Assembly (NCBI RefSeq): GCF_002896855.1 | Contig: NZ_CP021850.1 | Span: 4,241,665-4,305,664, forward strand | Direction: 5' to 3' | Length of the DNA: 64,000 nucleotides | From: Clostridium thermosuccinogenes | GTDB taxonomy: Bacteria; Bacillota; Clostridia; Acetivibrionales; DSM-5807 | Shown: positions 1-64,000 of the stretch, one piece after another | Position numbering within the stretch: the first letter of the stretch is position 1 | How the letters are laid out: each line of letters opens with the position of its first letter | Program-made: the position numbers and the translations under genes | The notes under the pieces: model-generated | What the model was told of the DNA's origin: nothing | The model's database searches: none | The model's input: only the letters and a program-made list of their open reading frames with translations

Positions 1-2086
1 CAAAACCATCCAGGTTGAGGATATGGATAAAACGCTCCTTTTCTCCGTTGGAGGCTGATGTCATAAATATTCCGTGATAACTGCAGTCATGGGTAAGGGA
101 TGCCTTCGCTCCAAGCTTTTCAAGAGCCGCTTTAAACAGTTTGATATCACATATATAGGAACAAGCGATAACAATAGCCCTGCCTCTGCCGACAGCCACA
201 TCAAAGCCGCAAATTTCATCAGTTCCGCGTACCCTCAGAATGGCATCCACCTTGTCCGATTTGAAGACCTGGGCATAATGGGAACGGATTTCCGGGCGAG
301 GATTTGCCCAACCGTCAGCATAGATGCTGAGATAAAAGCCTTGCCCATCATATCTTTCGCCTGAAATTTCTACCCCTAAAGCTTCAGCCAGCAGCCTGCA
401 GGGTTTCCCTTCCATATCGTACTGCGGCAGTTCCCCGTAAATGAGCAAGCCACCTCCTGAGCTCATATAATCCACAAGCTTTTTCTGAATGCTTGAATCC
501 ATATAACGGGCTGATGGCAGCGCAATAACAGATGTTGTTTTTGAATCCGGCCATTTATTTTGAATGTCTATGCTTCCAAATCTGTATCCCGCCAGCAGCA
601 TGGCACGCCCCATTATTTCCCATGCACCTCCGGCGCGCCTTGCCTCAAGATTTTCCACAATTCCCTTCATTCTCCCGCTCTTTTTATAGCAGTATTCCGT
701 CATGTAGTAATCGGGTATGAAAGCAAAAGCCACATCATCATGCTCTTCCTGCATTGAAGCCACTTTTTCCCCGGCGGCGAGGATCGTTTTTATGGTTCTG
801 GACATTCTTGGATAAGTATAGTTAAGCTCCCCCTCCGGACTAACCGGTGCTGCAAACCCATGCCTTTCACCCGTTATCGCTATCCTGTCGTTTCCGTCAT
901 GAGGCTTGTGGTTTAATACATAATTTCGCCCGCCGGCAAAAAGGTAATAGTTGAGCATCCTGTTTCCCTGGGCTATGCACATCCTCGTCTTGAAATCCGC
1001 TGCCGAAACATCATAGCGCGGGCTTAAAGTGCAGCCATAATTGCCGTCACCGCACTCAAACTCTATAGATGTCAGGGGTTGGTCCTCATTGGCGACGGCA
1101 TCCATAAAGCCATTGATGATATATAAATCCTGGAAGTTATTCATAGTCAGATCCCCCAGATATATATCCGAACCGGAAATATATCCTTTATCCTGGGTAT
1201 AAGCTTCATAAAGCTGGCTTATGCCTATGGGATACATCAGGGCGCGTCCCCCGCCCGTTCCATGGATATTAATAACAAAGGGTACTTCCTTTACGCCGAA
1301 TTCCTCGGCATAAGCCCGCAGTGTTGCCACATATCGGGCAAAGCGGTTTCTCATGAAATATCCCAGGTCATGCAAAAGCTCCGCCGCATATGTATCTTCC
1401 GGAGTCCTCACTTTTTCAGCCAGGAGAGAAGTATCTCCGATATCGAAAGGATACCTTTCCCTGAGGGAGGAAGGGGCATATTTCCCTCGAAGCCAGGCCG
1501 CAAAATCCTTTATAACATTATCATTCAGCACCGGCTTGTTTTGAACCCACGACAGCATGCCTATCTCATTATCCAGCTGCACTCCGATGATATTCCCGCC
1601 TTTGCCGTAAAGCCTTGGTGCGATAACAGACATGACTGCCGAATACCACTTGCGGGATTCCTCCAGAAATTCCGGTGAAAGGTAATCAACGGTTTTTGCC
1701 GTAGCTTTGCTGCCATCCCAGCTTATCGGAACTATATGAGGATGCTTCTCAAACACCCAATAAGGTATTCCTTCATTCTTCATCTCCGCCATTATGAAAG
1801 GCCCGGGGCGCACAAAGAAATACAGTCCGCTGTCCCTGCACATGTCTATGAAGGCTCCAAGATTCAGCTCTTTTCTGGAATGTCCGTCGAGATCTATGTC
1901 CCCTTCCCTCTCCTCGTGGCATATCCACGGCACATAAGAAGCCACGGCATTGCAGCCTGCAGCTTTCAGCTTTTCTATCCTGTCCTTCCACTCATCAAAT
2001 TTCAGGCGGTAATAATGGATTTCTCCACACATTATGATGGTCGGTTTGCCATCGATTAAAATTTGCTTGTTCTCTATAGTTACCAT
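1..2086 (-). CDS. GH35 beta-galactosidase-like glycosidase (3' end outside window)
   Basis: This gene encodes a retaining glycoside hydrolase of family 35, which typically removes terminal beta-galactosyl residues. 695 codons are visible and no stop is reached, so the C-terminus lies left of the window. The TIM barrel starts at once (GEIHYYR near residue 21, FFVRPGPF near 90). The acid/base segment GGNIIGVQLDNEIG places the catalytic Glu at residue 174, and TSIEFECGDGNYG is the likely nucleophile region. The later part resembles the amidotransferase-like domain seen in bacterial beta-galactosidases. No signal peptide is visible, so it should act on imported oligosaccharides. The ATG at 2086 follows GGAAGGATGAGC. 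It is the last gene of the sugar locus. The family call is firm; the true substrate is not known. Confidence 0.88.
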   Translation of the reverse strand, partial: MVTIENKQILIDGKPTIIMCGEIHYYRLKFDEWKDRIEKLKAAGCNAVASYVPWICHEEREGDIDLDGHSRKELNLGAFIDMCRDSGLYFFVRPGPFIMAEMKNEGIPYWVFEKHPHIVPISWDGSKATAKTVDYLSPEFLEESRKWYSAVMSVIAPRLYGKGGNIIGVQLDNEIGMLSWVQNKPVLNDNVIKDFAAWLRGKYAPSSLRERYPFDIGDTSLLAEKVRTPEDTYAAELLHDLGYFMRNRFARYVATLRAYAEEFGVKEVPFVINIHGTGGGRALMYPIGISQLYEAYTQDKGYISGSDIYLGDLTMNNFQDLYIINGFMDAVANEDQPLTSIEFECGDGNYGCTLSPRYDVSAADFKTRMCIAQGNRMLNYYLFAGGRNYVLNHKPHDGNDRIAITGERHGFAAPVSPEGELNYTYPRMSRTIKTILAAGEKVASMQEEHDDVAFAFIPDYYMTEYCYKKSGRMKGIVENLEARRAGGAWEIMGRAMLLAGYRFGSIDIQNKWPDSKTTSVIALPSARYMDSSIQKKLVDYMSSGGGLLIYGELPQYDMEGKPCRLLAEALGVEISGERYDGQGFYLSIYADGWANPRPEIRSHYAQVFKSDKVDAILRVRGTDEICGFDVAVGRGRAIVIACSYICDIKLFKAALEKLGAKASLTHDCSYHGIFMTSASNGEKERFIHILNLDGF

Positions 2087-2175
2087 GCTCATCCTTCCTT
2101 CATAAAGATTTATTTTCATTTCAGTATCTTCTCCATACCAACATCTTCTAATCACAGGCTCCGAGCTTTAAAAGT

Positions 2176-2220
2176 GAGTACCTTGCAAAGACAAAACAAT
2201 TTCATTGCTTTAAGGTACTC
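2176..2220 (-). terminator. Intercistronic hairpin between GH144-like and GH35 genes
   Basis: A perfect 9-bp stem (GAGTACCTT with AAGGTACTC) closes a 27-nt loop between the two glycosidase genes. On the minus strand it is followed by a short run ACTTTTAAAG, so it may be a weak terminator or an mRNA-stabilising hairpin. Confidence 0.45.
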
Positions 2221-2242
2221 CGATTTTTATGAAAATGCCATC

Positions 2243-3499
2243 CTAAACCATGAGCAAGCCTGATTTCTCAGTAACCTGGCACAATTCCATACCTTTTCTC
2301 ACAAAGGAATTTTTCATGAATACATTCCAAATAAAGCCGCTGCGGTAATTTTCAATCATAAGCATGCTGATTCCCTTGTCAATTCCCACATAATCCCGGG
2401 CATACCATACAGGGCTTACGCTGGTATTTAAGGCATCCTTGAAGCCATATTTGCCCCAGAGCCGGGGATGATTCTCATACATGTATATCAATACCTCTTG
2501 GGCATGCTCCGGATCAAACACCATTGATCCCGCCGGACCACAAGGAGGCACTGTGCCATCATTTCCGTAATGTATGTTTCCGAAAAGCTTTTCCGTCTTG
2601 CGCGGAGGCGCTCCATAGATTCCGCTGTAACCTCCGGGACCATCACAGGCAGTAAGTCCCCACGCATTTTCACCATATGTCCTGAAAATGTCGCTGTTAT
2701 CTATACAGTACTGGCGGTTTGCCAGGGTTGCATTGACAGAGTTCTGCCACCAATCGACGCCGAGGCTGTCCTGCTTGTTTCTCAAGTCAAAAAAAGCATG
2801 GGAAAACTGATACACAAAGAGTGATCCTGAAGTAGAATGTATGACTGGTCCGATTTCCCCGTAGTACCCCTCGGTGCGAGGATAGGCATAGAACATGCCG
2901 GGATCCGTCGGGTGCGTTGGCGATGCTGACCCGAGAAAGTACAGCATAAGCTGTTCCGCGTACTCATCCCAGTGTCCCCAGAAGCCTCCTTCCGGTTTAT
3001 AACCCATATAAAACTGGTTGCATGAAGCATCAACATACCACTTCCAGTCAACCCTTCGGTATATAGCTTCAGCCTTTTCCTTTATCTTTCCGCCGAAATA
3101 TTCGCCGGCCGAAATGGCACCGCATATTGCGATAGCCGTATCGATTATGGATACCTCACAATTCCATGCGCGCTTTCCCGTCTTCATATCGAGGAAGTGG
3201 TAGAAAAAGCCATTGCAATTCTCTGCACTGTTCAGCAAGGTATCCAGCGTCCCCGATACTCTGTTTTCAATCTCTCTATAAGCCCTGTATCCCCTTTCAG
3301 CCCCAATGCACAACGCTGCAAGCCCGAAACCTACCGCAGCGATGCTGGCAATACCCCGATGGGTCGGACATCGATCATGGATCAGGCCGTATCCTGCTCC
3401 CCTGTGGCTGTTATCCGCCTCATTCCAGAAATATTCAAAACAGCCTTTTACTTCTTTCTCCAATAATTGTCCGATTGATATCCTTCTTTTTAAAAACAT
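2243..3499 (-). CDS. Glycoamylase-domain (GH144-type) cytoplasmic glucanase-like protein
   Basis: The 418-residue product matches the glycoamylase-like (alpha/alpha)6-barrel family (PF10091), which contains the GH144 endo-beta-1,2-glucanases. Family features are the Trp/Gly-rich stretches GGFWGHWDEYAEQL, ENAWGLTACDGPGGYSGIYG and the C-terminal PPCGPAGSMVFDPEHA followed by WYARDYVGIDKG. There is no signal peptide, unlike the secreted GH144 enzymes, so it probably acts inside the cell on imported oligosaccharides. A GH94 phosphorylase is encoded in the same locus, and sophoro-oligosaccharide processing by the pair is possible. That is inference from context; PF10091 also contains uncharacterised members. 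The ATG at 3499 has only a distant GAGGT upstream, so the start is less certain. Confidence 0.75.
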   Translation of the reverse strand: MFLKRRISIGQLLEKEVKGCFEYFWNEADNSHRGAGYGLIHDRCPTHRGIASIAAVGFGLAALCIGAERGYRAYREIENRVSGTLDTLLNSAENCNGFFYHFLDMKTGKRAWNCEVSIIDTAIAICGAISAGEYFGGKIKEKAEAIYRRVDWKWYVDASCNQFYMGYKPEGGFWGHWDEYAEQLMLYFLGSASPTHPTDPGMFYAYPRTEGYYGEIGPVIHSTSGSLFVYQFSHAFFDLRNKQDSLGVDWWQNSVNATLANRQYCIDNSDIFRTYGENAWGLTACDGPGGYSGIYGAPPRKTEKLFGNIHYGNDGTVPPCGPAGSMVFDPEHAQEVLIYMYENHPRLWGKYGFKDALNTSVSPVWYARDYVGIDKGISMLMIENYRSGFIWNVFMKNSFVRKGMELCQVTEKSGLLMV

Positions 3500-3541
3500 G
3501 TTGTAAACATGACCTCATCTCTCCGGATTGTTTAATCCAAT

Positions 3542-3650
3542 CTATATAAAAATTAGTTTGAATTCAGGCAATTGAAATGGATGATTGTGTTCCGAAAGGA
3601 TTCAAAGCAATGACAATCAATACATCCATTATTAGCTGAATTCATTCATG
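3542..3650. repeat. Dispersed ~110-bp palindromic repeat, copy A
   Basis: One of four related intergenic copies. The arms share GAATTCAGC/GCTGAATTC-type ends, and AATGGATG faces CATCCATT. The centre contains TCCGAAAGGATTCAAAG. It lies between permease B2 and the GH144-like gene. Confidence 0.8.
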
Positions 3651-3761
3651 AATCACATAAATTAACCAGTCATTCCGGCACATCCCAAGCATAAATTCCG
3701 AGCCTTAAAAGTGAGCCGGCTTGCTGAAATGCCAATTATACCATAATATATGGCAGGGTTC

Positions 3762-4703
3762 TTACTCCCCTGTAATGCCCGAACGATCTATGCTTTCCAC
3801 CAGCTTTCCCTCAACCAAGGCATACAGCAGTAAAAGCGGAGCAATGCAAAGGAGCGTTCCGGCCATCCTCACACCTTCATTCAGCCTCATGAGGGGGTTT
3901 GTGGCATCAGTTACGGGAAACATCTTTGCGTAGTATTCCGTGAATTTCTCCAGAGCCAAAGGGAAGGTCCTTATGGACGTTTCAAAGTACAAGTCCGCCA
4001 AATATGTTTCGTTCCAGTGCCATACAAAGGAAAATATGAAAACCACTATAATGGCAGGAACAGCTGAAGGCAGGTTTATCCTGGAGAAAACTCTGAAAAC
4101 CCCTGCTCCATCGATTTGAGCGGCCTCATCCAATGCCTTCGGTGACATTCTAAAGAACTGGAAAAATATCAGTATGAAAATAGCGCTCTTTATGCCCTGG
4201 CCCAATAAAGCAGGCACAAAAAACGGCATTATCGTCCTTAGCATGCCATAGGCCTTGAAAGTAAGGTACCTTGGCATGAATGTCACCTGATCCGGTATGA
4301 TGAAGGTTGCAATCATAAGCAGGAATACTACGTTTTTAAACCGGAAATTAAATTTGGCAAAGCCATAGCCTATCAAAGCCGAAGATAATGTCTGGGCAGC
4401 TGCCACCATGAGCATATACCCTGACGATATGAGCAGCGTTTTAAATCCTCCCAAAACTGTCCAGGCTTTGATAAAATTGCTGACATATATTTTTGTAGGA
4501 ATCCATTGCACCAGAGGGTTGATCAGGTCATAGGTGTCCTTTGTGCTCTCAGCTAACATCAAAAGGATAGGATATACAAATACAAAACCTATTCCAATGA
4601 GCAAAAGATGTTGAACAATTCTCCCCGGTATATCTCCATATTTCTTGATACTGTGCAATTTCCCCCTGGGGAGGATAATATCCCTCTTAACTTCAGGCAT
4701 CAT
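3762..4703 (-). CDS. Sugar ABC importer permease B2 (MalG-type)
   Basis: This is an inner-membrane permease of the carbohydrate-uptake-1 family, 313 residues with about six membrane helices. The ATPase-docking EAA loop is clear: EAAQIDGAGVFRVFSRINLP. The N-terminal soluble stretch and first helix (HLLLIGIGFVFVYPILLML) are typical of MalG-like subunits. I chose the ATG at 4703 because AAGGTGGG lies 7 nt before it; a GTG at 4715 would overlap that ribosome binding site. It pairs with the permease ending at 4835. No ATPase is encoded in the locus, so a shared MsmX/UgpC-type ATPase is expected from elsewhere. Confidence 0.88.
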   Translation of the reverse strand: MMPEVKRDIILPRGKLHSIKKYGDIPGRIVQHLLLIGIGFVFVYPILLMLAESTKDTYDLINPLVQWIPTKIYVSNFIKAWTVLGGFKTLLISSGYMLMVAAAQTLSSALIGYGFAKFNFRFKNVVFLLMIATFIIPDQVTFMPRYLTFKAYGMLRTIMPFFVPALLGQGIKSAIFILIFFQFFRMSPKALDEAAQIDGAGVFRVFSRINLPSAVPAIIVVFIFSFVWHWNETYLADLYFETSIRTFPLALEKFTEYYAKMFPVTDATNPLMRLNEGVRMAGTLLCIAPLLLLYALVEGKLVESIDRSGITGE

Positions 4704-4834
4704 GAACTTTCCCACCTTCGATATAAATTACAAGTGTTATGTTTTTCGCATCATGGTATGTTCCGGACAAGCCGAAAACTGATATCCTTTTAGCAATAGC
4801 TCTTGCTTGGCAATAAACAAAGTAGAATTTATTT

Positions 4835-5752
4835 TCAATAGCGGCTTCTCCGCACATATTTTCTCTGTAAGGCGGTTCCGGTCTTTTTTCCTGCCACGGT
4901 TCTTTCTTCCCTACCAAATAACAAGTATACTACAATCACCGCCATCACGATAATCAGAAAATATATCCAGGAAGCTGCCGCCGAAAAGCCAAAGCCCTTC
5001 CTTATGTTGAACAAACCCTCTTTGATCACGGTTATTACGGGATTTAGGGAGGACATGGAAACATCCACGACAGTATAAACTCCATTGAGAAATATAAAAG
5101 GCTTCAGCATGGGCATCGTTATCTTCCATAATTGCTGCCAGCCGGATGCGCCATCCACCCTTGCAGCTTCATATATATTTTTATCTACCTTTTGCAGGCC
5201 GGATAAGAATATCAATATCTGAACTCCGCAAAACCACAGGATCAGTACGGCATTATCAAATATATATAAAACAGGTGCTGCCGCTACTCCGGGAAAATAT
5301 TCGGAAATAAACCTGTAGATGAAGAAGCTCCTCAATCCCTTAAGAGTAGTGGCTCCCATTTGTCTCAGGTTGCCCACAACTGGTCCGCTCATTATCACCA
5401 CCGGCAGGAAGAACAAAGACCTGAACAGCCTTCTCATCCTTATCGGACTGTTGAGCAGCAAGGCCAACAGTATGGAGAAGACCAGTACCATGGGTACAAA
5501 GAAAAGAAGCTCTGTCAGGTATCCCGGAAGGGCCAGCTTGAAATCCGGGTCTTTGAGCAATACATTCGTATAATTGGTAAAGCCGACATTATCCATCTCG
5601 ATGCCGTCGAGCAGGAACCTGACCGTGCTTAGGCTGTAACGCATGGTTTCAAACAGAGGGTATGCGGTGAACACCATAAATCCCAATATCCATGGAGAGA
5701 TAAATAGCCATCCGAACAATTGCCTCCTGTTTCTTCTAAAGCTTTTTCTCAC
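4835..5752 (-). CDS. Sugar ABC importer permease B1 (MalF-type)
   Basis: The 305-residue protein has the MalF/UgpA-type layout of about six membrane helices with the EAA loop EAARVDGASGWQQLWKITMP. The GTG start at 5752 lies 8 nt after AAGGAGGG, which sits inside the last codons of the DUF5696 gene, so the two genes are probably translationally coupled. It forms permease pair B with the following gene. A second pair (A) lies further upstream in the same operon, giving two heterodimeric channels in one locus. Confidence 0.88.
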   Translation of the reverse strand: MRKSFRRNRRQLFGWLFISPWILGFMVFTAYPLFETMRYSLSTVRFLLDGIEMDNVGFTNYTNVLLKDPDFKLALPGYLTELLFFVPMVLVFSILLALLLNSPIRMRRLFRSLFFLPVVIMSGPVVGNLRQMGATTLKGLRSFFIYRFISEYFPGVAAAPVLYIFDNAVLILWFCGVQILIFLSGLQKVDKNIYEAARVDGASGWQQLWKITMPMLKPFIFLNGVYTVVDVSMSSLNPVITVIKEGLFNIRKGFGFSAAASWIYFLIIVMAVIVVYLLFGREERTVAGKKTGTALQRKYVRRSRY

Positions 5753-5755
5753 CTG

Positions 5756-8005
5756 CTATCCCTCCTTCACTATTGCCGCGGATAGTCCGCCGAACGTCTG
5801 ATTATTATATGTGTAGCTTTTATCCGTATAGTTGATTAATATGGTAGTTCCCCCTTCATATTCCACCAGAACAATGCCATCCTCCGGTACAAACCTTCTA
5901 TTTATCGCCTTTCCCCTCACCTTGGATAAAATGTCATTTATGGCTTTATAATTTTCAATAATATACGGCTTCCAATCCTCATACCTGGAGGTATAAATAT
6001 CGTTCAGGTTTGTCGAGGCCAGCTTGTTGGAGTATTGCTCCGTAAGCACATAGGATGGATATGCTCCGTAATCTATAAGCTTTAGCACATCCTCCACCGT
6101 GTTGGTGCCGAAATTAAGATTGGGAGCATAATAATCGATGCTTCCGCTTAAAACAATTTGCATGAAGGGCACCGTATCGGTTTCAAACACAAATTGGGAG
6201 GTCTGCATGGGTATATCATATACCGCGTCGGCATACCCGAACGCATAAGCATTGGGCTCATAGAGTGCCAACTTCCCTGTGTTTTCCTGGGCTGCCTCCA
6301 GTACGGATCTTATCTCCTCCACCATCTCATTTCTGTGTATTTCCCTGCCGCGTTTATAATCGGAAAAAAGATTTGTAGACACACCGCTCAGGGCAATGTT
6401 CCTCATGTATTGAGGTTTTTTGCCATAACCTTCCACAGCTTTCCTCACAGCATGTATATTAAGGTAATAAACATGGTTAAACAAAGGCTTCGTAACCTCA
6501 AATTTCTCCAGAATTCCTCCATCTATATGATAGGCCAGCCTGCTCTTGTCTATCTGATCCTCATATCCGCTTTGCACCTCTTGTCGGAGCATCAGTTCGC
6601 TGTTACCGGACACAAGCTTGTTGTACAGCTCTTCCATCTCTTTTTTACTGCCGATGGCGGGGTCTAATCTGAAGCTGTTCAACTTATGCCCGTTTACCCC
6701 TCCTTTTTCAAAACCCCACAGCACCACCGACAGGTCTTCAACACCATTGGCCCCCAATTCGTCTATCCACCGGCGCACATCCGCAATCCTTGTCATGATC
6801 TCATTCCTGTTGGTGATCAGCCCCTTGGTCGGTTCCGACATGATAGCCTCAATCTTCAATCTGACTGGAGTGCCCTCCTCAGCTTTCGAGCCCAGCATGC
6901 CTTTTTCCTTTAGCATTTCCCGGTAAGCTTTTGCCATGCCTACATAATCGGCATCCTCCCCTGACAGGAATATGTACTCTATGGCTGCATTTACAGTATT
7001 GCTTGTGGGCTGCAATGCTGTGAACGCTCCGCCGCTCTTGCTTGTAGGCTGGGTATACAGATCCCTGTAGATAAATTTTGCCCCAACCCAGGTAAAATCC
7101 GTTATCACCCCGGCAGGACTGGCTTCTATTTCCATAAACGCATCTCCGCTGGTTGCCACGGCCAGAAAGGCATTTTGCCTGCCCCCGTGAGCCGCTCCGA
7201 ACACAGGCATATGAATCATCTTTTTGTCTGCCTGAAGGATTAACATTCCACCAGTTGCCGGACGTTTCATCGCATAGTCCGGACCATAGACCCTTTCGGA
7301 AAAGGATGAAATATATGTCCTTGGCTTCGAATACCTTATCAGCGCACCACAGCCATCCGGGATAAATACATATCCCGGTATTTCATCCGCCAGGGATGCC
7401 CCAAAGAACGGCATGATATATAATTTGTGCAGGATATTTTCCTTCTTCTGAACGATGCTTTCATCCGGCACACTTACCTTTATGCCCTTTTCCGTAAGCT
7501 CCACTTCCACAACGAGCTCTATTCCGGCTTCATAAAATTCCACCTTAGCCTTGAATCCCGATTCAGTTTTTGTTATTTCCGGCGCTTTGGCATTGCTGTG
7601 TTTAAGAGGCGACCGGCTTACCGATCCTGCCGGGTTTAGATATTCCGCCGTCAGGAGGGATGAAGCAATCCTTTGCCATTCAAAGTTCAATGACTGCATC
7701 TTGTTCTTAGGCACTGCGCTGGACCATACATAATTGTTGGATTTGTCCCGCACCTTCACTATCAGTGCCTGCTCATCCAAATACAGCTCAAATCTGGCAT
7801 TTCGAGCGACAATATGGTCGGCTTCGGTTAATTCTGCACCCTTTGCGGCACCGACAGGGTCGGCCGAAACCCTCTTGATATTGGTAAACCTGGCTGAAGG
7901 TACAGGAGGTTCAATAATTTCGCTATCTTCTCCCGAGGTGGCAAAAGGAATGCCCACGATTAGCAGGATAAATACGAGCAGAAAACAGCTAACCCGCTTT
8001 AACAC
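5756..8005 (-). CDS. DUF5696 family extracytoplasmic protein
   Basis: The 749-residue product starts with an export signal (CFLLVFILLIVGIPFATS) and has no lipobox. The N-terminal third looks beta-rich (residues about 60-200). The middle and C-terminal part resembles a glycosidase-like alpha/beta fold, with VVLWGFEKGGVNGHK and a closing beta domain (EYEGGTTILINYTDKSY). It belongs to DUF5696, whose biochemical role I do not know. Genes of this kind accompany sugar ABC importers in Firmicutes, which suggests a surface role in binding or trimming the imported glycan. The GTG start at 8005 follows GGAGG by 9 nt and overlaps the end of the NHL-YIP1 gene by 17 nt. Confidence 0.78.
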   Translation of the reverse strand: MLKRVSCFLLVFILLIVGIPFATSGEDSEIIEPPVPSARFTNIKRVSADPVGAAKGAELTEADHIVARNARFELYLDEQALIVKVRDKSNNYVWSSAVPKNKMQSLNFEWQRIASSLLTAEYLNPAGSVSRSPLKHSNAKAPEITKTESGFKAKVEFYEAGIELVVEVELTEKGIKVSVPDESIVQKKENILHKLYIMPFFGASLADEIPGYVFIPDGCGALIRYSKPRTYISSFSERVYGPDYAMKRPATGGMLILQADKKMIHMPVFGAAHGGRQNAFLAVATSGDAFMEIEASPAGVITDFTWVGAKFIYRDLYTQPTSKSGGAFTALQPTSNTVNAAIEYIFLSGEDADYVGMAKAYREMLKEKGMLGSKAEEGTPVRLKIEAIMSEPTKGLITNRNEIMTRIADVRRWIDELGANGVEDLSVVLWGFEKGGVNGHKLNSFRLDPAIGSKKEMEELYNKLVSGNSELMLRQEVQSGYEDQIDKSRLAYHIDGGILEKFEVTKPLFNHVYYLNIHAVRKAVEGYGKKPQYMRNIALSGVSTNLFSDYKRGREIHRNEMVEEIRSVLEAAQENTGKLALYEPNAYAFGYADAVYDIPMQTSQFVFETDTVPFMQIVLSGSIDYYAPNLNFGTNTVEDVLKLIDYGAYPSYVLTEQYSNKLASTNLNDIYTSRYEDWKPYIIENYKAINDILSKVRGKAINRRFVPEDGIVLVEYEGGTTILINYTDKSYTYNNQTFGGLSAAIVKEG

Positions 8006-10022
8006 GCAACAACACCTCCACTACAATTTCCCTGATAAAAACCCAAAGCTGGTTTAACAGGAGATAGCCCATGGAAGCAGCGAGAACGGCAACACCCATG
8101 GAGAATAAAGTCATCAGTATGTTAAATACAGTAAACTTGAAGCTATATTCGTGTATTTCAATTATCATTAGCACTATGTTTATGATGCACCAGGCTATGA
8201 CTGCTGTCGTGGCCGTGTTTATCAAAAACTGCTCGTTCAAGGTGGCAAAATTTGAAAAGAGTATGACTGGCGGCATTATGACAACCGCCGGGGAAAGGCA
8301 ATAGGCAGTTCCAACATATATGTCCCGTACACTCCCGTTGCCGTCATTTATTGAACTGATAAAATAATTGCCCCCAATGAACAGTCCTACCACCACGATA
8401 TATGTTACCAGAGTATTAAATAACGAATAATCTGCTATGTCCACCGAAAATATGAATCCGCCTGCCACCTGATATAATACCAGGATCACAAAAAACAAGA
8501 TATATATCAAGCTTGCCGACAGATAAGTGCCTGTATGTCCATGCTTGACATTATAGGCATTGTCTATCGGATGCAGCATCGCATATTTAATACTGAGCAT
8601 ATCGTACACCAGCCTGTTGCTCATCACTTTGTGTCCGACATTCCTGAAAAACCGGAAAATTCTTTTTTCTCTGTCGATTAATTTTAACAGAGAAAATATA
8701 ATGTACATCAAAAGCAGCAATACCAGAACATAGCCTAAATTCTTCTGCAGCCAGGCATTTCTTATCTCCCAGTATGCCGTGGAATAATAGCTTTTAACTT
8801 TCGCTATCCGGAAATGCTCCAGAGCTTCCTCATAGTTCTCCTCCTGCATGTAGGTCCTTCCCATGTACAGGTGGGCCAGAAAGGAAGTGTTGTTAAACTT
8901 CAGTACCTCCTTCCATATTCTCTTGCTTTCTTCATACCTTCCGTTGTTATAATCATCCAATGCCTTGTGTATGCCGGATTGTACGGGAGTTGGAGAAAAT
9001 ACCTGCACGAAAGCCTTCTGTTCATCCAGGACATACACATTGCTTTCCGAATCCACTCCAATTCCCCTTGGAACTTCAAACAGTCCTATCCTGTCCGTCT
9101 TGTCCGAATTTCCTCCGAATCTCGCTATAAGGTATCCGTCATAGGTTATTTCAGATATTGATCCGCTCGCTTCCAGAACATATATCCTGCCATCCTCCGT
9201 CACGCACATATCGGCAGGATCATTCAGCATTATCCTGGAGTCGGAGTTTTCAAACAAGTCCAACCCGCTTATGCTGTGCTTTTTCACATAAACCCCTTTT
9301 CCCATGTTTGTAGTATAAATCAACCCGTCGCTCCCCCTGAAAATATTGCCGAAGGATGGAGGCGTCCTGTTCAGAAAAGCTTTTTTCTGCTCAGCAGTAA
9401 GGAAAAGGTCCTGCAGCCTTTGAAAAAAGCTGACATTAACCTCATTGGAGGCGAAATATCCCAGGAAATCTCCGGAGGAGTTCATATGCACTATTCCGGC
9501 AGTCGAACCTTCGCTCACCAGATAGACTCCCCCGTCATCCGCCGCCGCGACTTTCTTGGGCCTGAAGCTTGAGTTTTTTCCAAAGTTGGGAGTCTCAGGC
9601 TTAGTGAATGTAAATTCCAGATTTCCATTCCCGTCAAATCTATATGCCTCGGCTTTGCCGAAATCAGCTACATATATCCTGCCTTCATTATCTGCAGCAA
9701 CTCCGGTAGGCTCCTCAAGGATTCCTTCCCCTACCACCGTTACCGTGTTCGTATGAAGGTCCACCACTAATATGCGTTTATTTCCCTTATCGGCAATATA
9801 CATCTTGTCGTCGGCTATATACAAATCCTGGGGCTCCTTAAGGCCCAGGTCAAGAAAGGCTCCCGACGGCAAGTAGGCGTCCTGGCCTATTTCAAACTTC
9901 TGATTGATGGTATATGTCACCGTATAACCGGTGGACTGGGTGGTGGATGCAAATACCGGCGTTTCATGCAGGCAAAAAAGCGTCAGCAGTGCATATATGA
10001 TGATGTTTCTTATCCTGCGCAT
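7989..10022 (-). CDS. NHL-repeat / TPR / YIP1 membrane protein
   Basis: This 677-residue protein joins three modules. After a signal peptide (IIIYALLTLFCLHETPVFA) comes an NHL-type beta-propeller, about residues 35-340, with repeats such as EPTGVAADNEGRIYVADFG, DPADMCVTEDGRIYVLEA and VPRGIGVDSESNVYVLDE. A TPR pair follows (about 350-410; LDDYNNGRYEESKRIWKEVL, YMQEENYEEALEHFRIA). A membrane anchor and a YIP1-type multi-helix domain close the protein. The propeller and TPR should face outside. It sits between permease pair A and DUF5696, so it is probably an accessory of the uptake machinery; this is inference. The ATG at 10022 is preceded by AGGAGG at 8 nt; the in-frame GTG at 10031 overlaps that site. 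Confidence 0.8.
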   Translation of the reverse strand: MRRIRNIIIYALLTLFCLHETPVFASTTQSTGYTVTYTINQKFEIGQDAYLPSGAFLDLGLKEPQDLYIADDKMYIADKGNKRILVVDLHTNTVTVVGEGILEEPTGVAADNEGRIYVADFGKAEAYRFDGNGNLEFTFTKPETPNFGKNSSFRPKKVAAADDGGVYLVSEGSTAGIVHMNSSGDFLGYFASNEVNVSFFQRLQDLFLTAEQKKAFLNRTPPSFGNIFRGSDGLIYTTNMGKGVYVKKHSISGLDLFENSDSRIMLNDPADMCVTEDGRIYVLEASGSISEITYDGYLIARFGGNSDKTDRIGLFEVPRGIGVDSESNVYVLDEQKAFVQVFSPTPVQSGIHKALDDYNNGRYEESKRIWKEVLKFNNTSFLAHLYMGRTYMQEENYEEALEHFRIAKVKSYYSTAYWEIRNAWLQKNLGYVLVLLLLMYIIFSLLKLIDREKRIFRFFRNVGHKVMSNRLVYDMLSIKYAMLHPIDNAYNVKHGHTGTYLSASLIYILFFVILVLYQVAGGFIFSVDIADYSLFNTLVTYIVVVGLFIGGNYFISSINDGNGSVRDIYVGTAYCLSPAVVIMPPVILFSNFATLNEQFLINTATTAVIAWCIINIVLMIIEIHEYSFKFTVFNILMTLFSMGVAVLAASMGYLLLNQLWVFIREIVVEVLLRVKAG

Positions 10023-10034
10023 ACATCCCACCTC

Positions 10035-10907
10035 CTACTTGATGCCCGAATGAGCCATAGTATTGATGACATTGCTCTGCATCAGTATAAATATTACAAG
10101 GTTGGGGATGAACAGGATAAGGGATGCCGCTGCCGCAATGCCCTGTCCTGCTACTGTATTGCCGGTCTGGGTAGTTATGGCCGACATATAGAAGGCAAAA
10201 GTTTTAAGGGCATCATCATTGACATAAAAGGTTGATGGCTCCGCTGTATTCCAGGACGACTGGAAAGCCAGGATTGCAACGGTGACCAAGGCCGGCTTGA
10301 TTACCGGCATCACAACCCTGCGCAGTATTGCATAATCGCTCGCTCCGTCTATTGTTGCTGCTTCTATCAAGGAGTCCGGCACCTGGTCAATATACTGCTT
10401 GACCAGGAACAAACCCACCGGCATGGCCAAAAGCGGAAGTACCAGTATAAAAAAGCTATCCAGCAAGCCGGCCTTTTCTATGACCAGGTAACGGGGAATT
10501 TTCACCGCAGCAGGCACAAACATGAGGGCAACCGTGTTAATGGTGAAAAGCAGTTTTCGGCCCTTGAATTTCTTTTTGGAAAGCACATATCCGGCAGAAG
10601 CCGACATCATTACGGAAAACACCACCACGATTACCGAAGTGACAACACTGTTCAAAATATACCTGGAAAGAGGAATACCGGAAGAAGTAACAACATAGGC
10701 GATATCCCTGAAATTTTCCAGGGACGGCCTTCGGGCAAAAAACCTTGGCGGGTAGGCAAAAAGCTCATCCAATGGTTTGAAAGCCGTAGTCACTATATAC
10801 AATATGGGCAGTGCCATAAAGGCTGCCAATGGGACAAGCACCAGAAAGAACTTGATCTGGCTTTTGTCGAACCTGGAAGGATTAATTTTGGTTCCCTGAT
10901 AACTCAT
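10035..10907 (-). CDS. Sugar ABC importer permease A2 (MalG-type)
   Basis: The 290-residue permease has about six membrane helices and the EAA loop EAATIDGASDYAILRRVVMP, which docks the ATPase. The segment FLVLVPLAAFMALPILYIVTTAF is the first helix, followed by the typical LDELFAYPP periplasmic motif of MalG-like subunits. The ATG at 10907 is 8-9 nt after AGGAGG, which overlaps the stop of permease A1. It is the partner of permease A1 and lies immediately upstream of the NHL-YIP1 gene (12 bp). Confidence 0.9.
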   Translation of the reverse strand: MSYQGTKINPSRFDKSQIKFFLVLVPLAAFMALPILYIVTTAFKPLDELFAYPPRFFARRPSLENFRDIAYVVTSSGIPLSRYILNSVVTSVIVVVFSVMMSASAGYVLSKKKFKGRKLLFTINTVALMFVPAAVKIPRYLVIEKAGLLDSFFILVLPLLAMPVGLFLVKQYIDQVPDSLIEAATIDGASDYAILRRVVMPVIKPALVTVAILAFQSSWNTAEPSTFYVNDDALKTFAFYMSAITTQTGNTVAGQGIAAAASLILFIPNLVIFILMQSNVINTMAHSGIK

Positions 10908-10920
10908 ACGCCGCTACCTC

Positions 10921-11811
10921 CTAATCCTTATCTGCAAATAATCTGTTGGCCAGCTTGGAAAAACAGTAAATCATAAGCAGCAATACTACCGATAGCGCCG
11001 TCGCATAACCCATATCATACCTCAAAAAGCCATGGTCCTCTATGTGGTTGACCATAAGCTGACCGGAGTATTGCGGGGTTGGGTTTGCCCCGGTCAGATC
11101 CACACCGATGGTTCCGGAACTAAAGGTATTGACTATGGCCATAACGGCTCCGAACAGCATTTGAGGACGCATGGAAGGGATTGTGACATAAATGATTTCC
11201 TGAAAACGGTTTTTAACCCCGTCTATATATGCAGCCTCATAGATCTGCGGATCTATATTCATGATGCCGCCGAGCATCGCCAGAAAGCCTATGCCCATGC
11301 TTCCCCATAATGTAACCCCGATCATTATCTTCATCAAAAACTCAGGAGACTGCAGCCATTGTATAGGTTTCTCAATAATGCCGAGATAAAGAAGCAAGCT
11401 ATTCAGATAACCGAATTGATCGCCGGCAAAGATCACTTTCCAAATTACCGCCATTGCCACCCCCGATGTGATGGAAGGGGAGTAAAAGGCCAGCGCCAGT
11501 ATCGTCCTTGGCCACTTGGGAATCTGGGCGAGGGCCCATGCCAGCAGAAACTGGAGCATATATCCGCATGGTCCTACGATCAATGAAAATTTGATCGTAT
11601 TGGGAAGGACGTATTTCATAAATGTTTCATCCTGGGTGAGTATAGCTATATAATTCTGCATGCCGACAAATTTCGGAAACTCTATGGTATTGAAGTAGCT
11701 GAAAGAGAGTATGATGGCAAGAAAGACAGGTACGGCGATAAAAAATATGAAAAGTGTGGCATAGGGCGCCAGCATTATTGGGATGGACATATTTGCTCCG
11801 ATTTTTCTCAT
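10921..11811 (-). CDS. Sugar ABC importer permease A1 (MalF-type)
   Basis: The 296-residue permease has the MalF-like arrangement of six helices and the EAA loop [21 protein letters not shown]. The first helix ([21 protein letters not shown]) and [19 protein letters not shown] are typical. I chose the ATG at 11811, 8 nt after AAGGAG; the GTG at 11829 would overlap the upstream gene and its own ribosome binding site. It sits 5 bp after the stop of the 979-residue binding protein, so that protein is the probable solute receptor of pair A. Confidence 0.9.
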
Positions 11812-11816
11812 ACTCC

Positions 11817-14756
11817 TCACTCCTTCCAACTTTCAATTTTCTCAGCGGTGGCCATTTCGAACGGTTTGATTAAATTTCCCTGGGAATCCATATAACCAAA
11901 CTCTTTAAGTTTTTTGGCAATCTCCCGGTTTGAAGTTATTATAGCCTGGTCAATTGCAGTTCTGGGGGACATGCCGCTGAATACCACCTTGTTCCACGCA
12001 TTGGATAATTCCCTCTCCACTGCAAAATACGCCGGGTTTCTTGGAATCTCCTTGATGTGGGCGTACTGCTCCAGGATAACCTTCTTATCTTTTTCATCAA
12101 AAGCCGTCGATTGGGAAAAAGCTTTGAAGTTAGCCGTATTCCATATATATTCCGGTCCAAACCGCAGCTGCATGTCATTGGCATAGCTGACCTGGGTATC
12201 GGTGCTCATCCACCACTTAATGTACTCCCAGCCTTTCTCCGGCATTTTTGATGATTTCAGGATTATGGATGCCGTACTTATAACAGGCTGGTATCTTAAT
12301 ATTTTCCCTTCTGAGTTTTTTACACCGATCCCCGGTGCAATGCCCCATTGCTCTGTTATTTCCGGAGCCGCATTTTTCAAAAGGATATATGTATTGAAAT
12401 CCGACATGCCTATAGGAGTGACCCCATATCTGAAATTGCTGTAAAAGTTTGCAATGCTCTCCGGCAAGCTGTAGCGGGTATAAAGGTCCGTCATCAGCTT
12501 AAAAGCTTCTATGGTTCTCGGATCATCCAACTCCACTCTGGAACCGTCATCGGAATATATTTTGCCTTCAAACTGCTGGATAAACGGCACTGTTGCTCCA
12601 AAGTGCTTCATTGCACCGACATTGGCAATAAGAGTATTAAAATTCATTCCATAGCGGGATAATACCGGAAGTATCTTAAGCGTATCCTCCCACGTTTCCG
12701 GTACTTCCAGCTTGAGCTTTTCCAGTATGTCTTTCCTGTAATACAAAACATAAAAGTTTGCCGTTTCAGGTATGCCATAACAACCATCATCCACCACAAA
12801 AGGAACGAATGCCTCTGAAGGGAAATCCTTTATAAACTGTCCGAAATCTTCAAACTGTCTGAGGTCATATAAGGCCCCGCGCAGGGCAAAATCAAACGGC
12901 CGGTAGGAGGATGCCCCCAGAACTACATCCGGAGCGCTTCCGGCTGAAACTGCAAGCAAAAGCTTTTGCTCATCCTTCATGGCGGATATGTTTACTTGGA
13001 TGCCCGTCATCTTCGTAAATTCACTATCAGTTTTTTCCCTCAGCACCTCAATGTGAGGAATGGATCCGTTAACCCAGACATTAAGCTTATCCTTTTCTAT
13101 TTTCTGAACATTTTCATCCTTGGTAAGAAACGACAATATCAGCTTCCGGATTTCCTCAACAAAAGCTGATAAAAAGTTGACCGTTGGTGGTGGCGGTTCA
13201 TTATCCACTCCCGTTATGTAAAAGCAGTCAATTGCCATAGGCTGAATCAGGAGCTCCGGCAGTATATATGCAACCTGCTGCGATATGGAAGAACTCCCCT
13301 GGGAAAATTGATCCAGGTTGTTCACCAAATCGTCGGGATCTTCGGCGTATTTTTGCAGCCGTTTTACGGCTACCTTCAGGCTTGAAAGTATGGAGCTGTT
13401 CTCTTTTCCTACTATCCCGGAAAGCTTTTTATATTCGCTGCTGAGCACATAAGCACTTTCCAGCAGATCCTGCCTGATGTCCGGTATATACTCCTCTATG
13501 TTCCAGTCCCTGTTCTTGTCCACCTTGTTGCCGGTAATCTTTTTGATCTCCAGAGAAATATCCGAAATCATGCTGATGACCCGGATAAGGTTTTCGTAGG
13601 TTTCAAAATATGGTGATGCTGTAGACTCCAAGGTCAGGGTATGGCTTCCCCTGGTAAGGTAAAGAAAAACCTTTTCTCCGTTTACCTTCAAAGTTTCATT
13701 TCTAAAACTGTTTCTTGTGAAGGGAAATGAATATTCGTTGAATTCCTCAAAGGGTATTTTACCGTCAATATATATGCGTTTGAACACAGGAAAATCCTTT
13801 TTGTCCTTTTGCTCATATTTAAAGTGAATACTATATAAACCATCTTCTTTTACATCAAAGGTATAAGTTACCGACTCGCCCGGCTCCTGCCACACATTGG
13901 CATCCAGATGGTTTATTTTCTTTTTTCCCGGGTCATAAGGATACAAATTGTAATTATTGCTTTTTCCTCCCCTGATATAGGATTCGGATTTTTCGGTGTA
14001 AGCCTCGCCCTGAATCGTCTGCATGGCATCCTTTATGACGGCTTTGTCCTTGTGCATTTCTTTATATTCTAAATAGGTTGGCACTTTAAGAGCAGGCAAT
14101 ATGCTGATATTGCCGATCATCACTTCAACCTGATTGTTTTCAATTGTTATTGTGTTTTTACCGGCCTTAAGATTAAATACAAGCGGCGTAGACAAGCTGT
14201 ATATGCTGTTGTTCAAAACAGCCTGCTGCCACTTAAATACCCTTTCCGGCCTTGGATAGATGTCATTTCCGTACCTGTCCTGATCATATTCCTGGGTCTT
14301 ATCCTTCCAGACCGCAGGAAGTTTTATGTTTCTGCTTTCATAGAACTGAAACTCTCCGTTAACGGTTAAAGCTATGCTGAGATTCCGCATGGAAGCCTCA
14401 GGTATGAAATAATCCAGCATTATGTGATACCCTCCGGCCTGCTCAACATTAACATCGAAAGTAAGGATGGATTCCGGAGGCATCAGTATGACCTCATCCC
14501 CATAATTCATGCTTTCCTGCTCGGGTAGCAGCTTTAAGTTGCTATTCGATAAAATGATTTCCGAAGGTTTTACGGTTGTTCCTCCCGATTTTACCATATC
14601 AACGGTAACTTCCGATAAAACCTTGTAATAGTTGGGTTCGAGAATTTCAGCATGAGCCTTACGGCATAAAAAGGCCGAAGATAAAAGCAATGCCAATGAT
14701 AATAAAAGGCACAACGCTTTTTTTACCGCGTTTTTCACTGTTTTCATTCCCTTCAT
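11817..14756 (-). CDS. Modular solute-binding protein: two carbohydrate-binding-like domains plus SBP
   Basis: At 979 residues this is about twice the size of a usual sugar-binding protein. It starts with a signal peptide ([18 protein letters not shown]...AHA) but lacks a proper lipobox. Two beta-sandwich-like modules follow, about residues 80-215 and 245-405, with lines such as [20 protein letters not shown] and [20 protein letters not shown] that recall carbohydrate-binding modules. A helical stretch (about 405-540) leads to a type-1 extracellular solute-binding domain (about 565-955; [44 protein letters not shown]). It probably captures a glycan for permease pair A. The ATG at 14756 lacks a clear ribosome binding site; an in-frame ATG is at 14747. 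The domain borders are estimates. Confidence 0.82.
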
Positions 14757-14782
14757 AAAAATGCTGCGGTGATTTTATGTCA

Positions 14783-14808
14783 GGGTGCACAAAAGAATTT
14801 GTGCACCC
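14783..14808 (-). other. Intercistronic hairpin after the lipoprotein SBP gene
   Basis: A perfect 10-bp stem (GGGTGCACAA with TTGTGCACCC) with a 6-nt loop follows the lipoprotein gene. It has no U-tract on the minus strand, so it is more likely a 3'-end stabiliser that raises binding-protein mRNA relative to the rest of the operon than a full terminator. Confidence 0.65.
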
Positions 14809-14837
14809 CGCTTGACCTGATGGATTCCGCCTTCCTG

Positions 14838-16373
14838 CTATTTCTTCATATTCGCAATAGCCGTCTGGGTTATTTCCGTAGCTTTCTGCTCCAGTTCTGC
14901 GGCAAGATCGGCAGCAGTTTTCTTGCCTGTAAAAATCTCTTCTTTAATCGCCTTTTCTATGGTCTTGTGATATGCGGTATCAAAATCCGGTACAAACTTA
15001 AAGCCGTCAATATAGCCTGTTCCCATATTGTTGACCATTTCTCTGAGGCCGGGCTTTACATTATTAAGGTCACACCACTTATCTCTTACAGCTTGGTCAT
15101 TGATGGCAGGCACATGGCTAAAGGTAAGGAATTCAGGGAATCTATCCTCGGTTATTTCAGGATATTTCTTCATTGCTTCTTCCTTATTATAATTGTTCAT
15201 TATTTCCACCCTGTCGTCAAAAGAACTGGGGTCAAAGGAAATATATTTGATGAATCTGAAAGCAGCTTCAGGATCTTTTGCCTTGGCGGATATAGCAAGG
15301 GAGTCGCATACCAGGCCGGGTCTTGACTTATCTCCCTTATCCTTGACGGGGAAAGGATAGAAATCCCAGTCGAAGCCTCCGAATTTCTCATTCTTGTCGA
15401 AAGACAGTCCCCAGGAGAACTCCAGCCATGTGGCTACATTTCCTTTGAGGAATACACTATAGGCATCCTCTTCTCCAAATCTCTCCTTGTACATATTTTT
15501 TATCTTGTCCTGAACTGACTCCCCATCGGCTCCTTCAGACTGTTCCGGAAGATTCGAGAACTGCTCTTCCAACTGCCATATTGCCACTTTCTTGTCGTAG
15601 AGTTCTTTTGCAGTATCTACGGCATACTTCCATTCATCTCCAAGGGCATATTTTGAACCATCCCAACAGCCCCATCCCAGGTTATCATTGATTTGAGCCG
15701 GGATATGCTTGACAATGTCGATAATGCCATTTATGCCCATGGTCTGACCTTTTGTCGTCTTTATAAGTATGTTCTTGAACTCGTCAATCGTCCAGCCATA
15801 ATCCGGCACAGGGATGTTGTTGGCTTCAAGCAGCGATTTATTTACCAGAATACCATGAATATATATGTATGAAGGCAGCATGAACACCATACCCTCAAAG
15901 GTACCGGTATCGACAAAGTTCTGGTAGAACTTCTTGTCGGTTTCCTTGTCCAGAAAAGGCTTCAAGTCAAGCAGCCATTTGTTCTGAAGCGGTATGACGG
16001 GATTTTCAATATTGAATACATCGGGGAGTTCACCGGACGCAGCCCTTTTTGCCAGCTGCTCGTTACCAAACCAACCTCCGAAATCGTCAATAACTACCTT
16101 GATATCAGGATTCTTTTCATTGAACTTTGCAGCCATTTCTTCTGCCATAATCCTGTTCTCCCAGGTAGCCCACTTGACTACAACCGGTTCTTTTGCGGGA
16201 GTATCGGCCTTTTTTGTGTCCGTTGCACCATCTGAAGTGCTGCCTGATGAGCCTGTCTCACTGACTGTTGTCCCTGATGACGTGTCCTGGGACGTTTTAG
16301 TACCGCCACATGCAGCAAGGAACATTGTCACCCCCATGATGATTGCCATTAGCAGAGCAATTTTTCTTTTCAT
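14838..16373 (-). CDS. Sugar ABC transporter substrate-binding lipoprotein
   Basis: The 511-residue protein is an extracellular type-1 solute-binding lipoprotein of the carbohydrate-uptake-1 class. The signal peptide ends in the lipobox LAAC (Cys22), followed by a Ser/Thr/Gly-rich linker to about residue 65. The mature domain has MAAKFNEKNPDIKVVIDDFG, a hinge segment and TWLEFSWGLSFDKNEKFGGF. The ATG at 16373 has an excellent AAGGAGGAG ribosome binding site. It is the first transporter gene after the GH94 gene and could serve permease pair B, since pair A already has its own receptor next to it; that assignment is inference. The ligand is unknown. Confidence 0.9.
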   Translation of the reverse strand: MKRKIALLMAIIMGVTMFLAACGGTKTSQDTSSGTTVSETGSSGSTSDGATDTKKADTPAKEPVVVKWATWENRIMAEEMAAKFNEKNPDIKVVIDDFGGWFGNEQLAKRAASGELPDVFNIENPVIPLQNKWLLDLKPFLDKETDKKFYQNFVDTGTFEGMVFMLPSYIYIHGILVNKSLLEANNIPVPDYGWTIDEFKNILIKTTKGQTMGINGIIDIVKHIPAQINDNLGWGCWDGSKYALGDEWKYAVDTAKELYDKKVAIWQLEEQFSNLPEQSEGADGESVQDKIKNMYKERFGEEDAYSVFLKGNVATWLEFSWGLSFDKNEKFGGFDWDFYPFPVKDKGDKSRPGLVCDSLAISAKAKDPEAAFRFIKYISFDPSSFDDRVEIMNNYNKEEAMKKYPEITEDRFPEFLTFSHVPAINDQAVRDKWCDLNNVKPGLREMVNNMGTGYIDGFKFVPDFDTAYHKTIEKAIKEEIFTGKKTAADLAAELEQKATEITQTAIANMKK

Positions 16374-16413
16374 TATCCTCTCCTCCTTAATATATTTGAA
16401 ATAATTTAACTCA

Positions 16414-16573
16414 TTGTGCTAGCATTTTCGATAGCAGAGTTCCGAGTTAAAGAGCTAGTAAGCTTGTTACGGGGCAAATCAATTCACTTCGTTCAGGTGA
16501 TTTGCCTCATCCTTCACTTCGCTAACTATCTCTAATAACTCTCCACAATGCTATCTCAAATTTGCTAGCACAA
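16414..16573. repeat. 160-bp imperfect palindrome
   Basis: The two halves are near reverse complements: TTGTGCTAGCA faces TGCTAGCACAA, then GATAGCA faces TGCTATC, GAGTTA-type and AGAG/CTCT blocks follow, and the tip is GGCAAATCA against TGATTTGCC. The element fills most of the gap between the GH94 and lipoprotein genes. No open reading frame is present. It could be a MITE-like remnant or a transcript-processing element. Confidence 0.8.
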
Positions 16574-16674
16574 CAAATCAATTTAATTAAGTGGCAAATG
16601 CTACGATAGAGCAAACCTGAAAACGTGAACCCTGCTAAATAGGAATATAGCCAGTGGTGTGAAGCATATTTCCG

Positions 16675-19053
16675 TCACATGATGACTTCAACTTCATGTA
16701 CGGAATTGTCGCCAAAGTCAGGGATTATATTGCCGTTTATCCTTTTTCCGTCTACTGAAATGCTTGTTACACCTGTCGATTTGCTGTTTGGATTTTTAAC
16801 TGTTATGCTATAAGTAGCTCCCCTGAATTTACGCCATATGCTGTATTCCTTCCATTCAGGAGGGATGCAGGGTGAGACTTCCAAGCCTTCAAAAGTGGCT
16901 CTTACTCCTAGAATCCAATTTACAGCAACGTTGTGCAGCCACTGTGCTGATCCGGTATACCATGTCCATCCGCCGCGGCCATAGTACGGAGAAACTGGCC
17001 CATCGGAATTCCCGGGTGTAACATAGGGTTCGGCCATATATGACTTCAGGTTGCCGGAACGGTTTGGGGGACATATCCGCCGGTAAGCTTCATATGCTCG
17101 TTTTGCGTCTCCCATCAGCGCATAGGCCCACACCGCCCATGTAGCTGCATGGGTATAAACCCCTCCATTTTCCCGAAGCCCAGGCGCATAACGGGTGATA
17201 TATCCTATATCCCTTCTGACGCGGGTATAGGCCGGATATAGAAGCAGTGCCCCATAATCCTTTAATAGGTACTTGGTAACGCTATCCATGCATTTCCTTG
17301 CTCTCTCTTCATCAGCAATGCCAGATATCACCGCCCATACCTGCGGATTTAAGAATATCCTTCCTTCCTCATTCCGGGATGAGCCAACTTCCTCCCCTTC
17401 GTCGGTGGTAGCCTGCAAATACCACTCACCATCCCAACCATGGCGGTTTACCGCATCTTTCATGGAATCCATGACTATTCTGCATTTCGCAGCAAAAGCA
17501 TCATCTCCCCGCATGTCGGCAAGGGGAGCAAAGTTCTTCAGCACTACATAAAAGAACTCAGCCAGCCAGAAGCTTTCCCCTTTCCATTCGTTGCCTACGG
17601 CACTCAACCCGTCATTCCAGTCGTGATCGCCTATGAGCGGAATCCCTCTGGGTGAAAAACGCAAAAACGTCTTTTCAATAGCTCTTTTACAGTGCCCATA
17701 TAAGTCGTCTTCCCCCGTGTCCAGATAGGGCACTCTTTCATCCAGTATTTTAAAATCCTTGGTTTCTTTTAGATATGCATCCAGTATGAACGGAAGCCAT
17801 AGCAAGTCATCGGAACATTTAGTTCTCGGCCCGCCGCCCCGTATCGTAAACCACCAGTGAAGCACATCCCCCTCATTGAACTGCTGGGCAGCGTGCATAA
17901 GTATCTGCTTTCTCGCATAATCCGGCTCACTGGACAGGAAAATCTGGCAGTCCTGCAACTGATCCCGGAAGCCATAACCGGCGCTCACCTGATAATAGGC
18001 TGATTTTCCCCATAAACGGCATGAAATTGCCTGATACTTAAGCCAGATATTGGTCATGATATCCATGGCAGGGTCCGGAGTTTTCACTCTTTCGGAATCT
18101 ATGAACTTAGCCCAGAAATGGCCCAGCTCTTCGAAGGCTTTTTCCGCTGCTTCTTTTGATGTATACTTAGTCGCAAGCTCAATTGCATCTTCCTTACCTT
18201 TTTGAGCAGCTCCTATAGTAAAAATGACTGTTCTGGAATCAGATGCCCCCAATGTTATTTCAGTCTGCAACGCAGCAGCGCCATCGCCGAAACGTCCGGT
18301 ATTCCTAGCCAACTCAGCCAGCTCCATTGCCACCGGAGATCTTTCATCCCTGTACATTCCTATGAAAGATTCCTTATCGGCATCATAGGATTTCACGTTC
18401 TCAGATACAGCGTGAAAAGCGGTATAATCCCAGCTTACATTATTGTGCCTGCCTTTTTCATCGGGAAATCCCCAGAGGTGCTTGTCGGCCAGAAGCGCAT
18501 TGGCTTCCGGACAGAAACGGGTGTCAATGAATAATTTATGAAATTCCCTGTGGTCATCCGGGGCAAAACCCAGTATCCACTCAAAATATGATGTTACATC
18601 CAGCCTTCGGCTTTTTTCACTTTCATTGCAAAGCTCCAGCTTCATTATCTCCACCGGCGCATAGGGTGCTACAAATAGCGTCAGGCGGCTGGCAATGCCA
18701 TCAACCTTTTGTTCAAAGCATGTATAGCCTATGCCATGGCGCACCCTGTAATATTCATATTCCGCTTCAACAGGCTTCCATGTGGCCGACCAGTACTTGC
18801 CGCTGTCCAGGTCCCTTATGTATATGTATTTGCCCCAGTTATCCTTGATCAAATCCTGAAAAGCCCGGGTAATCCTGTTTTGTCCGGCATTTCCCCTCCA
18901 GGAGTAGCCTCCCCCGGTTTGGGAAACCATAAGCCCATAATCCCCATTGCTTATCACATTGCACCATGGTTTAGGAGTATTGTGAGTAGTTATAACATAC
19001 TCCCTGCCATCTTCAGTAAAATATCCATAATCACTTTGGAATAACCTCTTCAT
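16675..19053 (-). CDS. GH94 beta-glucan/beta-glycobiose phosphorylase
   Basis: This cytoplasmic enzyme cleaves a beta-linked disaccharide or oligosaccharide with phosphate, giving a sugar 1-phosphate. The 792-residue length equals that of cellobiose and chitobiose phosphorylases and is shorter than known 1,2-beta-oligoglucan phosphorylases. Family signatures are GGYSWRGNAGQNRITRAF, GFRDQLQDCQIF and the catalytic-acid motif LIGDHDWNDGLSAVG. The end SPCIPPEWKEYSIWRKFRGA with TYSITVKNPN matches the family C-terminal domain. The ATG at 19053 follows AAGGAG by 7-8 nt; upstream in-frame ATGs lack such a site. It follows the LacI gene and opens the catabolic/transport gene set. The exact linkage cleaved cannot be read from sequence; the GH144-type neighbour hints at beta-1,2-glucosides. 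Confidence 0.88.
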   Translation of the reverse strand: MKRLFQSDYGYFTEDGREYVITTHNTPKPWCNVISNGDYGLMVSQTGGGYSWRGNAGQNRITRAFQDLIKDNWGKYIYIRDLDSGKYWSATWKPVEAEYEYYRVRHGIGYTCFEQKVDGIASRLTLFVAPYAPVEIMKLELCNESEKSRRLDVTSYFEWILGFAPDDHREFHKLFIDTRFCPEANALLADKHLWGFPDEKGRHNNVSWDYTAFHAVSENVKSYDADKESFIGMYRDERSPVAMELAELARNTGRFGDGAAALQTEITLGASDSRTVIFTIGAAQKGKEDAIELATKYTSKEAAEKAFEELGHFWAKFIDSERVKTPDPAMDIMTNIWLKYQAISCRLWGKSAYYQVSAGYGFRDQLQDCQIFLSSEPDYARKQILMHAAQQFNEGDVLHWWFTIRGGGPRTKCSDDLLWLPFILDAYLKETKDFKILDERVPYLDTGEDDLYGHCKRAIEKTFLRFSPRGIPLIGDHDWNDGLSAVGNEWKGESFWLAEFFYVVLKNFAPLADMRGDDAFAAKCRIVMDSMKDAVNRHGWDGEWYLQATTDEGEEVGSSRNEEGRIFLNPQVWAVISGIADEERARKCMDSVTKYLLKDYGALLLYPAYTRVRRDIGYITRYAPGLRENGGVYTHAATWAVWAYALMGDAKRAYEAYRRICPPNRSGNLKSYMAEPYVTPGNSDGPVSPYYGRGGWTWYTGSAQWLHNVAVNWILGVRATFEGLEVSPCIPPEWKEYSIWRKFRGATYSITVKNPNSKSTGVTSISVDGKRINGNIIPDFGDNSVHEVEVIM

Positions 19054-19395
19054 GGCTTCGCTCCTTGATTTCATACTCATATGCAATTGTAGTTAATTAA
19101 AATTTACGAAATGCAAAGAAGGAATTAAATCTACTCCGTTGCTGTGATATTACTAGGAAAACACTTGCTGAAAAGCTTGCTTCTCCTGGAATGTGGCAAA
19201 TCGGCTTAGATTATGTCTACTATATTGCTGTGGACTCAATAAGTTGATTTAAGTGGTGTGAAGGAGTTGAAGCAGTCTTTAGACCAGTATTTTCCAGAGC
19301 AACGATGCAGTATTAATTTGCTATGTGTTCGTGCCGCAGCAAAAAACCGGCAATAGTTATCAGTAAAATGAGATCATAATATGTACATATCCGCC
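19054..19395. other. Intergenic region between LacI and GH94 genes
   Basis: This 342-bp gap contains the GH94 ribosome binding site and presumably its promoter. I see no gene, no strong hairpin and no convincing LacI-type palindrome in it. Confidence 0.5.
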
Positions 19396-20385
19396 TTATG
19401 TAATTCCGACGCTTATCTTTCCGACCGTTTCTCTGCGGATCAGTTCCACCGGTATCTTTACAATCCGGCCTGAGCCTTTGCGGTCGATCAGTTCCAGCAG
19501 GTTCACTGCAGCAAGATAACCCCAAAGCCGTCGGTCTACACGTATCGTAGTCAGGGCAGGTGTAGTGTAAGATGCGAGAGGTATGTCATCAAAACCAATA
19601 ACCGCAATATCCTGTGGAATGAGCCTTCCACTTTCCTTTATGGCATTCATTGCACCAATGGCCATTTCATCATTTAAACAGAAAACTGCGTCAATATCGG
19701 GATATTGGTTAAGCAGGCTCTTCATACTGCTTTTCCCCGTCTCTTCCTTGAAATCTCCAATTGCGACAGGAACTGCTCCAAAATCAATTCCTGCCTCATA
19801 AAGCGCTTTCTTTATTCCCTCAACTCGTGCGGCATTTTCATAGCTTTCTTTCCCACCAATGATGAAAGCGAGCTTCTTATATCCAAAATCCAGCAGATGC
19901 CTGACAGCCATGTAACCCCCTGCAACATTGTCTGCAACTACACACGATACATTAGGCAATTCAATCGTCCTGTCCATGACAACCACCGGGAAGTTTGGGC
20001 TTTGAACCCTCTCCAAAGTCTTGTCGGGAATAAAAGAATTCAGGATAATTGCTCCATCCATGTGCCTTTCCATCAAAAGGCGGTCTGAGACGCTGGTGGA
20101 ACAAACCATCATCTCATAGTTTGCGCTTGATACGCCATCATGAATGGCTTGTAAAACATCACCATATGTAGGTCCGGAATAACCATGGAGAAACACCCCT
20201 ATATTCCAGGTCTTGCTGGCCTTTAAGCCACGAGCTATTCCTGACGGGAGATAATTAAGCCGTTTAGCCGCTTCCTTCACCCTCAACGTGGTTTCATGAC
20301 TGATTTTTTTGCTGCCTTTCAGGGCATAGGAAGCTGTTGTTATAGAGACACCTGCTTCTCTGGCCACATCTTTCAAGGTCGACAT
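19396..20385 (-). CDS. LacI/GalR-family transcriptional regulator
   Basis: The 329-residue protein has the standard LacI layout: an N-terminal helix-turn-helix with the hallmark STLKDVAREAGVSITTASYAL, a hinge helix region (RLNYLPSGIARGLK), and a periplasmic-binding-protein-like effector domain (about 60-329) containing GFDDIPLASYTTPALTTIRVD. It is likely to repress or sense inducer for the adjoining sugar locus. I chose the ATG at 20385 because a GTG at 20394 overlaps the GGTGG ribosome binding site. The gene is divergent from the URO-D-like gene, so one intergenic region could serve both. Confidence 0.9.
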   Translation of the reverse strand: MSTLKDVAREAGVSITTASYALKGSKKISHETTLRVKEAAKRLNYLPSGIARGLKASKTWNIGVFLHGYSGPTYGDVLQAIHDGVSSANYEMMVCSTSVSDRLLMERHMDGAIILNSFIPDKTLERVQSPNFPVVVMDRTIELPNVSCVVADNVAGGYMAVRHLLDFGYKKLAFIIGGKESYENAARVEGIKKALYEAGIDFGAVPVAIGDFKEETGKSSMKSLLNQYPDIDAVFCLNDEMAIGAMNAIKESGRLIPQDIAVIGFDDIPLASYTTPALTTIRVDRRLWGYLAAVNLLELIDRKGSGRIVKIPVELIRRETVGKISVGIT

Positions 20386-20839
20386 CTTAACCACCCGTTT
20401 TTTGTATCTTTCTTTATCTCTTTTATATTACTTTTTTTGGTTTTACGTTTCACCTATTTTTAATATACAACATAAATTACAAAAATGCAATATCATTAGC
20501 AAAAATTATAAAATATTATTATAATATTGTATGCTTTGGTACAAATTGTCCGGGAACTTGACTCAATGTTATCTATGTAAAACATGAAACAAGCTACTAT
20601 TTAATGTGCTTGGCATTGTCCCGGAATATTCGGAAGCATCCTTAAAATTTGCAGCATACCGGATTCTATATCCAATAATCATTATTGCAAATTTGATCAT
20701 CCTGTGATATTCTATATTCATTAGTTTAACGTTGCACCACATCTGAGATATTATTTCATTACAGCTTTATTTATTAAATATACGCAATCACATACTAATC
20801 ACAAAAATAAAATGAAGGATGTAATCATGGAGGCTGGTT
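20386..20839. other. Divergent intergenic region, LacI / URO-D-like genes
   Basis: The 454-bp AT-rich region must hold the promoters of both divergent genes. It contains an AT-rich partial palindrome around 20509-20530 and a 7-bp inverted pair TCCGGGA / TCCCGGA about 80 bp apart. I find no open reading frame and cannot assign an operator with confidence. Confidence 0.5.
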
Positions 20840-21913
20840 ATGAAGTATACAAACAACTGGTCAAAATCAAAGGAACGCCTGCGTGCCCTTTGGGACAGGG
20901 AAGTACTGGACAGATGCTGCATCTGGGTAACCGCACCTAAAGACAACGCCTCATATAAATGTTATGAGCTGCCTGAAAAGCAGGAGGATAAAATCAAATA
21001 CTGGACCGATGGTGAATTGGTACTGGAACGGTATAAAAACAGCTTTGAGAACACATATTACGCCGGCGAAGCCTTTCCCATATTAATAAACGATTTGGGA
21101 GCCGCCGGGCATGCAGGCTATTTTAAGAATGCCCGGTTCAGATTTGAAAACACCGTCTGGTTTTTCCCCATCATCCATGACTGGGATGAGGATGAACTCA
21201 TTTTTGATGAAAACAGCTTTCTCTACCGGAAAACCATCGACCTCACCAAATACTATGTAAGCGAAGCTAAAGGGGATTTTATCGTTTCAATGCCGTACAA
21301 TTGCGGCAATGCTGATGCTTTGGCACATTTGAGAGGCAGTGAAAACCTCCTCATGGATATGCTGCTGGAACCGGAAAAGGTTAAGGCGGCACTGGAAAAG
21401 ATACAGGCAGCATGGCTCAGAACCAATGAGGAAGTTTACAGGATAGTGTGTGGCAACAACGACGGAGGTTGTTCGGTAGGCTGGCTCGGGACGTGGGCTC
21501 CCGGGAGGCATGGGCAATTGCAGTGCGATATGTCGGTCATGCTGTCTCCGGAAATGTTTGACGAATACATTATGGATGAGCTCCAAAACCAATCCTCATG
21601 GATGGATCACTGCCTCTATCACCTGGACGGCATCGAGCAGACAAGGCACCTGGATAAGCTGCTGTCCGTCGATGGAATACATATTATCCAGTGGACCAAT
21701 GTGGCAGGCCAGCCCCGTGCCACAGAATGTCTGGATATTCTCAGGAAAATACAAGCTGCCGGCAAAGGCCTCATCATCCACGTGGAGCCCCATGAAGTCA
21801 GGGTAATGCTGGAGAATCTCTCTTCCAAGGGATTATACCTATTAACCTGGGCAGAGACGCAAAGCGATGCCGATGACCTGGTGCGCATGGCGGAAAAAAT
21901 GACCCATGAATAG
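20840..21913 (+). CDS. Uroporphyrinogen-decarboxylase-like (URO-D superfamily) protein
   Basis: The 357-residue product belongs to the URO-D/MtaA superfamily of TIM-barrel proteins, which includes HemE and the methylcobamide methyltransferases. Recognisable stretches are MPYNCGNADALAHLRG, LLEPEKVKAALEKIQAAW, the HLDG segment near residue 260, and VDGIHIIQWTNVAGQPR. It lacks the N-terminal Arg-rich substrate motif of true HemE, so haem synthesis is unlikely. Similar proteins are sometimes labelled trimethylamine corrinoid protein 2-like, without proof. The ATG at 20840 follows GGAGG by 7 nt. It is divergent from the sugar regulator; its role there is unknown. Confidence 0.72.
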   Translation: MKYTNNWSKSKERLRALWDREVLDRCCIWVTAPKDNASYKCYELPEKQEDKIKYWTDGELVLERYKNSFENTYYAGEAFPILINDLGAAGHAGYFKNARFRFENTVWFFPIIHDWDEDELIFDENSFLYRKTIDLTKYYVSEAKGDFIVSMPYNCGNADALAHLRGSENLLMDMLLEPEKVKAALEKIQAAWLRTNEEVYRIVCGNNDGGCSVGWLGTWAPGRHGQLQCDMSVMLSPEMFDEYIMDELQNQSSWMDHCLYHLDGIEQTRHLDKLLSVDGIHIIQWTNVAGQPRATECLDILRKIQAAGKGLIIHVEPHEVRVMLENLSSKGLYLLTWAETQSDADDLVRMAEKMTHE

Positions 21914-22146
21914 AGAGGAAAGGCATGATGCCCTATGAAAGAAGAAAGGTCGGCATATAATTACACTAATCCTAATTTGACTCGTTAATATGAGAATGAA
22001 AATGTTATTTTCATTATTGGTTTCCCTATACAAGCACGAGTGATTGTGCTGGTATTTCAGACAGCACATCAAAAATTGATTTAAATTGCGACATAATAAC
22101 ATAAAAAGCAGGAGATGTCTGGGACAACCGGTATTAAAAATAGGAC

Positions 22147-22184
22147 AAAACGCGAATCTCTATTGTGTGTGAGGTTCGCGTTTT
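22147..22184. terminator. Strong hairpin, probable bidirectional terminator
   Basis: The stem pairs AAAACGCGAATCTC with GAGGTTCGCGTTTT around a 10-nt loop, and A/T runs lie on both sides. It would end the URO-D-like transcript on the plus strand. The rest of the 21914-22448 gap holds repeat copy B and no gene. Confidence 0.8.
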
Positions 22185-22268
22185 ACAAATAATCGTACCT
22201 TAATATAAAGCCAGTGCCTTGCCTAATTCTGCTTTGCCTTTATGATACTGCGTAGAAAAACGCAGCGC

Positions 22269-22379
22269 TGTATAAAACCGGTTTGAGTTCAACTAATTGA
22301 AATGGATGATTGTTGCTCCGAAAGGATTCAAAGCTCATAGCAATCGGTACATCCATTATTAGTTGAATTCCTTCCTAAA
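22269..22379. repeat. Dispersed ~110-bp palindromic repeat, copy B
   Basis: This is a close match to copy A: GGTTTGAGTTCAACTAATTG, then AATGGATGATTG, the TCCGAAAGGATTCAAAG centre, and CATCCATTATTAGTTGAATT. It lies downstream of the adenine deaminase gene. Confidence 0.82.
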
Positions 22380-22448
22380 CTATATAGATGAATTCGTATT
22401 CAAACCATATGATCAAAGCTATCGGGAATAGATCTCCTTTTTCCCAAA

Positions 22449-24188
22449 TCAAATATCTGCCTCAATGGGAATAAACGCTTGCCGGGTAACATCAAAAAGC
22501 CCCTTATCGGTCACCTTGATTTCCGGTATCACCGGCAGGGACATAAAGCACAGCGTCATAATGGGTTCTACCGCTTTGCTTATCCCAAGCTGTTCATATG
22601 CATCCTTATGAATTTGGGACAGCTTTTCACTTACCCATTCTCCGGACCTGTCACTCATAATACCGCCTACCACCATCGGCATACAGTTTATAATCTCTCC
22701 GTTTTTTACCAGAACAATGCCTCCACCTTGCTTCACAAGGCTTTCCACCGCCAAGGCCATATCCTCATCCTTGGTTCCCACAGTTATGATGTTGTGAGAA
22801 TCGTGGGCAATCGATAATGCCACGGCTCCCGACCGGATTCCATAGCCCCTGATCAAAGCCAGACCAACATTTCCGGTGCCACGGTGGCGTTCCACAACCG
22901 CCGCTTTCACTATATCCTGTTCCGGCTGCCATATGAATTCTCCTTTTTCGTCCAGAGCAACTTCTGCCATTCCTTTTGCAGTGACAACGCCCCCGGGAAG
23001 AATATCGATAACGTTTACATGCCTGGAATTGAGCTTCAGCCTTAGCTTTTCCACAGAAAAGTCTTTGACATGAAAGCTTCCCTGCACGGCCGAGATATCG
23101 CAGCGGCGTATCTCCGGCAGATATTTCCCTTCTCTTGCCACTTCCTCTCCCTGTATGAACACCCTCTGAACATTGAAATCCTTTAAATTATCTAACAGCA
23201 CGATATCTGCGCGCAGTCCGGGAGCTATGGCTCCCCTGTCATGCAGCCCATAGCACTCAGCTGCATTCAGGCTCGCCATCTGAATGGCAGTAACCGGGGA
23301 AATCCCCTCTTCCACACATATCCGGAGGTGATTGTCCAGATGCCCTAACTTAAGAATGGTCTCCGGCTGTCTGTCATCGGAGCACAGCAGGCAGCGGCGG
23401 CTGTTGGCAGGGGTGACAGCCTTAAGCAGCGTGCGCAGGTTATGGCAGGCCGAACCTTCCCTCAAGAGGATATAAAGCCCTCGGGAAAGGCGGTCAAGCA
23501 TCTCTTCTTCCGTGGAGCATTCGTGATCCGTATGTATACCGCAAGCTACATACGCATTCAGTTCTTTTCCTGTAAGACCCGGGCTATGTCCATCGATCAG
23601 CTTTCCTCCATTGATGGCAATCAAAAGTTTGTTCATCACCTCATCGTCCGCTTCCACAACTCCGGGATAATTCATGAATTCGCCAAGCCCAAGGATTCTG
23701 GAATCCCTAAGCGGTTCTTTCATCTTTGCAGCATCGATGACAGCTCCGGCATTTTCAAAGGGTGTCGCCGGCACACAGGAGGGAAGCATGTACCGGATAT
23801 CAAGTTTTGTCCCCTTCGAAGCTTCAAGCATGTAATTCATGCCCTCCATGCCGCATACATTGACTATTTCATGGGGATCGGCGATAATGGTAGTCGTGCC
23901 ATGGGGAACCAGGAGCCTGCCGATTTCCTCCGGGGTGACATAAGAAGATTCAATATGGATATGGCTGTCGATAAACCCAGGAGCTGCATATTGACCCTGG
24001 GCATCGATTTCATGCACACCCTGGTAATCACCGATTCCCACGATGCAGCCATCCGAAATGGCGATGCTTTTTCCCTCAATAATGGTAGAATTATATACAT
24101 CAACTATCCTGCAGTTTTTTATCACCAGGTCTGCAGGCCTTCTTCCTGCTGCCGTATCAATTCTCTTTTTCAATGAATGCTTTTCCAT
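22449..24188 (-). CDS. ade: Adenine deaminase
   Basis: This cytosolic amidohydrolase converts adenine to hypoxanthine and ammonia in purine salvage. The 579-residue length is typical. The metal-binding motif GFIDSHIHIESS is at about residues 72-83, followed by PHGTTTIIADPHEIVNVCG. CSDDRQPETILKLGHLD and the C-terminal SIAHDSHNIITVG are signatures of the Ade family. I chose the ATG at 24188, preceded by AAAGGTGG; the in-frame GTG at 24197 lies in that site. It is the last gene of the riboswitch-controlled purine operon, after a strong intercistronic hairpin, so imported purines are fed straight into deamination. Confidence 0.95.
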   Translation of the reverse strand: MEKHSLKKRIDTAAGRRPADLVIKNCRIVDVYNSTIIEGKSIAISDGCIVGIGDYQGVHEIDAQGQYAAPGFIDSHIHIESSYVTPEEIGRLLVPHGTTTIIADPHEIVNVCGMEGMNYMLEASKGTKLDIRYMLPSCVPATPFENAGAVIDAAKMKEPLRDSRILGLGEFMNYPGVVEADDEVMNKLLIAINGGKLIDGHSPGLTGKELNAYVACGIHTDHECSTEEEMLDRLSRGLYILLREGSACHNLRTLLKAVTPANSRRCLLCSDDRQPETILKLGHLDNHLRICVEEGISPVTAIQMASLNAAECYGLHDRGAIAPGLRADIVLLDNLKDFNVQRVFIQGEEVAREGKYLPEIRRCDISAVQGSFHVKDFSVEKLRLKLNSRHVNVIDILPGGVVTAKGMAEVALDEKGEFIWQPEQDIVKAAVVERHRGTGNVGLALIRGYGIRSGAVALSIAHDSHNIITVGTKDEDMALAVESLVKQGGGIVLVKNGEIINCMPMVVGGIMSDRSGEWVSEKLSQIHKDAYEQLGISKAVEPIMTLCFMSLPVIPEIKVTDKGLFDVTRQAFIPIEADI

Positions 24189-24302
24189 ATATACCACCTT
24201 TGTTTTTACGTATCATCATCATTATTTTTCCGGTTTTTCGGTTCAAATCATGTGTAAGCCAAAAATATCCCAAGGTCTGTATCTTTTGTATCTTTAGAAA
24301 CA

Positions 24303-24336
24303 GCCCCGGGAGAAAGTATCATATCCTCCCGGGGCC
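24303..24336 (-). terminator. GC-rich hairpin between the BMP lipoprotein and ade genes
   Basis: On the minus strand GCCCCGGGAG pairs with CTCCCGGGGC and is followed by TGTTTCT. It can act as a partial terminator or a 3' stabiliser that keeps binding-protein expression above that of ade. Confidence 0.75.
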
Positions 24337-24435
24337 GGCCATTTGTTCGGAGTGCCTATTCCTTACCTGTTCCTTAACCTTGTCATATAAGTCAATTCTG
24401 CTGATCAAGATAATACCTCTGCAGCAAATCTTTCT

Positions 24436-25572
24436 TTATCTCCAGTCACCAATTACGTTTTCTACCAGGAATTCCTGTGTATTTATCATTTCATCGCTCA
24501 TGGTTTCACCTGCGGCGACCAATACATTCCCTTTGTTGTCTTTCAGTTCTCCGCCATAAACTTTGATTTTGCCGTTTGCAATATCTTCTTTCACCTTTAG
24601 CACCTTTTCCTGCACATCCTTCGGTACAAGATCATCATTAAACTCTGTTATGGATGCACATTCCCCACCCTCATAGTAGTAATCGCTGCTTGTGGCAGTT
24701 CCTTCGGCTACAGATGTAATGATCTTTTCAAAGATCGGCTTGAAATTCCATACATAGGAGAACAGAACTGCTTTCGGCGCCAAAGCCTTCATATCCACAT
24801 TGTAGCCTATGCAGTAAGCGCCTTTGGCTTCACAGGTCTGGGGAATCGCAGGAGATGAAGCTTCCATACCCATGTATTTGATTCCCTGGTTGATCAGGGT
24901 TTGGGCACTTTGGGTTTCAAGGTCCACGTCATACCAGCTGTTTGCCCAGACTACCTGCACCTTTGCGTTGGGGTTTGCATATTTTGCTCCCAAAGCATAG
25001 CCATTGATGGCGGCACGAACGGAAGCTTCCGACATGCTGGCTGCAAAGCCCAGGAGGTCATTGTCGGACATCAAAGCACATGCATAACCGGCCAGAAACA
25101 TGCCTTCGTAATTTCGTATCTGATAGCCGATCAGATTCTCCGTCCTATCTCCATGTTGAGCTACAATGACATCAGGATTCTGGGCTGCCAGATCAGACAG
25201 GAACGTCGCATATCCGGAGCTTGCCCCGATGATCAGATTGGCACCTTCGCTGACTAACGCTTCGTAAGCATTGGCAACGGCCACTTGTTCCTCTGCCACG
25301 TTTTCAATCACGAGCAGATTCTCTTCCGGGATTCCCAACTCCTTCATAGCTGCCAGGATGCTCTGATGAGTCGCCTGGCACCAACCTCCGTCATTTACCA
25401 CCAGGGAAGTGATCTCACCGATTTTTATTTTCGAATAATCAATAGTTTTACCTCCCTGACCCGATGCGGCTTTGTCCGGCTCCGCAGATTTGCCGGAACA
25501 AGCGGAAAGAAACACAACTGCAAATACTGCTGCCAGCAATAGACTGATTAACTTTAATTTTTCCTTCTTCAT
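24436..25572 (-). CDS. BMP-family nucleoside-binding lipoprotein
   Basis: The 378-residue protein is a basic-membrane-protein (BMP/Med/PnrA-like) lipoprotein, the receptor of purine-nucleoside ABC importers. The signal peptide MKKEKLKLISLLLAAVFAVV ends in the lipobox LSAC. Family features include VVNDGGWCQATHQSILAAMK, GANLIIGASSGYATFLSDLA and YQIRNYEGMFLAGYACALMS. The ATG at 25572 has AAGGAGGAG 8 nt upstream; longer in-frame starts are not supported. It follows the two permeases and the ATPase of the same operon and lies just before ade. Confidence 0.93.
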   Translation of the reverse strand: MKKEKLKLISLLLAAVFAVVFLSACSGKSAEPDKAASGQGGKTIDYSKIKIGEITSLVVNDGGWCQATHQSILAAMKELGIPEENLLVIENVAEEQVAVANAYEALVSEGANLIIGASSGYATFLSDLAAQNPDVIVAQHGDRTENLIGYQIRNYEGMFLAGYACALMSDNDLLGFAASMSEASVRAAINGYALGAKYANPNAKVQVVWANSWYDVDLETQSAQTLINQGIKYMGMEASSPAIPQTCEAKGAYCIGYNVDMKALAPKAVLFSYVWNFKPIFEKIITSVAEGTATSSDYYYEGGECASITEFNDDLVPKDVQEKVLKVKEDIANGKIKVYGGELKDNKGNVLVAAGETMSDEMINTQEFLVENVIGDWR

Positions 25573-25702
25573 TATGTACTCCTCCTTCAAAATTGATACT
25601 ATTGGTACTTGTATTATTAACATTGATTTATCAATGCTTGTTCTGTTTAATGCTTAGCTTCCTTAACTCATGTTTACATAAAATTTCATATCTATCATCC
25701 TA

Positions 25703-26632
25703 TTACCGGGCTTCCCGGTCATATTTCTGACATAAGGCTGCCGGCTCTTCCGTATGCTTCCTACGAAAGCTTCCGGTTGATATAATAAGTGCCACCACCG
25801 TTGCTATATATGGAAGCATGCTATAAAACTGGGAAGGGATTCCCGGCAGATAAATCTGCATATTTATGCCGATGATGCTGATTGCGCCAAAAAGCAGTGC
25901 TCCCAGGGCAGCGCCGGCCGGATTCCATCCGGAAAAGGCCACCAGAGAAAAAGCAATCCAGCCTTTTCCCCCTGTCATTCCCTCATTCCAAAAGTTTGTG
26001 TAGGACAGGGAAATGCATGCTCCGCTGATGGCGGTCATCGCACACCCGAAAATCACATAGGCATATCTTAGGGCAAATACATTGATGCCTGCCGCATCCA
26101 GAGCGGCCGGGTTTTCTCCCAAAGCCCGGAGGATCATACCCGGTCTTGTCCTGTAAATATAGAAAATGCTGAGGGGAACTATCAGATACATGAGGTAAAC
26201 CAACAAATCCTGCTTAAAGAAGATATCCCCCACCACCGGAATGTCTGAAAGAAACGGTATGTTTATTTTCTCAAATTTCACGGCAGAAGCTATGCCTGTA
26301 ACATTTTTCCCTATAAATCCGCTCAAGCCGCTGCCAAAAATCAAAAACGCCATGCCGCACACCGTTTGATCCGCCCCCAGGGTAACGGTAAGAAAGGCAA
26401 ATACAAGTCCCAGCACTGCACCCACAAGGATTACCGCAAGAAAAGCCAGCACCAGATTATTAGTATTGTAAACCGTCAGGAAACCGGATACCGCTCCCAT
26501 AAGCATTATGCCTTCAATGCCAAGATTCATGATTCCCGCACGCTGTGAAAAAATCTCACCGATTGCAGCATATAAAATTGATACGGCATAAACAATAGCT
26601 GCTGCGCAAATGGATGTTATGAATGCAGTCAT
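25703..26632 (-). CDS. Nucleoside ABC importer permease (NupQ/YufQ-type)
   Basis: The 309-residue membrane protein is a branched-chain-amino-acid-type (BPD_transp_2) permease of the nucleoside subfamily, with about eight to nine hydrophobic helices. The hallmark is FSQRAGIMNLGIEGIMLMGA near the N-terminus, and GENPAALDAAGINVFALRYA is the cytoplasmic loop. It overlaps the upstream permease gene by the 4-bp ATGA junction, indicating coupled translation of the two channel halves. Confidence 0.93.
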   Translation of the reverse strand: MTAFITSICAAAIVYAVSILYAAIGEIFSQRAGIMNLGIEGIMLMGAVSGFLTVYNTNNLVLAFLAVILVGAVLGLVFAFLTVTLGADQTVCGMAFLIFGSGLSGFIGKNVTGIASAVKFEKINIPFLSDIPVVGDIFFKQDLLVYLMYLIVPLSIFYIYRTRPGMILRALGENPAALDAAGINVFALRYAYVIFGCAMTAISGACISLSYTNFWNEGMTGGKGWIAFSLVAFSGWNPAGAALGALLFGAISIIGINMQIYLPGIPSQFYSMLPYIATVVALIISTGSFRRKHTEEPAALCQKYDREAR

Positions 26633-27729
26633 TGTGCAACCCCTTCCGTCTTGTTTTGACTGATCATAGTATTTCTATTGAACGATACTTTATAATGATT
26701 AAAAAACTCTCCTGCAATCACAGATATCATAATGCTTCCCTGCAGCATGGTCGCAATCTGCGAAGGAACTCCCATGAGCTGCACTGCAGCACAGCTGTTC
26801 TCCAATCCGCCCAAAAGGATGGAAACGATAATCACAGCGATGGGGTTGAAGCGGCTCAAATATGCTATGACAATCCCGGTATATCCACTGCCGCCCGGGA
26901 GCTGTGCCTGCACCCGGTGCACTATGCCGGTGATCTGGACAAAACCTGCCAGGCCGGCAATGGCGCCGCTTATTGTCAAAACTATAAGAATGTATTTTTT
27001 TACGTTTATGCCTGCATATTCCGCTGACCTTCTGCTGTTTCTGATCACTTCGATCTGGTATCCGGCCGTCGTGTATTTTAAAAATATGTATAGAAGTATT
27101 GCGATCCCAAGCGCCACCAGTATGCCCGTACTGATTCCGCTATTCCCGATGTTGGGGAGATACATCTCCTTCGGTATGGCTTCGGAGATGGCCGTTGTCT
27201 GTTTTTTTGCCATCCAGGGTCCATAACACAAGTAATCCAGGAACAATAAGGCTATGTAATTCTGCATTAAGGTGACAATGGTCTCATTCACATTCCAAAA
27301 TGCCTTTAACGCTGCTGCAATCACAGCCCACAGTCCACCGCCTACCGCACACAGCAGAAACATCACCATTATCCGGAGCGGCATGGGCAGTTCCGGCCCG
27401 AAAAGGGCAAATGCACCTCCCAAGATGGCTCCCATAGCATATTGTCCTTCCGCACCGATATTGTTCAGATTCATTTTAAAGGCAATGGAAACACTGAGTC
27501 CGCAAAGCATCAGCGGAAGTCCCGCCTTAATGCTTCCATTGATTCCCCTTAAATTTAAGAAAGAATAAGATAGCATTTTAGAATACACGGCAATGGGATT
27601 GAAACCAACCGCTATGATTAAAACCGAACTGAAAACCAGGCCGATTAAAACAAAAACAATAGGGTTGAGTATCTTGTTCTTAAGAGGCACCGTATGTTTT
27701 TTCTCTATCTGAATCGTACCAATGCTCAT
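26629..27729 (-). CDS. Nucleoside ABC importer permease (NupP/YufP-type)
   Basis: The 366-residue membrane protein is the other channel subunit. It has the N-terminal extension typical of NupP and SIAFKMNLNNIGAEGQYAMG, the counterpart of the permease hallmark above. IRNSRRSAEYAGINVKKYIL is the ATPase-facing loop. The ATG at 27729 follows AAGGAG, which overlaps the stop of the ATPase gene. It forms an importer with the ATPase, the second permease and the BMP lipoprotein. Confidence 0.93.
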   Translation of the reverse strand: MSIGTIQIEKKHTVPLKNKILNPIVFVLIGLVFSSVLIIAVGFNPIAVYSKMLSYSFLNLRGINGSIKAGLPLMLCGLSVSIAFKMNLNNIGAEGQYAMGAILGGAFALFGPELPMPLRIMVMFLLCAVGGGLWAVIAAALKAFWNVNETIVTLMQNYIALLFLDYLCYGPWMAKKQTTAISEAIPKEMYLPNIGNSGISTGILVALGIAILLYIFLKYTTAGYQIEVIRNSRRSAEYAGINVKKYILIVLTISGAIAGLAGFVQITGIVHRVQAQLPGGSGYTGIVIAYLSRFNPIAVIIVSILLGGLENSCAAVQLMGVPSQIATMLQGSIMISVIAGEFFNHYKVSFNRNTMISQNKTEGVAQ

Positions 27730-27741
27730 ATATATCTCTCC

Positions 27742-29256
27742 TTAGGCAGGCTCTCCGGACATCAACCGTCCGATTTCCTCATAATCCGTTTCAGATGTAT
27801 TGCGTATCCCCATCAGCTTTCCATCACATAGAACAGCTACCCTGTCCGACATTTCAAAAATTTCATCCAATTCTTCCGATATGAGCAGCACGCATGCTCC
27901 TCTGTTACGCTGTTCCATCAGTATATTGTTGATTGCTTCCGCCGCTCCTATGTCCAGTCCCCGTACCGGATAAGCTGCAATAACAAGGGCAGGCTCGCAG
28001 TGGATCTCCCGGGCTACCAGAAGCTTCTGCTGGTTTCCACCGGACATCATGCTCACCGGCAAATCCATGCCGCCATTTTTTATATCATGAGTTTCGATAA
28101 ACCTTTCCGTAACAGCCTTTATAGGCTTGCTTCTTAAAAAACCAAACCTGCTGAACTCCGGTTCTCTGAATTTTTTTAATATGGCATTCTGTTTCATGTT
28201 CATTCCCGGAATCAGTCCCATTTTTAATCTATCCTCAGGGATAAAGGAAATCCCCATCGATATCCTCTGCTTTGCATTCATTTTAGTAATATCCCTGCGG
28301 TTCATCATGATTTTGCCGGATGCAACCTTACGAAGTCCCGCCAGGGCTTCCGCCAGCTCCCTTTGGCCGTTTCCTGCCACACCGGCAATGGCAAATATCT
28401 CGCCTGAACGGAGGCTGAAGGAGACATCCTTCAAAGCATCAAGGCCTTTGTCATTTCTGACATGCAGATGTTCCACTTCCAGCAGCACATGGGCATTTTC
28501 CTTCGTTGTCTTCCTCACTGTTTTACTCAAAGTCCTTGAGCCCACCACTGCTTTCGTAAGGCGTTCGACGGTCGCATCCCCTGCCGGCATTTCATCTTCC
28601 ACTCTCCCGCCTTTTAAAACCGTAATCCGGTCTGAATGTTCCATAACTTCATTCATCTTATGGGAAATGAAGATCACCGTTTTACCGTCATCTGCCATTT
28701 TCCTCAAGGTTTTAAACATCTCTCTGGATTCCTGCGGCGTCAGCACGGCGGAGGGTTCATCCAAAATCATGATCTCACAGTCCCGGCATAAGAGCTTCAT
28801 TATTTCCACCCGCTGCTGCTCCCCCACTGAAAGCTGCCATACCTTTGCTCCGGGGTCAACAGCCAGACCGAATTTATCGGAAAATCTGCGGATGGTCTCT
28901 TCCATTTTTGCCCTGTTTAGTATGAAGTCGCCCCTTCCCATGCTCAGGAAAATGTTTTCCGCGACACTCAGGGTAGGGATTAGCTCAAAATGCTGATGTA
29001 CCATCCCGATACCCAGCTCGGCAGCATCCTTCGGACTTTTTATTGATACCTTCTTCCCTTTATAGAAGATTTCTCCCGAATTGGGCTTGTAAATGCCCAG
29101 CAATATGTTCATAAGGGTGCTTTTACCGGCTCCGTTTTCTCCTAAAAGCGCATGGATTTCCCCTTTATACAGTCGCAGATTAACATTATCATTGGCCAGA
29201 GTTTTTCCAAACCTCTTGGTGATGCCTTTCATTTCCAATAAAATGGTTTTCTCCAT
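27742..29256 (-). CDS. Nucleoside ABC importer ATPase (NupO/YufO-type, two NBDs)
   Basis: This 504-residue cytoplasmic ATPase carries two fused nucleotide-binding domains. The first has Walker A GENGAGKSTLMN, signature LSVGEQQRVEI and Walker B IMILDEPSAVLTP. The second has a degenerate Walker A (GVAGNGQRELAEAL) and MSGGNQQKLLVAREI, as is normal in this family; its Walker B region reads AAYPVRGLDIG, where AAQPTRGLDVG is usual. The ATG at 29256 follows GGAGG by 7 nt, so the longer open frame upstream is not coding. It is the first gene after the purine riboswitch and terminator. Confidence 0.93.
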   Translation of the reverse strand: MEKTILLEMKGITKRFGKTLANDNVNLRLYKGEIHALLGENGAGKSTLMNILLGIYKPNSGEIFYKGKKVSIKSPKDAAELGIGMVHQHFELIPTLSVAENIFLSMGRGDFILNRAKMEETIRRFSDKFGLAVDPGAKVWQLSVGEQQRVEIMKLLCRDCEIMILDEPSAVLTPQESREMFKTLRKMADDGKTVIFISHKMNEVMEHSDRITVLKGGRVEDEMPAGDATVERLTKAVVGSRTLSKTVRKTTKENAHVLLEVEHLHVRNDKGLDALKDVSFSLRSGEIFAIAGVAGNGQRELAEALAGLRKVASGKIMMNRRDITKMNAKQRISMGISFIPEDRLKMGLIPGMNMKQNAILKKFREPEFSRFGFLRSKPIKAVTERFIETHDIKNGGMDLPVSMMSGGNQQKLLVAREIHCEPALVIAAYPVRGLDIGAAEAINNILMEQRNRGACVLLISEELDEIFEMSDRVAVLCDGKLMGIRNTSETDYEEIGRLMSGEPA

Positions 29257-29387
29257 GGTTGAACCTCCAATTTTGCCGGGGATACGCAAATATCCCAGAA
29301 CAAACGGTGACTTTTGGTGAATAAGTATAGCTCCTGTCATCGAAGCTTTTGTACAAAAGTATGGTGGGATGATGCCATGTCTCCAAA

Positions 29388-29423
29388 ATAAAATGGATGG
29401 GAACTAGTGTTCTCCATCCATTT
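29388..29423 (-). terminator. Riboswitch-controlled intrinsic terminator
   Basis: A 10-bp stem AAATGGATGG / CCATCCATTT with an inner GAAC/GTTC extension is followed on the minus strand by TATTTT. It lies between the purine aptamer and the ATPase start and is the obvious expression platform. Confidence 0.85.
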
Positions 29424-29519
29424 GCAAATATGATCATTGTTTGAAAATGGCAAACCCAGCTTGTCCTATGACAAAGGCCAGGTTTCCTTACCAATACAAA
29501 CACAAAATTGCAATAGAAA

Positions 29520-29595
29520 GGGACACTATAGCGTAGGTAATTTACGGTTACCACGTAGAGACATCCACACCATATTAGTGGATTTATATAGCCCG
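29520..29595 (-). promoter_or_regulatory. Purine riboswitch aptamer
   Basis: The minus strand shows the purine aptamer layout: P1 CTATA/TATAG, J1/2 TATAAATC, P2 ATCCAC/GTGGAT with loop TAATATGG, J2/3 GTCTCTAC, P3 closing the exact loop CCGTAAA, and a C just before the P1 3' strand. That C suggests guanine/hypoxanthine recognition. The J3/1 segment TACGC differs from the usual GAC, and J1/2 has an extra A, so ligand choice is uncertain. It precedes the nucleoside importer and ade genes, which fits purine control by transcription attenuation. Confidence 0.85.
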
Positions 29596-29731
29596 TTACT
29601 ATTTGCTAATATTTAATTTTAAAATAGTTTATCATGACTGTCGCATAATGTCAATCAATGAAACTTCGCTTCCTTCAGCCTTGCAGCGCTGGAATTTCCA
29701 GCCTTTCCATGCTGCATAAATATCTGGCCTA

Positions 29732-31108
29732 TCAGAGTTTCAAGCCCATATCCTTTAACTCGTCCTTCACCTCGAGGTACATCCTCTCCCATTCGGGTAA
29801 AGGCGTGACAGTGGCCATATCATATGCCTGATCAAACCTCTTGCCCACATATTTTTCAGGCTCCGAGAAGACATGCTCATACTTTTCCAAAAGCTTTAAA
29901 ACAATCTTATTTGCTTCTTCCCTCGTCATGCCCTGATTTGTAACTGCTTTACCCACTTCGCCCATAAGTCTGACCTCAAGGCCGGTACCGTTGGGCACTT
30001 TGCCGTCTGCCGAACCAACACCCTCAAGATGCCCTCCGCTGACGGCAACCACTATGGCATTGGCCGCCACTTCATATAACAACTCCTTCGTCATAGCTCC
30101 GCTCTTAGGCCAAATATCACATACGATAATAGCAGGCGCATTTTTAGCAAAGGCTTGGCATAAAACCGATTGCAACCACAAGCAGCCCCTTGCCGTGGTG
30201 GCGACATCCCGTATATGTATCGGATGGCACAGGTGGTAGTCTGCCAGGCACACGAGGTTTGCCGCCATAATGGATGCGATCATCACCAGGGTTGCCCCGG
30301 GAGCGTCACCTCCCAAACCTCCCACCATGGCACATGCCAGGGAGGCATTTCTCATTCCGTATTCAAGAGAATAAGCTGCTCTGGCCATATTGCCATTGTC
30401 TATTATAAGCTCATTGAACAAGGCCACCAGATGTGCGTCACAAGGACGAAGCCCATTGCGATTTGCAGCTGCGATGTCTCCCAACTCAGTAACCGCGCTT
30501 TCGGCCGCCAGCAATCCCATACCCGGCCTTCCCACTTCCCTGAGGGCTTTGTGGATATACTTAAGCTCGCGGCAGGTAGCCAGCACCTCTGTGGGATGGT
30601 TCCCTTTTACCTTGAATCCATCCACATCAATCAGAGAGCCACAGGTCAAAAGATCGACTATGGGCTCCTTCGCAGAGCTGAGGACATTTTCATAGAATAT
30701 CTCTTCCGGTGTAGGGCAGCCCGGGTTGCCAGCCCAGATGAGCGGAGCTCTTTTGTCCTCAATGTTTCGGGCATAAAGAGTAACCGCGTCCTTTCCCTCT
30801 CCCATTACCAGCTCTTTCTTCATCTGCCTTAAGCCTTCCTCAATTTCATCTTCGGTAAGGTTTATGACGCGGCCGGTGCTTATGTTATATACTCCTGTTT
30901 TGCATATAAGTCTTTTGCTTGCTTCAAAAATTAGATCCAGCAACTTGTCATCATTAGGGATCAGAACGTTTTTGTCCCAGGAAAAATCATATTCCTCCAC
31001 CAGCTCTCTGACCCCGTCTATGATATAATCCAAATCCCAGTCCTCTTTGCTAACCTTAGGACCTGTTTCGCTTCTTTCGCATATCTCCAGGTATTTTTTC
31101 GTATCCAT
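29732..31108 (-). CDS. MtmB-like methylamine methyltransferase homologue without pyrrolysine
   Basis: The 458-residue product has the same length and overall pattern as monomethylamine methyltransferase MtmB, the TIM-barrel enzyme that transfers a methyl group to a corrinoid protein. Shared stretches include SKEDWDLDYI near the start, TGVYNISTGRVINLTEDEI, GRPGMGL, HPIHIRDV and GLEVRLMGEVGKAV, plus the closing YDMATVTPLPEW. At the pyrrolysine site, GMG-V-Pyl-G in MtmB, this protein reads GMG-L-Leu200-A, encoded by CTG at 30509-30511, so no amber codon is needed. No corrinoid protein, RamA or pyl gene is in the window. The ATG at 31108 follows GGGAGG. The substrate is unknown; a non-pyrrolysine methyltransferase acting on another amine is an inference. 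Confidence 0.82.
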   Translation of the reverse strand: MDTKKYLEICERSETGPKVSKEDWDLDYIIDGVRELVEEYDFSWDKNVLIPNDDKLLDLIFEASKRLICKTGVYNISTGRVINLTEDEIEEGLRQMKKELVMGEGKDAVTLYARNIEDKRAPLIWAGNPGCPTPEEIFYENVLSSAKEPIVDLLTCGSLIDVDGFKVKGNHPTEVLATCRELKYIHKALREVGRPGMGLLAAESAVTELGDIAAANRNGLRPCDAHLVALFNELIIDNGNMARAAYSLEYGMRNASLACAMVGGLGGDAPGATLVMIASIMAANLVCLADYHLCHPIHIRDVATTARGCLWLQSVLCQAFAKNAPAIIVCDIWPKSGAMTKELLYEVAANAIVVAVSGGHLEGVGSADGKVPNGTGLEVRLMGEVGKAVTNQGMTREEANKIVLKLLEKYEHVFSEPEKYVGKRFDQAYDMATVTPLPEWERMYLEVKDELKDMGLKL

Positions 31109-31202
31109 TCTCTTCCTCCCATCAAATGCAAAATAAAAAGGGATCCAAACTGCGCTTATAGATACAAGCGAAGCTTCCATTTTCCGTATTCAGCAATCAA
31201 AT

Positions 31203-31237
31203 CGAACATTTTGATAGTTTGCTTACGAGAATGTTCG
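31203..31237. promoter_or_regulatory. Inverted repeat upstream of the MtmB-like gene
   Basis: CGAACATT and AATGTTCG form an 8-bp inverted pair with a 19-nt spacer, about 95-130 bp upstream of the MtmB-like start. It could be an operator or a weak terminator for the ATPase gene behind it. Confidence 0.35.
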
Positions 31238-31346
31238 TATTTGCAGATATTGAATGTATTATACCACATTTATAAAGCATTTCAAGAGAAACATAAGTAA
31301 TTTATATGCTTATAAAACAAGGCCATCAAAACCCAGAAGCTTTTGG

Positions 31347-32810
31347 TTATTCCCTATACCACTTCTCTTCGGCATGCCCCAGGAGATACAAAAAAGCATA
31401 AGCAGGAATTTTGTAAATAGGCACCTTTGTTTTATATGGCAATAAGCCGTAAGAGTCTGATGTCTTTGTCACAACAATTGCAGCCAGAATCTTATCCTTT
31501 TCACTGTTTGCCAATTCCACAATGGCATCGTCCTGTTTTATTACCGGATTCTCCCGGTACTTGACCTCTGCAAGAATCCTTCCGTTCGGATAATCCACTA
31601 CAACATCAACTTCTTTGGGTATCTGCCCGGACTTACGATAATATCCAACACGTGCATGGTAAGGATAGTAGAACGAAGCCAGATGCTTATATACAGCTGT
31701 TTCAGCCACAAGCCCCATCTCATCAGGGTTGGATACCAAATCATTAATATCCAGCATTAGGACAGCGTTTCTAATGGCAGCATCGGCTATATAAATCTTT
31801 GGAGCAGCTTTCAGTATCATCTTACCGGCCAATCCAACCGGCATACTCCTGTAAATAAAGTTAGCCCTCTCAAGAAATTCAATATAACTGTCGATGGTCG
31901 CTCTTGGAGTGCCATCAAGCTCCTTGCTTATCGTAGAAGTATTGATAATGTTGGAAGAATTAAAGCATAAATATAGAAACACCTTTTCTAATATCGCAGA
32001 ATTCCTTATGTTGAAAAGGCTTGGAATATCCCTTTTGAGTACCTTATCAACCACATCTTCACGCAGTATTCTCTGCGCGTCAAAGTCATCGTTGGAAAGC
32101 ACAAGCTCCGGGAAACCACCCACCGCAAGGTATCTTGTAAAATGCTTCTGCAAAGGCTCCAGCAGGTGCATGATTTCTTTCTGTGTACTTTCGCTCATTG
32201 AAGCAAGGGATGTAGGCTTAACATCAGTGTTCAGCTTGGGAACATCCTTAATGCCGGCTAATTTGCAGTATTCATAGAAAGATAATGTAGGTATCCGGAT
32301 AATGTTCCATCGCCCAACTCCACTATCTCCGGCACCTTTTTCAATAACCGGACTGGCAGACCCGGTAGCTGTAATGTATATGTCCGGCTTACTATCATAG
32401 AACACTTTTAGATATAGCTCCCAATCATCTGCATACTGGATCTCGTCAAAAAACATCCAGCATTTGCTTTCCGGATAAATGTTGGTAGTATAAATTTCTA
32501 CAAGCTCATCAATGGAGTAAAACTTCAGTATCGGGTGGTCAAAGGAAACATACAAAATAGCCTTTGGCTGCACACCCTTATCAAGCAAACTTTGTATCAT
32601 CTGATACATGATGGTTGTCTTTCCTACACGTCTGGCCCCGGAAAGCAGTATAAACCTTCTCACTGAAGTATGCTCCAGCCAGCGCATGGACTCATAGTAT
32701 GCAAAACGCTTAATAGGCTTCGCCATATCCTGAGGCATTGTTCCAACACGCCACCAGGGATTATATGAATATAGCAGCTTAATGACATTTTCTACAGATG
32801 TAATTGCCAT
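31347..32810 (-). CDS. AAA_14 / DUF4143 ATPase
   Basis: The 487-residue protein has an N-terminal AAA_14 ATPase domain with Walker A SGARRVGKTTIMY (about residue 57) and Walker B CWMFFDEIQYADDW. The C-terminal DUF4143 part ends in a PD-(D/E)xK-like strand pattern (KEVDVVVDYPNGRILAEVKYRE). Such proteins are common, often horizontally acquired, and of unproven function in Clostridia. It stands alone between the MtmB-like gene and mobile DNA. A long perfect hairpin lies about 100-140 bp upstream. The ATG start has only a weak upstream GAAGG. Confidence 0.85.
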   Translation of the reverse strand: MAITSVENVIKLLYSYNPWWRVGTMPQDMAKPIKRFAYYESMRWLEHTSVRRFILLSGARRVGKTTIMYQMIQSLLDKGVQPKAILYVSFDHPILKFYSIDELVEIYTTNIYPESKCWMFFDEIQYADDWELYLKVFYDSKPDIYITATGSASPVIEKGAGDSGVGRWNIIRIPTLSFYEYCKLAGIKDVPKLNTDVKPTSLASMSESTQKEIMHLLEPLQKHFTRYLAVGGFPELVLSNDDFDAQRILREDVVDKVLKRDIPSLFNIRNSAILEKVFLYLCFNSSNIINTSTISKELDGTPRATIDSYIEFLERANFIYRSMPVGLAGKMILKAAPKIYIADAAIRNAVLMLDINDLVSNPDEMGLVAETAVYKHLASFYYPYHARVGYYRKSGQIPKEVDVVVDYPNGRILAEVKYRENPVIKQDDAIVELANSEKDKILAAIVVTKTSDSYGLLPYKTKVPIYKIPAYAFLYLLGHAEEKWYRE

Positions 32811-32910
32811 TCCTTCACCTCATTTTTCTAAATATTATATTTCTACTTATCATTTTTTTCAATATTTATGCTAAATATACTTTGCATATTTTAAATATAA
32901 AATGCATATT

Positions 32911-32949
32911 AAAATTAAAATCAAGTAAGTTTTACTTGATTTTAATTTT
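32911..32949. repeat. Perfect 18-bp AT-rich hairpin
   Basis: AAAATTAAAATCAAGTAA is followed by a 3-nt loop and its exact reverse complement. T-rich and A-rich flanks would let it act as a terminator in either direction. It lies upstream of the AAA_14 gene and marks the border of a gene-poor stretch (32811-33761). Confidence 0.85.
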
Positions 32950-33058
32950 CAGCATATATAGAAGAGATCTTATAATGGATTGATGATATTATCGATAGTC
33001 TTTGAAGCACCATTGATGGTTATTTGTATGGAAAGTCATCAATAGCCCGTCTTCAAGC

Positions 33059-33286
33059 CTAATTTGCATAGTCAATGGCTCCTTTATAACCAGGCTTTTT
33101 TACAATTTCCATAACGATAATATCATTGCCCGTATGGTAAGCAAACTGTTTGCCTTTAACTTTTACAAGTTCCCTTATAGCTTCCTTGGGATATTCAATC
33201 GTTCGGATTAAAGCCACTTCATCAACAAACTTTTTATTACCGTCAATATGGGACTTGATTTCCTCCCTAATATTTCTTCGTTTTTC
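33059..33286 (-). pseudogene. C-terminal gene remnant, unknown family
   Basis: An open stretch of 75 codons runs between two stops and has no plausible start. It reads like real protein: FVDEVALIRTIEYPKEAI, then VKGKQFAYHTGNDIIVMEIV and a short tail. It has no ribosome binding site and looks like the end of a truncated gene. I do not recognise the family. DNA from about 33290 to 33600 holds only short frames that I cannot support as genes. Confidence 0.4.
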
Positions 33287-33661
33287 TTACGCATACTCAC
33301 TCAATCTCAGATTTTCACCTTTTTAAAAACAAGCCATATGGACAGATATTGTATTACTGCACAATTATGGATGATGATGTGTATCCCAATGAAACTACGT
33401 CCTTTTTCCAGTATCACGGCCATTGGTATCCACATTAGCTCCGGCAACAAACCTCCCAAATCTAACTGGGTCAATGCCCTTAATTCCTTCATTCTGTCTG
33501 TCCGTGAGGTGGATGTCAGTCAAGCTCCAACACGGGGTCTTAAGCCCTTATGGTGAAAATTCATCCCGACTATCCGGCTCATTTTGTCAAGGTTCAAATC
33601 TATCATTAAAGTGAAAGCGTTAGTTTTAGTTTAACTGCTTGCCCCGCTTGATTACACATTC

Positions 33662-33738
33662 CATCGCGTGAGTAAGACTGTCAAGGGTCGGCACAAGCCG
33701 AACGCAGTCTTGCCCTTGACTGGCTTACGAGAGCGATG
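33662..33738. ncRNA. Strongly folded flank of the IS110 element, bridge-RNA candidate
   Basis: Nested pairings are exact: CATCGC/GCGATG, then GTAAG/CTTAC across a 4x4 internal loop, GTCAAGGG/CCCTTGAC, and a TCGGC-acaa-GCCGA tip, with AAGACTG/CAGTCTT as an alternative. It lies 24 bp beyond the transposase stop. IS110-family recombinases are known to use a structured bridge RNA from the element's non-coding end. The structure is seen; the role is inferred, and so is the strand. Confidence 0.45.
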
Positions 33739-33761
33739 TATTCTTTCATATGCGGTGCAAA

Positions 33762-35042
33762 TTATGCTGCTTTTACTTCCGGTCTTTTTATATCGCTTAT
33801 CATCTTTTGTGGGTCGTAAGCTATGTCTTTCGTCAGTATCGCATAAAATATCCGTATTAACTTATTACTCAAAGCAACCAGGGATTGCATTTTCTTCAAG
33901 GGCCTTTCCTTCCTAGTCGTATAGTATTGGTGTAAGGCTCGGAATTCCTCATTCTTGGACAGCAAGGGCATAATACCAAATGTCAAATAGTATCGCAGCC
34001 GCTTCCTTCCACGTTTGCATATGGTTGTCTGACCCTTATGCTTACCGGAACTGTTCTCTTTGAGACTTAGCCCAGACAGCTTTTGGATCTGCTTTGGATG
34101 ACTAAATCTAAAGATATCGCCTACCTCCGCTAGAAAGCCTGCAGCTACCACGAGTCCAACACCTTTGATTTCAAGCATCTTCTCAAACCCGGGAATTTGC
34201 ATTGCCAGCTCCTCAATTAAAGCCATTGTTCTTTCATGCTGTCGCATTTTGCTCTCATAGTCCTCAAGCAACATTGAGAGTTCATTTTCTGCAGATATAA
34301 GCCCTTCGGATGTTCCAATAGAAGTCTTAGCGGATTCAAGAAGCCTCACAGCTCTTTTTATTCCTACAGCCCTTATCTTGTGTTTCTTCCAGATGGCTAT
34401 GATACCTTCAATGCCTTTTTCAACAACCTTTTTGGGTGTCGGGCATTCGTTCAGTATCAACAATGCAGCCTTCCCCTCCCAATCCTCAAATACCTTGGTG
34501 AATTCAGGGTAATGGATACATATCCACCGGCTGATACGGTTCCTGACAGCTGAAAGTTCCTTTACTAGCCGCCACCGGCTGTCCATGGCCGACCGTAGCT
34601 CCTTGTAAATACCTTCCGGAATATACGGTTCAATATATCTCCCATCCTTAACCAGCATTGCTATGGTTTTTGGGTCTTTACGGTCGTTCTTGGTGGGATT
34701 GTTGTCATCCAATTCCTTGCTTTTCTTCACATGATGCGGGTTTACTAGTACAATGCGCATCCCGCTTTTCATAGTATTCTCAGCAAGGTTGAACCAATAG
34801 TGTCCTGTCGGCTCCATCCCAAGGATCACCTCGGTAAAGCCTTTGGCTTCCGCTATCTTCCCTGCCCATTCTTTGAGCTTCGCAAACCCTTCAGTATTGT
34901 TGCTGAAAATCAACAGCTTCCCATACTCTACGCCTCTGAAATTGAAAGCTCTGGCGTAGTGTGATTCACTACCAACGTCAATTCCGACAATCAGCGTCGT
35001 TTCTTTGATTTGCAAAATCTTTTCATTCTGAGTATACTTCAT
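33762..35042 (-). CDS. IS110-family transposase (DEDD recombinase)
   Basis: The 426-residue transposase has the N-terminal RuvC-like DEDD domain (LIVGIDVGSESHYARAF, GMEPTGHYWFNLAE, NDRKDPKTIAMLVKDGRY). The C-terminal Transposase_20 domain follows, with MLEIKGVGLVVAAGFLAEVG, LSGLSLKENSSGKHKGQ holding the catalytic serine region, and KRGRKRLRYYL. The length and both domains are complete, so it may be active. The ATG at 35042 follows GGAGGCATCCAAT. Part of that ribosome binding site (AGGCATC) can pair with GATGCCT about 60 nt upstream, which would damp expression from outside promoters. Confidence 0.93.
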   Translation of the reverse strand: MKYTQNEKILQIKETTLIVGIDVGSESHYARAFNFRGVEYGKLLIFSNNTEGFAKLKEWAGKIAEAKGFTEVILGMEPTGHYWFNLAENTMKSGMRIVLVNPHHVKKSKELDDNNPTKNDRKDPKTIAMLVKDGRYIEPYIPEGIYKELRSAMDSRWRLVKELSAVRNRISRWICIHYPEFTKVFEDWEGKAALLILNECPTPKKVVEKGIEGIIAIWKKHKIRAVGIKRAVRLLESAKTSIGTSEGLISAENELSMLLEDYESKMRQHERTMALIEELAMQIPGFEKMLEIKGVGLVVAAGFLAEVGDIFRFSHPKQIQKLSGLSLKENSSGKHKGQTTICKRGRKRLRYYLTFGIMPLLSKNEEFRALHQYYTTRKERPLKKMQSLVALSNKLIRIFYAILTKDIAYDPQKMISDIKRPEVKAA

Positions 35043-35334
35043 ATTGGATGCCTCCTGTGTTTTTGATTTGTGGTTACTTGCGGCAACTCACATTTCAAAT
35101 TTTACAGTCAGGCATCTATTTTTTCAAAGGCCATTTTGTTTCCTTATAGGAATGCTCCAATAATACATAAGTATTGGGGCATAATTTTCTTACCTCTTCC
35201 CATTTCATTCATATCAACACCTTACCGAAATCATTTTTGTACGATAGTATTATTCACTTTCATATATGTTCTTAAATAATAACCGCATATCCCTGTGAGG
35301 TATAAATCAAGAGAATGGGAACCCTGTTGAATAA

Positions 35335-35643
35335 TCAGGCTTCTTTGGTGCTCCTAAAATTGTAATGGATGTGTATTGTTCGGTCTTCATATATGTAAAT
35401 CTTGATTATTGGTCTGACAAGTGCCGTTCTATCAAGGGTTTCAAACTTGGTAAATTTCTTTACATAGTTAATAAAAAACTCCCTTTCTCTACTCATCCTG
35501 TCAGACTGTTCTTTTTTGCTGTTTAGTCCCGCAAGTCTCAATGTAAGCCTTTCCCGCTCCGCATTGTATTCCTTAGAAAGCTCAAGGAAACCCGGCTCAC
35601 TTATTATACCTTTGCATTTGAAGCAAAAAATATGTAAGGTAAT
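35335..35643 (-). pseudogene. C-terminal remnant of a large serine recombinase
   Basis: About 102 codons remain. Part of a zinc-ribbon (FCFKCKGIISEPGFLELSKE) is followed by a helical segment and the end FTKFETLDRTALVRPIIKIY, IYEDRTIHIHYNFRSTKEA. This matches the zinc_ribbon_recom and DUF4368 tail of large serine recombinases. The catalytic N-terminal domain is missing and there is no start or ribosome binding site. It is a relic of an integrated element, next to the IS110 copy. Confidence 0.7.
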
Positions 35644-35720
35644 ATTTGTTGACTGGTATTGGAAAAATTGCTATCATGTAAATATATTGAAATAAGGAGC
35701 GTATTGTGAAATGATTATTG

Positions 35721-35826
35721 CCCTTAACTAATCAAAATACCACAACAAAACGCAACAGTGAAACCTATCTTCGCAAGTAGGTCTATTTGCTTTTATCTTT
35801 TTTGTGGTAACGATTTGGGTTAAGGG
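35721..35826 (+). other. Structured non-coding segment
   Basis: Concentric pairings are visible: CCCTTAAC/GTTAAGGG, ACCACAA/TTGTGGT and an inner ACCTA/TAGGT with CTT/AAG. An intrinsic terminator follows about 80 nt downstream on the plus strand. This could be a small RNA or a leader; I know no matching family. Confidence 0.45.
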
Positions 35827-35907
35827 ATATCTTTCACAGTATGTTGCCTGTTTATGGATGAACGCTGCATCATCTTGATGTGGGGTTTATTATACTGCGG
35901 AACAGTA

Positions 35908-35943
35908 AGCTGTATTGGTATTTCTTACCGATACAGCTTTTTT
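35908..35943 (+). terminator. Intrinsic terminator
   Basis: AGCTGTAT-t-GGTA pairs with TACC-g-ATACAGCT and a T6 run follows. No protein gene ends just upstream on this strand, so it probably ends the structured transcript at 35721-35826. Confidence 0.82.
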
Positions 35944-36014
35944 GTTTTGGAGGTGGTTATCGCGTTTAATCATGTTTTCTACAGCACAGGTACTATTAGG
36001 AGGGGAGGGATACT

Positions 36015-36071
36015 ATGACTCGGTTTGTTGGCTTCTTGAACAAAATGCTCCATGCAAAGTCTACAATATGA
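36015..36071 (+). CDS. Possible 18-residue leader peptide
   Basis: A short frame MTRFVGFLNKMLHAKSTI starts at an ATG with a strong GGGGAGGG site 5-6 nt upstream. A perfect 12-bp inverted repeat (GCTCCATGCAAA at 36047-36058, TTTGCATGGAGC at 36086-36097) overlaps its end. This layout resembles a translational attenuator in front of the CD3324-type gene, but the frame is too short to judge coding by composition. Confidence 0.35.
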   Translation: MTRFVGFLNKMLHAKSTI

Positions 36072-36200
36072 ACAATGGCGATTAATTTGCATGGAGCCTA
36101 TAAGCAATCGCCGGCTTTCATTCCAGCATTTTAATGAAATTGTTCATAATGCAGGCTTTGCTTCCTTAAGATTTAAAATATTTTAAGGAGTGGAGTCGGA

Positions 36201-36467
36201 ATGAAATATGTAAAGGCTGATGATGTTTTTCCAGAAGATTTGCTTAAGGAGATACAGAAATATATTCATGGAGAATTGGTCTACATCCCAAAGCCAAAAG
36301 GAGCACGCAAGAGATGGGGTGAATGCTCCGGGATCAGGAAATACTTAAACCAACGTAACAATGATATTCGGGAAAGTTTCCGCAAAGGATATACCATTGA
36401 CCAGCTCTGTGATAAATACTGTCTTTCCTTTGATAGTGTTAAAAAGATTGTTTATTCCAATAAATAA
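36201..36467 (+). CDS. CD3324-family small helix-turn-helix protein
   Basis: The 88-residue protein matches the clostridial CD3324 family: KADDVFPEDLLKEIQKYIHG, then YIPKPKGARKRWGECSGIRK and the C-terminal helix-turn-helix YTIDQLCDKYCLSFDSVKKI, which resembles Mor/resolvase-type helices. It probably binds DNA; no target is known. The ATG at 36201 follows AAGGAGTGGAGTCGGA. A good terminator follows directly. It stands alone, after the candidate leader peptide. Confidence 0.8.
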   Translation: MKYVKADDVFPEDLLKEIQKYIHGELVYIPKPKGARKRWGECSGIRKYLNQRNNDIRESFRKGYTIDQLCDKYCLSFDSVKKIVYSNK

Positions 36468-36475
36468 ATTTTAAA

Positions 36476-36508
36476 AGCTCGCAGGGGGTAATTCCTTGCG
36501 GGCTTTTT
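36476..36508 (+). terminator. Intrinsic terminator after the CD3324-type gene
   Basis: AGCTCGCAGGG pairs imperfectly with CCTTGCGGGCT and TTTTTG follows. It starts about 10 bp after the stop codon. Confidence 0.8.
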
Positions 36509-36597
36509 GTGTAAAAAACAATTAATAGATATTCTCGATATATTGTCAGCAAGCTGCTTCACCTATAATCATTAATAGACACGATAATAACATATGA

Positions 36598-36712
36598 TTT
36601 AGGAATGAATTCAGTGAATATGGGTGCATTGATTGTCATGTGCTTTGAATTCTTTCAGAGCAGCAATCCTCCATTTCAATCAGCTTAATTCAAACCGATT
36701 TTATATAGGGTT
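36598..36712. repeat. Dispersed ~110-bp palindromic repeat, copy C (inverted)
   Basis: Its reverse complement reads GGTTTGAATTAAGCTGATTG, then AATGGAGGATTG, CTGAAAGAATTCAAAGCACA and ATTCACTGAATTCATTCCTA, matching copies A and B. Its last bases (TATAGGG) provide the only ribosome-binding-like sequence of the methyltransferase gene behind it. Confidence 0.8.
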
Positions 36713-36719
36713 GATTATT

Positions 36720-37589
36720 ATGAGCAGCTTATGCATAAATACATTGATACAGAAGTATAAGCATAAAATTAAAAATGTTGGAATTCTTAGTGATGATATT
36801 AGCCAGATTAAGTTAATCCTTCGGGACAGCTATCCGGATGAAGAAAGATTGTTCGCCGTCGAAGGGATTTGGGCACACCAGAAGCTATTGGATGCAAAAA
36901 TTGAAATTAAAGCTTTCCTCTTCTGCCCTGAATATGTTTATAGCGATGAAGCTGTCGCTTTAGTAGGTTCATTCCTGGATAAAGCTGAAAAAGTTTATAT
37001 GGTGTCGCAAAGGGTTTTTCAAAATCTTAGTGAAAGGGATAAGCCTGATGGCTTTTTGACTATCGGTAAACTTCCCACATATGACATCGACCAGTGGAAT
37101 TTTAGAGATGATGCTGTAATTGCAGTATTGGACGGATTGGAGACTCCTGGTAATATAGGCACAATTCTGCGTACATGCGATGGTTCGGGAGTGGATGCGG
37201 TTTTTATATGCAACAAAAGATCTCGCATAACCAACTCCAAGCTAATTAAAAGCAGCATGGGTGCGGCATTTGTCATTCCCATTGTTGAATTCAAACATGT
37301 AGACGACTGTATAAATTGGCTTGCCGCACACAGCTTTAACATATATTTAGCGGATTCTAACGGAGATAAATCATATAAAGGCTATGAGTATAAAGGAAGG
37401 TCGGCTTTAGTTTTAGGGAGTGAACGTTACGGACTATCTGAGCAGTGGTACGGTATTAATCCCAATGTTCTGTCTATTCCGATGTTTGGGATATGTGATT
37501 CTCTGAATGTTGGCACAGCAGCTTCCATTATTCTGTATGAAATGTGTTTGAGAAAACGTATGGGAGGGTGCGATAAGGTGACTTCATAA
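36720..37589 (+). CDS. SpoU/TrmH-family RNA 2'-O-methyltransferase
   Basis: The 289-residue protein is a SPOUT methyltransferase that probably methylates a ribose in rRNA. The N-terminal substrate-binding domain (residues 1-110; RLFAVEGIWAHQKLLDA) precedes the knotted SAM domain. Motif 1 is LETPGNIGTILRTCDGSGVD, motif 2 is LVLGSERYGLSEQW and motif 3 is IPMFGICDSLNVGTAASI. The order and length resemble TsnR/AviRb-type enzymes, so antibiotic self-protection is one possibility; housekeeping rRNA modification is another. The ATG at 36720 is preceded by TATAGGG inside repeat copy C. A frameshifted gene and the T-box thrS follow on the same strand. Confidence 0.85.
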   Translation: MSSLCINTLIQKYKHKIKNVGILSDDISQIKLILRDSYPDEERLFAVEGIWAHQKLLDAKIEIKAFLFCPEYVYSDEAVALVGSFLDKAEKVYMVSQRVFQNLSERDKPDGFLTIGKLPTYDIDQWNFRDDAVIAVLDGLETPGNIGTILRTCDGSGVDAVFICNKRSRITNSKLIKSSMGAAFVIPIVEFKHVDDCINWLAAHSFNIYLADSNGDKSYKGYEYKGRSALVLGSERYGLSEQWYGINPNVLSIPMFGICDSLNVGTAASIILYEMCLRKRMGGCDKVTS

Positions 37590-37874
37590 AGAAGTTCTTT
37601 TAACCGAACTAGATAAATATTGTGGACATTTATATTTTACAGGTGAGAACAGCAAAGAAAAGATTGAAGTCTTTGTGAAAATAATGCTCTTTACTGCCGT
37701 CCCTCCTGGTTCAAGTATAATAAAACGGATCCCCTGGAAAATGACGAGTTTGAACTATCAGCATTTCCATTAAGGTTTTCTTATATTTTTGAATACGATA
37801 AGAAATTTATAAAAGTATACGGCAATTACGATTGGAATATCGTCGGAAAGACTCTTAAAGAATGCAAAGCATAA
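37590..37874 (+). pseudogene. Frameshifted small gene, unknown family
   Basis: Two adjacent frames give one continuous-looking protein: LTELDKYCGHLYFTGENSKE and IEVFVKIML in one frame, then CRPSWFKYNKTDPLENDEFE and AFPLRFSYIFEYDKKF up to KTLKECKA in the other. The switch lies near 37685-37700. There is no intact start. I do not recognise the family. Confidence 0.5.
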
Positions 37875-37943
37875 GCAAACTGCAATGATAATATATTGCT
37901 GGCAATAGTCAAACTAAAATGTATTCTTTATGGAAAAAATTGC

Positions 37944-37973
37944 TTTACATGTGCAAGGTGTATTTGGTATAAT
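37944..37973 (+). promoter_or_regulatory. Sigma-A-type promoter of the thrS T-box transcript
   Basis: TTTACA (37944-37949) and TATAAT (37968-37973) are 18 bp apart and lie just upstream of the T-box leader. Confidence 0.7.
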
Positions 37974-37984
37974 ACTAAGAAAAA

Positions 37985-38236
37985 AACGATAAATGTGATG
38001 ATAAGGACGAGTAGATTTTACCCAGCTTATAAGAGATGAAGTGTCAGCGGCTGAGAGCACTTCTAAGCATGGAAAATTGAAAACCACCTTTGAACAGTGC
38101 ACTGAATTTAAAGTAAGTGTAACCGGTGATTCCGTTATAATCACAATGAGTGACAGCTAAAATTGCTTTATAGCTGTAATTTGGGTGGAACCGTGTGAGT
38201 TAACTCTCATCCCATTAGAGGATGAGAGTTTTATTT
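37985..38236 (+). promoter_or_regulatory. T-box riboswitch, threonine-type
   Basis: The T-box sequence TTTGGGTGGAACCGTG (about 38180-38195) is followed by a terminator, AACTCTCATCC paired with GGATGAGAGTT and then TTTTATTTTT (38202-38240). Stem I includes GATGATAAGGACGAGTAGA. The likely specifier is ACC at 38083-38085 in AAACCACCTTTGAAC, a threonine codon, which agrees with the downstream thrS. Uncharged tRNA-Thr should favour read-through. Confidence 0.9.
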
Positions 38237-38256
38237 TTACTCGAAAGGCGGTGAAT

Positions 38257-38379
38257 ATGGCTATGAGAAAAATGTTATATATCTCCATATGTCTTACGTA
38301 TAATGATAACATCATATGCTTCTCAGATTGCTCCGGAAGCATAACCCGTCACTACTCTATCATAAAACAAAAATTATGA
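38257..38379 (+). CDS. Possible 40-residue small protein between T-box and thrS
   Basis: A frame beginning MAMRKMLYISICLTYNDNI starts 6-7 nt after AAAGGCGG and ends 17 nt before the thrS start. The position suggests translational coupling or a fragment of an older gene. I do not recognise it, and coding status is doubtful. Confidence 0.3.
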   Translation: MAMRKMLYISICLTYNDNIICFSDCSGSITRHYSIIKQKL

Positions 38380-38396
38380 TAAGGTAGGGATGATAT

Positions 38397-40163
38397 ATGA
38401 ATAAAATTGAGCATGAAAAATTATACAATATAAGGCATACTATGGCCCATGTGATGGCCTATGCCGTCAAGCAAATATTTGGTGAAGTCAAGTTTGGTAT
38501 TGGACCTGTAATAGAAGATGGTTTTTATTATGATTTTGAACTGCCAAGATCCCTTGTTCCGGAAGACCTGGGTATCATAGAAGAAAAAATGAGGGATATT
38601 ATTAATAATGGGTATCAAGTCTTAAATGAATCTATCAGTTTTGACGAAGCTCGTCAAATGTTCAATGATCAACCATATAAACTCGAATTAATAAATGAAT
38701 TGGCGCAAAATCCTGAGAACTCCGGTGTAAGCATATACAGAATCGGAGAGTTCGTTGATTTGTGCAAGGGACCACATGTCGCTTCTCTTAAAGAACTGAA
38801 TTTGAAAACATTCAAGTTGATGCGGGTTTCAGGGGCATATTGGAAAGGTGATGCAGAGAATCCGATGCTCCAGAGGATATATGGAACAGCCTGGGAAAGA
38901 CCAGAGGAACTAAAAGCCTACATCGACAAAATTGAAGAAGCCAGCAAACGAGATCACAGAACCCTCGGTACGCAGCTTGACCTTTTCAGTTCTTCTCAAG
39001 ATATTGGACAAGGGCTTGTTCTATGGCATCCAAAAGGTGCAATGATCCGTTACCTTCTGGAAAAGTTCAGTCAGACAGCACATATTCTTAATGGATATGA
39101 TTGGGTATATACGCCCCATATAGGCCGAGCAGAGCTTTGGAAAACATCGGGACACCTTCAGTTTTATAAGGAATCCATGTACAATGCCATAGAGATAGAT
39201 AATGAAGAGTATTACCTAAAGCCAATGAGCTGCCCTTTTCACATAATGATATACAATAGCTCGTTGAGGTCATATAAGGATTTGCCCATCCGGTATGCAG
39301 AATACGCAACAGTATACAGATATGAGCTTTCGGGGACACTACAGGGGCTTACCAGAGTACGCGGCTTTACTCAGGATGATGCCCATATAATATGTACACC
39401 AGAGCAAGTTCACAGTGAAGTTGTCAAAGCATTAAAGTTTTCTCTATATATTTTAAAATCTTTTGGCCTTAATAACTTTAAAGCCTATGTTGCAACAAAG
39501 CCGAAAAAGAAGTCAATTGGAGATGATAAGGATTGGAATGCCGCAATTGAGTCCTTGAAAAATGCAGTTGTTGCAGCAGGCTTGGAATATGAAATTGACG
39601 AAGGTGGCGGAGCCTTCTACGGGCCAAAGATTGACCTGAAGCTGCGGGATGCCCTGGGAAGGGAATGGCAATGCAGCACAATACAATTTGATTTCAATCT
39701 CCCTGAAAGATTCAACATGAAATATATTGGAGCAGATGGAGCAAAGCATACTCCAATGATGGTTCACAGGGCATTATTCGGTAGTTTGGAAAGATTCTTT
39801 GCAATGCTCATAGAACACTACAATGGTGATTTTCCGTTATGGTATGCTCCGGTGCAGATTGGAATTGTTCCTATCAGCAGCAACCATTACGAGTACTGTA
39901 AGGAACTATCAAAGAAACTAAAAACAATTGGGTTAAGAGTTAACCTTGATCTGAGCGATGATAAGATGAGGGCAAAAGTTCGCAGGATGGAACTGGAAAA
40001 AATCCCAATAGTTCTTATCATAGGAGATCAGGAGGTTGAAAAGGAAGGTTTATCGGTCCGTTCCAGAAAAGAAGGTAACTTAGGATTTATGACGCTAAAT
40101 GACTTTTTGGAGAAAATCAAACCCGAATTAGATATGGGAGTTCCAAAATATATAATGGATTAG
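38397..40163 (+). CDS. thrS: Threonyl-tRNA synthetase lacking the N-terminal TGS domain
   Basis: This enzyme charges tRNA-Thr. The 588 residues begin directly with the editing domain (RHTMAHVMAYAV and LCKGPHV supply the HxxxH and CxxxH sites), then the class-II catalytic core with Zn ligands in MSCPFHIM, DDAHIICT and MMVHRALFGSLERF, and an anticodon-binding domain at about 490-588. The roughly 60-residue TGS domain of standard ThrRS is absent. The ATG at 38397 follows AGGTAGGGATGATAT, and the upstream T-box with an ACC specifier supports the start and identity. It may be a second copy, induced on threonine starvation or by an inhibitor; that is inference. Confidence 0.95.
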   Translation: MNKIEHEKLYNIRHTMAHVMAYAVKQIFGEVKFGIGPVIEDGFYYDFELPRSLVPEDLGIIEEKMRDIINNGYQVLNESISFDEARQMFNDQPYKLELINELAQNPENSGVSIYRIGEFVDLCKGPHVASLKELNLKTFKLMRVSGAYWKGDAENPMLQRIYGTAWERPEELKAYIDKIEEASKRDHRTLGTQLDLFSSSQDIGQGLVLWHPKGAMIRYLLEKFSQTAHILNGYDWVYTPHIGRAELWKTSGHLQFYKESMYNAIEIDNEEYYLKPMSCPFHIMIYNSSLRSYKDLPIRYAEYATVYRYELSGTLQGLTRVRGFTQDDAHIICTPEQVHSEVVKALKFSLYILKSFGLNNFKAYVATKPKKKSIGDDKDWNAAIESLKNAVVAAGLEYEIDEGGGAFYGPKIDLKLRDALGREWQCSTIQFDFNLPERFNMKYIGADGAKHTPMMVHRALFGSLERFFAMLIEHYNGDFPLWYAPVQIGIVPISSNHYEYCKELSKKLKTIGLRVNLDLSDDKMRAKVRRMELEKIPIVLIIGDQEVEKEGLSVRSRKEGNLGFMTLNDFLEKIKPELDMGVPKYIMD

Positions 40164-40172
40164 ATGTAATGA

Positions 40173-40202
40173 CAGGCAGGAAGCAATTATGTTTCCTGCC
40201 TG
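40173..40202 (+). terminator. Hairpin after thrS
   Basis: CAGGCAGGAA pairs with TTCCTGCCTG ten bases after the thrS stop. The U-tract is weak (AGTCAATTT). Confidence 0.7.
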
Positions 40203-40225
40203 AGTCAATTTACTGTGCTATATAG

Positions 40226-40275
40226 CCTAGAAATGAATTCAGCTAATAACGGATGTATTGATTGTTATGTGATGA
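40226..40275. repeat. Dispersed palindromic repeat, partial copy D
   Basis: AAATGAATTCAGCTAATAAC and GGATGTATTGATTGTTATGT match one arm and part of the centre of copies A-C; the other arm is missing. Confidence 0.7.
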
Positions 40276-40306
40276 TTAATTTTCAACCCATGGACTTCTT
40301 TCCGAA

Positions 40307-41011
40307 TCATTCAAACTCCCTGAACCCCATCTTGAGCCAATCATCCCGGGTTATAGCATTTTTCACCTTAAGCCCGTTTTTCTTTTGAAAATTATGCACG
40401 GCAAACTTAAGATCATCCTCATATATTCCCGAAACCCATCCTTTAAAGTAGCCCAACTCCTTCAACCGCATCTGGATTGCCATCACATCGGCCCCCCTGT
40501 CCCCCGGATTGATTTCGGTAAATTTTCTACCGAAGGGACCAAAGGACCCATTGACTATCACCACCGGTGTGCCATGGGGTACTATGCTGTAAAGCTCAGC
40601 CACATGCTTGTTATGCATCCTGATGCAACCGTGGGTTGCTGCATGACCTATGGAACTGGGCCTGGTAGTGCCGTGAATGCCATATGTACCCCAGGGTACA
40701 TTCAGCCCCATCCATCTTCCGCCGAAACCTTCGCCCCAGTCGCCCTTGTTGATGATCTTCCAGTACCCCAGCGGGGATGGGGTATCGGCTGTCCCGGAAG
40801 CTATAGGGTATTCCTTTATCGGCTTTCCATCCTGCAGGAGATAGAGCTTTTTGTCTTCTATCTCAATAAATATACAGTAGTCTTGCTTTGCCGCTGTTTC
40901 TTTCGCACTTTTATTTAAATCCCTCTGGTCGGCATAATCCAGGTAAGCCTGCCAGCCGACCAGAAGTGCCAAAATCGCGCTGAATATAAGGATCAAAAGG
41001 TTACGATTCAA
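40307..41011 (-). CDS. L,D-transpeptidase (YkuD) with peptidoglycan-binding domain
   Basis: The 234-residue exported enzyme cross-links or modifies peptidoglycan. It has an N-terminal membrane anchor (LLILIFSAILALLVGW), the YkuD catalytic domain at about residues 45-155 with the active-site motif HAATHGCIRMHN, and a C-terminal peptidoglycan-binding repeat (GDRGADVMAIQMRLKELGYF). The start is a TTG at 41011 with a very strong GGAGGTGATT site. A perfect 14-bp hairpin hides that site. It faces thrS across a short gap with a partial repeat copy. Spore-cortex or stress-related wall remodelling is plausible. Confidence 0.9.
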   Translation of the reverse strand: MNRNLLILIFSAILALLVGWQAYLDYADQRDLNKSAKETAAKQDYCIFIEIEDKKLYLLQDGKPIKEYPIASGTADTPSPLGYWKIINKGDWGEGFGGRWMGLNVPWGTYGIHGTTRPSSIGHAATHGCIRMHNKHVAELYSIVPHGTPVVIVNGSFGPFGRKFTEINPGDRGADVMAIQMRLKELGYFKGWVSGIYEDDLKFAVHNFQKKNGLKVKNAITRDDWLKMGFREFE

Positions 41012-41012
41012 A

Positions 41013-41054
41013 AATAATCACCTCCATAAATATCTATATGTGGAGGTGATTATT
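41013..41054 (-). promoter_or_regulatory. Shine-Dalgarno-sequestering hairpin before the L,D-transpeptidase gene
   Basis: TGGAGGTGATTATT and AATAATCACCTCCA form a perfect 14-bp stem with a 14-nt loop. On the minus strand the 3' arm is the ribosome binding site of the TTG start, so translation should be blocked unless the stem opens. Confidence 0.7.
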
Positions 41055-41068
41055 CATAGAATTTCTGT

Positions 41069-41326
41069 TTATTCAGCTTTTATTTCAAACCTGTCGAAAT
41101 TCACACTGTCCATAAATTGCTCGTTGGTAAAAATAGTTTTTCTGAAGTTCACAAACTCCCTGGTATTCTTATCCAGCCACAAAGGCACCTGTATGTCCAG
41201 CTTGGAACACAGATTTACAAGGCAATCCTCCAGCAAATCGGTGTATGACATTTTATGGTCAACCTTTTCCACTGTCGCATGCTTTATGATCTTGGTCTCT
41301 TTTATGATCTTTCCTACAAGCTTCAA
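41069..41326 (-). CDS. Conserved-looking hypothetical protein, 85 residues
   Basis: The small soluble protein (KIIKETKIIKHATVEKVDHK, MSYTDLLEDCLVNLCSKLDI, WLDKNTREFVNFRKTIF) has no signal or membrane segment. It starts at an ATG after a short AAGGGG-like site and lies between cimA and the L,D-transpeptidase gene, in line with both. I do not recognise a family. The mixed basic and acidic composition and intact frame make it a likely real gene. Confidence 0.6.
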   Translation of the reverse strand: MKLVGKIIKETKIIKHATVEKVDHKMSYTDLLEDCLVNLCSKLDIQVPLWLDKNTREFVNFRKTIFTNEQFMDSVNFDRFEIKAE

Positions 41327-41409
41327 AAGGCACTTCCCCTTTATACTTGATTTTACTTCATGTTATATTCTAAACCTGCGCCAAGCCTTTATCAATATAT
41401 AAATATATG

Positions 41410-42978
41410 TCAGCAGTGGGTATCCTTTATGAGCTTGTATTCAATTGAATCCACAAGGGCTTTCCAGCTCGCATCAACTATGTCTGTGGAAACGCCTATG
41501 GTGGTCCATACTTCCCTGCCATCGGTGGATTCTATCAGTACTCTTACCTTGGCAGCAGTAGCAGAGCTTGAATCCAAAACCCTAACCTTGTAATCCGTGA
41601 GCTTCATTTCCTTTATCTGAGGATAAAATCTTTCCAATGCCTTTCTTACGGCTTTATCCAAGGCATTTACAGGACCGTCCCCATCGGCGGCCGTAATTTC
41701 CTCCTGTCCGTCAACTTCGATTTTTATCATTGCCGATGAGTTGATACCCTCCAGAGAAGGCTCATTTATTATAACCTTGAATTCCCTCAGCTTAAAGAAG
41801 TGGTGGTACTTGCCCAGGATCTTTCGCACTTCCAGTTCAAAGGAGCTCTCCGCGCCTTCATACTGGTACCCTTCATGCTCCAGCTCTTTCAGTCTTTCCA
41901 GTATAAGAGCAGTTTGCGGGGAGTCTTTTGTAATGCTGCTGTCAACTGCTCTGATCATATGCAGAACAGCACTTCGCCCCGCCACCTCGGACATGAGAAA
42001 AGTCCTCTTATTTCCTACCAGTTTAGGATCAATATGTTCATAAGCTACAGTGTTCTTAAGCACCGCATCGGCATGCATGCCGGCTTTGTGGGCAAAGGTG
42101 CTCTTTCCGACATAGGGTGATCTTTCATCATGGATGACATTGGCTATTTCACTTATATATCTCGCCGTAGGCGTGAGTTTAGCCATGTTCTCTTCCGGTA
42201 TGCAGCTGTAATCCATCTTTAACTGCAGATTGGGAATAATGGTGCACAGGTTGGCATTTCCGCATCTTTCCCCAAAACCGTTGATTGTTCCCTGGACCTG
42301 AACCGCACCTGCCTCTACTGCTATTATGGAGTTTGCTACAGCCATTCCGTTATCATTATGGGTATGTATACCCACTGCTATGCCAAACTTATTTACAACC
42401 TCGGAAGTTATCCTTTGAATATCCGACGGAAAAGTTCCTCCATTGGTATCACAAAGGCACAAGCAATCTGCCCCTGCATCATAGGCTGCCTGAAGGGATT
42501 TAATAGCAAACTCCCTGTTGGATTTATATCCGTCAAAAAAATGCTCCGCATCAAATATTACCTCTTTGTTATGCTTCTTGAAAAAAGCTATGGTATCATA
42601 TATCATTCTTAGATTTTCATCCAGCGTGGTTTTAAGAATATCAAGCACCTGGAAGTCCCAGCTTTTCCCGAATATGGTCACAGCCGGGGTGTCCGCCACC
42701 AAAAGGGATTTTACATTGGCGTCTTCCTCAACGCTGACATTTACCCTCCTTGTGCTTCCAAAGGCAGCTATCTTTGCATGCTTGAGCTTTATCTTCTTCA
42801 CATTCTCAAAAAACTCCAGATCCTTAGGATTTGATCCCGGATTTCCTGCCTCTATATAACTTATTCCGAAATCATCCAAGGCTTCTACAATCTTAAGCTT
42901 ATCCATAACCGTAAAGGATATGCCCTGGGCTTGTGCTCCGTCCCTTAGCGTTGAATCGTATATATATACCTGTTTCAT
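41410..42978 (-). CDS. cimA: (R)-citramalate synthase
   Basis: This cytosolic enzyme condenses pyruvate and acetyl-CoA to (R)-citramalate, the threonine-independent route to isoleucine. The 522-residue protein has the DRE-TIM barrel start (YIYDSTLRDGAQAQGISFT), the metal-binding HTHNDNGMAVANS, and GTINGFGERCGNANLCTI. The C-terminal LeuA-dimer regulatory domain begins at about residue 395. GAQAQGISF rather than GEQTPGV marks it as CimA, not LeuA. The ATG at 42978 follows GGGGGTG. It ends the ilv-leu operon, after a structured segment, so 2-oxobutyrate for isoleucine comes from pyruvate here. Confidence 0.95.
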   Translation of the reverse strand: MKQVYIYDSTLRDGAQAQGISFTVMDKLKIVEALDDFGISYIEAGNPGSNPKDLEFFENVKKIKLKHAKIAAFGSTRRVNVSVEEDANVKSLLVADTPAVTIFGKSWDFQVLDILKTTLDENLRMIYDTIAFFKKHNKEVIFDAEHFFDGYKSNREFAIKSLQAAYDAGADCLCLCDTNGGTFPSDIQRITSEVVNKFGIAVGIHTHNDNGMAVANSIIAVEAGAVQVQGTINGFGERCGNANLCTIIPNLQLKMDYSCIPEENMAKLTPTARYISEIANVIHDERSPYVGKSTFAHKAGMHADAVLKNTVAYEHIDPKLVGNKRTFLMSEVAGRSAVLHMIRAVDSSITKDSPQTALILERLKELEHEGYQYEGAESSFELEVRKILGKYHHFFKLREFKVIINEPSLEGINSSAMIKIEVDGQEEITAADGDGPVNALDKAVRKALERFYPQIKEMKLTDYKVRVLDSSSATAAKVRVLIESTDGREVWTTIGVSTDIVDASWKALVDSIEYKLIKDTHC

Positions 42979-43101
42979 ATAAACACCCCCAATAGAACAA
43001 TCATGCCTCTAAAGCCGTATTTCATCGGAAATCTCAGGCTGCCCCGGCCTTCTCCGGCCGGTTTAAATCCATCAGTCTCCGTTAAGTCTTTTCAATAAAG
43101 C

Positions 43102-43307
43102 GTCAGGAGGGCTCTCTTTTCTGCACCAGGTAACACAAGCGGCATAGCTATTTTAACCTTTAACCGCTTTATAAGAGGAGCCAAACTGACACTAATAAAA
43201 CAGCAACCCTATCCGACGGGGATCACAAAGTTTTCATCCAATCCCCGAAGGAAGCAGGTTAGCAACCCAATGCCATAACCATATCGTGCCAAATAATCAA
43301 TAGGGCT
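43102..43307 (-). other. Structured RNA segment between leuA and cimA
   Basis: On the minus strand a first domain is closed by AGCCCTAT/ATAGGGTT (43300-43307 with 43205-43212) and contains a GGGGAT/ATCCCC hairpin and a GGTTGCTAACC stretch. A second domain is closed by GTCAG/CTGAC with GGCTC/GAGCC and an AAGCGG/CCGCTT arm (43137-43169). I cannot match it to a riboswitch class; there is no T-box motif. It fills much of a 538-bp leader before cimA and may be a new cis-regulatory element. Confidence 0.5.
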
Positions 43308-43363
43308 TTTTCACATCTTTTATATACAATATAAAATACACCTTACGCCTGAATTTAACAAGA

Positions 43364-43414
43364 CTCCCGGAGCATATAACAGGCCGTGCAAAGCGTGTAA
43401 AGCGCGTCCGGGAG
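43364..43414 (-). terminator. Hairpin downstream of leuA
   Basis: TCCGGGAG and CTCCCGGA form an 8-bp stem with a long loop, about 100 bp after the leuA stop. The U-tract is poor, so it may be partial. Confidence 0.4.
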
Positions 43415-43516
43415 ACTTATAAAGTCTGTGTGATTCATCTTTTTAATAGCATATATCTAGTTTTATATCAACGTGCTCATCAGGAGCCGAAATCCAGGAC
43501 AACAATATGCCGGTCA

Positions 43517-45061
43517 TCAAAGGGCCGCTTTTACTTTTATAATTTCCTCTCCCAATTCGCTTAGTGCCCTGTTGATGACATTCAGGTATGCCTTAATGCT
43601 GGCTTCCATGATGTCGGTGCTTACCCCTCTTCCGATAAGCATCTTTCCATCTTTTGACGCTCTTACCGTAACCTCTCCTAAAGCGTCCTTTCCTTCGGTC
43701 ACCGCTTTAATGCTGTAATCCTGCAGATCAAGGTTAAACCCGACAGCCCGCTCCATGGCGTTGAAGGCTGCGTCGATGGGTCCGTCTCCGGTGGCTGCCT
43801 CAGTTATGACATCGCCATTCCTCCTGAGGCTCACCATGGCAGTTGAAATAACCTTGTTTCCGCTGCTTATCTGGAAGCTGTCCAGTTCAAAGAATTCCTG
43901 GATGCCCGGAGCCTTTTCCCTCACCAAAGCTTCAATATCCTGATCCAGGATGGTCTTCTTCTTGTCGGCCAGAATCTTGAAGTCATTGAAAGCCCTATTA
44001 AGCTCCTCCGGAGAGAGGTTGTATCCCAGCTCCTTGAGCCTTTCCTCAAAAGCATGCCTGCCGGACAGCTTGCCCAGCACCATTGTGTTCTGCTTGAGTC
44101 CTATGGACTCCGGTGTCATAATCTCGTAAGTGCTCTTTTCTGATAATACGCCATGCTGGTGAATACCTGATTCATGGGCAAAGGCATTGGCTCCAACAAT
44201 GGCCTTGTTGGGCTGCACATTAACTCCGGTCATGCTGCTTACCAACCTGCTGATGCTGTAAATCCGGGTAGTATCTATTCCATGGGTTATGTTGTTATAA
44301 TAATCCTTTCTTGTGCTTATGCCCATTATCAGTTCTTCCATGGCCGCATTTCCGGCTCTTTCACCCAGACCGTTAATGGTGCATTCCGCCTGGGTAGCGC
44401 CATTCATGATGGCCGCCAGCGTATTGGCAACCGCAAGGCCCAGGTCATTGTGGCAGTGCACGCTTATATCAACTTTATCGATATCCGGAACATTATTCTT
44501 AATGTTCTTGATGAGGTTTCCAAATTCCTCCGGTGTGGCATATCCCACCGTATCCGGTATATTTACCACTGTAGCACCGGCTTTAATCGCCTTATCTATA
44601 ACGCGGTAGAGAAATTCCACCCTGGTCCTGCTGGCATCCTCAGCGGAAAATTCCACATCACTGCAATAGCGTTTTGCGTAAGCCACCATGGTTTCAACCC
44701 TCTGCAGCACCTCTTCTTCCGTCATTCTAAGCTTATATTTCATGTGTATATCCGATGTGGCTAAAAAAGTGTGGATGCGGGGACTTTCAGCATTCTTCAC
44801 CGCTTCCCATGCCCTGTCGATGTCCTTTTCCAAAGCTCTGCTAAGGCTTGCCACTTTTACCCCTTTAACATTCTCTGCGATGGCCTTTACCGCCTCGAAA
44901 TCCCCGGGGGATGCGATAGCAAAACCGGCTTCAATAACATCGACCCCCATTTTTGCAAGTCTTTTCGCAATCTCCAGCTTTTCCTGGATATTGAGATTCA
45001 CTCCCGGGGTTTGCTCCCCGTCCCTCAATGTGGTATCGAAAATCTTAATCCTAACAGGCAT
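43517..45061 (-). CDS. leuA: 2-isopropylmalate synthase
   Basis: The enzyme commits 2-oxoisovalerate to leucine synthesis by condensation with acetyl-CoA. The 514-residue protein shows the family start IFDTTLRDGEQTPGVNLN, the metal-binding SVHCHNDLGLAVANTLA, GLGERAGNAAMEE, and GANAFAHESGIHQHGVL. The LeuA-dimer regulatory domain occupies about residues 380-510. The ATG at 45061 follows GGGAGG. It lies between ilvC and cimA in the branched-chain operon. Confidence 0.95.
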   Translation of the reverse strand: MPVRIKIFDTTLRDGEQTPGVNLNIQEKLEIAKRLAKMGVDVIEAGFAIASPGDFEAVKAIAENVKGVKVASLSRALEKDIDRAWEAVKNAESPRIHTFLATSDIHMKYKLRMTEEEVLQRVETMVAYAKRYCSDVEFSAEDASRTRVEFLYRVIDKAIKAGATVVNIPDTVGYATPEEFGNLIKNIKNNVPDIDKVDISVHCHNDLGLAVANTLAAIMNGATQAECTINGLGERAGNAAMEELIMGISTRKDYYNNITHGIDTTRIYSISRLVSSMTGVNVQPNKAIVGANAFAHESGIHQHGVLSEKSTYEIMTPESIGLKQNTMVLGKLSGRHAFEERLKELGYNLSPEELNRAFNDFKILADKKKTILDQDIEALVREKAPGIQEFFELDSFQISSGNKVISTAMVSLRRNGDVITEAATGDGPIDAAFNAMERAVGFNLDLQDYSIKAVTEGKDALGEVTVRASKDGKMLIGRGVSTDIMEASIKAYLNVINRALSELGEEIIKVKAAL

Positions 45062-45225
45062 ACATTCGACCTCCCATACTTCTTACTTCCGTCTTTCTTT
45101 TATCATCAATCCCATTACCGGCTCCGATGCAACGGTCAAGTTGCGAAAAAGCGCTTGCTAATCGGAACCGTGTTCTAACTTTAATCTCTGTTTATCAATC
45201 TCATATTCATAAATATCTATATATG

Positions 45226-45272
45226 GGGGACATACCGCCGCTTTAAAGGCAAGAGTTTTACGGAATGTCCCC
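45226..45272 (-). other. Hairpin between ilvC and leuA
   Basis: GGGGACAT and ATGTCCCC form an 8-bp stem reinforced by CCG/CGG around a ~25-nt loop in the 293-bp gap. It may separate ilvC and leuA expression. I see no gene in the gap. Confidence 0.5.
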
Positions 45273-45354
45273 TGTTTCTTCGGCAAATTATGCAATACGG
45301 TGATTACCACTCGCCAATTGCCGGTTTATGTAATAAGCTCACCTCTTCAGGTGA

Positions 45355-46870
<1,516 letters not shown>

Positions 46871-46902
46871 TTCTAAACCTCCAATCCTATAAAAATGCTT
46901 TG

Positions 46903-48531
46903 CTAAAGTGTGGGCTCATCGGGGTCCACAACACATTCCAGCAGGTACGCCCTGTCATCTTCGAACATCCTTTTAAGAGCCATCGTCACTTCTTTATTGC
47001 AGGTTATGCGCTCTGCCTTAATTCCATAGGCATCCACGAGCTTCACAAAGTCCGGATTTTCATCCAGAAACACCTGGGAATAACGGCCGCAGTATTTATT
47101 CTTCTGCAGTTCCCGAACCATGCCAAGGCGGGAGTTGTTAAAAATGATTATTTTTACGCCCAGCTTATTCTGTTTTATGGTTCCCAGCTCCTGCAAGGAC
47201 ATCTGAAAGCTGCCGTCACCGCCGATCACAACAACCTTTGATTCGGGCTTTCCGATTTTGGCTCCCACCGCAGCAGGCAACCCATATCCCATGGTTCCCA
47301 TACCTCCTGAAGATATGAAAGTCCTCGGCTTTTTTACCTTCAGGCAGTTAGCCGCCCATATCTGGTTCTGGCCTACTTCGGTGGTTACGATATCATCACA
47401 GCCCATCATATCCGACAGGAGGGAGATCACATACTGAGGCTTTACAAAGCTTTGTCCCATGCTTTCATCATAGCGGGAAAAATGCTTTTCCTTTATCTGC
47501 GTTATAGTTTCCACCCATTGGTCCACTTCGCCTCTTTCAATAATCCCCAGCAGTTGCCTGAGAATAGTTTTGACATCTCCCACCACGGGGATGGAAACCC
47601 CTACATTTTTTCCTATTTCTGCAGGATCAATATCTATGTGGACAATCTTTGCCTTCTCGGCTATTTTATTCACCTTAGCCATTGCCCGGTCGCCGACCCT
47701 CGCCCCCATGATGATCACAAGATCCGCATGATGAACGGCATAATTGGCAGCATAAACTCCGTGGGACCCAAGCATTCCGACATTAAGCCGGTGATCCGAA
47801 GGGATTGAGCCTATCCCCATAAGCGTCGTAGCAACTGGAATATCGCACTTTTCCACCAATTCCACCAGTTCCTCCGACGCATTGCTGCTGATTATCCCTC
47901 CACCGGCGCAGATAACCGGACATTTTGCTGTTCTTACAGCTTCCGCAATCCTTTTTATCTGCATCATGTGTCCTTCATATGTAGGCTTGTAGCCTCTAAT
48001 ATTTACGGATTCGGGATATTCAAAATCCAGTTCCGCGTTCTGCACATCCACGGGTATATCAATAAGCACAGGCCCGGGCCTGCCGGTAGAAGCTATATGA
48101 AAAGCCTCCTTGATCACTTTGGGTAGCTCGCAGGCATCCTTTACAAGGTAGCTGTGCTTGCAAAACGGTGCCGTAGCCCCGGTTATGTCGGCCTCCTGAA
48201 AAACATCCCTGCCTATGGCGTCTGTCGACACCTGACCGGTGATAGCTACAATCGGTATGGAATCCATATATGCCGTGGCAATGCCGGTTATAAGATTAGT
48301 GGCTCCAGGGCCTGATGTAGCTACGCACACGCCGGTTTTGCCGGTCACCCGCGCGTATCCGCTGGCAGCATGGGCTGCACCTTGCTCATGCCTCGTAAGT
48401 ACATGACGAATTTTTGAGTCCAGGAGTGCATCATAAAAAGGACATATAGCTGCTCCCGGGTATCCGAATATGACATCCACCTTTTCCATTTCCAATGCTT
48501 TTATAATCGCCTGAGCACCTGTCAGCTTCAT
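46903..48531 (-). CDS. ilvB: Acetolactate synthase large (catalytic) subunit
   Basis: This thiamine-diphosphate enzyme makes acetolactate and acetohydroxybutyrate. The protein of about 542 residues shows GYPGAAICPFYDALLD with the catalytic Glu-containing region after it (RHEQGAAHAASGYARVTG), the central FAD-type domain, and the ThDP motif VVIGGDGSFQMSLQELGTIK to IIFNNSRLGMV. I place the start at the ATG at 48531 (MKLTGAQ), as in relatives, with AAGGG 9-10 nt before it; an in-frame ATG at 48540 is possible. It is the first gene after the leucine T-box. Confidence 0.94.
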   Translation of the reverse strand: MKLTGAQAIIKALEMEKVDVIFGYPGAAICPFYDALLDSKIRHVLTRHEQGAAHAASGYARVTGKTGVCVATSGPGATNLITGIATAYMDSIPIVAITGQVSTDAIGRDVFQEADITGATAPFCKHSYLVKDACELPKVIKEAFHIASTGRPGPVLIDIPVDVQNAELDFEYPESVNIRGYKPTYEGHMMQIKRIAEAVRTAKCPVICAGGGIISSNASEELVELVEKCDIPVATTLMGIGSIPSDHRLNVGMLGSHGVYAANYAVHHADLVIIMGARVGDRAMAKVNKIAEKAKIVHIDIDPAEIGKNVGVSIPVVGDVKTILRQLLGIIERGEVDQWVETITQIKEKHFSRYDESMGQSFVKPQYVISLLSDMMGCDDIVTTEVGQNQIWAANCLKVKKPRTFISSGGMGTMGYGLPAAVGAKIGKPESKVVVIGGDGSFQMSLQELGTIKQNKLGVKIIIFNNSRLGMVRELQKNKYCGRYSQVFLDENPDFVKLVDAYGIKAERITCNKEVTMALKRMFEDDRAYLLECVVDPDEPTL

Positions 48532-48578
48532 TTCCACCATCCCTTACACCATTGACTGTCAATCTTGCCCGTCTGTAT

Positions 48579-48905
48579 GAAAAACCCCTTCGCTTCCTGC
48601 TAAAGCTAATCAGCAGGGACGAAGGGGAATAATATCCTACGTGGTACCACCCTAATTTCAGCGCACCATCGCCGGTACGCCCTCAAAAAGTACAGCCAAG
48701 ACATACCATATTATGCCTGTAGTCTTGAACAATACTTAAACCTTAACGCAGTTAACGTCGCTGCCTACTTAACCTAAAAGGGGGAGTAATGTTCAGCAGC
48801 GAAGCTCCGGAACGAGTTATACATACAGCCAGCGTGCCGGTTCGCACCACCCACCGGCTCTCTTGAACACCTAAGCCGCATCTTTATTCCTTCATGGCCT
48901 TTACA
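48579..48905 (-). promoter_or_regulatory. T-box riboswitch, leucine-type, before ilvB
   Basis: The minus strand carries AATTAGGGTGGTACCACG (48640-48658) and a terminator CCCCTTCGT.../...GCGAAGGGG with TTTTT (48579-48627). Stem I has AGAGAGCCGGTGGGTGGTGC. The likely specifier is CTC (48814-48816), a leucine codon, followed after 5 nt by GGAGC, the same spacing as in the thrS T-box. Uncharged tRNA-Leu should switch on the ilv-leu-cimA operon. Confidence 0.92.
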
Positions 48906-48935
48906 GATATTTTTGTTTAAATATAATTGTTATTA

Positions 48936-48964
48936 ATTCTATCAATCGCATATTGGTATGTCAA
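48936..48964 (-). promoter_or_regulatory. Sigma-A promoter of the ilv-leu operon
   Basis: TTGACA (48964-48959) and TAGAAT (48941-48936) are 17 bp apart, directly upstream of the T-box leader. Confidence 0.8.
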
Positions 48965-49019
48965 CACGTTTTTTTACTGTTATAATATTGAATTTTTACG
49001 TTTTATTTTTTTCTTGAAG

Positions 49020-49310
49020 TCACAAAAAGACCTTGCTGTCTGTCTTTCCTTCTATCTTCCCTATTCCATAACCATAACAAAAAGACTGGTACATGCTGTT
49101 TATGATGAGTTTCCTAAGAAGAGTCCTCTCCTCCTTATCAAGCCCTTTATCCGTCACCATTATGAAATCCTTGGTTCTCTCATCAGCTATCAGCTTTATG
49201 GCTTCCCGGGTACCGGACAGGTCGTTCTCCAGCTTCTCTCTAGCTTGTCTCAGATATTCCTTTATAGTTTTTTCAAATTGGTTAGTGCTGTACTCATTTA
49301 TGCTACCCAT
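49020..49310 (-). CDS. Hypothetical protein, 96 residues
   Basis: The protein is mostly helical and charged (FEKTIKEYLRQAREKLENDL, KLIADERTKDFIMVTDKGLD) and ends IGKIEGKTDSKVFL. There is no signal or membrane segment. The ATG at 49310 follows GGAGG by 9 nt; a longer frame upstream lacks a site. It is a single gene upstream of the ilv promoter. I do not recognise the family. Confidence 0.65.
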   Translation of the reverse strand: MGSINEYSTNQFEKTIKEYLRQAREKLENDLSGTREAIKLIADERTKDFIMVTDKGLDKEERTLLRKLIINSMYQSFCYGYGIGKIEGKTDSKVFL

Positions 49311-49531
49311 TTCTAATACCTCCGGAATATTATATGTATAAAAGTATCGACTAACATTCAGATAAATTGTCTCCATTTTATACATATATTATTATTGCCC
49401 GGAGGCAAAGAGTTACACTTCTGTGACATTTATCCGGCATGCGCCATGCATGCGCACATTCTAAATGCCAGGTGCCGGCCATAAGCCCCCTTATCACCGA
49501 AACGGTGCAAAGATGTTTTAGAATATAGATT

Positions 49532-50689
49532 TCAGCGTGTTACCAGTCCATCCTTTATCTTGGCAGCCAGGCGTATCTGCACGGTTTCTGTCTTGCCCTT
49601 TGATAAGTGGGTCACATTTATTATGTCGCCAGGCTTCTTGGAGTAAATGTAGCATCTCAAATCCATCATAGTATCCATCTTTCTGCCATCGACACTGGTA
49701 ATTATGCATCCTTCCTTTATTCCACTTTTATAGGCAGGCCCGGCTTTATCCACCTGAACCACATAAATGCCGCTGTCCAGTTTATAGTTGTTATCCATAT
49801 AGGTTATCGCCTCCCGGTCATAGGCAAATATCCCCATATATGGCTCATTAAACTCTCCATTCTCAATCAACTGCGCCAATATCGGCTTGGCTACGTTTAT
49901 CGGCACTGCAAACCCGATAGCTTCGGCAGACGTAACCTTAACGGTATTTATGCCTATAACCTCCCCCTTGGAATTCAGCAGGGGCCCTCCGCTGTTACCG
50001 GGATTTATGCTGGCATCCGTCTGAATAAGGTCTTCCATATAGTTGTTATCGATTTCTATCGTCCTGTTCAAAGCGCTGATGATGCCTGAAGTGACAGTCC
50101 TTTGAAATTGAAGCCCCAGGGGGTTTCCTATAGCTATCGCAGTTTCCCCTACCTGCACATTGTCCGAATCCCCAAGCTTTATGGTCGGCAGGTCCTTTTG
50201 GTCTATCTTGACTATGGCCAGATCCAGCACAGGGTCGGACCATACGGTGGTACCATCAATATTTCTGCCGTCTATAAGGGAAATAACAATCCTCTTGTTT
50301 TTTCCACCGGCCACATGATGGTTTGTAAGAATATAACCATCCGATGTCACAATAACTCCCGAGCCGATGTTCCAATTTTCTGCGGTATTCCGTTCATAGA
50401 TGGAATTGCTGTCCACTTTCAGCACAGAGACCCCTACCACCCCAGGAGTAGCCGTTTTTGCTACGGCAGCCACCACAGACTCTGAAGCAGCGGGCACTTC
50501 CACCGCAATTTGCTGTGGGGCGGGCAAATTATTTATATCCTGCTCAATCTGTGGACTTCCCGGAGTAGTTAAATACCTCTGTGCCAGGAGCATTCCTGCA
50601 TAGAGCATCACGATTCCCACTCCCAGGGAAGTTATCAGCGCCGTTATGAATATTTTGAAAAAGCCGCCTCTTTTTCTTTCTTCAAACAT
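49532..50689 (-). CDS. HtrA/DegP-like serine protease with PDZ domain
   Basis: This membrane-anchored S1C protease handles misfolded envelope proteins. The 385 residues have an N-terminal transmembrane helix (FITALITSLGVGIVMLYAGM), a trypsin-like domain with the triad in ILTNHHVAGG (His), VLDLAIVKI (Asp) and NPGNSGGPLL (Ser), and one PDZ domain at about residues 295-375. The ATG at 50689 follows AAGGGTG. Its neighbours suggest no operon. Confidence 0.93.
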   Translation of the reverse strand: MFEERKRGGFFKIFITALITSLGVGIVMLYAGMLLAQRYLTTPGSPQIEQDINNLPAPQQIAVEVPAASESVVAAVAKTATPGVVGVSVLKVDSNSIYERNTAENWNIGSGVIVTSDGYILTNHHVAGGKNKRIVISLIDGRNIDGTTVWSDPVLDLAIVKIDQKDLPTIKLGDSDNVQVGETAIAIGNPLGLQFQRTVTSGIISALNRTIEIDNNYMEDLIQTDASINPGNSGGPLLNSKGEVIGINTVKVTSAEAIGFAVPINVAKPILAQLIENGEFNEPYMGIFAYDREAITYMDNNYKLDSGIYVVQVDKAGPAYKSGIKEGCIITSVDGRKMDTMMDLRCYIYSKKPGDIINVTHLSKGKTETVQIRLAAKIKDGLVTR

Positions 50690-50993
50690 TTAATCACCCT
50701 TATCCACAAGTTTTGACTTTATTGTGTTAGTATTATCTGTAGAACAAAAAAAAGAATACACGGCCCAGCCTAAGCGCTGGAAATCAAACCGCATATCCTT
50801 TTTCACATCATCGACTTGACTTAACAAAACAAAAATTTTGATATTTTAAAGTAAGAATCTACCGCAAAACAGTAAAGTGCAATTATATTGCACAACAAGA
50901 GTATTTGCCCCGCCAAAGGCAAGGCATTGATTGCGAAGGCTGAAACGGCAGCCGTTTTTTTATCTTCCGGATTCAACTCATTTCTGACAGCCT
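50690..50993. other. Intergenic region with perfect palindrome and orphan terminator-like hairpin
   Basis: GTGCAATTATATTGCAC at 50877-50893 is a perfect palindrome. At about 50939-50961 the plus strand shows GGCTG-AAACGG-CAGCC followed by GTTTTTTT, although no plus-strand gene ends here. Otherwise I see only the upstream region of the HtrA gene. Confidence 0.5.
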
Positions 50994-51212
50994 TTATTGC
51001 TCCAATCCGGACTTTAATATCTTTTTAACGCTTTTTTCAAACTTGGTTCTGGGCAGCATTACCTGGTGCTGACATCCCAGGCACTTTATTCTGAAATCGG
51101 CTCCTGTCCTTGTGACTTCCCATTGCTTGCTCCCACAAGGATGGAGCTTTTTGAGCTCGACGATATCACCGATGCAAAATTTATCTGCCACCTGCATCAC
51201 CCCCGTCATCAT
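50994..51212 (-). CDS. DUF951 family small zinc-ribbon-like protein
   Basis: The protein of about 72 residues matches DUF951: FCIGDIVELKKLHPCGSKQW, then TRTGADFRIKCLGCQHQVML and a basic tail. Cys pairs in HPCG and KCLGCQH suggest a metal site. In other Firmicutes this gene lies near mscS or ychF close to the replication origin; its function is unknown. Several starts are possible (51224, 51212, 51209, 51197); I take 51212, and none has an ideal ribosome binding site. It follows mscS by 30 bp. Confidence 0.85.
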   Translation of the reverse strand: MMTGVMQVADKFCIGDIVELKKLHPCGSKQWEVTRTGADFRIKCLGCQHQVMLPRTKFEKSVKKILKSGLEQ

Positions 51213-51242
51213 TTTTCCCGTCAATAGCGACTCTGGATTTAT

Positions 51243-52061
51243 CTAGAATTGCAAACCCTGCTTTTCAAATTCTTCCTTTACAAGCTTCCTTATCCTTCTT
51301 TCCACTTCCCACTGCTCATTGGGCAAGGTTTTGGCAATTACCCTCATAACCATCCCGGATTTGTCCATGTTGGTAATCCCCAGCAGTTTGGGCTCCTCCG
51401 TAAAGATATCAAACTGGCTTTTCACCATGCGGCACACATTGTTTACCGCATCAAAGGCTTTGTTTATATCGCTGCTGTAAGCAACGGGAATATCCACAAT
51501 AACAGCCTTGTTTCCCCTGGTATGGTTAATCACCTTTTTTATTTGACTGTTAGGTATGATATAAAGGTCTCCGTTGGTATTGCGCAGCCTGGTGACTCTT
51601 AATTCCATCTGTTCAACAGTGCCGGTCAGGCTGTCAACGGTTATCGTGTCTCCTACACCGTACTGATCTTCCATTACAATGAAAAATCCGGATATCACAT
51701 CCGATATAAGGCTCTGGGCGCCCAAGCCTATCGCAACACCGCCTATACCGGCAGTTGCCAGCACCGACTTCATACCGAGCCTGTCGGATAGTATGATAAC
51801 TCCTGCCAATATGTATACCGCATATTTGAAAATACTTATAACCAGAGTGGTAATTGTATCTATCTTTTTTTCTCCGGCGTTATATTTAAAAGCCTTTTGC
51901 TTCTCAAAAAATTTCCTGATCAGAAATCCACCTATTCTTACTATAACAATGGAAGCCAGTATTATCAGTATTATGCTCAGGAAATTCGCCAGAGCATTAA
52001 ATATTCTGGTCCCCAATATATCCGTTAATTTGCCGGTAATCTCTTCCAAGCTGGAATTCAT
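51243..52061 (-). CDS. Small-conductance mechanosensitive channel (MscS family)
   Basis: The 272-residue inner-membrane channel releases solutes on osmotic downshock. It has three N-terminal helices, with TM3 in SVLATAGIGGVAIGLGAQ and SLISDVISGFFIVMEDQYGV, then the MscS beta domain (GDTITVDSLTGTVEQMELRV, NTNGDLYIIPNSQI) and the alpha/beta C-terminal domain. I chose the ATG at 52061 because GGAGG lies 5 nt before it; the ATG at 52073 overlaps that site. It is in line with DUF951. Confidence 0.93.
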   Translation of the reverse strand: MNSSLEEITGKLTDILGTRIFNALANFLSIILIILASIVIVRIGGFLIRKFFEKQKAFKYNAGEKKIDTITTLVISIFKYAVYILAGVIILSDRLGMKSVLATAGIGGVAIGLGAQSLISDVISGFFIVMEDQYGVGDTITVDSLTGTVEQMELRVTRLRNTNGDLYIIPNSQIKKVINHTRGNKAVIVDIPVAYSSDINKAFDAVNNVCRMVKSQFDIFTEEPKLLGITNMDKSGMVMRVIAKTLPNEQWEVERRIRKLVKEEFEKQGLQF

Positions 52062-52236
52062 TGGCTCCTCCATCTACAAATTATTAAAATTTCAGCCTTA
52101 GTATAGAAAAACGACTCCTGCCCCTGTCTCCCGGGAGAAAATCCCCCTGATAAACATCAGCTGCACATCCCTGCAGCCTTTATTTCACTTGGCAGATTGG
52201 TGCCGTTTGCATATATTTTAACATAATATGCGGAAA

Positions 52237-52956
52237 TTATCCAGTTTCCGATGCCTGCCGGACAAACTCACGGAACAGCTCCAGATGTAAATCGTTCTTT
52301 TCCCACATCACCTCCGGATGCCATTGCACACCTACTGCGAAGGGATGTCCTTCATATTCTATGGACTCCACCATCCCGTCGGAGGTTCTTGAGGTGACTC
52401 TAAATCCCGATGCCACATCTTTTACCGCCTGATGGTGAAAGGAGTTGACATCGGCCTTTTCTTTCATGAATGCCCTCCACACCTTTGTTCCTTCCTCAAT
52501 AAATATTTCGTGGGTGGGATACCACTTGGGAGCATCCTGGGAATGCTTCAACACACGCCTATCCCTGTTCTGTGAAGATATGTCCTGGTACAGGGTTCCC
52601 CCCAAGGCCACATTCATAACCTGAATTCCTCTGCATATGCCAAAAACAGGTTTACCAAGCTCTATGGCCCTTTTTGCTATATATATCTCCATAGAATCTC
52701 TGAGAGGAGATATCTCTCCATTGCAAGGCAGATTTTCTTCTCCAAAACGCCGGGCATCCATATCCGGACCACCGCACAGAAGAAAACCGCCGCAAATGCC
52801 GAAAAATTCCTCCAGCACCGCTTCTTCATCAGTTAACGGCAATATTGACGGTAACCCGCCGGCTTTAATTATGCCGTTATAATATCCATCTTTAACAAAA
52901 ATCTTTTCGCCTTTTTCATCATATCCGGGCGTTATTCCTATTATAGGCCTCGCCAT
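52237..52956 (-). CDS. Class-I glutamine amidotransferase-like hydrolase (peptidase C26)
   Basis: The 239-residue protein belongs to the gamma-glutamyl-gamma-aminobutyrate hydrolase (PuuD-like) family, which cleaves gamma-glutamyl amides. The nucleophile Cys is in GKPVFGICRGIQVMNVALGG, and the His-Glu pair is in VGVQWHPEVMW. The N-terminal GITPGYDEKG and GGFLLCGGPDMDARRFG fit. The ATG at 52956 follows GGGGGTGA. It stands alone; the substrate is not known. Confidence 0.9.
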   Translation of the reverse strand: MARPIIGITPGYDEKGEKIFVKDGYYNGIIKAGGLPSILPLTDEEAVLEEFFGICGGFLLCGGPDMDARRFGEENLPCNGEISPLRDSMEIYIAKRAIELGKPVFGICRGIQVMNVALGGTLYQDISSQNRDRRVLKHSQDAPKWYPTHEIFIEEGTKVWRAFMKEKADVNSFHHQAVKDVASGFRVTSRTSDGMVESIEYEGHPFAVGVQWHPEVMWEKNDLHLELFREFVRQASETG

Positions 52957-53047
52957 ACACCTTCACCCCCTATATAGTAAAAAGAAGCTCTTTAATCATG
53001 AGCCTCTTTTTATCCCTGATAAAAAACTACTGTTTTAATAAAACCAT

Positions 53048-53206
53048 TTATTGCTTTTCAAACATGTCCTTACCCACACCACATAACGGGCAAACCCAAT
53101 CCTCCGGAAGATCTTCAAAAGCTGTTCCTGGTGCTATACCTGCGTCAGGATCTCCTACCTCCGGGTCATATATGTACCCACATGCTGTACATACATACTT
53201 ATCCAT
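53048..53206 (-). CDS. Rubredoxin
   Basis: The 52-residue electron carrier binds one Fe with four Cys, in [18 protein letters not shown] and [13 protein letters not shown]. It probably supplies electrons for oxygen or peroxide detoxification or other anaerobic redox enzymes. The ATG at 53206 follows AAGGAG by 9 nt, so the longer frame upstream is not used. It is a single gene. Confidence 0.96.
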
Positions 53207-53387
53207 TACTATCAGCTCCTTTTCATTCATTTGCTCTGCTGCTCTGTTCGCCGAAACAGGCAGAAAAGTAATTTTTATTTACTAATGTGTATATTACCCA
53301 ATTTATTATATCGTATAACATGAATCTGATGAACCTTGTTCATTAATATTTATTTTATATCTTTTGATATGCTCTTATTTTCCCTAA

Positions 53388-54814
53388 CAGTACTTACGCA
53401 AAACAAAATGATCCTTGAAAAATAAAGATTTCACGCACTTAATTTGTCCCAAATGGTTGTTGCGAGAGGATTTGAGACAGTATTTACCTCTTTACCTGTC
53501 CGGTCTTTGGATGTTACATTAATAATGTACACAATACCGTTGACTTTAACCTGGACAATGTCCTGCAGGAAGCTGATGGTTTCACCCATGGTATTCAAAT
53601 TATTCTGTATCTGCAAAATCTGCACGAATACAGAAGTTATGAACACCAAGGAGAAGTGACCCTCAAGTTTTCTAATAGACCGGACTTGAACTTTTTCAAA
53701 GTTCAGAAACTGCTTGATGTCTCTGAAGAATACTTCAATGTCCCAACGGCAAAGGTATTTCTTGAGGATGTCTTGAGCAGCTACACCGGGCAAGTCAGTA
53801 ATGATAAATCTGGTGTTTTGGATAGATGCGTTATAGCCGTTTTTGACTATTGCCATCATGGTGTTACCCACACCAGGTAAGATTACCGATAAAGCCTTGA
53901 TGTAGAAGCCTGTACCGGGGTAGTACCTGTACTGTTTCTTGCTAAACAGCAGGCTTATGGTCTTAACGTTAAAGTTAACCCTGTTGTTGTACAGCACTTT
54001 GCGGTTATTCTTTATCATGCAGACATAGTGGTAACCGCACTCTGAGAGCTTTTGCAGGAGCTCTTTACAGGAATACCAGGTGTCGAATGTGACGTATTCG
54101 GCAGCCAAACCAAATTTGTGGGCGAAGGATATCATACGTATGGCTAGTTCAACCTTGGTATGATATTCTTCACACTTTTCTTCCGGTTTCCATATCCGAA
54201 ACGCCACGGGGATTTTAATCCAACCATTAGACCATAGAAGGACTACAATGTGCATTCCCCAGACATACCGATTATTTGTGTGATCGTATACATAAGATGT
54301 CGGGAAAATGCTCTTGCCGAAAGGCTTCCTGATAATCACATCATCGATGATCAAATATCCAAGACCAGCCGTTTGTGACTGTATTGCCTGGATGAACAGG
54401 ATCATGATATTTGTGTTATTAATAGAAAGCAACGGCAGCAGCCTTGTTATGGCATCATGGGATACCCAGTACAGCTTCTGCGCAATATATGTTGCTGTAG
54501 GATTATTAAACAGGATTATACCCATACATGCTGCAACGAAGACCAGTGTATACTTCTCAGGGAACAAAAACTTATCCAAATTGAACTTTCTCACCAGTTC
54601 AGTAATAATATCGTGAATGCCGTGCTTGGCAACGGTTATGTCGGAAATGCAATTTTTGGTAGACCTCATGGAACCCCTGCCAAAAGAATAGCATAATTCG
54701 AAAACTGGTGAATAGCTGTAATATATGGAAACCTCAATGCAACAACCTTTTAAGCTATATTCTGTTTTCAAAGTGCTGATATGACTTGTTTATGTTACTT
54801 TTGCGTAAGTACTA
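53388..54814 (-). mobile_element. IS4-family insertion sequence with target duplication
   Basis: The 1427-bp element has terminal inverted repeats that share AGTACTTACGCAAAA (left from 53389, right ending at 54813). It is flanked by an 8-bp direct repeat TTCCCTAA (53380-53387 and 54815-54822), the mark of a recent insertion. It carries one transposase gene. Confidence 0.9.
53431..54669 (-). CDS. IS4-family DDE transposase
   Basis: The 412-residue transposase has the IS4-type motifs: first Asp in YLIIDDVIIRKPFGK, second in VTFDTWYSCKELL, and the Y(2)R(3)E(6)K signature YLCRWDIEVFFRDIK. It ends at 53431 inside intact terminal repeats and seems complete. I chose the ATG at 54669, preceded by AGGGG at 6 nt; an in-frame start at 54771 would place the gene start almost in the terminal repeat and has no ribosome binding site. 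Confidence 0.92.
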   Translation of the reverse strand: MRSTKNCISDITVAKHGIHDIITELVRKFNLDKFLFPEKYTLVFVAACMGIILFNNPTATYIAQKLYWVSHDAITRLLPLLSINNTNIMILFIQAIQSQTAGLGYLIIDDVIIRKPFGKSIFPTSYVYDHTNNRYVWGMHIVVLLWSNGWIKIPVAFRIWKPEEKCEEYHTKVELAIRMISFAHKFGLAAEYVTFDTWYSCKELLQKLSECGYHYVCMIKNNRKVLYNNRVNFNVKTISLLFSKKQYRYYPGTGFYIKALSVILPGVGNTMMAIVKNGYNASIQNTRFIITDLPGVAAQDILKKYLCRWDIEVFFRDIKQFLNFEKVQVRSIRKLEGHFSLVFITSVFVQILQIQNNLNTMGETISFLQDIVQVKVNGIVYIINVTSKDRTGKEVNTVSNPLATTIWDKLSA

Positions 54815-54846
54815 TTCCCTAATTAAATATGCAAAAATTCATTTAT

Positions 54847-55383
54847 TTATCTGAAGCCGTCATGGGATGACCTATTCCCCAGTAATATGGCAAGCCCTAA
54901 AACTATAAGGGCAAGGGGTATTATGATACGCCAGATGCTTGTGCCAAACAGCAATCTTCCGGAAAACACATCAAAGAAGAACAGGGACGTTATGGTAAGT
55001 ATTGCCACAGGGATCAGCAAGCCCTTGTCCCTTCTCCCGAAAAGATATAGTTCAAACAGCCCTACGGCCACAGAAAGTATTAATCCAGGCAGTAAAATAC
55101 CCCATATTCTAAACGACAGGCATAATTGCAAAACTACGCCTATAGTGATTAAAATGCCAGCAGGTACCAGAATACCTGCGCTCGACCTTTTACCGGAGAA
55201 AAACACCGAATGCAGAGACAGGCCGGGCAGAACGAAAAACACAGCAGGCCAGAATTTTCGCAAGATAAAACCTATTCTAAAATAAGGAAAGGGTATTCCA
55301 ATTAAATTCATATTATTCAATAAAAACAGAATTCCAAGTATTACAAATATAACTCCTATAGTCTTATTATTTCTATATTTCAT
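54847..55383 (-). CDS. LiaI/LiaF-like polytopic membrane protein
   Basis: The 178-residue protein has about five to six hydrophobic helices (TIGVIFVILGILFLLNN, FWPAVFFVLPGLSLH, IIIPLALIVLGLAILLG). The start, with NNMNLIGI and an RIGFILRKFWP loop, resembles the LiaI-LiaF-like and DUF5668 membrane regions of Firmicutes. It may take part in envelope stress sensing; there is no partner kinase next to it. The ATG at 55383 follows GGGAGG by about 10 nt. Confidence 0.6.
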   Translation of the reverse strand: MKYRNNKTIGVIFVILGILFLLNNMNLIGIPFPYFRIGFILRKFWPAVFFVLPGLSLHSVFFSGKRSSAGILVPAGILITIGVVLQLCLSFRIWGILLPGLILSVAVGLFELYLFGRRDKGLLIPVAILTITSLFFFDVFSGRLLFGTSIWRIIIPLALIVLGLAILLGNRSSHDGFR

Positions 55384-55464
55384 ACTAAGACATCCTCCCA
55401 CGATTGTACTCTATTATATTATAAGCCAGGGAGGCAAAAATGTCTGAAAAAAACGTGCCGAATA

Positions 55465-56067
55465 TCATTCACAATCGTAAAATAAGGACATGACTTCGGA
55501 ACTAGTGCTCATTTTCCTCAGGACATACCTTATTCCCATGGATATTATATCTGCAATTTTCATTACAAGGCTGAGCCTTGTATTCTGAAGCACGAGAAAA
55601 TCCATAAACCCGCCAAAATTAACTATTCCCGTTATATGCATATCCCCTACCGGATTCAAATTTTTATTGACACCCGATCCGGGTTTGATAGGGCCTTCCC
55701 CAATGTTGATGTAGCCTACATGCTCCATTCTCCCAAGACAGGCATCTATCGCAACCACAAAAGGTTTATTGTATTTTTCATATATCATTTTCATTGTCTC
55801 GTCTATATTTTTTGCGTGTACCGGATTATCCAGGTCTCCGTGGACATGGATGTTCTTCATTTTAAGCTTGCCGATTTTGTATCCCACCAGAGGCCCAAGG
55901 CTGTCCCCCGTAGACCTGTCTGTTCCAATGCATACAAAAACTATGGATTTATATCCATTTATAATTCCTTTTTTTATAATCATGTACAATATATCGCTAA
56001 AAGCTTTTAAGGCCGACTCACATTCAGTATTTATGCATTCGTGCAGTACTTGTGGTCTTAGCAGCAT
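55465..56067 (-). CDS. yyaC: Spore protein YyaC (DUF1256, GPR-like fold)
   Basis: The 200-residue protein matches YyaC, a sporulation protein related in fold to the germination protease. Signatures are [53 protein letters not shown] and [20 protein letters not shown]. Its presence supports a spore-forming organism. The ATG at 56067 follows GGAG by 8 nt. With mscS and DUF951 nearby, this looks like the conserved yyaC neighbourhood, split here by an IS4 copy. Confidence 0.93.
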
Positions 56068-56398
56068 AATAATCTCCAATCATTGCATTCTTTGTATAAG
56101 AATACCTTTTTAGTCCTACTAATAATATTATTACCTTAGCAGGCATTATTATTACTTTTTCCACATTGCCCATATTTATACAGCATAATATCTGCATTTT
56201 ACTTCGAAAAATACTCCTAGGCAGCAATTATTTTTGGTTCTTGCCATCGGCTTCCTTTATGCAAAATTTATGGCTTGATTGCCATATTCCCCATCTTGTC
56301 AAAATCCCGGTAAAACAGTTAACAACGCAATTGCTAAAAGTAATTTATTTTGATATTATTAGTTAAACAAAACGAGGTAGGAAAGAGGTCGCTGACAG
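56068..56398. other. Intergenic region, divergent yyaC / PP2C genes
   Basis: This AT-rich 331-bp gap must hold both divergent promoters. I see no gene and no strong hairpin in it. Confidence 0.5.
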
Positions 56399-57529
56399 AT
56401 GGCTTTAGAAAATGTCAAGGATAGTATTGAAAACATAAAAATAGACAGCACATTCATTAATGATATCATAAACGGAATATATGACTGGGTAAGGGTAATA
56501 GATAGGGATAACAATATTATATATATGAACAAAGCTATGCGGGAAGCTTTTAAAAATTACCGGCCGGGCGACAAATGCTACAAAGTCGTATGCAAAGACT
56601 ACCCTTGTGAGAACTGTATTTCGCGCAAGGCGGTCTTTGAAGGCGAAACCCAGAAGAAGGAGGAAATAATAGGCGGGAGAATTTATTCCGTCATGAGCTC
56701 TCCTGTTAAAAATTCCAAGGGTGAGATAATAGCTGTGGTGGAAGTTTTGCATGATATCACGGAAATCAAAAATATGCAAAACAAGATAATCCAGCAGAAT
56801 AAAAAGCTGATGGACGACTTGAAAATAGCCAAGAAAATGCAATGCAACTTCCTTCCAAAGCACCTTCCGGAGGATAAAATAGATTTCTCCTTTATATACA
56901 AACCCTGCGAAACCCTGGGAGGGGACTTCCTCGACATTTTTAATATAGACGACGATCATGTCGGCCTCTATATCGCCGATGTTTCCGGCCATGGTGTATC
57001 GGCTTCAATGCTCACCATGTTTTTGCGGTCGACTATAAATAAAAGCATGCCATCCCCCGCCCATACGCTTAAGAACCTTTATACCGATTTTAACAGAAGC
57101 GGTTTCGACAGCGACATGTATATAACCGTATTTTATGCCATCATAGATTTGAAGAATAGAAGAATGATCTTTTCCAATGCAGGGCACAATGTACCGCCAG
57201 TTGTGTTCAATAAGAACCGGTTCGAATTGCTGAGAGTCCCCGGCATACCCATAAGCAACTGGATGGATGAGCCGACGTACGAGGATAGAGTCATTGACCT
57301 GCAAAAAGGTGACCGATTGTTCTTCTCCACCGATGGCATTGTGGAAATAAGGAATAAAGACGGAGAACAGTTTGGAGAAGAACGGCTTCTGAACATTTTA
57401 TTAAACGATGATTCTGAGCCTAGCAGTATCCTGGCAAGGATAGTCGACAGCGCCGGGGAATTTTCCAGCGCTAAAAGCTTTGATGATATTTGCGATGACA
57501 TAACCATGGCTCTTATTAAAATAAAATAA
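56399..57529 (+). CDS. PAS-domain PP2C (SpoIIE/RsbU-type) serine phosphatase
   Basis: The 376-residue cytoplasmic phosphatase joins a PAS sensor (about residues 15-125), a short coiled segment and a SpoIIE-type PP2C domain (about 150-376). The metal-binding Asp residues are in LGGDFLDIFNIDD, GLYIADVSGHGVSASM, FFSTDGIVE and ICDDITMA. The PAS domain holds a Cys cluster: CYKVVCKDYPCENC at residues 60-73, which could bind metal or sense redox state. It probably dephosphorylates an anti-anti-sigma factor; none is adjacent. The ATG at 56399 follows AGAGGTCGCTGACAG. Confidence 0.92.
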   Translation: MALENVKDSIENIKIDSTFINDIINGIYDWVRVIDRDNNIIYMNKAMREAFKNYRPGDKCYKVVCKDYPCENCISRKAVFEGETQKKEEIIGGRIYSVMSSPVKNSKGEIIAVVEVLHDITEIKNMQNKIIQQNKKLMDDLKIAKKMQCNFLPKHLPEDKIDFSFIYKPCETLGGDFLDIFNIDDDHVGLYIADVSGHGVSASMLTMFLRSTINKSMPSPAHTLKNLYTDFNRSGFDSDMYITVFYAIIDLKNRRMIFSNAGHNVPPVVFNKNRFELLRVPGIPISNWMDEPTYEDRVIDLQKGDRLFFSTDGIVEIRNKDGEQFGEERLLNILLNDDSEPSSILARIVDSAGEFSSAKSFDDICDDITMALIKIK

Positions 57530-57556
57530 ATGCCAAATAAATGCCAAATAAATGCC
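57524..57556 (+). repeat. Three tandem 11-bp repeats
   Basis: AAATAAATGCC occurs three times without gap, with the first unit spanning the PP2C stop codon. The cause is probably slippage. Confidence 0.9.
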
Positions 57557-57561
57557 GGAGT

Positions 57562-57608
57562 GAAGCAGCCTGTCGTTTTCGCATTCAGGGCAGACGATTG
57601 GCTGCTTC
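57562..57608. terminator. Hairpin between convergent PP2C and TetR genes
   Basis: GAAGCAGCC and GGCTGCTTC form a perfect 9-bp stem with a 29-nt loop and partial inner pairing. It lies between two convergent stops and overlaps the TetR stop, so it may serve both directions. Confidence 0.6.
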
Positions 57609-58242
57609 ATTCATTTTCATACATCCCTTTTTTGAGTATTTCAAAATACTGCCGGTATTCATCGGTAAGCTTATCCACCCGCCTCAATACTTCATCGGCA
57701 TCCATGCCTTTGAACTCCGCCATATACTTTTTTTGGAGCCCATCGAGGAATAAGCTTATAATCTCCACTGCCTTCCTAACATCAACGTCCTTCCTGAATT
57801 TAGACATGTCCAGTCCTTCATACAAGGTGGGCAGAACCTCGGCATATATATTTTTGAACCGGTTCTGAATCTCTTCCTTAAGCTCATCTGGCGTATTGAT
57901 AAATATATCGAACAACAGCTTATACATCAGCGGCTCATCATATGCCATTTTAAGCTTGATGATTCCGGTTTGCATAAGCCTGTCAAATATATCGTCCGAC
58001 GGATTTATATTGTACTGGCGGTATTTGTCCATGAAGCTCTTTATCACATAGTCCATTATATACAAATAAAGGCTTTTCTTGTTTTTGAAATAGTGAAATA
58101 GTATGCCTTTGGAAATGTTGGCCTTCTTCACTATTGCATTTGTCGATGCGTTGGTATAGCCTTTTTCTGCAAACTCCTCTATACAGATATCGATTATTTT
58201 TTTCTTCTTTTCCTCCGGCAGATTTTCAAAGCTTTCGTACAA
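57607..58242 (-). CDS. TetR-family regulator
   Basis: The 211-residue repressor has the N-terminal helix-turn-helix (KIIDICIEEFAEKGYTNAST, VKKANISKGILFHYFKNKKS) and a helical ligand-binding domain. It is the third gene of the ABC exporter operon, 36 bp after the permease, and is the likely owner of the two palindromes on the operon promoter, giving autoregulation. The start is a TTG at 58242; the ribosome binding site is poor (GGGATGTGG), so the exact start is uncertain. Confidence 0.9.
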   Translation of the reverse strand: MYESFENLPEEKKKKIIDICIEEFAEKGYTNASTNAIVKKANISKGILFHYFKNKKSLYLYIMDYVIKSFMDKYRQYNINPSDDIFDRLMQTGIIKLKMAYDEPLMYKLLFDIFINTPDELKEEIQNRFKNIYAEVLPTLYEGLDMSKFRKDVDVRKAVEIISLFLDGLQKKYMAEFKGMDADEVLRRVDKLTDEYRQYFEILKKGMYENE

Positions 58243-58278
58243 AAAACCACATCCCTGTTTATTTAATATCTCCTTCCT

Positions 58279-59076
58279 TTATACAGCAATGTTCTTCCTG
58301 TTGTAAAGTACATAGGTAAGGACAACGGATATTATAATGACCAGCACCATTATGACCATGTAAACCGTCTCTATTTTTCCACTGGCCACAAGGTCCGACG
58401 GATTTACATATTTAAAGGGAGTAAGGTATTTCAGGTTTTCCAGCTTGTCGGAAACTGCGGATACGATGTTTAGGAAAAATGCTCCCAGCACCACTCCAAA
58501 AGTAACAGGGTAAACCGATTTTGCCTTGACTATGAATACCGATATCAACAATCCTACAGAAGCAAAGGTAAGCTGCAGCATGAAAAATCCGAAGTGCAAC
58601 AGCAAAAATTTGTTCATGTCGAATGCGTCCCTTTTTATTGCTTCAAACACAATATAGTCGGCAGCAATAAACAAACCGTTGAAAAGAATCAGATAAAACA
58701 GCACGCAAAGGCTTTTTGCAGTAACTATCGCATTTCTTGTGACCGGCTTGGCCAGCAGGAATTCTATGGTCTTGTCACTTTCTTCCTTCGATATGATGCT
58801 GGAACTCAGCATCATTGCATATACTCCGCCAAAAAGGATTATATACAGAAATATATAGGCAAAGAAGTCCAGAATCTGACTAAAATTCAGTCTATCCATG
58901 CCAAGGCCCTCCAGCATTTCCTTGGGAAACTTCTTCATCAGTTCGTTGTACGCTCCGGCTTGTTCCGCCACCACCGGATACATGGCCATCATACCCAAAT
59001 TTGATGCTATGAGAATGACTGTCCATATTATAAATGATTTTCTGTTCCTTGCGAGCTCTCTAAAAAAAATTGCCAT
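58279..59076 (-). CDS. ABC-2 type exporter permease
   Basis: The 265-residue membrane protein has six helices in the ABC-2 arrangement: SFIIWTVILIASNLGMMAMY first, then a long extracytoplasmic loop, and a last helix VYMVIMVLVIIISVVLTYVL. The SSSIISKEESDKTIEFLLAK and PVTRNAIVTAKSL loop is characteristic. It works with the ATPase encoded just upstream; the substrate (drug, lipid or peptide) is unknown. The ATG at 59076 has AAGGAGG about 12 nt before it. Confidence 0.9.
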   Translation of the reverse strand: MAIFFRELARNRKSFIIWTVILIASNLGMMAMYPVVAEQAGAYNELMKKFPKEMLEGLGMDRLNFSQILDFFAYIFLYIILFGGVYAMMLSSSIISKEESDKTIEFLLAKPVTRNAIVTAKSLCVLFYLILFNGLFIAADYIVFEAIKRDAFDMNKFLLLHFGFFMLQLTFASVGLLISVFIVKAKSVYPVTFGVVLGAFFLNIVSAVSDKLENLKYLTPFKYVNPSDLVASGKIETVYMVIMVLVIIISVVLTYVLYNRKNIAV

Positions 59077-59125
59077 AATCCCAACAACCTCCTTAATTTT
59101 TCATCCCGTGCCGGCAGGGTGCATC

Positions 59126-60007
59126 TTAATCTTTCCTGCCGGTTTCATAATAGTGCATGAAGATCTCTTCCAATGACGGCTCTTCTATCCACAAATTTTC
59201 CACCTGCAGCTCCGATAGACTCTTGATCAATTCATCCATTTTCCCGCCAAAGAGAAACTCCATGGATTTGCCCTTAGTCTCCACGTTGACCATGCCCGGA
59301 AGATTTATCCTTCCGCCATTGGCAAAATCAATTTTAACTTTTTTAAACTTGTCGCCGGCCAGCCTGTCTATCGTCTCCACCTTCAAAATTCGGCCTTCCT
59401 TTATGATGGCAACCCTATCGCACATCCTCTGCACTTCGCTTAAGATATGGGAGGAGAAGAATATGGTGGTGCCTTTTCGGTTTTCCTCCCTCAATATTTC
59501 AAAGAACCTGTTTTGCATGAGGGGATCAAGGCCTCCCGTAGGTTCATCCAGAATAAGAAGCTTCGGTTCATGCAGCAGAGCCTGCACTATCACCGTCTTT
59601 TTCCTGTTCCCATAGGAAAGGGAGTCTATTCTTTTATTGAGATCCAGTTCCAGAATGCTGCTCAGCTCATAAATCCTCTTGCTGCAGTCTTTCTTGTAAA
59701 ATTTGGCTGAATAAAAAAGCAAGTCCTTAACCTTCATGTCATCGTAATAATTTACCTCCGACGGAAGATAGCCTATGTTCATTTTTATCTTAGCGGAATC
59801 CTTGATGCAGTCCATTCCAAAAATCTTAGCACTTCCGCCGTTCGGGAATATAAACGCAAGGAGCGTACGGATGGTAGTTGATTTACCCGCCCCGTTGGGG
59901 CCGATAAAACCGAAAATCTCACCTTCCGCAATATCCAGGCTTATGTCCTCAATACCCCTTACCTTCCCATAATATTTGCTTAAATTTCTTATTTCAATGG
60001 CATTCAT
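59126..60007 (-). CDS. ABC exporter ATPase
   Basis: The 293-residue ATPase has Walker A GPNGAGKSTTIRTLL, Q-loop region IGYLPSEVNYYDDM, signature LSYGNRKKTVIVQALL, Walker B LLILDEPTGGLDPLMQ and the H-loop SSHILSEVQRM. The C-terminal extension is typical of ABC-2 drug/lipid exporters. The signature reads SYGNRKK instead of SGGQRQR. The ATG at 60007 follows AGGAGG by 8 nt, and the promoter with two TetR-type operators lies just upstream. Confidence 0.93.
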   Translation of the reverse strand: MNAIEIRNLSKYYGKVRGIEDISLDIAEGEIFGFIGPNGAGKSTTIRTLLAFIFPNGGSAKIFGMDCIKDSAKIKMNIGYLPSEVNYYDDMKVKDLLFYSAKFYKKDCSKRIYELSSILELDLNKRIDSLSYGNRKKTVIVQALLHEPKLLILDEPTGGLDPLMQNRFFEILREENRKGTTIFFSSHILSEVQRMCDRVAIIKEGRILKVETIDRLAGDKFKKVKIDFANGGRINLPGMVNVETKGKSMEFLFGGKMDELIKSLSELQVENLWIEEPSLEEIFMHYYETGRKD

Positions 60008-60025
60008 TTTTTCGACCTCCTTATA

Positions 60026-60080
60026 TCGACCACCTGGTCAACCACAGCTTTATTATATACCACATTGACCACGTAGTCAA
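60026..60080 (-). promoter_or_regulatory. Sigma-A promoter with two TetR-type operators
   Basis: On the minus strand TTGACT (60080-60075) and TATAAT are 17 bp apart. Two 16-bp near-palindromes occur on the plus strand: TCGACCACCTGGTCAA (60026-60041) and TTGACCACGTAGTCAA (60065-60080). The second covers the -35 box and the first lies downstream of the -10 box, so bound repressor would block the operon. Confidence 0.82.
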
Positions 60081-60428
60081 TATGAAAATAATTATTTATA
60101 CTTAGAGAATGAGGATTCCCTATAATCGCCTTGCTGATTCAAAGCATCGGTGTCAGCTTTGCTGCTAAAATATAATGCGATATTTAAAAGCCAGCTTAAA
60201 CAAAACCTTCAGAACATTGCAAATTAATGTAAAACATGCAAAAATATATCTGTAGAGATGTAATCCCAATATGAATGTACATTGCATTTATGCAAAATGA
60301 AGCTATCATCTATATAAAAATAAAAGGGTACTGTTTTAAAGCACTTGTATAGAACAGCGGGGTTAGTAAGGCGGATATCCAAGCGACTGTATTATGTTCT
60401 TAAATAAAATTAAAAGAGGTAGATGTAT

Positions 60429-61022
60429 ATGATAAAATTATCAAAAAGGATAGGAATGGCAATCTTGACCTTTGCATTATTTATTGCATTTTCAGGATGT
60501 GCATCAGAAAAACCTGCTAGAAGCAATAATGATATGCGTGACACTGATCGAGCTGGAACTGATTCCAGCAAGGATGAAGAAATAAGTGTAAAAGACGATA
60601 ATGCAAATACAACAAAAGACTCTGAAAAGGATTTGGGGGATTCTATAAAAACCTACACGGACAAGAGATATAAATTTAGTGTGGACTATCCTGAAAATCT
60701 CAAAACGGAAATCACAGAAACCAGTATAGATTCAGGAATCATAATTTATTTTGATGATAATAAAGATGAGAGTATATATGTTTATGGCCAGTCAGGGCAT
60801 ATAAGTCTGCCCTATGCAGATGGGGTAAAGAAAGAGGAATTTATTACCGACAGCGGCTTGAGGGGTACGTTGTATATCCTGGAGCATAACGGCACAAAGG
60901 AGATGGATCTTATTCTTGGAGAAGGCTTTCTAGGCGCGAACGTGAGTTTTAGAATAGACATTTTTAAGCAATATGAGGAACAGATATTTAAAATTTTAAA
61001 AAGCATAAGGAGCACGGATTAA
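60429..61022 (+). CDS. Hypothetical lipoprotein
   Basis: The 197-residue protein has a lipoprotein signal (IGMAILTFALFIAFSGC), then an acidic, low-complexity linker (about 25-75) and a compact domain at about 75-195 (KRYKFSVDYPENLKTEITET, then a short loop and SIYVYGQSGHISLPY) resembling PsbP/DUF-type lipoprotein domains. I chose the ATG at 60429, 8 nt after AGAGGT; the ATG at 60423 is too close to that site. It lies 61 bp upstream of the response-regulator gene and might sense envelope state for it; function unknown. Confidence 0.75.
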   Translation: MIKLSKRIGMAILTFALFIAFSGCASEKPARSNNDMRDTDRAGTDSSKDEEISVKDDNANTTKDSEKDLGDSIKTYTDKRYKFSVDYPENLKTEITETSIDSGIIIYFDDNKDESIYVYGQSGHISLPYADGVKKEEFITDSGLRGTLYILEHNGTKEMDLILGEGFLGANVSFRIDIFKQYEEQIFKILKSIRSTD

Positions 61023-61083
61023 ATAAAGATGCCCAAAACCGAGCAAATGCCTAAAACACTTTCATCTGCAAAAGAGGAGATAT

Positions 61084-61758
61084 ATGAAAACTATTTTATT
61101 GATTGAAGACGACGAAAATTTAAGCCGTGGCATAGCATTCGCCTTCGAGAAAAACGGCTACCAGGTTATATCAGCAAACAGCATCAAGGAAGGGAAACGG
61201 CTATTGGAACAGCATGAAGCCCATCTTATCATACTGGATTTAGGGCTTCCGGATGGCAATGGGATAGATTTGTGTAAAGAAATCAGAGCTTATTCCAAAA
61301 TTCCCATTATCATGCTCACAGCCTGTGATTTGGAAACAGACGAAGTACAGGGTTTGATGTCCGGCGCTGATGATTATATAACAAAGCCGTTTTCGCTTTC
61401 GGTCTTGCGTGCACGCGTTGAAACCGTTCTTCGTCGACTGGAGTCTAATAAAAACAGCGTCATTCAATCCGGCATATTTAAGCTAGATGTTAACCTCTGC
61501 AAACTTTATCGTGGTGATGAGGAAATCCCGTTAAGCGCGACGGAGTTTCGACTTATCAATTATTTTATGAGCAATGCAGGACAAGTTCTAACCAAAGAGC
61601 AGATACTTTCGCTATGGGATAAACAGGGAAATTTTGTTGATGAAAACACTTTATCTGTGAACATTAACCGTTTGCGGGCAAAAATAGAAAATGATCCTAA
61701 AAACCCAAAGATAATAAAGACAATATATGGGATCGGCTATGTATGGGTAAAGGAGTGA
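61084..61758 (+). CDS. OmpR-family response regulator (BceR-like)
   Basis: The 224-residue regulator has a receiver domain with the acidic pair EDDE near the start, phosphoacceptor Asp in LIILDLGLPDGNGIDL, Thr in MLTACD and Lys in DYITKPFSLSVLRARV. A winged-helix output domain follows (about 125-224; VNINRLRAKIENDPKNPKII and TIYGIGYVW). The ATG at 61084 follows GAGGAG. It is followed at once by its kinase gene and an ABC pair, the usual layout of peptide-antibiotic sensing modules. Confidence 0.93.
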   Translation: MKTILLIEDDENLSRGIAFAFEKNGYQVISANSIKEGKRLLEQHEAHLIILDLGLPDGNGIDLCKEIRAYSKIPIIMLTACDLETDEVQGLMSGADDYITKPFSLSVLRARVETVLRRLESNKNSVIQSGIFKLDVNLCKLYRGDEEIPLSATEFRLINYFMSNAGQVLTKEQILSLWDKQGNFVDENTLSVNINRLRAKIENDPKNPKIIKTIYGIGYVWVKE

Positions 61759-61763
61759 TAGAG

Positions 61764-62687
61764 TTGACTTATTTGCCCTATATATTAACCGGAACTGCTA
61801 TTGCCGCTCTCACCATCACCATCCTATGCTGCCGGAAGTATGCTGTTGACACCTTAAATGCTGTAGAAAAGATTTTAGATCACATCCTGGCGAAAGATGA
61901 CAGCTTGTCTATAGGAATTGCAGAAGATGATCGTGTATCGAAGCTTGCACATAAAGCAAGACGGATTATGGATATATACATTTCCGAAATATCACAGGCC
62001 AGAAAGGAAAAAGAAACAATACAAGGGCTCATTTCCGATATGTCTCATCAGATGAAAACACCTTTAGCCAATATCTCAATGTATTCAGATTTGTTGATCG
62101 AAGGCAGTTTATCCTCAGAGGAGCAACAAGAATTTTTAACACGTGTAAAGTCGGAAACGGAAAAACTGCAATGGATGACCGATGGCCTGATTAAAATGTC
62201 AAGGCTTGAGATAGGAGCTATCCAGCTTGCTCCTGTAAAAACCGGCATCCGGCAAACTATATATGAAAGCATAAGCAGTGTGGTTGCTATCGCCGCAAAG
62301 AAAAACATAGACATAGTAGTATCTCCCTTTGACGATATAGAGCTTTACCATGATCGAAAATGGACCAGAGAAGCTCTCAACAACATTCTCGAAAACGCAA
62401 TAAAATATTCGCCTGTTAACGGTTCTATCGAAATATCCGTTGAGCCATTATCCCTCTATACAAAAATTACAATAACCGACCACGGCATAGGCATCGACAA
62501 AAGTGAGTTTAACCTGATATTCAAGCGCTTTTATAGAGGACAAAACACAAAAAACTATGAAGGTACAGGGCTCGGCCTGTACCTTGCGGCGATAATCATG
62601 GAAAAGCAGGGTGGATATATCCTGGTGGATTCAAAGCCTTTCGAATATACTTCATTTTCCCTGTTCTTACAAAACTGTAAGAAGTAA
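61764..62687 (+). CDS. Sensor histidine kinase (BceS-like)
   Basis: The kinase of about 307 residues has one clear N-terminal membrane helix (YILTGTAIAALTITILCC) and almost no extracellular domain, so the signal probably comes through the partner transporter. The H-box is SDMSHQMKTPLANISMYSDL; the N-box ALNNILENAIKYSP and the G-boxes DHGIGID and GTGLGLYLAAIIMEKQGG are intact. I chose the TTG at 61764, 8 nt after AAAGGAG; an ATG at 61743 overlaps the regulator gene and its own site. Confidence 0.92.
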   Translation: MTYLPYILTGTAIAALTITILCCRKYAVDTLNAVEKILDHILAKDDSLSIGIAEDDRVSKLAHKARRIMDIYISEISQARKEKETIQGLISDMSHQMKTPLANISMYSDLLIEGSLSSEEQQEFLTRVKSETEKLQWMTDGLIKMSRLEIGAIQLAPVKTGIRQTIYESISSVVAIAAKKNIDIVVSPFDDIELYHDRKWTREALNNILENAIKYSPVNGSIEISVEPLSLYTKITITDHGIGIDKSEFNLIFKRFYRGQNTKNYEGTGLGLYLAAIIMEKQGGYILVDSKPFEYTSFSLFLQNCKK

Positions 62688-62757
62688 TTCAAGTTTTGTA
62701 AGAAGTATGTAAGAACTGTATTTTATAATTCATTTCAAACGAAAGGGGGATGAACAG

Positions 62758-63441
62758 TTGTCTATTTTATCAGCCAAAAGACTAAAAAAATATTACGGGA
62801 AAGAACCCAACATTGTCCGTGCCCTGGACGGCGTGAACATATCTGTTGATGCAGGCGAGTTTGTTGCGGTTGTCGGCATGTCCGGTTCCGGCAAAAGCAC
62901 CCTCTTGCATATGCTTGGCGGTCTTGATAAGCCGACTGAAGGAGAAGTGGTGGTTGACGGGCACGAGCTTAGCAAAATGTCGGACGAACAGCTTGCCGTA
63001 TTTCGCAGGCGCAATGTAGGCTTTGTGTTCCAAAACTATAATCTCGTTCCGATCTTAAGTGTTTATGAGAATATTGTGCTGCCTATTGAATTAGACGGCA
63101 ATAAGGTAGATAAAACATATATAGATGAAATCATTGACACGTTGGGACTTTCCGGAAAGCGCAATAGCTTGCCCAATATGCTTTCCGGTGGTCAACAACA
63201 GCGCGTGGCCATTGCCCGGGCGCTTGCCACGAAACCGTCCATTTTACTTGCAGACGAGCCTACAGGTAATTTGGACAGCAAAACCAGCCAGGATGTTTTA
63301 GGCGTTCTGAAAATGACCTCTACGAAATTTCATCAAACCATGATTATGATTACCCATAACGAACATATTGCTCAACTCGCAGATCGGATCATCCATATAT
63401 CCGATGGAAAAATCATCCGGGAGGGACGTGGCAAAAAATGA
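62758..63441 (+). CDS. ABC transporter ATPase (BceA/MacB-type)
   Basis: The 227-residue ATPase has Walker A GMSGSGKSTLLHMLGG, Q-loop FVFQNYNLVPILSVYENIV, signature MLSGGQQQRVAIARAL, Walker B ILLADEPTGNLDSKTS and H-loop MITHNEHIAQLADRI. It belongs to the LolD/BceA class that powers mechanotransmission rather than classical transport. The TTG at 62758 follows AAGGGGG by 9 nt and is the only good start. It overlaps the permease gene by 4 bp. Confidence 0.93.
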   Translation: MSILSAKRLKKYYGKEPNIVRALDGVNISVDAGEFVAVVGMSGSGKSTLLHMLGGLDKPTEGEVVVDGHELSKMSDEQLAVFRRRNVGFVFQNYNLVPILSVYENIVLPIELDGNKVDKTYIDEIIDTLGLSGKRNSLPNMLSGGQQQRVAIARALATKPSILLADEPTGNLDSKTSQDVLGVLKMTSTKFHQTMIMITHNEHIAQLADRIIHISDGKIIREGRGKK

Positions 63442-64000
63442 AAAACAACAACGGAGCTGTAATAAGGAGGCTCACAAATAGAAGCCTTAAGGCCAATAAA
63501 AAAAGAAACCTCTTTATCATCATGGCGATTACGCTCACAACCTTTCTCCTGGGTTCAGTTTTCAGCATTGGCATGAGCCTTTTGGAGTCCAAGAAGATGG
63601 AGGAAATACGATTCCTTGGCACCGTGGCACATGCCGCAGTCGGCCACCCCACCGCTTCACAATTGGAACAGCTTAAAAGACTGGATTATGTTAAAGTTGT
63701 CGGCACAGGCAACAATGTTGGTTATGTAAAAAATACAGAAGGAATGGGGAGAATAAGTTTAACCTTACACTACTTTGATAAAACAGAGTGGGAAAAATTA
63801 CGTTCTCCCGCTTATACCGATATTGTGGGCAGCTACCCTCAAAAAGAAAATGAAATCATGGTATCAGTTGGGGTTCTGGAGAAAATTGGCATAACCAATC
63901 CGTCCATTGGCATGGAGATACCTATTGCCTACTATACGGACAGCAAGGACAGTGATGCGCTGATCAGCGAGAATTTTCGCCTGTCCGGATGGTTTACAAG
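63438..64000 (+). CDS. FtsX-like ABC permease (BceB-type), truncated by window edge
   Basis: 187 codons are visible. The N-terminus has RRLTNRSLKANKKRNLFIIM followed by the first membrane helix (AITLTTFLLGSVFSIGMSLL), and then an extracellular MacB-type domain containing HAAVGHPTASQLEQLKRLDY and SVGVLEKIGITNPSIGMEIP. Together with the ATPase and two-component pair it forms a BceRS-BceAB-type module for defence against, or sensing of, cell-wall-active peptides. The ATG overlaps the ATPase stop (ATGA). Confidence 0.9.
   Translation, partial: MKNNNGAVIRRLTNRSLKANKKRNLFIIMAITLTTFLLGSVFSIGMSLLESKKMEEIRFLGTVAHAAVGHPTASQLEQLKRLDYVKVVGTGNNVGYVKNTEGMGRISLTLHYFDKTEWEKLRSPAYTDIVGSYPQKENEIMVSVGVLEKIGITNPSIGMEIPIAYYTDSKDSDALISENFRLSGWFT

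Follow-up and report, generated by a model that had tools for sequence, protein, structure and literature searches.

A homologue of MtmB with leucine in place of pyrrolysine (Pyl) is encoded within the 64,000-nucleotide stretch of the Clostridium thermosuccinogenes genome analyzed here (the window). The gene lies in a purine-related neighborhood with a purine riboswitch, the pocket of its product is remodeled, and the genome carries genes for a corrinoid protein, an activase and a methyltetrahydrofolate:corrinoid methyltransferase (MeTr). Judged from sequence, the balance tips slightly towards this protein being a corrinoid-dependent enzyme that N-demethylates a methylated purine base or nucleoside, with an adenine derivative as the likeliest substrate. 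The preliminary description of the gene had expected a new substrate, possibly an unknown amine or betaine; a new substrate still appears likely, while the purine neighborhood and the riboswitch make a methylated purine or nucleoside a better candidate than an unspecified amine or betaine.

Loss of pyrrolysine in this family has been described before. In Methanococcoides methylutens Q3c, MtqB removes methyl groups from tetramethylammonium and choline, an activity termed the first function for a non-Pyl MtmB; of the non-Pyl members among the 1,061 Pyl and non-Pyl MtmBs placed in a tree, most have no known function (Kashyap et al. 2026, PMC13044021). In strain DCMF, no protein was induced more strongly by DCM than a non-Pyl MtmB (PMC9768040). 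The remark in the preliminary description that no described counterpart of MtmB was known is outdated, and since non-Pyl MtmBs are already recognized, novelty cannot rest on the lost pyrrolysine. Compared by description, the window protein resembles MtqB in being a non-pyrrolysine member of the MtmB superfamily, but MtqB has its cognate corrinoid protein at a neighboring locus tag and acts on quaternary amines. The non-Pyl members of the MttB superfamily (MtgB, MtpB, MtcB and MtyB) also combine pyrrolysine loss and a new substrate with corrinoid chemistry, but belong to PF06253/COG5598 and not to PF05369.

An MtmB clade with leucine at the pyrrolysine position

The mtmB-like gene occupies positions 29732-31108 on the minus strand and encodes 458 amino acids. 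Position and length agree with the preliminary description, which gave no strand; the plus strand of this segment is stop-rich. The protein matches PF05369 with 342.6 bits (E 5e-102, curated cut-off 25) over profile positions 5-450 of 450, i.e. over its full length. Its start is the ATG at 31108 with a GGAGG ribosome-binding site immediately 5', the mechanical ORF being longer and beginning at 31180. A promoter-like site (TTGAAA-16-TATAAT, with TG ahead of the second hexamer) is located upstream at 31258-31285 on the minus strand as a consensus match only, such matches being no commoner than in shuffled sequences. The profile search found this to be the sole PF05369 gene in the 4.73 Mb host genome; this and all other statements on host genome content are based on family searches.

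The closest solved structures are those of M. barkeri MtmB (1L2Q/1NTH and 1TV2, E ~2e-65, full length), with which the window protein shares its length of 458 amino acids, the GRPGMG motif and several core residues. Leu200, encoded by CTG at 30509-30511 (minus strand), aligns to Pyl202 of M. barkeri MtmB in the pairwise as well as the multiple alignment and to the in-frame TAG of five bacterial Pyl-MtmBs, so the leucine previously read at the pyrrolysine position is borne out. It is invariant across all members of the type I clade described below and therefore represents neither a sequencing error nor a chance change. AlphaFold2 models from shallow alignments had a mean pLDDT of 38.7 for the MtmB homologue and 35.2 for the permease described in the next section, too low for either to be used.

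Relatives gathered from genome collections comprise at least 16 type I loci, and none were found in plasmids or viral contigs. The preliminary description had proposed a PF05369 tree with and without pyrrolysine; in our tree of 26 PF05369 sequences, which leaves out MtqB, the window protein and 15 relatives (51-75% identical to it) form the type I clade with a support of 99/97, separate from the clade of six Pyl sequences with a support of 100/100. A further group contains type II (L056 and the first copy of L021) and type III (L057 and the second copy of L021). By these sequence criteria, type I is a distinct, well-supported non-Pyl MtmB clade that is new here.

Closer examination of the alignment revealed that Pyl202, Glu229, Glu259 and Gln333 are invariant in six of six Pyl-MtmBs, the latter three being the residues around Pyl in MtmB. 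Every type I member examined, including the window protein, differs from M. barkeri MtmB in carrying Leu200, Leu227, Leu257 and Asp331 at these positions, which are occupied by Thr, Met, Gly and Ile in type II and by Ala, Leu, Glu and Thr in type III. Glu203, His226, His292, His298 and R380 are common to type I and Pyl-MtmB, and C156, C259, C294, H295, C330, D331 and H360 are type-I-specific and invariant. Judged by these shared and invariant residues, the pocket has not decayed but is conserved in a remodeled form. The invariant clade-specific residues would also suit an enzyme acting on a different methyl group of a purine nucleoside, such as the thioether of 5'-methylthioadenosine, by means of a metal bound at the type I Cys/His positions, and adenine-salvage genes are compatible with this substrate too. 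The metal site, however, is a supposition from Cys/His conservation, and the thioether corrinoid methyltransferases so far known to us are all of the UroD or MetH types, which makes this reading distinctly unlikely.

Purine genes around mtmB

The genes next downstream of mtmB in the window are, like it, encoded on the minus strand. They comprise a BMP-type ABC transporter of the purine-nucleoside kind, consisting of an ATPase (27742-29256, ABC_tran PF00005, probable start ATG at 29256 with the mechanical ORF beginning at 29340), permease 2 (26629-27729, PF02653), permease 1 (25703-26632, PF02653) and a BMP/PnrA-like substrate-binding lipoprotein (24436-25623, PF02608, E 1.5e-40), as well as an adenine deaminase (22449-24197, TIGR01178 with 637 bits, cut-off 472.5). 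A vitamin B6 transporter was rejected, as the NCBIfam B6 models scored well under cut-off. Orthologues of the transporter components occur in G041, a genome of the host's order, with identities of 65% (ATPase), 71% (permease 1), 52% (permease 2) and 50% (BMP), and the deaminase is 64% identical to the one adjoining mtmB in L004.

Between mtmB and the transporter/deaminase genes lies a purine riboswitch aptamer (29509-29611, minus strand; RF00167 with 66.1 bits, gathering 37, E 9.9e-11). Its probable expression platform is a terminator-like hairpin at 29391-29423 (minus strand; fold -18.5 kcal/mol, z -3.6) with T-rich sequence after it. The aptamer carries C at the position of C74, the ligand-specificity position, and is therefore of the guanine/hypoxanthine class; an adenine-sensing riboswitch was ruled out by the same C in both this aptamer and that of L054 (see below). 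Since mtmB has its own promoter-like site (31285), the window riboswitch probably governs the transporter and deaminase genes and not mtmB.

Several other features of the window were recorded. A 357-amino-acid protein encoded after the adenine deaminase (20840-21913, plus strand) resembles UroD-type methyltransferases by eye and belongs to no Pfam or NCBIfam family. T-box leaders are present at 37989-38217 (plus strand), upstream of a threonyl-tRNA synthetase-like gene (38397-40163), and at 48612-48904 (minus strand), upstream of an acetolactate-synthase-like gene (46903-48540). An IS110-family transposase (Pfam) is encoded at 33762-35042 and a transposase-like ORF, judged by eye only, at 53431-54771, both on the minus strand.

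The idea of a purine connection arose from the window, L004 and G041, and 397 genomes representing a sample of the nearest relative's family were examined afterwards. PF05369 genes were present in 14 of them, 13 non-Pyl and one Pyl. Among the 16 type I loci counted (the window, L003, L004, L044 to L055 and L094), 13 had a purine context within 6 kb, defined as a BMP transporter, one particular permease family or adenine deaminase. BMP transporter orthologues were located beside mtmB in seven loci (window, L044, L046, L050, L052, L054 and L055), the permease family in five (L003, L048, L049, L051 and L053) and adenine deaminase in three (window, L004 and L049). No purine gene was found near mtmB in L045, L047 and L094, two of which are on contigs of ~10 kb. 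Assuming three BMP operons per 3 Mb genome, the chance of seven out of 15 loci lying beside a BMP operon is ~4e-9, a rough figure valid to an order of magnitude only, as shared ancestry leaves the loci not fully independent.

The genes of L052 and L054 are separated by gaps of only 3 to 10 bases, which points to true operons. In L054, mtmB is the first gene, followed by the transporter, and a purine riboswitch (RF00167, 55.9 bits, gathering 37) is located immediately 5' of it. A gene for adenine phosphoribosyltransferase (Apt; TIGR01090, above cut-off) is the first gene of the L044 operon and lies just upstream in L055. Genes encoding UbiD-family decarboxylases were observed beside Apt and the BMP-mtmB operon in the same two loci (L044 15770-19678, two in tandem, and L055 781-4695).

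The permease family (~520 amino acids) is encoded directly downstream of type I mtmB each time and seems to substitute for the BMP transporter, the two never co-occurring at the 16 type I loci. Its members include L003 11399-12982, L002 11407-12960, L049 10525-12078, L051 1485-3050 and L053 7480-9132. Profile searches of Pfam, NCBIfam and PDB gave no match. Motifs looked similar by eye to those of AzgA/NCS2 purine permeases, an assignment rejected after hhalign against E. coli AdeQ/AdeP returned a probability of 0.1%.

Purine genes also accompany the other non-Pyl types. G041 encodes two non-Pyl MtmBs on one 53 kb contig, each adjoining its own corrinoid protein, together with the orthologue of the window's BMP transporter and xanthine dehydrogenase subunits. 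Selenium-dependent xanthine dehydrogenase, SsnA, YgfK, YgeY, YgeW and carbamate kinase scored over cut-off on this contig, and 8-oxoguanine-deaminase-like and guanine-deaminase-like amidohydrolases scored just under the curated cut-offs. The contig (C4 1-52717, comprising L022, L021 and L023) further encodes RACo proteins and three UroD-type methyltransferases, and its corrinoid proteins number at least four. We regard this region as a candidate island for the anaerobic breakdown of methylpurines or methylxanthines. The reductive uric acid degradation cluster consists of ygfK-ssnA-ygeY-ygeW-ygeX, with corrinoid proteins unmentioned in the text of its description (PMC12507026); the G041 island joins genes of this pathway to two non-Pyl MtmBs, the corrinoid proteins and the transporter orthologue, whereas the window locus is limited to the transporter and adenine deaminase.

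In G723, type II and type III mtmB are found at separate loci. At the type II locus, a cobalamin riboswitch precedes the genes, which encode a corrinoid protein, xanthine dehydrogenase subunits and 8-oxoguanine deaminase alongside MtmB; type III is accompanied by a corrinoid protein, guanine deaminase and a BMP protein. L056 contains two cobalamin riboswitches on the minus strand (11476-11664 and 14167-14347), the first of them preceding the genes for a corrinoid protein, type II MtmB, xanthine dehydrogenase and 8-oxoguanine deaminase. The Pyl-MtmB control loci (L024 to L027 and L058) have mtmC, a RamA-like activase and pyl-like neighbors, and no purine genes were found there.

The deaminases could be taken to indicate a Pyl-less methylamine enzyme, the substrate being methylamine freed from N6-methyladenine by the neighboring deaminase. 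Adenine deaminase does adjoin mtmB in three loci, some bacterial adenine/adenosine deaminases free methylamine from N6-methylated purines (PMC13296781), and MtqB keeps slight methylamine activity without Pyl (PMC13044021). However, adenine deaminase is near only three of the 16 type I genes, type I has lost Pyl together with each of the three polar residues that partner it, and N6-methyladenine is no substrate for E. coli AdeC (PMC13296781). As types II and III, moreover, are found with xanthine dehydrogenase and with deaminases for guanine and 8-oxoguanine, we consider this explanation unlikely.

Corrinoid proteins and methyl-acceptor genes

A genome devoid of corrinoid proteins would, according to the preliminary description, have counted against a methyltransferase; a corrinoid protein of the cognate type and a reductive activase were both found. 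The former is the one PF02607 protein of the host (PF02607 and PF02310, 212 amino acids, encoded at about G000:C1 3763623-3764261), which is nearest to the MtgC models and scores under their cut-offs; a RACo activase of 610 amino acids adjoins it, and the pair is located ~500 kb from mtmB. No type I locus contains a corrinoid protein, MtmC or RamA beside mtmB, and this lack of adjacent mtmC and ramA, as well as of pyl genes, distinguishes these loci from those of MtmB. Of 14 type I genomes, 13 encode a free-standing corrinoid protein that shares at least 50% identity with that of the host, compared to two of 20 members of the same family lacking PF05369 (p about 1e-6); none was seen in G432, a 1.8 Mb MAG with a type I MtmB. 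This genome-level co-occurrence suggests the corrinoid partner of type I MtmB and may also reflect genome size or shared ancestry. Corrinoid proteins are sometimes clustered with UroD-type genes, which may have other donors, and their pairing with mtmB is therefore inferred. The gene for the host MeTr (NF005719, 348 bits, cut-off 259) is clustered with those for FolD and Fhs and with a cyclodeaminase-like gene. CRISPR repeats and cas1/cas4-like genes, identified by eye, were observed near this cluster (L093 5009-5237 and 5649-7159). In two relatives (L104 and L105) the corrinoid protein adjoins a pterin-binding methyltransferase similar to the host MeTr.

The proximity of the host corrinoid protein to glycine-betaine MtgC models, below cut-offs as it is, would fit an MtqB-like methyltransferase for quaternary amines such as choline, tetramethylammonium or betaine, with the purine genes as unrelated neighbors; quaternary-amine activity is also that of MtqB, the sole characterized non-Pyl MtmB. 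Against this, the purine association recurs with varied transporter and salvage arrangements and a purine riboswitch, and no choline/betaine transporter or catabolic gene was recognized next to type I mtmB, so that we regard such an activity as quite improbable.

With the catalytic Pyl and its polar neighbors gone and the corrinoid protein not adjacent, the product might not be an enzyme at all, serving instead as a binding or regulatory protein or representing a passenger gene. The clade-wide retention of H226, H292, H298, E203 and R380, which are common with Pyl-MtmB, the co-occurrence of the corrinoid protein in the genomes and the activity of MtqB despite its loss of Pyl render this very unlikely. 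As a passenger, mtmB could accompany a transporter serving ordinary nucleosides.

Proposed route and implications for anaerobic purine metabolism

If the window protein is a methylpurine demethylase, candidate substrates would be 1-, 3-, 7- or N6-methyladenine or the corresponding adenosines originating from RNA or DNA breakdown. They would be imported by the BMP ABC transporter or, in relatives, by the permease family, and the MtmB-like barrel would pass the methyl group to the cob(I)alamin of the free corrinoid protein. From there it would be transferred to tetrahydrofolate via MeTr and enter the FolD-FchA-Fhs sequence, for which the genes are present and the coupling is presumed, with RACo, whose gene is present too, re-reducing inactive cobalt. 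The freed purine could be converted to hypoxanthine by adenine deaminase or, in relatives, to AMP by Apt, enzymes that were identified and through which such a flux is conceivable. The identified riboswitch aptamer would sense purine excess, its ligand being presumed from its class.

Pyl is thought to activate methylamine in MtmB. An N-methylpurine with a positive charge should donate its methyl group well, and Pyl may be unneeded for it; being chemically near the quaternary amines of MtqB, it would fit a Pyl-free site by analogy. The adenine-type reading is suggested by three loci with adenine deaminase and two with Apt. Extended to several non-Pyl MtmB clades, the proposal would make them all corrinoid demethylases, type I of methyladenine-type and types II and III of methylguanine- or methylxanthine-type compounds, to which we assign about an even chance.

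Known microbial N-demethylation of methylated purines uses oxygen, as in the Ndm enzymes acting on caffeine and the AlkB-type enzymes acting on N-methylated bases. No corrinoid demethylation of purines or methylxanthines was found in the open-access literature, the scope of our search, with most subscription papers lying outside it. If the proposal is true, a corrinoid route would explain how anaerobes strip methyl groups from methylated purines, and this would be a second function among the large set of non-Pyl MtmBs. It would allow anaerobes to use both the methyl groups and the rings of modified nucleobases or plant methylxanthines without O2, supplying methyl-THF as well as, in G041, the pathway of reductive uric acid breakdown, and would tie one-carbon metabolism to modified-RNA breakdown and to gut purine and caffeine metabolism.
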